Virus record (IMG/VR): IMGVR_UViG_3300031585_000003
Span: 1-30,538 of that record
Strand: one strand, 5' to 3'
Source of the DNA: a virus
Length of the DNA: 30,538 nucleotides
How positions within the stretch are numbered: the stretch's first letter is position 1; each line of letters opens with the position of its first letter. Of the stretch, positions 1-30,538 are shown one piece after another. The notes under the pieces are model-generated. The model was not told the origin of the DNA. It searched no databases and saw only the letters and a list, made by a program, of their open reading frames with translations. Made by a program: the position numbers and the translations under genes.

Positions 1-2
1 AA

Positions 3-286
3 ACTAAATACGGTAACTATACTGGTAACAAGACTTTTACTGGAAGCGGTGATGGTTTAAAAAATACTCATAAATATCCAAGTTCTATATTCTCATCAAA
101 CTTTTTTAAAAAAGATCTGCTGCCAAAACCATTGTATGACAAATGGAGTTTCATATATTGGTATTTGCTTAATGCACTATTGGAAGAACCTTCCCAGGAG
201 CTATACAAAATGGTGTCAAGGCTCGGTTGGATATTGCATATTGAGTATTTTAATTCACCAAAGAATTAGACTCATTCCTGGCGTGA
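3..286 (+). pseudogene. Decayed or partial gene end, DNA-methylase-like
   Basis: An open frame runs in from the left edge and stops at 270. It reads TKYGNYTGNKTFTGSGDGL at the start, then a KYPSSI block, a KPLYDKW block and RLGWILHIEYFN near the end. The YP.SI and KP blocks recall the C-terminal part of phage N6/N4 DNA methylases, but the GSGTT region expected after them is absent or scrambled. In another frame, 254-286 encodes FTKELDSFLA-stop, which resembles the end of the MT-A70 gene downstream (NEVDSDIDLA-stop), with stops at 242 and 251 in that frame. I read this as a frameshifted or recombined gene remnant. The family guess is weak, and an intact unrelated gene ending at 270 is possible. 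Confidence 0.3.
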
Positions 287-301
287 AACCGGATTGTTAA
301 A
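277..301 (+). repeat. 25-bp direct repeat, copy 1 (methylase gene tail)
   Basis: CCTGGCGTGAAACCGGATTG plus TTAAA occurs here and again, identically, at 1258-1282. The similarity extends upstream (GACTC..) and downstream (..GATGAAAAC versus ..AATGAAAAC), so about 55 bases around each copy are related. Copy 2 contains the stop codon of the MT-A70 gene. Copy 1 has the same TGA in a disrupted context. Confidence 0.85.
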
Positions 302-359
302 CCTGGAAATAATAGATGAAAACCAAAGTTAAAAAATGCGAAAAGTTAGGAGGTGAACA

Positions 360-623
360 ATGCCACATATTTACAAACATGAAATACCAGAACGAAGGAT
401 GCTTAATTTCGCTTACGCTCGAAAGAAGGAGATTAATGAACAGATCGAGCAATTGGAAATGGAGCGCGACTTGATGCAAATGATTATGGATAAATTTGAC
501 CCGGATGTTTGCCAAAAATGCAAGGGCGCTGGCCACACTATGAAGCCAATACCGGGATGCGAATATGAAGGGCCACGGATGCACAAATGTGAGCGGTGCC
601 GCGGGACAGGGAAAGAAACATAA
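360..623 (+). CDS. Small protein with two CxxCxGxG zinc motifs (DnaJ-type zinc finger)
   Basis: This is an 87-residue protein. Residues about 15-45 form a charged helix (RKKEINEQIEQLEMERDLMQ), probably a coiled coil. Two DnaJ-like zinc motifs follow, CQKCKGAG (about residues 51-58) and CERCRGTG near the C terminus, enough for one four-cysteine zinc site. The start is fixed by a strong AGGAGG at 349-354 ahead of ATG 360. Such miniature zinc-ribbon proteins are common in phage accessory regions and may act as adaptors or nucleic-acid binders, but the function here is not known. It lies just before the MT-A70 methylase and is probably cotranscribed with it. Confidence 0.75.
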   Translation: MPHIYKHEIPERRMLNFAYARKKEINEQIEQLEMERDLMQMIMDKFDPDVCQKCKGAGHTMKPIPGCEYEGPRMHKCERCRGTGKET

Positions 624-709
624 TGTGAATTATAACGATTGAAATCACCGGCACGTTTTTTGTATCCGGTGCATTGACTGGTTATATGGCTATCCGAGGA
701 GGTGCAGAC

Positions 710-1267
710 TTGAAGAAATACAATATTATTTATGTCGACCCACCGTGGCATTTCTCGAAAGGTGTTTACCAAGACAACGGAAGAACTGACAGGGAAATGA
801 AAGACCAGTATCACACCGAAACAAAGGCAGGAATTGAAGGGCTATATATAAAAGGTATTTCACAAGATGATGCGGCTTTATTCCTATGGGTTACTGACAG
901 CCACCTGATTGACGGGATAGACTTGATTAAGAAATGGGGATTTAAATATAGAACAATCGCCTTTATATGGCACAAAGTTACAAAGAACGGCAAGACTTGT
1001 GCTAATGTAGGGGCTTGGACTATGAAAAACTGTGAAATTTGCTTGCTTGGGGTAAAGGGAAATATGTTGCAGCACAAAAAAGTGAATAACATATTCCAGA
1101 TTGTGATCGAAGAAAGAACTAAACACAGTAGAAAGCCTGAGAAGGTTAGACAAAACATAGAATTGCTTTTTGGTGACTTACCAAGGATAGAACTGTTTGC
1201 ACGAAACAAAAGTGAAGGCTGGGATGTTTGGGGCAATGAAGTTGACTCCGATATTGACCTGGCGTGA
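710..1267 (+). CDS. MT-A70 family DNA N6-adenine methyltransferase
   Basis: The product is predicted to transfer a methyl group from S-adenosylmethionine to adenine N6 in DNA. The catalytic DPPW motif is at residues 10-13 (YVDPPWHF). Later family blocks are FLWVT, TKHSRKP and a C-terminal RIELFAR..GWDVWGNE. The frame is open from 674, but the likely start is TTG 710: AGGAGG at 697-702 sits exactly seven bases upstream, and the MT-A70 domain begins at once, giving 185 residues. No restriction partner is visible, so this looks like an orphan phage methylase, as used for protection from host restriction. The stop codon lies inside the 25-bp repeat shared with 277-301. Confidence 0.9.
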   Translation: MKKYNIIYVDPPWHFSKGVYQDNGRTDREMKDQYHTETKAGIEGLYIKGISQDDAALFLWVTDSHLIDGIDLIKKWGFKYRTIAFIWHKVTKNGKTCANVGAWTMKNCEICLLGVKGNMLQHKKVNNIFQIVIEERTKHSRKPEKVRQNIELLFGDLPRIELFARNKSEGWDVWGNEVDSDIDLA

Positions 1268-1282
1268 AACCGGATTGTTAAA
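1258..1282 (+). repeat. 25-bp direct repeat, copy 2
   Basis: Identical to 277-301. This copy covers the last codons and stop of the MT-A70 gene and the spacer before the next small gene. Confidence 0.85.
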
Positions 1283-1296
1283 ACCGAAAGATCAGA

Positions 1297-1482
1297 ATGA
1301 AAACTAACCCGAATAAAGAGAAACAGGTAAAACAGTTGTTCAGCAAGGCAAATCACGCCCTGGATAAAATATTCATTTTTACGTTCTATGTGGAGCAGGG
1401 GGAGAAGTCACGAGATCAGATTAAGGCAGAATTTGACTTTATCGATCAATTACAAAAAAAGTATTTTGAAATAATGAAATAG
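1297..1482 (+). CDS. Small hypothetical protein
   Basis: This is a 61-residue lysine-rich, probably helical protein (MKTNPNKEKQVKQLFSKAN...) with no motif I recognise. It begins 29 bases after the MT-A70 stop, with only a weak AAAGATCAGA ribosome site. It is the last rightward gene before the leftward cluster, so the two transcription units converge just after it. Confidence 0.5.
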   Translation: MKTNPNKEKQVKQLFSKANHALDKIFIFTFYVEQGEKSRDQIKAEFDFIDQLQKKYFEIMK

Positions 1483-1489
1483 GATTGAA

Positions 1490-1705
1490 TCATATTTTCT
1501 TATACAATTCAAAATGGTTCGCTGCATGAACCGAGCTGCACGCCGCAACTCTACACTTTGCTTTTTTACGACGGTCTTGATCTTCATATAAACTAAATAT
1601 CCAGGCTGATTGCCCGCAGCACCAGCAGGAAGTGAGGCTCGGAACTCCCCGGACAATGACGTCAGAAGAGTTCTGTTTGATATAAGTCATCTCTAATTGT
1701 TCCAT
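1490..1705 (-). CDS. Small hypothetical protein, leftward cluster
   Basis: This is a 71-residue frame starting with MEQLEMTYIKQNSSDVIV, preceded by AAGGAAATTACA and an ATG, which supports the start. It contains several cysteines (SCWCCGQ, KAKCRVAAC) without a clear metal-site spacing. An overlapping frame on the same strand (1450-1656, MSGEFRASLPAGAAG...) has a more protein-like composition in its middle, so a sequencing or genuine frameshift between the two is possible. No family is recognised. Confidence 0.4.
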   Translation of the reverse strand: MEQLEMTYIKQNSSDVIVRGVPSLTSCWCCGQSAWIFSLYEDQDRRKKAKCRVAACSSVHAANHFELYKKI

Positions 1706-1738
1706 TGTAATTTCCTTGTGTTATTAGTTAGTTAAGTT

Positions 1739-1773
1739 AGGCCCCGCTTGCGCAAACAGGCAGGGCCTTTTAA
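1739..1773 (+). terminator. Possible intrinsic terminator between converging genes
   Basis: AGGCCCCGC and GCAGGGCCTT can pair with one mismatch around a TTGCGCAAACAG loop, followed by TTTTAATTT on the + strand. It lies between the leftward genes at 1490-1705 and 1791-2099, so on the minus strand it would be an intercistronic hairpin without a U tract. The T run suits rightward transcription coming from 1482. Confidence 0.5.
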
Positions 1774-1790
1774 TTTATCCGGGTTTCGAC

Positions 1791-2099
1791 TTAATTTAAA
1801 TCTGTTAGGATATATTCACCGGTTTCAATTTTCTTTTCGGTCTCTTTTTTCGTTTCACCTAAAAAGAGATTGCGATACTTTCCGGTAGTGCGGGAATAAT
1901 CCCAGTATCGTTTGTCTAAGTAAACTTGACCATTGTTCCCGGAATCGATAAAAGCAACATTAGACTCATAAGACTGAAACATTGACCCAAACACCGGGCC
2001 GGTTTCACTTATATTTTGATTGAAATAAGCCAACCCGTCAATTATAAATTGATTCGGTACCTTGTTCCCATTGCGATTTTTCATATTTTCTACTTTCAT
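1791..2099 (-). CDS. Conserved phage protein of unknown function
   Basis: This is a 102-residue protein. The core KNRNGNKVPNQFIID, FQSYESNVAFID and YWDYSRTTGKYRNLFLGET blocks match, from memory, a small protein family widespread in phages of Bacteroidota and other hosts that has no known function. AGAGGTGATATT precedes the ATG. It belongs to the leftward cluster of short genes next to the divergent control region, where early or host-takeover genes would be expected. Confidence 0.7.
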   Translation of the reverse strand: MKVENMKNRNGNKVPNQFIIDGLAYFNQNISETGPVFGSMFQSYESNVAFIDSGNNGQVYLDKRYWDYSRTTGKYRNLFLGETKKETEKKIETGEYILTDLN

Positions 2100-2122
2100 A
2101 ATATCACCTCTTTAGTTATTGG

Positions 2123-2164
2123 TTATTTGTAAACTTCAACAATTCTCACATTGTTTTTTTCCAT
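2123..2164 (-). CDS. Possible 13-residue micropeptide
   Basis: ATG at 2164 opens MEKNNVRIVEVYK then stop, preceded by AGGGAGAATGAA, a good ribosome site. It fills the spacer between the leftward genes 2175-2381 and 1791-2099. It could be a real leader peptide, a decayed gene start, or chance. No family is recognised. Confidence 0.25.
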   Translation of the reverse strand: MEKNNVRIVEVYK

Positions 2165-2174
2165 TTCATTCTCC

Positions 2175-2381
2175 CTATAAATTCCAGAAATCTATTTGTT
2201 CGTTTCCGTACCAGACATCCACGGTGTTATCAGATGCATTAATTTCAAATAGATCAATATCATATTCGCCAGGGCGATTTTCAAGAAACGCCTCTGACCA
2301 CTTAAAAGCCGAATATTCAGAATTTCCAAATGCCGCTGGCGCATCGGCAAATAATTTTTTTGCTAACTCTTGTGCTTTCAT
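2175..2381 (-). CDS. Small hypothetical protein, leftward cluster
   Basis: This is a 68-residue acidic protein, MKAQELAKKLFADAPAAFG..., ending in IDFWNL, with no recognised domain. The start follows AAAGGGGTATGAA, the same leader as the upstream gene at 2405-2656, and ATG-AAA-TGA sits just ahead in another frame, overlapping the start. The gap to the upstream gene is 23 bases, so the two are probably cotranscribed. Confidence 0.6.
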   Translation of the reverse strand: MKAQELAKKLFADAPAAFGNSEYSAFKWSEAFLENRPGEYDIDLFEINASDNTVDVWYGNEQIDFWNL

Positions 2382-2394
2382 TTCATACCCCTTT
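2379..2394 (-). promoter_or_regulatory. Duplicated translation leader, copy 1
   Basis: On the minus strand AAAGGGGTATGAAATG covers the ribosome site and start of the 2175-2381 gene. The same 16 bases occur at 2654-2669 at the start of the next gene. Both contain a two-codon frame (ATG AAA TGA) whose stop overlaps the real start codon. Confidence 0.7.
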
Positions 2395-2404
2395 TTGTTA
2401 TAAA

Positions 2405-2656
2405 TTAAAGTTTGATTTCACCAGTATATTCTGATTGTTCTAAAATCCTATCCAAAAGACCGTGAAATAAATGTTTTGTATATTTGTTGTTTAACCATCT
2501 AATAGCCGATGAGCGTGCGCCGCGTTCTGTCTTATAATTTGTTGAGCCGCATTTTGCGCTAAATTTTCTTGTTTCACCATGAAAACACTTTCCCTCACTA
2601 ATTTTAATAACCTCATACTTATTGTCCCATGTTTTCCTAATTGCTAATTGCCTCAT
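2405..2656 (-). CDS. Small hypothetical protein, first gene of leftward cluster
   Basis: This is an 83-residue basic protein (MRQLAIRKTWDNKYEVIKI..., later ERGARSSAIRWLNNKYTKHLFHGLL). The charge and size would suit a nucleic-acid binder, but no domain is recognised. Its start follows the shared AAAGGGGTATGAA leader. It is the first gene left of the divergent control region at 2657-2846, so it would be the first read from a leftward promoter there. Confidence 0.6.
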   Translation of the reverse strand: MRQLAIRKTWDNKYEVIKISEGKCFHGETRKFSAKCGSTNYKTERGARSSAIRWLNNKYTKHLFHGLLDRILEQSEYTGEIKL

Positions 2657-2669
2657 TTCATACCCCTTT
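2654..2669 (-). promoter_or_regulatory. Duplicated translation leader, copy 2
   Basis: Minus-strand AAAGGGGTATGAAATG, identical to the leader at 2379-2394, with the same overlapping ATG AAA TGA mini-frame. Confidence 0.7.
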
Positions 2670-2679
2670 CTTTTTTCGT

Positions 2680-2729
2680 TCGCCCACAGTATAATACTAT
2701 ATTTTAATTACCAAAGTGACCAATGTCAC
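2680..2729 (-). promoter_or_regulatory. Candidate leftward promoter
   Basis: Read on the minus strand, GTGACA is followed 17 bases later by TAAAAT, and an alternative TTGGTC-16-TATAGT overlaps it. Either would feed the leftward cluster starting at 2656. The -35 box lies inside the GTGAC/GTCAC palindrome, so a repressor bound there would block it. This is motif reading only. Confidence 0.4.
2716..2729. promoter_or_regulatory. Operator-like palindrome GTGAC-CAAT-GTCAC
   Basis: A perfect 5-bp inverted repeat with a 4-base spacer lies in the middle of the divergent intergenic region between the leftward (2656) and rightward (2847) genes. It overlaps the candidate leftward -35 box. A second short palindrome, TTCCGGAA, lies at 2755-2762. 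The arrangement suits a phage repressor or anti-repressor switch, but no repressor gene is visible in the window. Confidence 0.45.
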
Positions 2730-2789
2730 AGATTCGCAAATCAGAAATTTAATTTCCGGAACAAATGAACACTATTTTAAAAAAAACAC

Positions 2790-2818
2790 TTGACAAAATT
2801 GAAAAATCTTACTACTAT
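2790..2818 (+). promoter_or_regulatory. Sigma70-like promoter for the packaging operon
   Basis: TTGACA (2790-2795), a 17-base spacer and TACTAT (2813-2818). The -35 is perfect and the -10 matches four of six consensus bases. It points right into the TerS/TerL genes. The frame here is open from TTG 2790, but that start would place the promoter inside the coding sequence, so it argues for the later ATG at 2847. Confidence 0.6.
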
Positions 2819-2846
2819 AGTATGGGAAGTAATACTTAGTGCAAAT

Positions 2847-3077
2847 ATGGGACTAACAAAACAAGCAAAATTCCTGATTAGAAAACAGAATTTTAAACTT
2901 TCACCAAATGAATTGCACTTCCTAAAACAATTCAAAACAAATAAACCACAAACTTTCCAACAAATTCAATTTTTTCTTGACATCTATAATAGATACGTCG
3001 AATCAACTATCAATCATATCGAGAAAGAAACAGCAGACTTGAAATTGTTCGCAAAACTTGGGAATGAACCAGAATGA
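2847..3077 (+). CDS. Small hypothetical protein upstream of terminase
   Basis: This is a 76-residue lysine/phenylalanine-rich protein, MGLTKQAKFLIRKQNFKLS..., probably helical. I chose ATG 2847 because the longer frame from TTG 2790 begins inside the promoter. The ribosome site is weak. Its stop overlaps the small-terminase start (ATGA at 3074-3077), implying translational coupling. The position directly before TerS suggests a packaging or early regulatory role, with no sequence proof. Confidence 0.55.
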   Translation: MGLTKQAKFLIRKQNFKLSPNELHFLKQFKTNKPQTFQQIQFFLDIYNRYVESTINHIEKETADLKLFAKLGNEPE

Positions 3078-3562
3078 GCGAAATTGCACTACAAATTGAT
3101 CCTGGCAAAACTCTCAGACCAAATCACGGCCAGACCAAACTTACCAGAAAAAAAAAGAAAATCGTATTACAAGAATTGGCCAGTAAATGGAATATGACTG
3201 CTGCCGCTGCAAAAATTGGCGTGACAAGAGAATGTATAGTTTATAACATCAAAAGAGATGAAACTTTTGCGACAGCAATTCAGACGGTTAAAGATGCTTA
3301 TTTGGATAATACCGAGGAAACATCGTTTATTGTCGCTTCCGAGCAATCGCGTGACGGATTTAATGACAGAAAACTATTGCTCCAGGCACACAGACCGGTT
3401 TACAATCCAAAGTCAGAACTTAATATTAATCAACACGTTAGCATCGAATTTAGCGTTCCTGAACTAACACGCATATTGCAACAGTCAAGTTCACGATCAC
3501 GATCCTCGAAGCCCCAAGAGATCGATGAGGCACCGGAGGCTATTGAATATCGTGAAATATAA
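3074..3562 (+). CDS. terS: Terminase small subunit (putative)
   Basis: This is a 162-residue protein with a small-terminase DNA-binding layout. Residues about 27-65 (RKKKKIVLQELASKWNMTAAAAKIGV then TRECIVYNIKRDETFATAIQ) match the helix-turn-helix in which 'NVTAAAK..G.S..TVY.W...D..F' is the usual signature. A longer helical region follows, and the C-terminal tail is Ser/Arg-rich and then acidic. TerS recognises the packaging site and stimulates TerL. TerL lies downstream at 4933, separated by two other genes. The assignment rests on the HTH pattern and position, not on a full-length match. Confidence 0.7.
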   Translation: MSEIALQIDPGKTLRPNHGQTKLTRKKKKIVLQELASKWNMTAAAAKIGVTRECIVYNIKRDETFATAIQTVKDAYLDNTEETSFIVASEQSRDGFNDRKLLLQAHRPVYNPKSELNINQHVSIEFSVPELTRILQQSSSRSRSSKPQEIDEAPEAIEYREI

Positions 3563-3574
3563 TTATGCAATAAA

Positions 3575-3841
3575 ATGGAACAAACAACGATTATGCAGTA
3601 TATGATACCAAAACACATAGTTTTATACAAAAAGATGATAGGCAGATGCTTATATAATAATAATTATGTAAACTTGCTTTGGGTTTTCGTAGTTATTACT
3701 GCGATCCTGGCGCAAAGGGGTGTGTGTCAATTGACGGGGGGTGTAGCCCAAAGCTCGCCCGGTATAAGTGTGGGTGCGGTGTTAAGAAATACCGTCTCTC
3801 CCGTTCAAAAATTTAACAATAGGGGTTTGGCACGGAAATAA
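3575..3841 (+). CDS. Possible small membrane protein
   Basis: The open frame is 88 residues with one hydrophobic segment (NLLWVFVVITAILAQ, about residues 33-47) followed by a Gly/Ser/Val-rich tail. No good ribosome site precedes ATG 3575. ATG 3635 (MIGRCLYNNNY...), preceded by AAAAAG, is an alternative start. From that start it would look like a signal peptide with AQRGVCQ after the core. It lies between TerS and a lectin-like protein. It could be real or a chance frame. Confidence 0.35.
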   Translation: MEQTTIMQYMIPKHIVLYKKMIGRCLYNNNYVNLLWVFVVITAILAQRGVCQLTGGVAQSSPGISVGAVLRNTVSPVQKFNNRGLARK

Positions 3842-3939
3842 AAATAACTGATTGACTATTGCACTGAAGTATGGGTATTCGGACAGGTTGAAAATGAGGT
3901 TAGTTAATAAAGGCAAGTAACTTATTAGAAAGGAAAGAG

Positions 3940-4932
3940 ATGCGAAAATTATTCAAAGTATTTGCAGTAGTTGTGGTAGTATTGGCGGTATTTGCGGTAT
4001 TTGACTGGAACTTCGGTCAAGACGTGTATCATACTGAATACACGAAGTATATTGTGAACAAGATACTGTTCAAGACAACGGCGAAAGCGGAGTTTCGGGA
4101 TACGGCATTATATATCAATTCTCCGGCGGATGGGCAGTTGGATGTAGTGGCGGACACGACATTGAATTTAGCGGGGCCGAAAGTAACGTCAGGGACGGGA
4201 TTTTGGGCGGATGCTCCTTCAATGGCCGGGAATGATCTGTCGAAGGCTTTTTTCTATGTCAATGATTTTGTAGGGGAGGTGTATTTCCCGACTGCTACGG
4301 GTGTGGCGAATGGATGGAAAGGAGTGGGAGATGCAACCTATGATGTATTGGGTGCAGCGGGGACGGTTGGTGGCTGGTGTTTGATAGCACCGGAGGCGGG
4401 GTCTGACAATGAAGTTTACTTCCAGATGGGACAACTTGGGACGGAAACTTATGTGGAATATACTGAGGATAGCGGGAAAAAATCATGGTTAGAATTTAAT
4501 CTGACACCAAGTTCAGTGACGAATGCAGCCAACTGGTTTGTAGGATTGGCGGAAGAAGGAAGTGCCGGAGCTAATTTTATCGCTGATGCCGGAAATGATA
4601 TAGCGGATAAAGATGCGGTTTTGGTGGGGGTTTTTGAGGCTGATGCGGATTCATTGACTGCTGTATGGCAGGTTTCCGGCAGTGCATTTGCTGATTCGCT
4701 CGAAACACTTATAACTGCAGGAGACGCCGCAGCCAATATAACTATCGGATTTTATTTTGACGGTGCCTCTACTCTTGGAATTTATAGGAATGGTTCATTA
4801 ATGGGTAATATTGATGTTGGCCAGGCCAGTTTCCCGGAAGGCGAGGAATTATCGCCAATTATTGCGATGAAGCAGGGTGCCAGTGCTATTAATATTAACC
4901 TGGATTGGATAAAACTTGTAGCGGAAAGGTAA
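3940..4932 (+). CDS. Secreted or anchored beta-rich virion-type protein (lectin-like jelly roll)
   Basis: This is a 330-residue protein. Residues 5-21 (FKVFAVVVVVLAVFAVF) form an unusually valine-rich hydrophobic segment, a signal peptide or anchor. The rest is beta-rich: NSPADGQLDVVADTTLNLAG, a WLEFNLT segment, FVGLAEEGSAG, and a C terminus GFYFDGASTLGIYRNGSLMG ... NLDWIKLVAER that resembles the concanavalin-like modules of phage capsid fibres. AAGGAAAGAG precedes the ATG, and TerL begins immediately after its stop. Its placement between the terminase subunits is unusual. A capsid fibre or decoration role is inference. The signal segment is hard to reconcile with cytoplasmic assembly. Confidence 0.55.
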   Translation: MRKLFKVFAVVVVVLAVFAVFDWNFGQDVYHTEYTKYIVNKILFKTTAKAEFRDTALYINSPADGQLDVVADTTLNLAGPKVTSGTGFWADAPSMAGNDLSKAFFYVNDFVGEVYFPTATGVANGWKGVGDATYDVLGAAGTVGGWCLIAPEAGSDNEVYFQMGQLGTETYVEYTEDSGKKSWLEFNLTPSSVTNAANWFVGLAEEGSAGANFIADAGNDIADKDAVLVGVFEADADSLTAVWQVSGSAFADSLETLITAGDAAANITIGFYFDGASTLGIYRNGSLMGNIDVGQASFPEGEELSPIIAMKQGASAININLDWIKLVAER

Positions 4933-6657
4933 ATGTTCTGGTATATAGAAAAGCCGGAAGACCGGCCACTCGCTTTTTTAGCTAAACTCCAGGAACGAGT
5001 TGATTCCGGGGAATTTGAGAAGCTGCCGAAAGATGAACAGACTAAGATCATCAAAACGGCGGTGATGTGGGATCAGGCTAAAGGGCGGTATATGTATCAG
5101 CCAAATGAGGAATTGTATTGGTGGTTCCTTATGCCGCATTGGATTAAGGGAATACGCGGCGGCAATCAATCCGGTAAGAGTAGCGGTTGTACAATGGACT
5201 TCGTGATGTGGGCGGAGGGTTGGCATCCACTTCAGAAGTTGAATATGGAGCGGATAATAGAAGAAACTTACGATGGAAAAATCAAGAAATGGCTGAAAGA
5301 ATTATACCGGCGCAGACTATTCTTGAAAGACCCACCCGTTAAACTAAGATCGGCGACGATTGATTACACGATTTATGTCAATGATATTATAGGCCCGGAA
5401 TATATGAAATGGGCTACTAATGAAATGGTTTCCGATGCCGCCTATACCAATGACAAGAAACGTAAGATTATATGGAATAACGGTTCCTTTGTCCATTTCA
5501 TGACTTACGAACAATCAGTATTGACGCATGGCGGGGCTGCGAGAGACGGTATTCAGCTTGACGAGGAACCACCGAAAGGCATTTGGGATCAATCCAAGAT
5601 GCGCGTATCCACAACTAATGGCAGGTTGATCGTGGGAATGACGGCAGAGCAGGGTGTGACTTGGACGGAGGATGAGATATGGAAACCCGGTCTCACCCAT
5701 CGTCACCCGACAATTTATGCCTGTGAACTATCAACTTATGATAATCCCATTAATTCACAGGCTATGATCGACCGTATCAAGCAGAGTTGTAGTGATGATA
5801 CTGAAATAGCGATTCGGATATACGGGAAATCTACCCCGCGCGGTGGCAGCGTATATGGCATGGCGAAAGATGAATACCCCTGGGTAATAGAACCATTTGA
5901 TATACCGCAGGATAAAGGCTATCTGATTATGGCGATTGACCCCCATCCCAAAGTTCCCCATGCAGTATTGTGGGTATGGGTTGATTATGAGGGCATTCAT
6001 CATCCGTTGTTCATGAATAAACCGTATTTGTATGAAGTCGGTGAACTTTTTGAGCCGTGTTCAATACCCGAACTTGCCGCACTTATTAAGCAAAAAGAGA
6101 AATACGAGTTTGGAAGAACCCATGATTTTGTGTTATGTGACCAATTCGCATGGAATAAAGACCAGAATAATCCCAAGACATTAGCCGATCAATTCATAGA
6201 AGCCGGGATTATGGTCACTCCGGCCACCAAAGACCGGGATTCCGGAATTGTCAAGGTGAAGGAAATGTTGTCACTGACTTTTGGTAAGGAATTGCCTGAA
6301 GACATGGAAGAATCCGTTATAATCAGGCGCAGATTTCCGCAGATTATGTGTTTTGATACTCTTAGTCTGGAACACGGCTTGCGATGGGAGCGGAAAAAAT
6401 ACCGTTGGCGTAAAGCCCGGCAAAGATATACCGATGACATTGCAATCGTTCAAAAGCCGGTAGATAAAGACGATCACTTCATGGAAAATGAGTATAGAAT
6501 TGCTTTGTTCGTTGTCGATGGCCAGTTTGAAATAATTGAAGCCGATGAGCAAAAAGACTCTTACAAGGTAAACCCGGAGATTAACGGAAATAAAATGGAC
6601 GTTGACTTTCGGGAATCCGCAAATTACCTTGAAGAAGAAAAGGGAGTGTTTGTGTAA
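4933..6657 (+). CDS. terL: Terminase large subunit (ATPase and nuclease)
   Basis: This 574-residue packaging motor pumps DNA into the prohead and cuts it. Walker A is GGNQSGKS (residues 76-83) and the Walker B/catalytic carboxylates are IQLDEEPP (D210, E211, E212). The RNase-H-like nuclease domain shows AIDPHPK (D336), VLCDQFAW (D403) and a late acidic block KDDHFMENEY. Length and motif order are normal for podovirus-type terminases. It starts directly at the stop of the preceding gene. No frameshift is seen. Confidence 0.95.
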   Translation: MFWYIEKPEDRPLAFLAKLQERVDSGEFEKLPKDEQTKIIKTAVMWDQAKGRYMYQPNEELYWWFLMPHWIKGIRGGNQSGKSSGCTMDFVMWAEGWHPLQKLNMERIIEETYDGKIKKWLKELYRRRLFLKDPPVKLRSATIDYTIYVNDIIGPEYMKWATNEMVSDAAYTNDKKRKIIWNNGSFVHFMTYEQSVLTHGGAARDGIQLDEEPPKGIWDQSKMRVSTTNGRLIVGMTAEQGVTWTEDEIWKPGLTHRHPTIYACELSTYDNPINSQAMIDRIKQSCSDDTEIAIRIYGKSTPRGGSVYGMAKDEYPWVIEPFDIPQDKGYLIMAIDPHPKVPHAVLWVWVDYEGIHHPLFMNKPYLYEVGELFEPCSIPELAALIKQKEKYEFGRTHDFVLCDQFAWNKDQNNPKTLADQFIEAGIMVTPATKDRDSGIVKVKEMLSLTFGKELPEDMEESVIIRRRFPQIMCFDTLSLEHGLRWERKKYRWRKARQRYTDDIAIVQKPVDKDDHFMENEYRIALFVVDGQFEIIEADEQKDSYKVNPEINGNKMDVDFRESANYLEEEKGVFV

Positions 6658-6675
6658 TGGAAAATGGAGGGATAT

Positions 6676-6843
6676 ATGCCGATTCCAAAAAAGGGTGAAA
6701 GTCGAAGCGAGTATGTTGGCAGGGCAATACACATGCTCGTTCATAAAGAGGGATTGAAACAAAAACAGGCAGTTGGAAAGGCTGAGGGGATGTATAGCTG
6801 GTATCTGGCCAAACGAAGACGTAATAATAAACATAAAGGATAA
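6676..6843 (+). CDS. Small head-region protein (MPIPKKGES family)
   Basis: This 55-residue gene fills the gap between TerL and the next long gene. MPIPKKGESRSEYVGRAIHM then KQKQAVGKAEGMYSWYLAK resembles the very short phage proteins between terminase and portal that begin 'MPxPKxGES...F..R' and end '..KQ..AVC...W'. The usual cysteines are replaced here. GGAGGG just before the ATG supports translation. The family is widespread in phage head modules and its function is unknown to me. Confidence 0.7.
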   Translation: MPIPKKGESRSEYVGRAIHMLVHKEGLKQKQAVGKAEGMYSWYLAKRRRNNKHKG

Positions 6844-6848
6844 TAATT

Positions 6849-7250
6849 ATGCAAGAAACCGCTCAAACAGTAGAGCCAAAAACTGTGACAACGCAAATCA
6901 CGGAAACAGATATTAAACCGAAGCCGGTGGAAATATCAAAATTAAGTCTGAATCAACGGATTCTACTCAGGGCATTGGCGGATGAAGTAATGGACAGCCC
7001 ATTGTTCAAAGGACTTGGAAATTTGCAGAAACAGTTATATTATTCCACCAAAGAAATGTTTGCAAAGCCTCATGGATTGGAAATGCAGGACATTGAAGGC
7101 GAAGAATTTTGGGAGAAAATCGAAGTCGCCGGACAAAAGAAGAAAGAACCGAAACGGTTTCTCAGGTTTAAGTGGAATTTTTATATACCCGGCACCAATT
7201 CCAAAATCAGTGTGGAAAAACGGTGGCGATATGAGGATTTCACGGCATGA
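6849..7250 (+). CDS. Hypothetical head-region protein
   Basis: This is a 133-residue protein. The first 30 residues are low-complexity (Thr/Pro/Lys), followed by a helical section (LSLNQRILLRALADEVMDS) and a Lys/Trp-rich C-terminal half ending WRYEDFTA. AAAGGATAATAATT precedes the ATG. It overlaps the next gene at ATGA (7247-7250). The position between TerL and portal suggests a packaging or head-assembly accessory, with no recognised domain. Confidence 0.65.
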   Translation: MQETAQTVEPKTVTTQITETDIKPKPVEISKLSLNQRILLRALADEVMDSPLFKGLGNLQKQLYYSTKEMFAKPHGLEMQDIEGEEFWEKIEVAGQKKKEPKRFLRFKWNFYIPGTNSKISVEKRWRYEDFTA

Positions 7251-7495
7251 ATGGTATATACTATATCATATCATTGATCGTGACAGTTACAGGGATGCTC
7301 CTGTCGTTCAAAATGGGCTATCGTGCAGCCGGGCGAGAAGAAAGACTGATAATGAGCGCACCATCTGATATGGTAATAATTGATACCGAAGCCGAAGAAA
7401 AAGCACCTGAGACCGATGAGAAAATACGGGAAGACATGGACATGGCGATAAAAATGGCGCAAGGATATGGCGATGAAGCCGGACAACACTTATGA
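7247..7495 (+). CDS. Small membrane-anchored protein
   Basis: This is an 82-residue protein with one N-terminal hydrophobic helix (IYYIISLIVTVTGMLLSFKMGY, here residues about 4-25) and an acidic cytoplasmic-type tail. The start overlaps the preceding stop. No family is recognised. Confidence 0.6.
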   Translation: MNGIYYIISLIVTVTGMLLSFKMGYRAAGREERLIMSAPSDMVIIDTEAEEKAPETDEKIREDMDMAIKMAQGYGDEAGQHL

Positions 7496-7544
7496 AAATG
7501 ATAAACTATTAAAGATTATGTCGATTATTGGGCTATTTTAATAT

Positions 7545-9533
7545 ATGGCAAAACGAAAATCAAATTTAAAAGACCCGGATGTCGAACTTGTTGAATCCCT
7601 GATTGCCTTTGGAATGAAGGGTAAGGAAGATTGCGGTGTAATCACAAACTACAATCGCGGCATTCAATATTGGCGGGGAAATCATAAGATCAGTGAGAAC
7701 AGCGCCAAGACCGGCAATAAAGTCTATAATAAGTTTGCCGAAATTATTGAAACCCGTCTTTCCCATTTGACCGATGCCAAGCCGAAGTGGTTGTTCAGGC
7801 CGCAGGAAACCAATGACATACAGATCGCCCATGCTCTTAACCAGATAATGGGTGATGTCATTTGGGATTATATAGATTGGGATCATGGTGAAGATGGCGG
7901 TGGCAAAGGTGAAGACGCTATCTTACAGGCAGCATTTGCTGGTAGTTGCCATATTAAAACAGTGCTCGATATTGATACCGGCTATCCTAATTTTGTTGTA
8001 ATCCCCGCCGGTGCCATAATTGTCGATCCGAAAGCCAAGAAGAAAAAGCAACTTCGTTACTGGATTCATCTTGTCCCGACTTCGATAAAACATATCAAGC
8101 GCCAATATGGGGTAGATGTTCAGCCACAAGCCGATCTTGAGCGTATATACGACCATGACCGGGCGGACTTCCATAGACCGCAGATTACCGGGCAGCTTGA
8201 TTCGACAAATGACACATTCCCATCACTACCCTACAAAATAGATGGGAAAGGTGGACAATCCGATTATAGCGCCGATCAATTAGGCAAAGCCATTATCGCT
8301 GAATGCTGGATGCAGGATTGGACAATGGAAGCTATACCTTATGATGCCAAAGAGACTTCCGATGAACATAATGCCTTCAAAATGGCACAACCTGTATTTG
8401 TAACGCATGATGAACATCATCCTAAACATATCGCAGCGCATACCACATTCATGAATAAGCTTGATGCGGTGGCTGATGCGCAGCTCATACAGCAGCTTCA
8501 AGAGCACATTGCTACTCATGAACGATTCCCGCAGGATACCAGCCGCCTGAAATATCCTTATGGACGTGTTATCACTGTCTGCCAGGGGAAGAAACTCCTC
8601 GACCGGCCAAATCCGTTTGGCATGTTGGGACTTGGATTCAGGGATGTTCTGATAAAATTTGATTATAATAAGAACCCGGAGGCATATTGGGGGAAACCGC
8701 TTACTATCGATCTTTTCGATCCGCAGGATGATCTCAACCATCGCAAGAATGCAATTACTAAAAACATTAATTTGCTTAATAATGGTATCCGCAAGATTAA
8801 ATGGATTCTCTATGATAAGCTCGGCATAAAAAACAATCCCCGAATGCTGAATAATATGCCAGGTAATGTTGTGCCGTTCATTAATTCACCGGAAGAATTT
8901 ACCACTGATTTCGGGAAGCCGATGCCGAACCAGGTATGGGTTGATCTTCAGTGGAATGAGCGGTTTATGGAGAATCAAACCAATAGTGAGGCAGTGGGAA
9001 GTGGGCGCTTACCAGCCGCCGGGACTGCTGGTGTAACAGTGGAAACATTGTTGGGTGAATTTAAGACTATTCTTCGCAAGCCGCTACGTCACTATGCCGG
9101 AGCATTGGCGGAAATGGGCAGAAATGCGGTTCTGATTATGTCGGAATTTATGGATGATAACGAAAAATTCATGATTCTCGGTGCGGATCAACAAGCCTAC
9201 GAACAGATCAATTGGGGTGAGATCAGGGATCGTGCGCGATTAATGAGAAACGTTAGAATTGATACCGCCAATATGTTGCCAACTTCGCGTCTTGAGACCT
9301 TCCGTCGCACTGTTGAGTTGATGCAGGCCGGAGTTCCGCCGGAAGCCGCCGTGCAACTGTTGGATGATCCCAAAACAATTCAGATCATGCAGACCATGAG
9401 TAAGATCAATCAACTCACCGGAATGTTGGAACAGATGGCGCAGGAAAATAAGCAACTTAAAGAACAAGTAAACACAATGGTAAACCGGATGCAGGGCAAT
9501 TCCGGTATGGGAAATGTTGGGATATTTAAATAG
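7545..9533 (+). CDS. Portal protein
   Basis: This 662-residue protein is the expected size for a podovirus-type portal. It forms the dodecameric ring at the capsid vertex through which TerL pumps DNA. Recognisable portal-like features are an N-terminal acidic helix, KVYNKFAEIIETRLSHLTDAKPKW, the wing region with VVIPAGAIIVDP, a long central section, and a C-terminal helical region ending in a coiled coil (MLEQMAQENKQLKEQVNTMVNRM). It directly follows the terminase module and precedes scaffold and capsid. The ribosome site before ATG 7545 is weak. Confidence 0.85.
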   Translation: MAKRKSNLKDPDVELVESLIAFGMKGKEDCGVITNYNRGIQYWRGNHKISENSAKTGNKVYNKFAEIIETRLSHLTDAKPKWLFRPQETNDIQIAHALNQIMGDVIWDYIDWDHGEDGGGKGEDAILQAAFAGSCHIKTVLDIDTGYPNFVVIPAGAIIVDPKAKKKKQLRYWIHLVPTSIKHIKRQYGVDVQPQADLERIYDHDRADFHRPQITGQLDSTNDTFPSLPYKIDGKGGQSDYSADQLGKAIIAECWMQDWTMEAIPYDAKETSDEHNAFKMAQPVFVTHDEHHPKHIAAHTTFMNKLDAVADAQLIQQLQEHIATHERFPQDTSRLKYPYGRVITVCQGKKLLDRPNPFGMLGLGFRDVLIKFDYNKNPEAYWGKPLTIDLFDPQDDLNHRKNAITKNINLLNNGIRKIKWILYDKLGIKNNPRMLNNMPGNVVPFINSPEEFTTDFGKPMPNQVWVDLQWNERFMENQTNSEAVGSGRLPAAGTAGVTVETLLGEFKTILRKPLRHYAGALAEMGRNAVLIMSEFMDDNEKFMILGADQQAYEQINWGEIRDRARLMRNVRIDTANMLPTSRLETFRRTVELMQAGVPPEAAVQLLDDPKTIQIMQTMSKINQLTGMLEQMAQENKQLKEQVNTMVNRMQGNSGMGNVGIFK

Positions 9534-9540
9534 GTGATTT

Positions 9541-9738
9541 ATGGCAAATAAACGTAAAGTGTTGAAAATAAATAACGAAGCCGTCCTGAAACATTTGCAG
9601 GTTATTCGAAATCATGGAATCATTGAGCAGGGAGATGAGAAGGCTATTCAGTTAGGCCGTCAATTCTTTTACTGGCAGCGGGGAAATGAAAAATTCGAAC
9701 TGACAAATCAGGATGTCGGGAAACTATTAAATAAATAA
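9541..9738 (+). CDS. Small hypothetical protein between portal and scaffold
   Basis: This is a 65-residue basic protein, MANKRKVLKINNEAVLKHLQV..., preceded by AGGTGATTT. No domain is recognised. It is tightly packed between portal and scaffold, so it is probably a head-assembly accessory. Confidence 0.6.
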   Translation: MANKRKVLKINNEAVLKHLQVIRNHGIIEQGDEKAIQLGRQFFYWQRGNEKFELTNQDVGKLLNK

Positions 9739-9752
9739 TCGAAAGGGACAAT

Positions 9753-10574
9753 ATGCCTGACGATGTAAAAATGAATTGGGATGCTGAAAAGGGAACAGTC
9801 ACCCTTGTCAAAGATGAAGATACCAAAACCTTTGACCTGTCGAATGAGAATGATCGCGTTACTCTCATGAAGATGGGACAGCGGGGATGGTATTATGACG
9901 AAGTGGCATCCAAAGAATTAGGTCAACTTCGCACAGTCGTCAACAATTGGGACAAAACCATTGAAGCTGCAAAGAAAGATGACAAAGCAATGCAGGAGCT
10001 TGTTGGAAAATTGGAAATGGCAATTGGCCGTCCTCTGACAAATAAAGAGGAAAAGGATCTGGATAAAGGCAAAATGCCCAAAATTCTTCTTGACGAAGAA
10101 GAAGATTCCAATATTAAAAACATGTTCAAGCAGTATGAGGCGAAGATAACCGAACTCGAAAAGAAGTTGAATCAATTTGCCAAAGGCTCAGAAGATAAGG
10201 AATTGGCGGCTATCCAGGCTGAAATTGAAAAAGAAGCCATAGCACTCGAAAAGAAATACGATGGAAAAGATGGTACTCCCAAATTTGAGCGCGATGAGAT
10301 TTATAAATTTGCCGCTGAAAAAGGGATAGATGATCTCGAACTCGCTTTCAAAATGATGAATCTTGACAAGCTTACCGAAGCAGCGCAGAAAAAAGCGATT
10401 GCGGAATACCAGGATCAACTTAAAAAGCGCAAGGCAGGATTTGTCGAATCATCAGAAGAAAGTGCTGCTATCGAATCCAGTCATAAAAGCAATGCCAAAA
10501 CTTATCATCAATTGGGCCATGAAGCATTTGAATCCGCTAAAAAACAGGGAATCAGCTTTTTTAATGATGACTAA
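9753..10574 (+). CDS. Capsid scaffolding protein (putative)
   Basis: This is a 273-residue, highly charged, predominantly helical protein with long coiled-coil-like stretches (for example FKQYEAKITELEKKLNQFAKG and AIQAEIEKEAIALEKK). Low aromatic content in its middle and a position immediately before the major capsid gene are typical of phage scaffolds. The final segment FESAKKQGISFFNDD may be the capsid-binding tail. AAAGGGAC precedes ATG 9753. The assignment is by composition and gene order. Confidence 0.75.
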   Translation: MPDDVKMNWDAEKGTVTLVKDEDTKTFDLSNENDRVTLMKMGQRGWYYDEVASKELGQLRTVVNNWDKTIEAAKKDDKAMQELVGKLEMAIGRPLTNKEEKDLDKGKMPKILLDEEEDSNIKNMFKQYEAKITELEKKLNQFAKGSEDKELAAIQAEIEKEAIALEKKYDGKDGTPKFERDEIYKFAAEKGIDDLELAFKMMNLDKLTEAAQKKAIAEYQDQLKKRKAGFVESSEESAAIESSHKSNAKTYHQLGHEAFESAKKQGISFFNDD

Positions 10575-10591
10575 AATAAGGATTTAAGAAA

Positions 10592-11554
10592 ATGGCTCTA
10601 AACTATGATTCAATTACCGCCATAGTCAGAGAGCACTATATTCCGAAACTCATTGATAATATCTATGAGTCCAGTGCTTTATTGACAATGATGCGACAAG
10701 ACGGGGTAGTTATCCCCGGTGGAACCAAAATAACACAGCCTGTTCTTTATGCAAAGAACACTGCTCGAGGCGGATATACGGGGATGGAACCCCATGATGT
10801 CAGTGAGGGCGAAACCCGGACAGCCGCCAATTACGATTGGGCAAACTATTATGTTTCCCTCGTGATGAGCGGTGATGATGAGCGTAAAGCAAATGGCAAC
10901 GACAATGTGCTTGAAAGTCTAATTAATTTGAAAATGCAGGAAGCCGAAATGTCCATGAAGGATCAGTTGGCATCCGATATTTTTACCGGAAGTTCTTATA
11001 TTGTCGGTCTTGATACTGCAATTGGAACCGGGACTTATGCCGGAATAGCCGGTGGGACGTATTCTTGGTGGCAGTCGGGCGTTGATACTACCGCCCATAC
11101 AGCAGCCAACATGAAAGACAGTTCCAATGCTTCTTACATTCACACTCTTTTTCGCGCTGCCTGGTCTTCATGTAAACACATGGGAGAAAAGCCCAACCTG
11201 ATTATCACTTCTCAGGATGTTTTTGACATCTATGAGCAGTCGCTTCAGGTGAATGCACGTTATCCCATGACATCACGCTCCAAATTCCTGGCAGATGCCG
11301 GATTTACTGCACTCGATTTCCGTGGAAGACCTGTGACTGTTGATGATTTCTGTGCTTCAGGAACCGATTCAGCCTGTTATTTCCTGAACACCAAATTTAT
11401 GCCGTTGTTCTATCATCCGCAAAATAACTTCCGGTTGACACCCTGGAAGGTTCCTACCAATGCGGATGGACGAATTGCCCAACTGTATTTCACCGGGCAA
11501 ATCGGATTGACCAATCGGCGCATGTTCTACCGCTTTAGCGATCTTTGCAATTAA
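10592..11554 (+). CDS. Major capsid protein
   Basis: This is a 320-residue protein following the scaffold. N-terminal YIPKLIDNIYESSALLTMMRQ, then 'GGTKITQPVLYAKNTARGG' and 'SGDDERKANG', and C-terminal KFMPLFYHPQNNFRLTPWKVP plus LYFTGQIGLTNRRMFYRFSDL match the pattern of HK97-fold capsid proteins in podovirus-like phages, with no delta domain because the scaffold is separate. AAGGATTTAAGAAA precedes the ATG. Confidence 0.88.
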   Translation: MALNYDSITAIVREHYIPKLIDNIYESSALLTMMRQDGVVIPGGTKITQPVLYAKNTARGGYTGMEPHDVSEGETRTAANYDWANYYVSLVMSGDDERKANGNDNVLESLINLKMQEAEMSMKDQLASDIFTGSSYIVGLDTAIGTGTYAGIAGGTYSWWQSGVDTTAHTAANMKDSSNASYIHTLFRAAWSSCKHMGEKPNLIITSQDVFDIYEQSLQVNARYPMTSRSKFLADAGFTALDFRGRPVTVDDFCASGTDSACYFLNTKFMPLFYHPQNNFRLTPWKVPTNADGRIAQLYFTGQIGLTNRRMFYRFSDLCN

Positions 11555-11569
11555 GAAAGGAGGCAAGTC

Positions 11570-12073
11570 ATGAGTGGAACAGCACAAAAAGTAAGTGGGC
11601 CTACCTTTGCCCTGGGTCGCTTGGCAGATTTAACAATTGTCAGCACAACGCAGCAATTCCCGTTGGGGAAAAAGGTGGAAGATCAATTAGGCAATGTATA
11701 TCGTTATGTCCAGAATATTGCAGCCGATACTTTGGCACTGGCAGATGGACAGGTGGTATATCTTGCGGACGATGGTGAATGGATTGTCACGCGCGATTTC
11801 ACCGGCGGCTCGGCTGTCGGCGGTCGTGTTGTCGGAGTGGCAATCTCAACTGTAGCATACGGTTCTTACGGTTGGATTCAGACTGCCGGAATACATGATG
11901 CCGTTTATACCGATGGTGGAGTTGCGGCAGGTGATTATCTTGTCGGACACTCCGTTGATGGTGAGGCTGATACGATGGCTGATGGCGAGGAAGAGCAGGT
12001 CTTCGGACAGGCCCTTGCCGATGATACCGCTACCGGGCAGGAAACTTGTCCGGCTTTGCTGTATGGTAATTAA
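11570..12073 (+). CDS. Head decoration-type protein
   Basis: This is a 167-residue Gly/Ala/Val-rich, beta-type protein directly after the major capsid gene, with a strong AGGAGG ribosome site. The sequence PFALGRLADLTIVSTTQQFPLGKKVEDQLGN (conserved blocks ALGRLAD and PLGKKVED) and the later VVGVAIST resemble phage capsid-associated proteins that carry RecA-independent beta-barrel decoration folds. A capsid-stabilising role is inferred from position and composition. Confidence 0.6.
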   Translation: MSGTAQKVSGPTFALGRLADLTIVSTTQQFPLGKKVEDQLGNVYRYVQNIAADTLALADGQVVYLADDGEWIVTRDFTGGSAVGGRVVGVAISTVAYGSYGWIQTAGIHDAVYTDGGVAAGDYLVGHSVDGEADTMADGEEEQVFGQALADDTATGQETCPALLYGN

Positions 12074-12083
12074 ACCCGACACA

Positions 12084-12112
12084 GATGGGATGGGGTTAAT
12101 CCCCGTCCCGTC
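12084..12112 (+). terminator. Strong hairpin after the capsid/decoration genes
   Basis: GATGGGATGGGG, loop TTAAT, CCCCGTCCCGTC. Twelve base pairs can form, two of them G-T wobbles. It is followed by TATATTTA rather than a long U tract. It lies just after the decoration gene and before the adaptors. That suits a partial terminator or a 3' RNA stabiliser that raises capsid mRNA over tail mRNA. Confidence 0.65.
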
Positions 12113-12132
12113 TATATTTAACAGGCTATGAA

Positions 12133-12729
12133 ATGACTACCACAACGTTAAGAGCAACGGTCAGACGGCGCATCAATCAAACTGATAATATGAATACTCA
12201 GTTTGCCGATAGCATGATTGATGAATTGGGGAACCAGGCCCGGCGCATGTTCGCAGCTATTCTCCCGGAAGGCATATTATCATCCTTGAGAAAAAGTGGG
12301 TCATTGACTCCCTCAAGCGGTGTCGCATCTTATCCGGCTGATTATCTGCGGAGCCTGAAAGACCCTGAAGTATTGGTCGATTCAGTCCATGCCAATAAGA
12401 TTCCGTTGGGTGAGAAATGGAGATTACGATACCTGGAATCGAATGACAATGTAAAATCGGGAACCACTGATAAATACTATTGGGAAACCGATGCAGGAAT
12501 CCATTGTCTGCCTACAACTGCAACAGCTATTACTTATCCGTATATACGGGTGCCGGATGATCTTGATACGGAAGCGAATGCCGATATGCCGTTAGATGTT
12601 GATGATATGGTCATTGATTATGTATTTGAAAAGCTGATGGGGACACGGCGCGGCGATAAGGAATTAGCGGTTTACCTTGCCAATCAGAAAGGGTCGTTAT
12701 TGGGGGCGATGAATAATGAGCACGTTTAA
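12133..12729 (+). CDS. Head-tail adaptor-like protein
   Basis: This is a 198-residue protein. The N terminus TLRATVRRRINQTDNMNTQFADSMIDELGNQ resembles the first helices of phage head-tail connector/adaptor proteins (gp6/adaptor type), followed by the VASYPADYLRSLKDPE block often seen in this family. It overlaps the next gene by 14 bases. Position after the head genes supports an adaptor role. Confidence 0.6.
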   Translation: MTTTTLRATVRRRINQTDNMNTQFADSMIDELGNQARRMFAAILPEGILSSLRKSGSLTPSSGVASYPADYLRSLKDPEVLVDSVHANKIPLGEKWRLRYLESNDNVKSGTTDKYYWETDAGIHCLPTTATAITYPYIRVPDDLDTEANADMPLDVDDMVIDYVFEKLMGTRRGDKELAVYLANQKGSLLGAMNNEHV

Positions 12730-13381
12730 AAATTTACAGGATGATACACTCGATCTATGCCAGGAATTGCAGGGACGGACGGATTTCACGCTCACCCGTA
12801 TAAAGCGTTTAATCAATCAAGGGTATTATGACTTTGTTAGAAAAACGAGAATATTAAAAGATTATGATGATATAACTACAGTGGCGAATCAAACTTCTTA
12901 TGATTTGTCGGATCAAGACATTGAAGTCCTTTCAGTAAAATATGTATCTGACTCCGGTTCTTTATTATTAAAGCCGTATCCCGGAGGATGGTCTAATATC
13001 CCAACTGCAACTACTTATGGGACACCCGAATTTTATTGGTATAAAAATATTAATACCCGATCCGGTGGAAAAATTGGGACAGAACCCACGATTAATACAA
13101 GCGATAATACTCTGAGAATATGGGTATCAAAAATGTTTGATTCGGAATTATCTGCAAACGATGATGTGCCGGAATTAAAATTAGAATATCATGACGCACT
13201 TGTATATTATGCTACCTGGAGATTGTATGCTATTTATGGCCACTTAAATGAAGCATGGTCGTCTAAAACATTGACATTTAAAAATTTGTATGATGGGATT
13301 ATAAAAGATTATCTGGGATTGGAAAAACCGATGTATGATATAAGGGATTTTGATTCAAGAAGAAAATTTGAGGTAGGTTAA
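12716..13381 (+). CDS. Tail adaptor/connector-like protein, paralog 1
   Basis: This is a 221-residue protein. The start TFKNLQDDTLDLCQELQG and the following FTLTRIKRLINQGYYDFVRKT are strikingly similar to the next gene (TFKDMQDDVLNECHDLQT, FSLTRIKRAINRGYHNFVKDT). The middle blocks KPYPGGWSNIP and YGTPEFYW and the final YHDALVYYATWRLYAIYGHLN also recur. This is the pattern of phage adaptor proteins that sit under the portal. Its stop overlaps the next start (TAATG). Confidence 0.65.
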   Translation: MSTFKNLQDDTLDLCQELQGRTDFTLTRIKRLINQGYYDFVRKTRILKDYDDITTVANQTSYDLSDQDIEVLSVKYVSDSGSLLLKPYPGGWSNIPTATTYGTPEFYWYKNINTRSGGKIGTEPTINTSDNTLRIWVSKMFDSELSANDDVPELKLEYHDALVYYATWRLYAIYGHLNEAWSSKTLTFKNLYDGIIKDYLGLEKPMYDIRDFDSRRKFEVG

Positions 13382-14067
13382 TGGCGACTACATTTAAAGA
13401 CATGCAAGATGATGTTTTAAATGAATGTCATGATTTGCAAACGAGAATAGACTTCAGTCTTACTCGCATAAAAAGAGCCATAAACAGAGGCTATCATAAT
13501 TTCGTAAAAGACACTGATTGCATATTCGATTCATTCAACTTTACGACTGTTGCAAATCAGCAATATTATGATTCAAGTGATGTTGCCAATTTTGCCTATT
13601 GTTATAAAATTAGCACCGTGAAATATGTTGAGGAGAGCACTGAATTTGGAAAAACGCTTATTCCTTATCCAGGTGGCTATAATGCGTTGCCAAGAAATAA
13701 GAGCTATGGAGAACCAAGTTATTATTATATAAGAGGAATGACCTCTAACAATTTGCGCAAGATAGGAACATATCCAATTATGGATTCGGCTGGAGAAACA
13801 TTACAAGTCGAAGGTTGTCGATACCCAACATCGGAATTATCCGAAGCGTCAGATGAACCGGAAATTGATGAGGAATATAGAGATGCTATTATATATTATG
13901 CGGTATATAGAATCTATCATTCATATTTTAATTTAAATAAGGATTGGCGATCTAAATCCATAGAATATAAACAACTATATAAAGAGATTGTTGATGAATT
14001 CCGATACAACAATTTCATCGATGACTTAGAGGGGCTACAGGTTCAGGATGCTTTCCCAGAATATTAA
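13381..14067 (+). CDS. Tail adaptor/connector-like protein, paralog 2
   Basis: This 228-residue protein is colinear with its neighbour at 12716-13381: the same N-terminal TFK..QDD, LTRIKR.IN.GY..FV, a PYPGGYNALP block, YGEPSYYYI, KIGTYP and a YRDAIIYYAVYRIYHSYFNLN helix near the end. A tandem duplication followed by divergence is the simplest explanation. The two may form adjacent rings or a hetero-oligomer in the connector. It overlaps the next gene by 20 bases. Confidence 0.65.
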   Translation: MATTFKDMQDDVLNECHDLQTRIDFSLTRIKRAINRGYHNFVKDTDCIFDSFNFTTVANQQYYDSSDVANFAYCYKISTVKYVEESTEFGKTLIPYPGGYNALPRNKSYGEPSYYYIRGMTSNNLRKIGTYPIMDSAGETLQVEGCRYPTSELSEASDEPEIDEEYRDAIIYYAVYRIYHSYFNLNKDWRSKSIEYKQLYKEIVDEFRYNNFIDDLEGLQVQDAFPEY

Positions 14068-16687
14068 ACAATTCAAAGGGCTTGCACAGCACATTCTCTA
14101 TGAAGAATTAAGCCCTGAATACTGCCATACGATGGTTAATCTTGATGTTGACAACCCATTGGGAAGATTGTCGAAGCGGGGAGGCTACACCAAAAAATAT
14201 AGTGATTCCCTCACTGACGTTATAAGCGCCTGTGAATATAAAATACCGACTACCGGTGATACCATTTTAATATTCAATGACAACGGGACACTGAAAACCT
14301 ATACCAACGGTGCATCGTTGACATCGCTTTCATTGCCGAGCGGGGCAGCGTTAACTTCCGGTTTCCGCAATCAATATTTCGGATTCAAAGATCATATTAT
14401 CATAACCACCGGAAATGGATCAACCAATTACGTGCTTGGCTATCACTATATTAAGCGGGTAAATGCGAGCAATACCGGATTATTCGGGAATGTCGAACAA
14501 TTCACGGGCTATAAGCTATTAAAAAATCAGATAGTATTTGAAAACGGTCAATTCAGTTTACTTTACAATGTCGTTCAGCTTGGCAGCTACTATTACATAT
14601 CATTTCAGGGCAGCAGATATGTTGAAAAGCGCAATAGCTCATTTCAACTTGTAGATCGAATACTCGCTCAGGCCGATGCCGATGCAAAGACGACAATCGC
14701 ATTGGCGGCTGATGATACCTATCTCTATGTAGGAACAGAAGATGGATTGTATAAGATAAATCCGAATGGATGGGTGACCGAGGATTCGAGCACTGATTTA
14801 ACGGGAATACTTGGAGTCGCAGTAGATGATGATTATGTATTTGCTTGTGCCGCGAATGATGTGACACGCTATGACATAACCGATTTAAGTTCAAACTCGA
14901 ATGAGAATCATATTGCAACATTCAGAGATATTACCTGTGATCCTGATTCCGGAGGAGCTATTTACCTATTGACAACCGGAAGCAGCGGGACTATCGAGAG
15001 ATATGTTAAGGGGAATTGGGCAGACGGTAATGAAACCCATAGTGTTTCACCTTCTATTGGTGTAATATACAATATTATTTATGATAATACGAATGATTAT
15101 GTGGTAGCAACTGGGAGTGGTGGCAGCACAAAGCGATATACCGATAGTACACTGACATTGGTCGATACCAATACCGTCACCGGCGCACAATTCCGGGTAT
15201 TGTTACCTGATTCCAGCCCGGTAGAGGATAGATATGGCACGGTCTATCCGCTTGCCAGCGACACGCCTACCTATCCTTCACTGGTAAGCATTTCAGTCGA
15301 ATCAATCGACAGTGGCGGAAGCCTTGATGCCGGAACCTATTTTTACAAGATTGCCATTGTGGATGTTGACGGGCAGGAATTTCTATTGTCCGATCCCATA
15401 ATAGTGCAGGTGCCGGGCAGTTATAATGTCGATCTTGAAATTGTGGTAAATGATACTTTGCCGGATATTCTTTATCGTGGGCAGACAATAAATATTTATC
15501 GTGCCTATAATTCAACAAGTCAGGATGAACTCGAAGAAGCCACTAATTACAAACTATTGGATTCCATTGATATTAATTCTTCGCAATGGATTCATGAAGC
15601 CGACTTGAATATTTATCATTATCATTATACCGATGACACAACAGAAGCCAATATTTCTGATGTTACCTATCAGGAAAATTCGGGATTCAGTGAAAATACC
15701 AAATCACGTTATGTCAATTACAAAGTGCATGAATGGATTGGGAATGAGCTTCATGCCGCAAATATGTATGTGGATGGGAAAACCTATAAAAATAAAATAG
15801 CAGTAAGTCAGGCGGATGGCCCGGATGTTGTCGTATTCGTAAATACTTATGACTTCAATCCTTATGATGGCGACGAAATAAAGAATATAACCACTGCCTA
15901 CGGACGCGCCTATATAATGAAAAACCGCAGAACCGGTATTTTCTATCAGCAAATTCCTGAACGTATTTTAAATTTTGGTATTGCCGATACTGATTCCTAT
16001 TTCAATGACAATGAAACGATCTACATGATTACCAATAAAGGATTAGCAGTAGTCAGTGGGGCCAATGGAGAAATTATAAGCGATCCCGTTAAAACATATT
16101 TTGATGCAATATCGGATTTCACGGATAGTTGTGTGTTCCTGCGTGATGATTTGAGCCGGATATTGTTCAGTTTCCCCGGAGATCATACATTTATATTCAA
16201 TAAATTGCATAAATTATGGATGCATTATAATGGGGCTTATGCCTTTAAGGGATATTTCAAGAATCTTGACAATGAATATATCGGATTCGGGCAGGAACCG
16301 GCGGAGCCATTGGCGGATTATTTCTTTGAATTGGATGATGCCACACAGGACAATGGAGAAAGTATTACAATATCTTATGAAACACCACTTCTTAAAATGT
16401 CGGAGTTAGATGGAGAAGACATTGAATTAATCAAGATGAATTATCGTGTCGATAAAACCGGAACCATAAATTTTGTTTTATATGACTACGCAGAGGCATC
16501 CAAGCGGACGGTAGAAACGATTTCATTGGAAGACCCGGTGAGTGGTGCCTTGACAGACAAAACCAAGTTCTTTCAAAATGCATGGGGTGAAGCATTTAGT
16601 CTCGCCATAAGTGGGACGAGCACGAAATTCAAGTTATCGAGCATTTCATTGATTGGGGAAAGTGCGGGAGAAACGGCTAATGTATAA
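14048..16687 (+). CDS. Large beta-propeller-like tail nozzle/hub protein
   Basis: This is an 879-residue protein, by far the longest in the window. The N terminus (QFKGLAQHILYEELSPEY, then MVNLDVDNPLGRLSKRGGYTKKY) resembles the start of podovirus tail proteins such as P22 gp10 or T7 gp12, where 'N......GRL..R.G....' is typical. Residues about 200-370 hold repeated beta segments (for example ATDDTYLYVGTEDGLYKINP-type and TDLTGILGVAVDDDYVFA), consistent with a propeller. The assignment as DNA-stabilising tail nozzle is by architecture and gene order after the adaptors. Confidence 0.65.
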   Translation: MLSQNIKQFKGLAQHILYEELSPEYCHTMVNLDVDNPLGRLSKRGGYTKKYSDSLTDVISACEYKIPTTGDTILIFNDNGTLKTYTNGASLTSLSLPSGAALTSGFRNQYFGFKDHIIITTGNGSTNYVLGYHYIKRVNASNTGLFGNVEQFTGYKLLKNQIVFENGQFSLLYNVVQLGSYYYISFQGSRYVEKRNSSFQLVDRILAQADADAKTTIALAADDTYLYVGTEDGLYKINPNGWVTEDSSTDLTGILGVAVDDDYVFACAANDVTRYDITDLSSNSNENHIATFRDITCDPDSGGAIYLLTTGSSGTIERYVKGNWADGNETHSVSPSIGVIYNIIYDNTNDYVVATGSGGSTKRYTDSTLTLVDTNTVTGAQFRVLLPDSSPVEDRYGTVYPLASDTPTYPSLVSISVESIDSGGSLDAGTYFYKIAIVDVDGQEFLLSDPIIVQVPGSYNVDLEIVVNDTLPDILYRGQTINIYRAYNSTSQDELEEATNYKLLDSIDINSSQWIHEADLNIYHYHYTDDTTEANISDVTYQENSGFSENTKSRYVNYKVHEWIGNELHAANMYVDGKTYKNKIAVSQADGPDVVVFVNTYDFNPYDGDEIKNITTAYGRAYIMKNRRTGIFYQQIPERILNFGIADTDSYFNDNETIYMITNKGLAVVSGANGEIISDPVKTYFDAISDFTDSCVFLRDDLSRILFSFPGDHTFIFNKLHKLWMHYNGAYAFKGYFKNLDNEYIGFGQEPAEPLADYFFELDDATQDNGESITISYETPLLKMSELDGEDIELIKMNYRVDKTGTINFVLYDYAEASKRTVETISLEDPVSGALTDKTKFFQNAWGEAFSLAISGTSTKFKLSSISLIGESAGETANV

Positions 16688-16928
16688 ATTTAGTGACCTG
16701 CATAAAGATCAAAGCATTCAGAAGATACAGCTTGAGATTCAGGATAATATGGCAACTCAAACTGATTTGAGCGGCAAAGCAGACAAAACGATTTCCATCG
16801 TAACGGTTCTCCCGAAGCTTACCGATCTATCAGATGGCGATAAAAAAGTATATTATGATGGCACAAATTATTGGAAATATGAAAGAATTGGTTCACAACT
16901 TTTTAAAACGCAAATAACGAGGGTTTGA
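16680..16928 (+). CDS. Small tail-region protein
   Basis: This is an 82-residue protein starting MYKFSDLHKDQSIQKIQLEI. The frame is open from 16653, but ATG 16680 is better: GGGAG lies nine bases before it, and it overlaps the previous stop in the tight phage style. A YYDGTNYWKYERIG segment suggests a small beta domain like those at fibre ends. Function is not recognised. Confidence 0.6.
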   Translation: MYKFSDLHKDQSIQKIQLEIQDNMATQTDLSGKADKTISIVTVLPKLTDLSDGDKKVYYDGTNYWKYERIGSQLFKTQITRV

Positions 16929-16929
16929 T

Positions 16930-17511
16930 ATGTCTATTTTACCGTGGATAGCAACAGGTTTAGGCGCACTTGGGACATTGGCGGGAGGTGGAGGAGAACA
17001 GACACAGACTATTGAAAGGAAACTTTCGCCGGAAGCCGAAGCCTATATTAAATTTCTTATGGGGCAATACGACCGGAATCCTTATGATGTCTCCGGCATT
17101 GTTTCTTCCACCAGAGAACGAATCGGGAATGAATCTTCGGGTTTACGACAGGCTGCCTTGCAGCGCCTCACTCGTGCCGGTGTTCCTGCCATGCAGCGCG
17201 AAAGTGCATTGGGAGATATTACTACTGCGGGATTAAGGGAAGTAGGATCGACCGTTGCCGATCTGCAATTCAATGAGCAGGCGGCCAATGAAGAAAGACG
17301 GTCAAAGATAATGCAAATACTGGCCGGTATTTACAGCGGCACAGGGACATCTACCGCAACTACAACCCCACCGGCGGGGGCCGGATTCTCCCAATTGTTC
17401 GGAGCCGGATTGCAGGGCTTGATGGGGACTTATGGTGTGCCTAAACCATCGGGAGGATCGAACACTCCCGGCAATTCATTTTACAGTCGATTTGGGAATA
17501 AACCCTTATAG
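16930..17511 (+). CDS. Internal virion / ejection-type protein 1
   Basis: This is a 193-residue protein. It begins with a hydrophobic glycine-rich stretch (WIATGLGALGTLAGGGG), followed by a helical Arg/Ala-rich middle (LRQAALQRLTRAGVPAMQRE) and a Gly/Thr/Pro tail. This 'glycine-rich membrane helix plus helical body' pattern is shared by podovirus ejection proteins such as T7 gp14. It is the first of three such genes in a row after the nozzle. Inference from composition and order. Confidence 0.5.
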   Translation: MSILPWIATGLGALGTLAGGGGEQTQTIERKLSPEAEAYIKFLMGQYDRNPYDVSGIVSSTRERIGNESSGLRQAALQRLTRAGVPAMQRESALGDITTAGLREVGSTVADLQFNEQAANEERRSKIMQILAGIYSGTGTSTATTTPPAGAGFSQLFGAGLQGLMGTYGVPKPSGGSNTPGNSFYSRFGNKPL

Positions 17512-17520
17512 GATAAAAAC

Positions 17521-18609
17521 ATGCCTAATAACAGAATATTAGCGGCGTTAGATCAACTTGCCGGAGTAGCTGGAGAGGAAATCGACCAGGCGGCCAAGTT
17601 TCGTTATAATGAAGCCCTGCGCCAACAGGCGATGCAGAAACAGCAGGAACAGCTTGACCGGCAATTCAACCTTGAGAATCAAAAGCTGAATGTGATGCGT
17701 GGCGAATTGAAATTGGCGCAGAAGGCGGAATCCTTCAAGGAAGGGAATGAACTTGCTACGAAGGATAGTGCAATAAACAGCTTGAAAAATAAGGTGGATC
17801 AACTTAACTACCTAAATCAATTGACAAAGATGAAATATGATATTGGGAAAACTCAATTCGATGAGATTAATGCACTTACCGATGATATAACAACAGCTTA
17901 TGAAAAGGGTGAATCTCAAGATGCAATTGCGCCACTGGTTGAAATGCGGAGAAGACTGGAATCTAAATATTTTGGTGAAGAAATAACGCCCAAGAATCTT
18001 GACTTCGGATCGTCCGGCACAAGATTCCCGCCGAATTATCAGTTAAGCCCGGAAGGAACCGACTTAACACTCAAATATCAGGATCGAGCGGCAAAATATA
18101 GCAGCGATTATGAAACAGTTCGTAATAATCTTGTCAATATTGAAGCCGCCACAAAACGGATGATTTCTAATCCTGACAATATAAATAGAATCGCTACGGA
18201 TCAGGCAGTAATCACCTCATTCAACAAGATTCTCGATCCGACTTCCGTTGTGCGTGAATCGGAATATGCACGGACTCCGGCCAATACTTCATTAATCAAC
18301 AGGGCTAAAGGAGCGATCCAGAAATTGAGCAAAGGTGGTGCCGGATTGACGCAAGCAGATATTACAGAAATTCGTGATACTGCGAGGGAAATGGCGGAGC
18401 TAAGACGATCTATTATCAACAAAAAATTGGAAAATCAAATCAGGAAACCGGCTGCCAAACGTGGGCTTGACCCGGAAGAAATTGCTCCGTTATATCAACC
18501 AATAAATATAGATGAAGGGACTGGGGGTTCAACATTTATGAATATTAATAATAAAGCCGAGAAAAAAGCTAATAATGCCGATGAATGGCTAAAACAACAG
18601 GGATATTAA
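17521..18609 (+). CDS. Internal virion / ejection-type protein 2 (coiled coil)
   Basis: This is a 362-residue helical protein. The N-terminal third is Gln-rich coiled coil (YNEALRQQAMQKQQEQLDRQ), followed by further helices and a C-terminal LKQQGY. No enzyme motif is seen. It lies between two other candidate ejection proteins, and the next gene starts two bases past its stop. Podovirus second ejection proteins are typically long, helical and poorly conserved, which fits. Confidence 0.5.
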   Translation: MPNNRILAALDQLAGVAGEEIDQAAKFRYNEALRQQAMQKQQEQLDRQFNLENQKLNVMRGELKLAQKAESFKEGNELATKDSAINSLKNKVDQLNYLNQLTKMKYDIGKTQFDEINALTDDITTAYEKGESQDAIAPLVEMRRRLESKYFGEEITPKNLDFGSSGTRFPPNYQLSPEGTDLTLKYQDRAAKYSSDYETVRNNLVNIEAATKRMISNPDNINRIATDQAVITSFNKILDPTSVVRESEYARTPANTSLINRAKGAIQKLSKGGAGLTQADITEIRDTAREMAELRRSIINKKLENQIRKPAAKRGLDPEEIAPLYQPINIDEGTGGSTFMNINNKAEKKANNADEWLKQQGY

Positions 18610-18611
18610 TA

Positions 18612-20168
18612 ATGGGAGAATTTCTTACCACAGGTCATGTAAAGGAAATTCTTGACAATGCTCCTTCCGATATTCCGAAACAAGACATAATCAACGGTCT
18701 TGTAAATAAGGGATATGAAATTGAGGGACTCAATGCTGAATTTAGTCCACTTGAAGCGGTAAAAAATGTCCCGACATCGCTTTTGGAATATGGAAAAAAT
18801 ATATGGACGGCGCTTACAAAGCCAGCACAAACATTCAAGGGGATCAGGAATGTAGCGCAGGGTGGAATGTCGGAATATATGTCAAAATTCGGAGATCGAC
18901 CTGAAGATGCTTATGGGAAAGATAAAGAACAATATTTTGATGCAATGGTGAATTTCTTCTCTGAGAGATATGGCGGTAAGGATAAATTATTAAATACCAT
19001 AGAAAAAGACCCCGTTGGATTTATGGCCGACTTATCAACTGTTATAAGTGGTGCTGGTGCAGTAGGCGGAAGCACAAAAGTAATTGAGGCCGGAAGAGTA
19101 TTGGAGCCGACAAGCGCATTTATAGATGTTGCTAAGGGATTGGGAGGGTTATCAAAAAAAGGAGTTATGAAATTTAATGAAGCGACCGGCATAAATAATT
19201 TATTGAAAGGAGAGGCAACAGTATTCACCCAAAGAGCGATTGGAATATCACCTAAATCTATTGTCAATATTGCTAGGAAAACCTTCAATAAAGAACCGGC
19301 GGAAGTAATAGCTCAATTGGGCATACATGGGACTCCTGAACAGATGGCAAATGATCTTGAATCAATTGCTAAAATGTCTAAAAATTCAGTTGATACAAAA
19401 TTGGCCAGTATAAATAAGGTTTATAAGTCACAAACCATTAAGAATGTGTTGGATGATTTAAAAGATACGGTCGCCGGTGTAAAAGTAAAAGACCCGGAAT
19501 CGAAGAAGGTTATTACGTTTATTGATAATATGATTGATAAACACAATAAGACGGGGCTGACACTTTCTGAGGCCAATGAGGTTCGCCGGTTAATGGATAG
19601 AATTGATTCCCCGTATGCGAAGACTGCCCATATATCAGGTATCGGAACAGTTGATTTCGGGAAAACCGGATTTGCGGCAGAAGACTTGGAAAACATAAGA
19701 AAATCATTATCTAAATTCATAAAGACCAAAGCAACTGAGGCCGGTTACCCAGAGATAGATAAATTAAATAGAACCACTAATTTCGCTACAGAGACATCTT
19801 CATATCTGCGTGAAAATGCTTTGGCATTAAAAGGAAGGAAGCCATTTGTTGAGGAATTTTTAGGTAGCTTTTTTGCGGGTGGTGGATTGGTTGGTTATGG
19901 GACAACGGGTGATCCGCGATGGTTGTTTGGTGCAATGGGATTAGTCGGACTACGGCGGAAAATCAGGAATCCGAAATTTCTTACTGCGTTGTCAAATAAG
20001 CTCATGACATTAAGTGATAAGGATTATAAATCATTCAGCGACATGGTGAGAGCCGGTAAACCATCAAAACCCGGTATTGTTATAGCCAAGCGCATAGGAA
20101 AAGATTTACAGAAAATCTTCCCCGAATTAAGGATGGGGGGAATAACTGAAAAACAAACTCAGGAGTAA
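18612..20168 (+). CDS. Internal virion / ejection-type protein 3
   Basis: This is a 518-residue protein from ATG 18612 (MGEFLTTGHVKEILDNAPS). The frame is open from 18585, but that start overlaps the previous gene, whereas AGGGA lies eight bases before 18612. The N terminus has a short peptide-like block (IINGLVNKGYEIEGLN), then an amphipathic region (VKNVPTSLLEYGKNIWTAL) and a long helical body. A Gly-rich hydrophobic patch (FLGSFFAGGGLVGYGTTG) near residue 420 could insert into membranes. Function by analogy with large podovirus ejection proteins. Confidence 0.5.
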   Translation: MGEFLTTGHVKEILDNAPSDIPKQDIINGLVNKGYEIEGLNAEFSPLEAVKNVPTSLLEYGKNIWTALTKPAQTFKGIRNVAQGGMSEYMSKFGDRPEDAYGKDKEQYFDAMVNFFSERYGGKDKLLNTIEKDPVGFMADLSTVISGAGAVGGSTKVIEAGRVLEPTSAFIDVAKGLGGLSKKGVMKFNEATGINNLLKGEATVFTQRAIGISPKSIVNIARKTFNKEPAEVIAQLGIHGTPEQMANDLESIAKMSKNSVDTKLASINKVYKSQTIKNVLDDLKDTVAGVKVKDPESKKVITFIDNMIDKHNKTGLTLSEANEVRRLMDRIDSPYAKTAHISGIGTVDFGKTGFAAEDLENIRKSLSKFIKTKATEAGYPEIDKLNRTTNFATETSSYLRENALALKGRKPFVEEFLGSFFAGGGLVGYGTTGDPRWLFGAMGLVGLRRKIRNPKFLTALSNKLMTLSDKDYKSFSDMVRAGKPSKPGIVIAKRIGKDLQKIFPELRMGGITEKQTQE

Positions 20169-20172
20169 TCCA

Positions 20173-20673
20173 ATGAAAGGCATCATAATTTTACTATTAC
20201 TTATCCCGTTTCTTGTGTATTCGCAGAATGTAAGAACCGTTCCTCAAGATCATGACTGGACGACTATATTTAATGGGACGCTTGGAGCCGGGGCGGATGG
20301 GATTGACACTACCAGCGCATTCAGCCCAAAACAGTGGAAGGGAGTATGCACACTTGCCTTTGAAACGGACACTGCGGGGGCTTCTATCAAAAGTGCGAAT
20401 CAATCTGATTCTTCTTTGACGGTAGGTTTGCAACTCAAAGATAAAAGTCTTGATTGGGGATGCTGGTATGGAAATATAACCACATTTAAGGGAGTGACCA
20501 ATTTTTCAAAAGTTGATACAGTTGCTCGGGCGATAGTCAATAGAACTGCATCTTATTGGTTTTTTGAGCTTGGTGGACAAGATGCATGGCAATGGGCCGA
20601 TAGTGCGCGACTTATTGTTTACATTGGTGTTGGCGATTCGCTTGATACCAGAATAGATGTAGGGGGGCAATAA
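20173..20673 (+). CDS. Secreted beta-rich protein in the fibre region
   Basis: This is a 166-residue protein with a clear Sec signal peptide (MKGIIILLLLIPFLVYSQ, likely cut after SQ), then a beta-rich domain with many Trp/Asp/Thr residues (DHDWTTIFNGTLGAG, RTASYWFFELGGQDAWQW). CAGGAGTAATCC precedes the ATG, and its stop overlaps the next start. The composition resembles phage head-fibre or tail accessory proteins, but the export signal is unexpected for a virion part. Confidence 0.6.
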   Translation: MKGIIILLLLIPFLVYSQNVRTVPQDHDWTTIFNGTLGAGADGIDTTSAFSPKQWKGVCTLAFETDTAGASIKSANQSDSSLTVGLQLKDKSLDWGCWYGNITTFKGVTNFSKVDTVARAIVNRTASYWFFELGGQDAWQWADSARLIVYIGVGDSLDTRIDVGGQ

Positions 20674-21062
20674 TGGCTAAAAGTGCAAAAGCATTATTTG
20701 GAACTTCAACTACGTATGCGATTGCCGATGATTCTTCTGATGTTGAGGGGGCGACTATCCGCAATGACTACCCGCCATCGGCGCAGAATGTGGCCTCGGC
20801 ATTTATCCACAACAACGGAGCTGGAGATAATATTCTCATCACGGTTAAGTTTCAATTATATTCCGGTGTAGATTGGGGGGCAAAGCACACCTGCGAGGAT
20901 TCAAATGGTGACGCTATAACCTTTTACGCGGATTCTGAAGAAACAATAGAAGTTAATCTCTACTCACAGCCGGAATGGAAATTGGCTGATGCCTGGCGCA
21001 TATTATTAAGCAGGGCAGGCTCAACAGCATTAAACGGAAAAGCAACGGCGGTAATAATATGA
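20673..21062 (+). CDS. Small beta-rich virion-type protein
   Basis: This is a 129-residue protein without a signal peptide, MAKSAKALFGTSTTYAIADD..., predicted beta from its alternating pattern (NILITVKFQLYSGVDWG, EETIEVNLYSQ). It overlaps both neighbours by one to four bases, so it is translationally coupled to two signal-peptide proteins while itself staying cytoplasmic. Function is unknown. Confidence 0.6.
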   Translation: MAKSAKALFGTSTTYAIADDSSDVEGATIRNDYPPSAQNVASAFIHNNGAGDNILITVKFQLYSGVDWGAKHTCEDSNGDAITFYADSEETIEVNLYSQPEWKLADAWRILLSRAGSTALNGKATAVII

Positions 21063-22054
21063 AATATCTATTGATACTGGTATTGGCATTATATTCATTT
21101 GCCGAATCGCAAACTGCAAAGAAAGTAGAGCCGCGTGATTTGGCCCCGGCAACCAAAAGGCTCATTGGCGATAGTGCGAGATCTATTGTTTCTGATTCTA
21201 TTGAATATCGTATTGGAGCAAGACGAGATAGTGTATGGTTTTCTGATACTGATAGCTTATCATTTAATGGAGATACACTTAAAGTTTGGAAAGATGGTTT
21301 GGTAGTTGGAAGAGTCTTGCCAAGTATACCTATTGCAGTATCTCCAAAGCCAATCGATCTATGGACTGCTTCAGATAGTAATTATGTAAAGATAGTCGCA
21401 TGTGTAGTTAGGCAAACAACTCAAGGTGGTGGTTGGGAAATAATAACAGGAAACCATGTTCCTATTCCAGGTTGGTTATCTATATCAACTGAAACTGGCC
21501 ATCTTAAATTAGACTATACTGGAATGGATTCTGTGGTAACTTTTTTAGCTGTTCCTGATGAGGGATATGCCTCAGAGGGTATATTTATGGGATCAAGTGT
21601 AAATAGTGATCGAGCTTTAATTAAGTTTTATAAAGATGTAACGTTGTCGGGTAGAATTTATAGAAGTGCCGGGCATTGGACTTTAAGTAAGGATGCTGGA
21701 GCAACTGATTTAAAATATACTACTTTAACACTTGATACTTCTTCATACTTAGCCGATGGTGGATTTAGCTTAACCTTTAATGAGGGTACGTATAATTTTG
21801 ATGTTGACCCTCATAGAAATTCTGTAATTACTACTCCAAGATCGGCTGGTAAATATTTTGTTACCGCTGGAACTCAAAATGAATATACAGCAAGGTTCTA
21901 TCCAGTTAAGCCTAACTTATCTCTTGTCCAATCTACAACAGATAGTGTGGACTTTAACTTCACTTGGGATTTGGGTACAGTTAGAATCGATGCTGATAAT
22001 CTATATGGTTCTGCAAGTAATATCTGGATTATAGGAATATTTATCAAACATTAG
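21059..22054 (+). CDS. Secreted fibre-like protein
   Basis: This is a 331-residue protein with a Sec signal peptide (MKYLLILVLALYSFAESQ), a charged helical linker (PRDLAPATKRLIGDSARSI) and a long beta-rich region (TLSGRIYRSAGHWTLSKDAG; LADGGFSLTFNEGTYNFDVD). From about 21190 the DNA looks more A/T-rich, with codons such as TCT, ACT and TTA replacing the GCC/CCG/GGC common in the structural genes. This hints at an acquired, possibly receptor-binding module. It overlaps the previous gene at ATGA. Confidence 0.55.
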   Translation: MKYLLILVLALYSFAESQTAKKVEPRDLAPATKRLIGDSARSIVSDSIEYRIGARRDSVWFSDTDSLSFNGDTLKVWKDGLVVGRVLPSIPIAVSPKPIDLWTASDSNYVKIVACVVRQTTQGGGWEIITGNHVPIPGWLSISTETGHLKLDYTGMDSVVTFLAVPDEGYASEGIFMGSSVNSDRALIKFYKDVTLSGRIYRSAGHWTLSKDAGATDLKYTTLTLDTSSYLADGGFSLTFNEGTYNFDVDPHRNSVITTPRSAGKYFVTAGTQNEYTARFYPVKPNLSLVQSTTDSVDFNFTWDLGTVRIDADNLYGSASNIWIIGIFIKH

Positions 22055-22080
22055 TTAGGAAAATACAAGTGAGGATTAAA

Positions 22081-23208
22081 ATGAAAAAGATAATTGTATT
22101 GTTATGTATTTTGATTATGTCATCTATTTCGTGGTCGCAATGGACCGGATGGGGTTCACCTTCAGGATTATCCTTCGCTAACTATATGCGACAAGGGACC
22201 TGGGTGTGGACAGGAAGCCAGACTTTTTCCGACACTACATTCTTTGGTTCTGCGGGGAGTTATATATTAGGCAAAGGAAATGATCTGGCATTTTATGATA
22301 CAAATTATGGCAGTGAGAGAACATTAACTCAATTGGCCGCCTCTGCGAGTGGATACTGGACACAAAGTGGGAGTAATATTTATTACAATTCCGGCAAGGT
22401 CGGTATCGGGACGGCAGCGCCGGCGAAGGAGCTGCATATATCGTCTGGTTCGCCTGCCATTAGGTTGCAAGATTCTGATTCGGATGGGGGAGGTGCAGTA
22501 GCTTTTCTTGAGTTTTACGACTCAAATAGTAGGACAGGTTTTATTGGTGACGGCGGTACTTTTGTACAGGCGCTCGGTATTGCGGCAGACGCTGGCTACG
22601 GAATCAATTTTGCGGTCAACGGTGCTAATGTTGAAACGGCTCCGTCAGTGATAATAAACAGTAGTGGCAACGCCGGCATCGGGACAAAGGGGCCAGATGG
22701 AATTTTGGAACTGAATATGGGAACGAATAAGGTATTCAGGATGAGTTATAATGATGCAGATGGCTCTGCTACCGACTATTCACAAATGGCGGTAAATTCC
22801 GATGGAGCCCTCACGATTTCAACAGTCGATGCGGGGGCCGGAACGAGCGGGAATATTGTATTGGCTCCAGATGGAGTGGTGAATGTCACCGGAAAAATTA
22901 ATAATACTACACAGCAGGCGACTACGCTTGGAGTTGGAGTTACTACCTTTGCAGTTACTAGAAATGTAGCTACAATTACCGGAGATGGTGCAGGAAATAC
23001 TATTGCAACCATAACTGCTGGTGGCGTTGGTCTCTATACTTTTATTTTCACCGGAACAAATATTACAATTACGGACACTGATGCTCATACAGCTAATACT
23101 GTAGATTTAGCTGGGACAGCAACTAATTTTACAAGTGCAGATGATAAGGTATTACAACTTGTTTTTGATGGAACAAGCTGGTATGAAGTTTCACGATCTA
23201 CTAATTAA
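22081..23208 (+). CDS. Tail-fibre-like protein with signal peptide
   Basis: This is a 375-residue protein from ATG 22081, chosen over GTG 22069 because TGAGGA sits just upstream and the signal peptide begins there (MKKIIVLLCILIMSSISWSQ). The middle carries NSGKVGIGTAAPAKELHIS, and later NAGIGTKGPDGILELNMG, the VGIGT..P...L.V repeats typical of tail fibres that often precede a chaperone domain. No S74 chaperone is present. The C terminus has a beta domain ending VFDGTSWYEVSRSTN. Its stop touches the AGGAGA where the IS110 element inserted, so the gene is intact. Confidence 0.7.
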   Translation: MKKIIVLLCILIMSSISWSQWTGWGSPSGLSFANYMRQGTWVWTGSQTFSDTTFFGSAGSYILGKGNDLAFYDTNYGSERTLTQLAASASGYWTQSGSNIYYNSGKVGIGTAAPAKELHISSGSPAIRLQDSDSDGGGAVAFLEFYDSNSRTGFIGDGGTFVQALGIAADAGYGINFAVNGANVETAPSVIINSSGNAGIGTKGPDGILELNMGTNKVFRMSYNDADGSATDYSQMAVNSDGALTISTVDAGAGTSGNIVLAPDGVVNVTGKINNTTQQATTLGVGVTTFAVTRNVATITGDGAGNTIATITAGGVGLYTFIFTGTNITITDTDAHTANTVDLAGTATNFTSADDKVLQLVFDGTSWYEVSRSTN

Positions 23209-23216
23209 GGAGACGG

Positions 23217-23224
23217 TATGATAA
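23217..23224 (+). repeat. IS left-end inverted repeat TATGATAA
   Basis: The perfect reverse complement, TTATCATA, is at 24525-24532 at the other end. In a circularised element the two would flank GGAGACGG as a palindromic junction. Confidence 0.65.
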
Positions 23225-23240
23225 GGTGTCAGTTGTTTAA

Positions 23241-23416
23241 TTCCACGGAAATTGCTAACATACACCCGTGGAGTAGATAGGTTATAGGCTGTATCATTAG
23301 TGTAGGGCTATTGACCCTGTTAAGGAGACTAGTCAGGCCTATAACCGAAGCGTCCTCATAGGGCAAAATGACCCTGAATAGGAGAATGGTGGACAACTGA
23401 CGAAGGTTCTACTCCA
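23241..23416 (+). ncRNA. Candidate IS110 bridge RNA
   Basis: The region between the IS left end and the transposase folds, by eye, into three parts. A 5' stem-loop pairs CCACGG 23243-23248 with CCGTGG 23266-23271. A long internal-loop hairpin is closed by GGTTATAGGC/GCCTATAACC (23280-23289 and 23337-23346) with an inner AGGG/CCCT stem. A second loop has the same inner AGGG/CCCT stem (23360-23375). This is the 5' stem, target loop and donor loop order known for IS110 bridge RNAs, and the length (about 175) is also right. TTAAGGAGAC at 23320-23329 equals the left junction, and ATAGGAGAA at 23378-23386 equals the right junction. Which loop strand pairs with which DNA strand is unresolved. Confidence 0.65.
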
Positions 23417-23447
23417 TACTTGCAACCCCCAAACATAAGGAGTAGAA
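23407..23447 (+). promoter_or_regulatory. Hairpin hiding the transposase ribosome site
   Basis: TTCTACTCC (23407-23415) is a perfect complement of GGAGTAGAA (23439-23447), which contains the Shine-Dalgarno AAGGAG of the transposase (ATG 23451). An upstream GGAGTAG (23270-23276) can pair with the same CTACTCC and would free the ribosome site. That gives a possible two-state translational control. Confidence 0.6.
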
Positions 23448-23450
23448 GTA

Positions 23451-24464
23451 ATGCGCTACATAGGTGTGGATTTGCACAAGAGCACATTTTATGTGTGCAG
23501 TCTGGATTTAAAAGACAACCGGAAGTACCGGCAATACCGCATGGAAGATTTGGAAGAATTTATAGCCGGTTTGCAATCAGAGGATCTGGTAGCGGTGGAA
23601 TCTACCGGCAATGCCCGCTATTTTGCGGAGCAGCTGCGCAGCCATGTAAAGGAAGTGAAGGTGGTGAATCCCAGCCAGTTCAAGGTGATCAAGAATTCGA
23701 TTAAGAAGACGGACAAACACGACGCCGAATTGCTGGCTTTGTTTCTGAGCCGGGGTATGCTGCCGGAGATTCGTGTTCCCGAAGCGCTGCAAGCACAACT
23801 CAAGAGTCTGGCCCAGACTCGCGACAAGTTGGTGAAGCTTCGGACCACACTGAAGAACAAGATTCATAATATTCTCAACGGCCATGGGATTGTGAGCAAA
23901 CGCGAAGATTTTACCAGCGAGAAGGGTTTGTCCCGGGCATTATCCTACCCGGTCAGTGAATTAGCCAAAATCGAAATGCAAGTCATCGTGGAACAAATCC
24001 GTCATTTAAATCAAGGCATCGCAAAATTGGATGACCAGCTTCGGGAAAAGGGGAAAAAACTGAAAGGATTCAAAAACCTCACCAGCATAAAGGGTATTGG
24101 TGAAAAAAGTGCGACTATTCTATTGAGCGTGATCGGAAATATTGAAGATTTTGAGGACGAAAAGAAACTATCGGCTTACTTTGGGATGGTTCCCAGGGTT
24201 AGCAGTTCGAACCAAACCGTTCATCAGGGCCGAATCACAAAACATGGGAGCAAGCTGGGAAGAACTACTCTGGTTCAATGTTGTCTAATTGCAAAACGTT
24301 ATTCGCCCTATTTGGCAAAATTTTACAACAATATTAAACAACGTAAAGGAAGCGGTAAGGCCATTATTGCCACCGCCAGAAAACTGTTAACAATCATATT
24401 TTACACATTAAAAAACAACTGGATATTTGAGGATTTCCCCAATTTTGTAATCCAGCAAGGTTAA
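23451..24464 (+). CDS. IS110-family transposase (DEDD recombinase)
   Basis: This is a 337-residue protein with the IS110 domain order. The N-terminal RuvC-like DEDD domain has D7 (GVDLHKS), E50 (VAVESTGN), D88 and D91 (KKTDKHDAELLA). A helical linker follows. The C-terminal transposase domain has a helix-hairpin-helix (LTSIKGIGEKSATILLSVIG) and the YFGMVPRVSSSNQ region, where the catalytic serine is expected (S251-S253). Length is normal and the frame is intact, so it may be active. Such enzymes recombine donor and target DNA chosen by a bridge RNA. Confidence 0.95.
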   Translation: MRYIGVDLHKSTFYVCSLDLKDNRKYRQYRMEDLEEFIAGLQSEDLVAVESTGNARYFAEQLRSHVKEVKVVNPSQFKVIKNSIKKTDKHDAELLALFLSRGMLPEIRVPEALQAQLKSLAQTRDKLVKLRTTLKNKIHNILNGHGIVSKREDFTSEKGLSRALSYPVSELAKIEMQVIVEQIRHLNQGIAKLDDQLREKGKKLKGFKNLTSIKGIGEKSATILLSVIGNIEDFEDEKKLSAYFGMVPRVSSSNQTVHQGRITKHGSKLGRTTLVQCCLIAKRYSPYLAKFYNNIKQRKGSGKAIIATARKLLTIIFYTLKNNWIFEDFPNFVIQQG

Positions 24465-24542
24465 ATCTTTTTTCGAATGAGAAGTGGTTTTAATAATCCG
24501 TTATTAAATAAACGAGTAGAACTTTTATCATAGGAGAAAAAT

Positions 24543-24917
24543 ATGAAAAAATTAATTTTATTATTACTTGGATTATTTCTGTTTTGCAGCCCGGTCGTAA
24601 ATGTCGTTCAGGCGCAGACCTGGGAAACTAATATTCGGGTTGATGGTGACCTGCCGGCTGGAACAGATGTCGCCTTATTCCAAAGTCAGGTGGAAAATGC
24701 AATAAATACAAGTATAGACAATGCCGTTTACGTCTTTGACATTCGAGTGAGGGCTAATCAGGACACTACCATTTATCAATGCAAGGTAGATATTCAAGGG
24801 AATGTTAAGGCCGGAACAGTATTGAAGGATTTCGGTGTAACAGTTTACAATTATTTTAAGGGGAAGTTTTCATCGGCGAAACTGTCGGTTCGTTATCTCA
24901 ACGATACAGAGTGGTAA
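24543..24917 (+). CDS. Small secreted protein
   Basis: This is a 124-residue protein with a strong signal peptide (MKKLILLLLGLFLFCSPVVN, continuing VVQAQ, cut after AQ) and a beta-rich mature part (TWETNIRVDGDLPAGTDVAL ... AKLSVRYLNDTEW). It starts five bases after the IS110 junction, and its ribosome site AGGAGA is the very sequence the element duplicated, so it should still be translated. A promoter would have to come from readthrough or from within the element. No family is recognised. Confidence 0.6.
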   Translation: MKKLILLLLGLFLFCSPVVNVVQAQTWETNIRVDGDLPAGTDVALFQSQVENAINTSIDNAVYVFDIRVRANQDTTIYQCKVDIQGNVKAGTVLKDFGVTVYNYFKGKFSSAKLSVRYLNDTEW

Positions 24918-24953
24918 TGACAAAACTTCAATACCACAACGGACAGGTGCTCC

Positions 24954-25271
24954 ATGACAAAATATGAAAAAATGAAAGAAATCATCCTTGACCACCAGGC
25001 GATTGAGGAGGAAATCCTGGAAGTAACCGGAATGTCTGAGGGATCTCTTAAAACTTATGCCCACAAAATGGGTGCGACCAAGGTTAAAGGCAATGGTCAT
25101 TATGAGATTAATGATAGTTCTGATAGTCCCAAGGAAAAAGAGCAAATTATATTTTGGGATGATGAGAATGACCAGGATCAAAATCCCGGGGAGCTGTTTC
25201 GGATTGTTGCTTTTAAGATGGAAAGCCTTTCAAAAACCCTTGATAAATTAGCAAAGATTTGGGGGAAATAG
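24954..25271 (+). CDS. Hypothetical protein with possible N-terminal HTH
   Basis: This is a 105-residue protein. Residues about 10-45 (ILDHQAIEEEILEVTGMSEG then LKTYAHKMGATKVKGNGHYEI) could form a small helix-turn-helix, with a following acidic linker and a C-terminal helix FKMESLSKTLDKLAKIWGK. It is cytoplasmic, unlike both neighbours. ACAGGTG precedes the ATG, and the cohesin-like gene begins at the base after its stop. It could regulate the next genes, but that is a guess. Confidence 0.5.
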   Translation: MTKYEKMKEIILDHQAIEEEILEVTGMSEGSLKTYAHKMGATKVKGNGHYEINDSSDSPKEKEQIIFWDDENDQDQNPGELFRIVAFKMESLSKTLDKLAKIWGK

Positions 25272-25838
25272 ATGAGAAAGTTATCTATAATTGTTTTGTC
25301 ATTATTATTGATAAATTGCGTTCAGGAGATAACCGCAAAAATAAAGATTGGAGATACCATGATTGCGTTGCCAGTTGGTTCTGTATTCGGAGTCAAGCTT
25401 GATGCTGATGACTTCGAGAATATCAAGAATATTGGTCTAAATGTAGTTTACGATAAGGACGTGGTGGAAGTATTTGATACTGACCCCCTGACACCTTTAA
25501 CCCAAGTATCAGCGCAAAACCTGGGCTTCATGCCAAAGGCTTTAATTGCAGCCAGTGTCAGACATACCGGTAACGTAGAGGAGCCTGGGGTGTTGGTAAC
25601 GTCTTATCTGGTTGTCAATAATGCAGATGCCGGTACAACGTCAGAATGGAAGGATGCCTGGATGATTAAGTTTAAGATAATTGGAGTGGGCGAAACCGAC
25701 TTGAACATGATAGTGACTGACTTGACAACGACAACCGGGCAGATTGATCCAAACAATGTTAAGATTTTCAATGAGACAGTTCAGGGAACTCCAGCACTTG
25801 AGAAACCAAAACTAAGATTAACCGGAGTGCTTCTATAA
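25272..25838 (+). CDS. Exported cohesin-like protein (putative lipoprotein)
   Basis: This is a 188-residue protein. MRKLSIIVLSLLLINC is a signal sequence with a possible relaxed lipobox cysteine at 16. Residues about 24-165 follow the cohesin pattern: KIKIGDTMIALPVGSVFGVKL (GD..I.LPV start), IGLNVVYDKDVVEVFD (the 'V.YDP.VLE' block), MIKFKIIGVGETDLNMIV (the 'ITFKV..GTT.L' block). Cohesins bind dockerins. The next gene encodes two dockerin loops and starts in the stop codon of this one (TAATG). The C terminus KPKLRLTGVLL echoes KPKLRLTAIIL of that neighbour. The fold call is by eye, and other carbohydrate-binding or adhesin beta-sandwiches remain possible. Confidence 0.65.
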   Translation: MRKLSIIVLSLLLINCVQEITAKIKIGDTMIALPVGSVFGVKLDADDFENIKNIGLNVVYDKDVVEVFDTDPLTPLTQVSAQNLGFMPKALIAASVRHTGNVEEPGVLVTSYLVVNNADAGTTSEWKDAWMIKFKIIGVGETDLNMIVTDLTTTTGQIDPNNVKIFNETVQGTPALEKPKLRLTGVLL

Positions 25839-26569
25839 TGTGCAAGTGTTTCAAACAATTTTTTCGGTGCTTACTTTGTAGATTCTGTAAGCCGAAACCG
25901 AAGTTGAGATTGACTGCTATCATTCTTTCTTTATTGCTGATCGTTTCGTTACAGGCTCAAGAATACCCTGGTCTTAAACTGTTCTTTTCACAGCCTACAA
26001 AAGACTCAGTATTACAATGGAATACTAAGTTATGCAGCGAAACCGACACAGCAAGAGATGTGTTTCTTAGGACAGACGTTGTTAAATTGGATGAGGTTAA
26101 TGGCTGGGATTCATTAAAGATTATCTGGCCTATTAGCGGTTTTATCCTTGCCAAGAGAGAGTATTGGGCGTTTGTACAGGCCTTGAATAAGAATGGAGTG
26201 AGTGGTTGGGCTGGAATATCATTAATGTTTATTCCTGCTGATGTGAACGGAGATCACGAGGTAAACGGAGGGGATATAGGTCAGGTTATTGATCCACTTG
26301 TTTTCGGAGGTGTGGTTAACGATAAATTCCCTAATAATATCTGGACAGACGTAAATAGAGACGGTTATATTAACGGAACAGATGTTGGACTTATCTTGAA
26401 CGACATAGGGACAGTATATGTGCCAAAGAATTCGATGCTATTATTATCTCCACAAACAGGAAAGATGACTCCATCAACACCGGCACTACATCCACCTGGA
26501 GCGCCACCACCGGCCACTTGGTCACCTATGCAACCGCCTGTAGGATCACCGGAACCGAGGATGAAATGA
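25838..26569 (+). CDS. Secreted protein with dockerin type I-like calcium loops
   Basis: This is a 243-residue protein. Residues 1-17 carry five cysteines (C2, C4, C11, C14, C17), then KPKPKLRLT and a hydrophobic core ending SLQAQ at 41, so a signal peptide with an extended, odd N-region. Residues about 42-130 look like a beta or Fn3-like domain ending in AFVQALNKNGVSGWAGISL. Two textbook dockerin loops follow: D135, N137, D139, N143, D146 (DVNGDHEVNGGD) and D171, N173, D175, N179, D182 (DVNRDGYINGTD), about 36 residues apart. The last 40 residues are proline-rich. The overlap with the cohesin-like gene implies a stoichiometric pair. Confidence 0.75.
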   Translation: MCKCFKQFFRCLLCRFCKPKPKLRLTAIILSLLLIVSLQAQEYPGLKLFFSQPTKDSVLQWNTKLCSETDTARDVFLRTDVVKLDEVNGWDSLKIIWPISGFILAKREYWAFVQALNKNGVSGWAGISLMFIPADVNGDHEVNGGDIGQVIDPLVFGGVVNDKFPNNIWTDVNRDGYINGTDVGLILNDIGTVYVPKNSMLLLSPQTGKMTPSTPALHPPGAPPPATWSPMQPPVGSPEPRMK

Positions 26570-26649
26570 GATACAAATTCAACATATACGCTTTGTCACT
26601 AATGTGTGGAAGTAGATTCAAGGGGAAATTCCAAGCGCACCTAAAATAA
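26566..26649 (+). CDS. Possible 27-residue micropeptide
   Basis: ATG 26566 overlaps the stop of the dockerin gene (ATGA), with CGAGG five bases upstream. The frame MRYKFNIYALSLMCGSRFKG continues to a stop at 26649. It may be translationally coupled, but it may equally be chance. The remaining spacer to 26705 shows nothing else convincing. Confidence 0.25.
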   Translation: MRYKFNIYALSLMCGSRFKGKFQAHLK

Positions 26650-26705
26650 AATGATAGAAATAAAAGCAAACAATAGGGAAGTTGAATATCCGAGAGGGAT
26701 AATAG

Positions 26706-26969
26706 ATGGGCATCGAAGATTATATCATTGTCGCACAGATTATATTATTTCTTGCCACATTATTGTCAATCGTGAAGGGGGTGGATTGGATAATGGTAAA
26801 GGTAGATAAAAGAATGGACGAAAGAATAATGCTCAACGAACATTTTAGAAAACTTTTTTCTAACAGCGAAAGTGCCAAAGAAAAGCTTAAGGAGTTAGAG
26901 AAAATAGGACAATGCATTAGCGATATTAAGCTAATACTTGCACGGAAGGGATTAATTGATAAAACTTAA
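26706..26969 (+). CDS. Small membrane protein with cytoplasmic helix
   Basis: This is an 87-residue protein. One N-terminal membrane helix (DYIIVAQIILFLATLLSIVKG) is followed by a charged helical tail (SESAKEKLKELEKIGQ). GAGGGAT precedes the ATG. It is the first of a run of five small, mostly membrane proteins after the secreted genes, where phages often keep holin and spanin functions. No lysis family is recognised. Confidence 0.55.
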   Translation: MGIEDYIIVAQIILFLATLLSIVKGVDWIMVKVDKRMDERIMLNEHFRKLFSNSESAKEKLKELEKIGQCISDIKLILARKGLIDKT

Positions 26970-27051
26970 ATGAGATATATCTTTCAACATATTAAGACTA
27001 AACAAGGCTCTAAGATATTATTTGGAGTCATAAAGAAAATAGAGGAAAAAG

Positions 27052-27381
27052 ATGGACTTGCTTTACAGACTTATTATTTTCGGATTGTCTTATTTTTTAA
27101 TCGCAATCTTAAAAGCATTCAGAGATTGCGTAAAAGATGAATATAATTGGGATACTTCAATATTCAGCAAGTATTCTATTTTTATAAAGTGGCACAATAT
27201 GTCAGTCCCGTATGACGACTGGCACGTTGCAGATGGGACTATACAAGGTCTATATGTATTTAGTTTCATCTGGTTGCTATCTGAAAGTTGGTGGATTTCT
27301 ATAATATTTACACCAATATATCTATACGGAGTATTTTATAATATATTTAACTTATTTGAAGAAAACCTTTTTAGAAAATAA
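27052..27381 (+). CDS. Membrane protein, three predicted helices
   Basis: This is a 109-residue protein with hydrophobic segments at about 5-21 (YRLIIFGLSYFLIAILK), 70-85 (LYVFSFIWLLSESWW) and 86-100 (ISIIFTPIYLYGVFY). The middle soluble part has IKWHNMSVPYDDWHVADG, a His/Asp/Trp-rich region that could be functional. GAGGAAAAAG precedes the ATG. An alternative overlapping frame starts at 26970. Function is unknown, and a holin-like role is possible. Confidence 0.6.
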   Translation: MDLLYRLIIFGLSYFLIAILKAFRDCVKDEYNWDTSIFSKYSIFIKWHNMSVPYDDWHVADGTIQGLYVFSFIWLLSESWWISIIFTPIYLYGVFYNIFNLFEENLFRK

Positions 27382-27412
27382 CTAACCATAAACCAAAGAA
27401 AGGGGGCCTATA

Positions 27413-27577
27413 ATGGCTCTAACAAAAGGTGAAGTAGTGCAGTGTGCGGGCCGACTGGTAGAAAGAGTTGGCATAGCGCTGGATGACGAGGAAACTCCTG
27501 ATAAGATTTCTCTTGAAGAAGCTTTAAAAATGCTACAAGATACTATTGTAGATATAATGAAAGAGTATTCAGACTGA
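27413..27577 (+). CDS. Small acidic protein
   Basis: This is a 54-residue protein, MALTKGEVVQCAGRLVERVG ... DIMKEYSD, with AAAGGGGG ahead of the ATG and a 9-base gap to the next gene. It is helical and acidic, with no membrane segment. The good ribosome site and tight packing in the membrane-protein run support that it is real. Function is unknown. Confidence 0.6.
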   Translation: MALTKGEVVQCAGRLVERVGIALDDEETPDKISLEEALKMLQDTIVDIMKEYSD

Positions 27578-27586
27578 GGAGATATA

Positions 27587-27883
27587 ATGGGCAAGCTGAT
27601 AAAAAAGTTATTGAGAGCATTAAGTGGGCACAAAACTATTATTAGTCTTGCCCTTTATATTATTTGGTCAAGGATGGGTCTTGATCCGAGTAGTGAGGTA
27701 CTTAAATTAGTAAACGACTTCTTAATAGGCTTAATTACTATTTCTGCTACTCATCATATAGTCAAGACTGAGCCGGTAAAGAAGGTTGGCAAAATAGCAT
27801 TAGCAAAAGTGGATAAAAATCCATTCGGGTTGTGGTGGAATAACAAGAAGTGGAAAAAGGATAACAAGGGAAATGACAGATAA
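27587..27883 (+). CDS. Small membrane protein, holin-like candidate
   Basis: This is a 98-residue protein. A basic N terminus (MGKLIKKLLRALSGHK) is followed by two hydrophobic segments, TIISLALYIIWSRMG and LVNDFLIGLITISATHHIV, and a very basic C-terminal tail (WWNNKKWKKDNKGNDR). Two helices plus a charged tail fits class II holins, but no holin family is recognised. GAGGAGATATA precedes the ATG. It overlaps the next gene by 11 bases. Confidence 0.5.
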   Translation: MGKLIKKLLRALSGHKTIISLALYIIWSRMGLDPSSEVLKLVNDFLIGLITISATHHIVKTEPVKKVGKIALAKVDKNPFGLWWNNKKWKKDNKGNDR

Positions 27884-28214
27884 GGAATATATGACTAAGG
27901 CAGACGTCAGAGAATTTGTGAATAATCAAGTCGATCACGCTTTTAGTAGATTAGTCGATAAGATTAACCATGTGGAAAAGCTGATTACACAACGGCTTGA
28001 GTTGGAAGACCGGGCGCTAATTAAGGCCGAGGCCATTGAATTTAAGTCAAAAAAACAAGTTTCTGACGACATAGAAAAGATAGTTAAAAAAGTATTGGAG
28101 TTGAGTAGAGGAAGCTCACTTTTATCAGGAACATTCAGAGGTGCTGGACTTACAGTAATGGTGGTGTTTGAGTTAATCATACTAATCTTATTGGCAATCA
28201 AGGCCTTTATGTAG
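27873..28214 (+). CDS. Coiled-coil protein with C-terminal membrane anchor
   Basis: This is a 113-residue protein. Charged helices (NNQVDHAFSRLVDKINHVEK ... QVSDDIEKIVKKVLELSRG) are followed by one C-terminal membrane helix (LTVMVVFELIILILLAIKAFM). It partly overlaps the holin-like gene. It might be a lysis-control or scaffold-like membrane protein, but the topology is opposite to a classic inner-membrane spanin, which has an N-terminal anchor. It is the last rightward gene before the terminator. Confidence 0.55.
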   Translation: MTDKEYMTKADVREFVNNQVDHAFSRLVDKINHVEKLITQRLELEDRALIKAEAIEFKSKKQVSDDIEKIVKKVLELSRGSSLLSGTFRGAGLTVMVVFELIILILLAIKAFM

Positions 28215-28230
28215 TCAAGTCTCCTGGGGT

Positions 28231-28267
28231 GCCTCCTAATTCCCTCCACTCCGGGGGGCTTTTTTTA
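28231..28267 (+). terminator. Intrinsic terminator of the rightward operon
   Basis: GCCTCC (28231-28236) pairs with GGGGGC (28254-28259, one wobble) around a C/T-rich loop, followed at once by seven T. It sits 17 bases after the last rightward gene and directly before the leftward cluster, so it separates convergent transcription units. Confidence 0.65.
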
Positions 28268-28287
28268 TGAATGTTAATTAGTAGTTA
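28263..28287 (-). repeat. Gene-end repeat, copy 1
   Basis: On the minus strand TAACTACTAATTAACATTC plus ATAAAA begins with the stop codon of the 28285-28545 gene. The same 25 bases occur at 29047-29071, and with two changes at 29586-29610, each time starting exactly at a stop codon. Confidence 0.85.
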
Positions 28288-28545
28288 TGTGCCCCAAAAA
28301 TTATCGTAGTCCTCTTTGTTTTTAAACTCAAAAACATTTGTTATAACAACACATTCAGCTTTCCCATTAAGTTGCTTTGCAGCAAGTTTCTTTAGGTCTT
28401 CGTTTTGGGGGAATTGGGGACCATAACTACTTATATTACCTTTAACTCTTTTCAAATTGTCTTGGTAGTAATATGTTATTAAAAAATAGCGCATAACATC
28501 AGTATTAAGCGGACTCGAATCCGCTGTGGTTTTCTGCTTTTTCAT
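28285..28545 (-). CDS. Small hypothetical protein
   Basis: This is an 86-residue protein. I start it at ATG 28545 (MKKQKTTADSSPLNTDVMRY), because GAGGTAAAA lies just before it, rather than at the longer frame from 28575. The part RYFLITYYYQDNLKRVKGNI and VVITNVFEFKNKEDYDNFWG suggests a small alpha/beta fold. No family is recognised. Its stop begins a copy of the 25-base gene-end repeat. Confidence 0.6.
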   Translation of the reverse strand: MKKQKTTADSSPLNTDVMRYFLITYYYQDNLKRVKGNISSYGPQFPQNEDLKKLAAKQLNGKAECVVITNVFEFKNKEDYDNFWGT

Positions 28546-28598
28546 TTTTACCTCAAGTTTTTTGGTTAAACTCACCGCTTATACTTGCCGTTAGTAGC

Positions 28599-28835
28599 CT
28601 ATTTTATTAAGCAACCAAACATAGCGTTGTTATATTTGTTTACATCTGAGCCAATATATAAAATTGTTTTTCCTCGTCCTAATCCATCCCCTAAATATAA
28701 ACCAAGGCTAAATGATAAAATACAAAGTGTAGCGGTTATCCAACGCCAACGGCTACTAACCAACCGTTCCACTTGAACTTGCCTATCGTTGTTCAAGTTT
28801 GGTCGGTCTTGGTTTAGGTCTTGTTTTTTATTCAT
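28599..28835 (-). CDS. Small single-pass membrane protein
   Basis: This is a 78-residue protein from ATG 28835, supported by CAGGAGAAAAGAT. An Asn/Gln/Asp-rich N terminus (MNKKQDLNQDRPNLNNDRQV) is followed by one membrane helix (WITATLCILSFSLGLYLGDG) and a short tail. No family is recognised. Unlike its neighbours it does not end in the 25-base repeat. Confidence 0.55.
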   Translation of the reverse strand: MNKKQDLNQDRPNLNNDRQVQVERLVSSRWRWITATLCILSFSLGLYLGDGLGRGKTILYIGSDVNKYNNAMFGCLIK

Positions 28836-28897
28836 ATCTTTTCTCCTGCAAGTCAAGTGAACTTTGTCCGTTATAAACCTTTATGATAGGCGATCCT

Positions 28898-29012
28898 GGT
28901 GGCTCTCAGGGCGTTTTTATTCTGTAGATATTTTTGCAACAGCCCTGGCCGTTTTAATACTTATTCGAGAGCCATCTACAAAATCCGCCCTCCATACCAG
29001 GGCCAAAAATAT
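28898..29012. repeat. Interleaved inverted repeats
   Basis: Four complementary pairs interlock: GGTGGCTCTC (28898) with GAGAGCCATC (28967), AGGGCG (28908) with CGCCCT (28986), TGTAGAT (28923) with ATCTACA (28974), and GCCCTGGC (28942) with CCAGGGCC (28997). They lie mostly within a 37-codon leftward frame. Confidence 0.5.
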
Positions 29013-29030
29013 TTTTAATCGAAGCATCAT
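28917..29030 (-). CDS. Possible 37-residue protein
   Basis: ATG 29030 opens MMLRLKIFLALVWRADFVDG then SRISIKTARAVAKISTE. It has a good AGGGGTG ribosome site seven bases away and lies directly after a gene-end repeat. The first half is hydrophobic and the second basic. The dense inverted repeats here leave open that the DNA encodes a structured RNA instead. Confidence 0.45.
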   Translation of the reverse strand: MMLRLKIFLALVWRADFVDGSRISIKTARAVAKISTE

Positions 29031-29046
29031 GTCATCACCCCTTCTG

Positions 29047-29071
29047 TTTTATGAATGTTAATTAGTAGTTA
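29047..29071 (-). repeat. Gene-end repeat, copy 2
   Basis: Identical to 28263-28287 and starting at the stop codon of the 29069-29569 gene. It is followed on the minus strand by CAGAAGGGGTGATGAC and the start at 29030. Confidence 0.85.
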
Positions 29072-29569
29072 TTTTTGCACCCACCCCAAAGTATCATAAA
29101 TAACTATTACGCTTGGGTCTTTAATATACAATGTATCACTGCCAACGTTTATTGTTGCCCTAACTTTATAATCGTTAAATTTAAAGGTTAAATTAGTGTC
29201 AATTAAAGCTGTTGTTTTATTTGGTAATTTGCCTTTACAATTTTTAAGATTTTCTCGAAGGATATTTAAACTATCAAGCTTCGTTAAAACACCAACTTTA
29301 AGATATTTAAAAAACAAATTAGCCGCCTTGTCATAGCTTAAATCTCCATAAACTGTCATTGTATCAGAAGAAAAATCCATTGTTAGCTTTTTATTATTAA
29401 AATGAAAAACTACAGTCTGAGGAGGTAAATATTTACCAACATGAACTACATTACTGTCATTTACTGTATTATTATTTAGTTGATATATTTGTGACGAAGA
29501 AACAGAAAATAACAGAAGCATTAAAGCGACTGCCACCACACACCATAATTTTTTGAAATTCTTCCACAT
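29069..29569 (-). CDS. Secreted protein of unknown function
   Basis: This is a 166-residue protein with a Sec signal peptide (basic MWKNFKKLW, then VVAVALMLLLFSVSSSQ, likely cut after SQ). The mature part alternates beta segments (TVVFHFNNKKLTMDFSSDTM, YKVRATINVGSDTLYIKDPS) with one helical section containing a single cysteine (LRENLKNCKG). AGGAGGAAAAAT precedes the ATG. No family is recognised. Its stop begins a copy of the 25-base repeat. Confidence 0.6.
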   Translation of the reverse strand: MWKNFKKLWCVVAVALMLLLFSVSSSQIYQLNNNTVNDSNVVHVGKYLPPQTVVFHFNNKKLTMDFSSDTMTVYGDLSYDKAANLFFKYLKVGVLTKLDSLNILRENLKNCKGKLPNKTTALIDTNLTFKFNDYKVRATINVGSDTLYIKDPSVIVIYDTLGWVQK

Positions 29570-29585
29570 ATTTTTCCTCCTTCTA

Positions 29586-29610
29586 TTTTATGAATGTTGA
29601 TTAATAGTTA
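29586..29610 (-). repeat. Gene-end repeat, copy 3
   Basis: Matches copies 1 and 2 at 23 of 25 positions and starts at the stop codon of the 29608-29961 gene. It is followed on the minus strand by the AGGAGG ribosome site of the 29569 gene. Confidence 0.85.
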
Positions 29611-29961
29611 TCTTGCATTGATCTCAAATAGATACTTTTTCTTTTCCCCACATAATAATTCTTCTTGAACCCAATATTGATCCCCATTATCAAACTCAAC
29701 ATAATAACATGCCCTTGTCATTGCTCCGCCCCGAATTGCAGAAACAATTCCCCATAATTTTGTATTTACTTTATTTACCCTTTCGCCTATTTTAAACTCC
29801 GCACCATAACCAATCCCAACATGCCCATCATCAACAATTGTAATTGTTTGGGTTGTATCATTCTTTACAACTTTCGATACATTATTTTTATCTTTTGCAA
29901 TGCAAGATAACCATATCATGCAAAGGACAAAAACCGCTGTGATCTTTTTAAAATATTTCAT
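29608..29961 (-). CDS. Putative secreted lipoprotein
   Basis: This is a 117-residue protein. The signal sequence MKYFKKITAVFVLCMIWLSC ends in a possible relaxed lipobox (C20), as seen in Bacteroidota-type lipoproteins. The mature part AEFKIGERVNKVNTKLWGIV, ACYYVEFDNGDQYWVQEELL looks like a small SH3/KOW-type barrel. AGGAGATTTGAG precedes the ATG. Function is unknown. Confidence 0.55.
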   Translation of the reverse strand: MKYFKKITAVFVLCMIWLSCIAKDKNNVSKVVKNDTTQTITIVDDGHVGIGYGAEFKIGERVNKVNTKLWGIVSAIRGGAMTRACYYVEFDNGDQYWVQEELLCGEKKKYLFEINAR

Positions 29962-30029
29962 CTCAAATCTCCTCTTAGTTTACTCTTGTTTTTGCCATTG
30001 ATGATCGACGTTAGGGGCACGCAAAAACA

Positions 30030-30538
30030 TCATACGTCCCATAGTTCCGGTTGTTTAAATACCACCCGCTTCCGGTGGGCTACGCTTAGTGCGCAATTTA
30101 AAATGTGTAGTCCTAATTTTGGTTTAACACAATTTCTTAATATTTGTCTTTTATCTGAACCTAATTGATATTTTGATATATCAAACCCAAAATATTCCTG
30201 AAGATATTTAACATCACTATCCTTATGCCTTCTCTTTGGTGTCTCCTCAATGTATTCTCTTATATTAAAATTACTCCAAAATAAATGTCTATCTCTGATT
30301 CGGGCAGGAATCAAGGGTTCATAATATGGAATCACGTTCTCAACAATCCATAACCCATTAAACCAGTGTTTTAGTAAAAGGATTTCCTCATATAGTTTCA
30401 TGTCTGGATATTCAAGCTCTTTACCACCTATTTTTCCATCCCATTTCAATGGCACAGCAAATGTATTCAATCTTGAATGAGAAGGACAAGGTGGAGAACT
30501 CCAGATAAACTCAAATTCTTTGTAATGCTCTAAAAGGT
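30030..30538 (-). CDS. DNA cytosine-5 methyltransferase, C-terminal part
   Basis: The reading frame runs in from the right edge, so the N terminus with the AdoMet motifs is missing. Near the edge is the catalytic motif IV, WSSPPCPSHSRLNTF (30455-30500 region, PPC cysteine), followed by motif VI as WIVENVIPYY. The rest contains a target-recognition-like section ending with ..LSVAHRKRVVFKQPELWDV. Phage-type C5 methylases have this layout and protect DNA from restriction. It is the most upstream leftward gene seen here. Confidence 0.9.
   Translation of the reverse strand, partial: LLEHYKEFEFIWSSPPCPSHSRLNTFAVPLKWDGKIGGKELEYPDMKLYEEILLLKHWFNGLWIVENVIPYYEPLIPARIRDRHLFWSNFNIREYIEETPKRRHKDSDVKYLQEYFGFDISKYQLGSDKRQILRNCVKPKLGLHILNCALSVAHRKRVVFKQPELWDV

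Follow-up and report, generated by a model that had tools for sequence, protein, structure and literature searches.

Overlapping late genes of a phage encode a dockerin protein and a probable remote cohesin, both with Sec-type signals

The window analysed here, by which we mean the whole stretch of DNA at its full length, is a linear virus record of 30.5 kb from IMG/VR, and its terminase, portal, and Mx8-like major capsid genes identify it as a phage, just as an earlier note on this DNA had stated. At the end of its late gene run, downstream of tail-fibre-like genes and an IS110 insertion and ahead of a group of holin-like genes, lie two consecutive genes, hereafter called gene 1 and gene 2 (Table 1). 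These overlap by a single base within a TAATG stop/start junction, which the earlier note had also pointed out. By a hydrophobicity scan, both proteins look Sec-exported, and this agrees with the Sec-type appearance of their N-terminal signals and with the export that had been proposed for them. Family searches with the four small downstream genes gave no match.

Table 1. Features of the two-gene locus and its immediate surroundings, in window coordinates.
Feature	Position	Strand	Basis or remark
Shine-Dalgarno-like GGGGGA 5' of gene 1	25261..25266	+	sequence
Gene 1, exported cohesin-like protein, 188 aa	25272..25838	+	ORF; sub-threshold Pfam Cohesin; profile of 129 cohesins; AF2 with alignment; Foldseek
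Gene 1 signal peptide, residues 1-22	25272..25337	+	hydrophobicity scan; sequence
Non-canonical lipobox LLINC, gene 1 residues 13-17, Asn at -1	within 25272..25337	+	sequence
Cohesin-like domain, gene 1 residues 31-154	25362..25733	+	Pfam match span; end-to-end alignment
TAATG stop/start overlap, gene 1/gene 2	25836..25840	+	probable translational coupling
Gene 2, exported dockerin protein, 243 aa	25838..26569	+	ORF; Pfam Dockerin_1 above cut-off
Gene 2 Cys-rich n-region and hydrophobic signal segment, ending ...SLQAQ	25838..25960	+	sequence; scan
Probable Ig/Fn3-like domain, gene 2 residues 41-133	25958..26236	+	weak Pfam hit; otherwise by eye
Dockerin type I domain, gene 2 residues 134-188	26237..26401	+	PF00404
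Calcium loop 1, DVNGDHEVNGGD	26240..26275	+	
Calcium loop 2, DVNRDGYINGTD	26348..26383	+	
Proline-rich C-terminal tail of gene 2	26465..26566	+	sequence
Four small downstream genes (26706, 27052, 27587, 27873)	26706..28214	+	mostly predicted membrane proteins; holin-like neighbourhood
Terminator-like hairpin, closes late gene run	28240..28258	+	

Gene 2 matches the Pfam Dockerin_1 family (PF00404) with 27.7 bits (E=3.3e-6), which lies above the curated cut-off of 22.9 bits. Exactly two D-x-N-x-D-x3-N-x2-D loops are found in the protein, at residues 135 and 171 and hence 36 apart, and because both fall inside the above-cut-off match, they are not chance occurrences. Thus, the two perfect loops described previously are borne out and, as judged from its sequence, gene 2 carries a true type I dockerin. 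In the PDB, the sequence neighbours of gene 2 are without exception dockerins of cellulosomes or enzymes that bear a dockerin, though with weak E-values. For the preceding residues 41-133, the only hint from Pfam is Ig_J_second (an Ig domain of tail protein J), with an E-value of 0.11. Here, we also noticed a Cys-rich, positively charged stretch, MCKCFKQFFRCLLCRFCKPKPK (window 25838-25900), situated before the hydrophobic segment of gene 2.

For gene 1, the Pfam Cohesin family (PF00963) matches residues 31-154 with 12.1-13.0 bits, which is under the 24.1-bit cut-off, and of the 24,736 families in Pfam it is the sole one listed for the mature domain at E-values up to 10. Starting from cohesins collected in KSB1 genomes, and leaving gene 1 out, we grew a profile of 129 bacterial cohesin domains; with it, gene 1 scored 15.2 bits, ahead of all 5,000 shuffles of its own sequence. 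By this same profile, gene 1 was fourth of 1,381 mostly phage proteins (E=0.0014), being outranked only by three strong, genuine phage cohesins. While broad profiles separate gene 1 from its shuffles, a narrow one built from the closest-looking cohesin subset (L067-type) fails to do so, and we therefore regard the relationship as real but distant. Moreover, gene 1 can be aligned end to end with 18 bacterial cohesins (7-16% identity), and in an hhalign comparison with 13 cohesins it was the best of four window proteins, yet the score was a weak one (P=0.023). The AF2 model of gene 1 made with a cohesin alignment adopts a cohesin fold (pLDDT 72, pTM 0.69) and, in a Foldseek search, 50 of the 50 PDB matches listed were cohesins or cohesin complexes (best E=4.7e-8), with TM values (by query length) of 0.48-0.66 among those listed and 2xdh among the best. 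This fold support is not independent, since the input alignment consisted of cohesins and the model made without it fails (single-sequence AlphaFold, pLDDT 35, no PDB match). On the profiles and the model, gene 1 is a probable remote cohesin with a single cohesin-fold domain; in this remote form the cohesin identity given in the earlier note can be kept, though not as a family assignment by Pfam.

The N-terminus of gene 1 reads as a classic signal, with MRK followed by LSIIVLSLLLI. A lipoprotein anchor had been suggested for this protein, but its L-I-N-C sequence fails the canonical lipobox [LVI][ASTVI][GAS]C, in that Asn rather than Gly, Ala, or Ser is located at -1, and such an anchor appears doubtful. 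An ordinary signal peptidase cut after ITA is as plausible as lipobox processing. Alternatively, a relaxed lipobox of the Spirochaete type may be present, as some phyla use relaxed lipoboxes and the IS110 relatives described below lie in several phyla. As a separate observation, the peptide KPKLRLT occurs both at the end of gene 1 (window 25803-25823) and near the start of gene 2 (25895-25915), with differences that are synonymous only; a repeat of length 7 was reached in 7 of 20,000 shuffles.

Relatives of gene 1 and gene 2 were found in neither the viral contig nor the phage collections, and none of gene 1 in the genome contigs. The earlier note had named beforehand, as an outcome that would speak against its idea, a pair that is not conserved in relatives, and in fact the viral, phage, and genome collections yielded no related phage in which the pair is conserved. 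Searches with the capsid and terminase led to distant phages only, and no dockerin was found in the relatives of the window terminase. Modules of these kinds in other phages are analogous, and not homologous, to the pair described here. Neither protein has a Pfam match to the type IX sorting domain (Por_Secre_tail). We rejected a cellulosome, as there is one cohesin-like domain and no scaffoldin, enzyme, or carbohydrate-binding match among the scanned window proteins. Considered as well, given the gene overlap, the holin-like neighbours, and the proline-rich tail, was a spanin pair, which is ruled out by the appearance of both proteins as large globular beta domains, by the dockerin in gene 2, and by the fact that neither is a coiled coil or a tiny lipoprotein.

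The IS110-family transposase (window 23209-24464) is inserted between late-region genes, and its element has a 240-base non-coding leader that is a possible bridge RNA. Its nearest relatives (64-67% identity) come from KSB1, SM23_31, Thiotrichaceae, and Planctomycetota, and because the relatives, which include still others, are spread across several phyla, they do not identify the host. Sec-type N-termini, with a positive charge and strong hydrophobicity, are found on several neighbours as well (20173-20673, 21059-22054, 22069-23208, and 24543-24917), and a strong Sec-type signal is also present at 3940-4932. One of these signal-bearing late genes is tail-fibre-like, and such signals are unusual for the structural genes of tailed phages.

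Dockerins and cohesins are both found in other phages. A scan of viral contigs for dockerin loops returned at least 120 stretches, and exported dockerin proteins occur in at least 11 phage records (L079, L090, L093, L115, L117, L192, L193, L195, L196, L199, and L203), where they form a family whose members, roughly 210 residues long, combine a beta-rich domain with a C-terminal dockerin and are encoded in late regions beside tail or terminase genes. For most of the phage dockerin proteins surveyed, the same record has no recognisable phage cohesin. Indeed, of 50 virus records with the dockerin motif, just one showed a Pfam cohesin match, and that a weak one; a phage cohesin directly adjoining a dockerin is therefore unusual. 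As for the cohesins, the 632-residue L075 protein combines a signal sequence with Pfam matches to Cohesin (51.7 bits) and to the type IX sorting tail (43.7 bits), and its relatives are spread over at least 80 IMG/VR contigs (L236-L315), which are mutually related and do not amount to 80 independent cases. Among these cohesin ORFs, 78 of 80 also score for a dockerin-like module in the same ORF, and in 51 of the 80 contigs a second, separate dockerin-like ORF lies near the cohesin, mostly 2.3-3.5 kb away. In L075 and L144, the cohesin and a dockerin-like module share one chain. The cultured Flavobacterium phage immuto (L235 = MW353175.1:5079-19413) has the L075-type protein split into adjacent genes, one product of which is annotated as a 'cohesin domain-containing protein'; for both L075 and immuto (immuto26A_15), Pfam bears out the type IX sorting tail. 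Dockerin half-repeats were also noticed in the phage records L088, L191, and L197, where they lie within tail-fibre-like proteins. The phage L092 has two large signal-bearing proteins (3799-8129) with weakly cohesin-like C-termini, one having a dockerin-like loop.

In our literature search, no paper on the function of phage-encoded cohesin-dockerin pairs was found, though gene 40 of VvAW1 is mentioned in passing as dockerin-like (PMC3558961). To this extent, the earlier remark that no phage system of this kind had been described holds; it is too broad, however, with regard to the cohesins annotated in immuto and present in at least 80 IMG/VR contigs, and to the phage-encoded type IX cargo that has already been published (PMC7468147). 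These observations suggest that many environmental phages encode exported cohesins and dockerins whose functions have so far gone undescribed.

Proteins with dockerins and cohesins outside cellulosomes are known in archaea (PMC9012536). Like gene 1 and gene 2, the non-cellulosomal modules of Archaeoglobus fulgidus (cohesin 2xdh) and ANME archaea (PMC9012536) comprise a single cohesin or type I dockerin, are exported, and lie outside cellulose degradation. In contrast, those modules are cellular, whereas here we have two overlapping phage genes with a putative pairing of their products. The Cryophage type IX secreted cargo is likewise phage-encoded and directed to the host surface, with proposed effects on the surface and on superinfection, although it consists of enzymes and PA14 proteins with T9SS tails, and no cohesin or dockerin is seen in the accessible portion of that report (PMC7468147). 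Comparable with our pair are the immuto cohesin (vB_FspM_immuto, immuto26A_15, QQO91694.1) and its IMG/VR relatives, which are also phage-encoded, exported, and situated beside exported proteins with dockerin-like loops. Nevertheless, these proteins are larger, come from large Bacteroidota phages, and have type IX sorting tails, while their dockerin-like modules are under the Pfam cut-off; in sequence, the link to gene 1 and gene 2 goes no further than the fold families. With the phage dockerin proteins L093, L117, L195, and others, gene 2 shares a signal, a beta-rich domain, a C-terminal dockerin, and a late-region location; these differ in having no cohesin gene noted nearby, and only the dockerin aligns with gene 2, the N-terminal domains do not.

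Few protein locks in nature are tighter than that between a cohesin and its dockerin, and such pairs are familiar from the secreted systems of cells. In lambdoid phages, the host-envelope morons lom, bor, and cor sit in the late region after the tail-fibre gene and before the lysis genes; their products are small envelope proteins, and Cor blocks the phage receptor. The gene position of our pair is similar, though there is no sequence relation to Lom, Bor, or Cor, and these have no cohesin or dockerin. The locus has a dockerin, a signal sequence on each protein, overlapping genes, and a position at the end of the late run, and given these we tentatively favour, at somewhat less than an even chance, an explanation in which the two products are Sec-exported late moron proteins that pair by way of their cohesin and dockerin modules and coat the envelope of the host. 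Both would leave the cytoplasm by the Sec pathway at a late stage of infection, with gene 2, which is Ig-like and has its type I dockerin towards the C-terminus, serving as the plug and gene 1, as the cohesin, providing the socket. Their binding would presumably depend on calcium, and would take place in the periplasm or outside the cell, where calcium is available. By analogy with the lom, bor, and cor products, the bound proteins may then decorate the host envelope, the likely benefit being a block of re-adsorption or superinfection, or else a surface tether for gene 2's Ig-like domain and its proline-rich tail. We prefer surface decoration against re-adsorption or superinfection because of the lom/bor/cor-like gene slot and the type IX phage cargo. 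The exported cohesins with dockerin-like companions in immuto and the 80 IMG/VR loci also speak for this explanation; against it stand the cohesin score of gene 1 under the Pfam cut-off, the dependence of its AF2 model on a cohesin alignment, the failure to find relatives of the pair in the collections searched, the doubtful lipid anchor, and the rarity of a recognisable cohesin in the records of other phage dockerins. In a wider and more doubtful reading, phages would have acquired cohesin and dockerin modules on several occasions, as a self-contained, phage-encoded kit for surface assembly, whose parts would be exported late by host secretion systems and joined by calcium on the cell exterior, with the overlapping pair as its minimal two-protein version.

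The main rival to pairing between the two phage proteins, and one that we think unlikely, is that the phage dockerin docks onto cohesins displayed by the host, and the phage cohesin onto host dockerins, with the host scaffold being hijacked. Cohesins in 70 of 82 genomes of KSB1, one lineage among the nearest IS110 relatives, would supply such partners, and the exported dockerin proteins of at least 11 phage records, set beside the lone weak cohesin match in 50 dockerin-motif records, fit with this too; the spread of the IS110 relatives over several phyla, however, leaves the host unassigned, and a cohesin-like gene directly upstream of, and overlapping, the dockerin gene favours pairing within the phage. 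Quite improbable, in our judgement, is that gene 1 and gene 2 are accessories of the virion fibre, with cohesin and dockerin joining tail or decoration parts and the signal-like N-termini being for assembly or incidental. The pair does lie downstream of tail-fibre-like genes, several with signal-like starts (20173, 21059, and 22069), and dockerin half-repeats do occur in the tail-fibre-like proteins mentioned above, but a Sec signal would take the proteins out of the cytoplasm, where tailed phages assemble, and neither protein matches a structural family.

We attach a similarly low probability to a reading in which a single-chain surface protein (cohesin/Ig/dockerin) is split between the two genes, the dockerin would be a partner in cis or a cap that calcium stabilises at the chain end, and nothing would assemble in trans. 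This gains from the single chains of L075 and L144 as compared with the two adjacent genes of immuto, from the 78 of 80 phage cohesin ORFs that contain both modules, and from the KPKLRLT repeat at the gene 1 end and gene 2 start, with its low frequency among shuffles, yet gene 1 and gene 2 each keep their own start and full signal sequence, as two exported proteins would. Least probable, and indeed very unlikely, is that gene 1 is an unrelated beta-sandwich with a dockerin-bearing neighbour by coincidence; the sub-threshold Pfam score, the subtype profile that does no better than shuffles, the hhalign result, and the failed single-sequence model are what would be expected of it, whereas the broad profile and Pfam single out gene 1 specifically, and a genuine dockerin directly next to it makes a cohesin likelier from the outset.

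If pairing between gene 1 and gene 2 is true, a phage with its own lock and key would represent a new viral route to host-surface remodelling. As immuto is a cultured phage with a laboratory host, Flavobacterium sp. LMO8, a role for phage cohesins and dockerins is directly testable there. Furthermore, orthogonal phage cohesin-dockerin pairs are possible tools for protein assembly.

Elsewhere in the window, we noticed an MT-A70-type adenine methyltransferase gene (674-1267) and near-identical short repeats at 28256-28291, 29040-29075, and 29579-29614, at 277-308 and 1258-1289, and at 2378-2399 and 2653-2674. These repeats adjoin the ends of successive same-strand genes and are probably shared early promoters.
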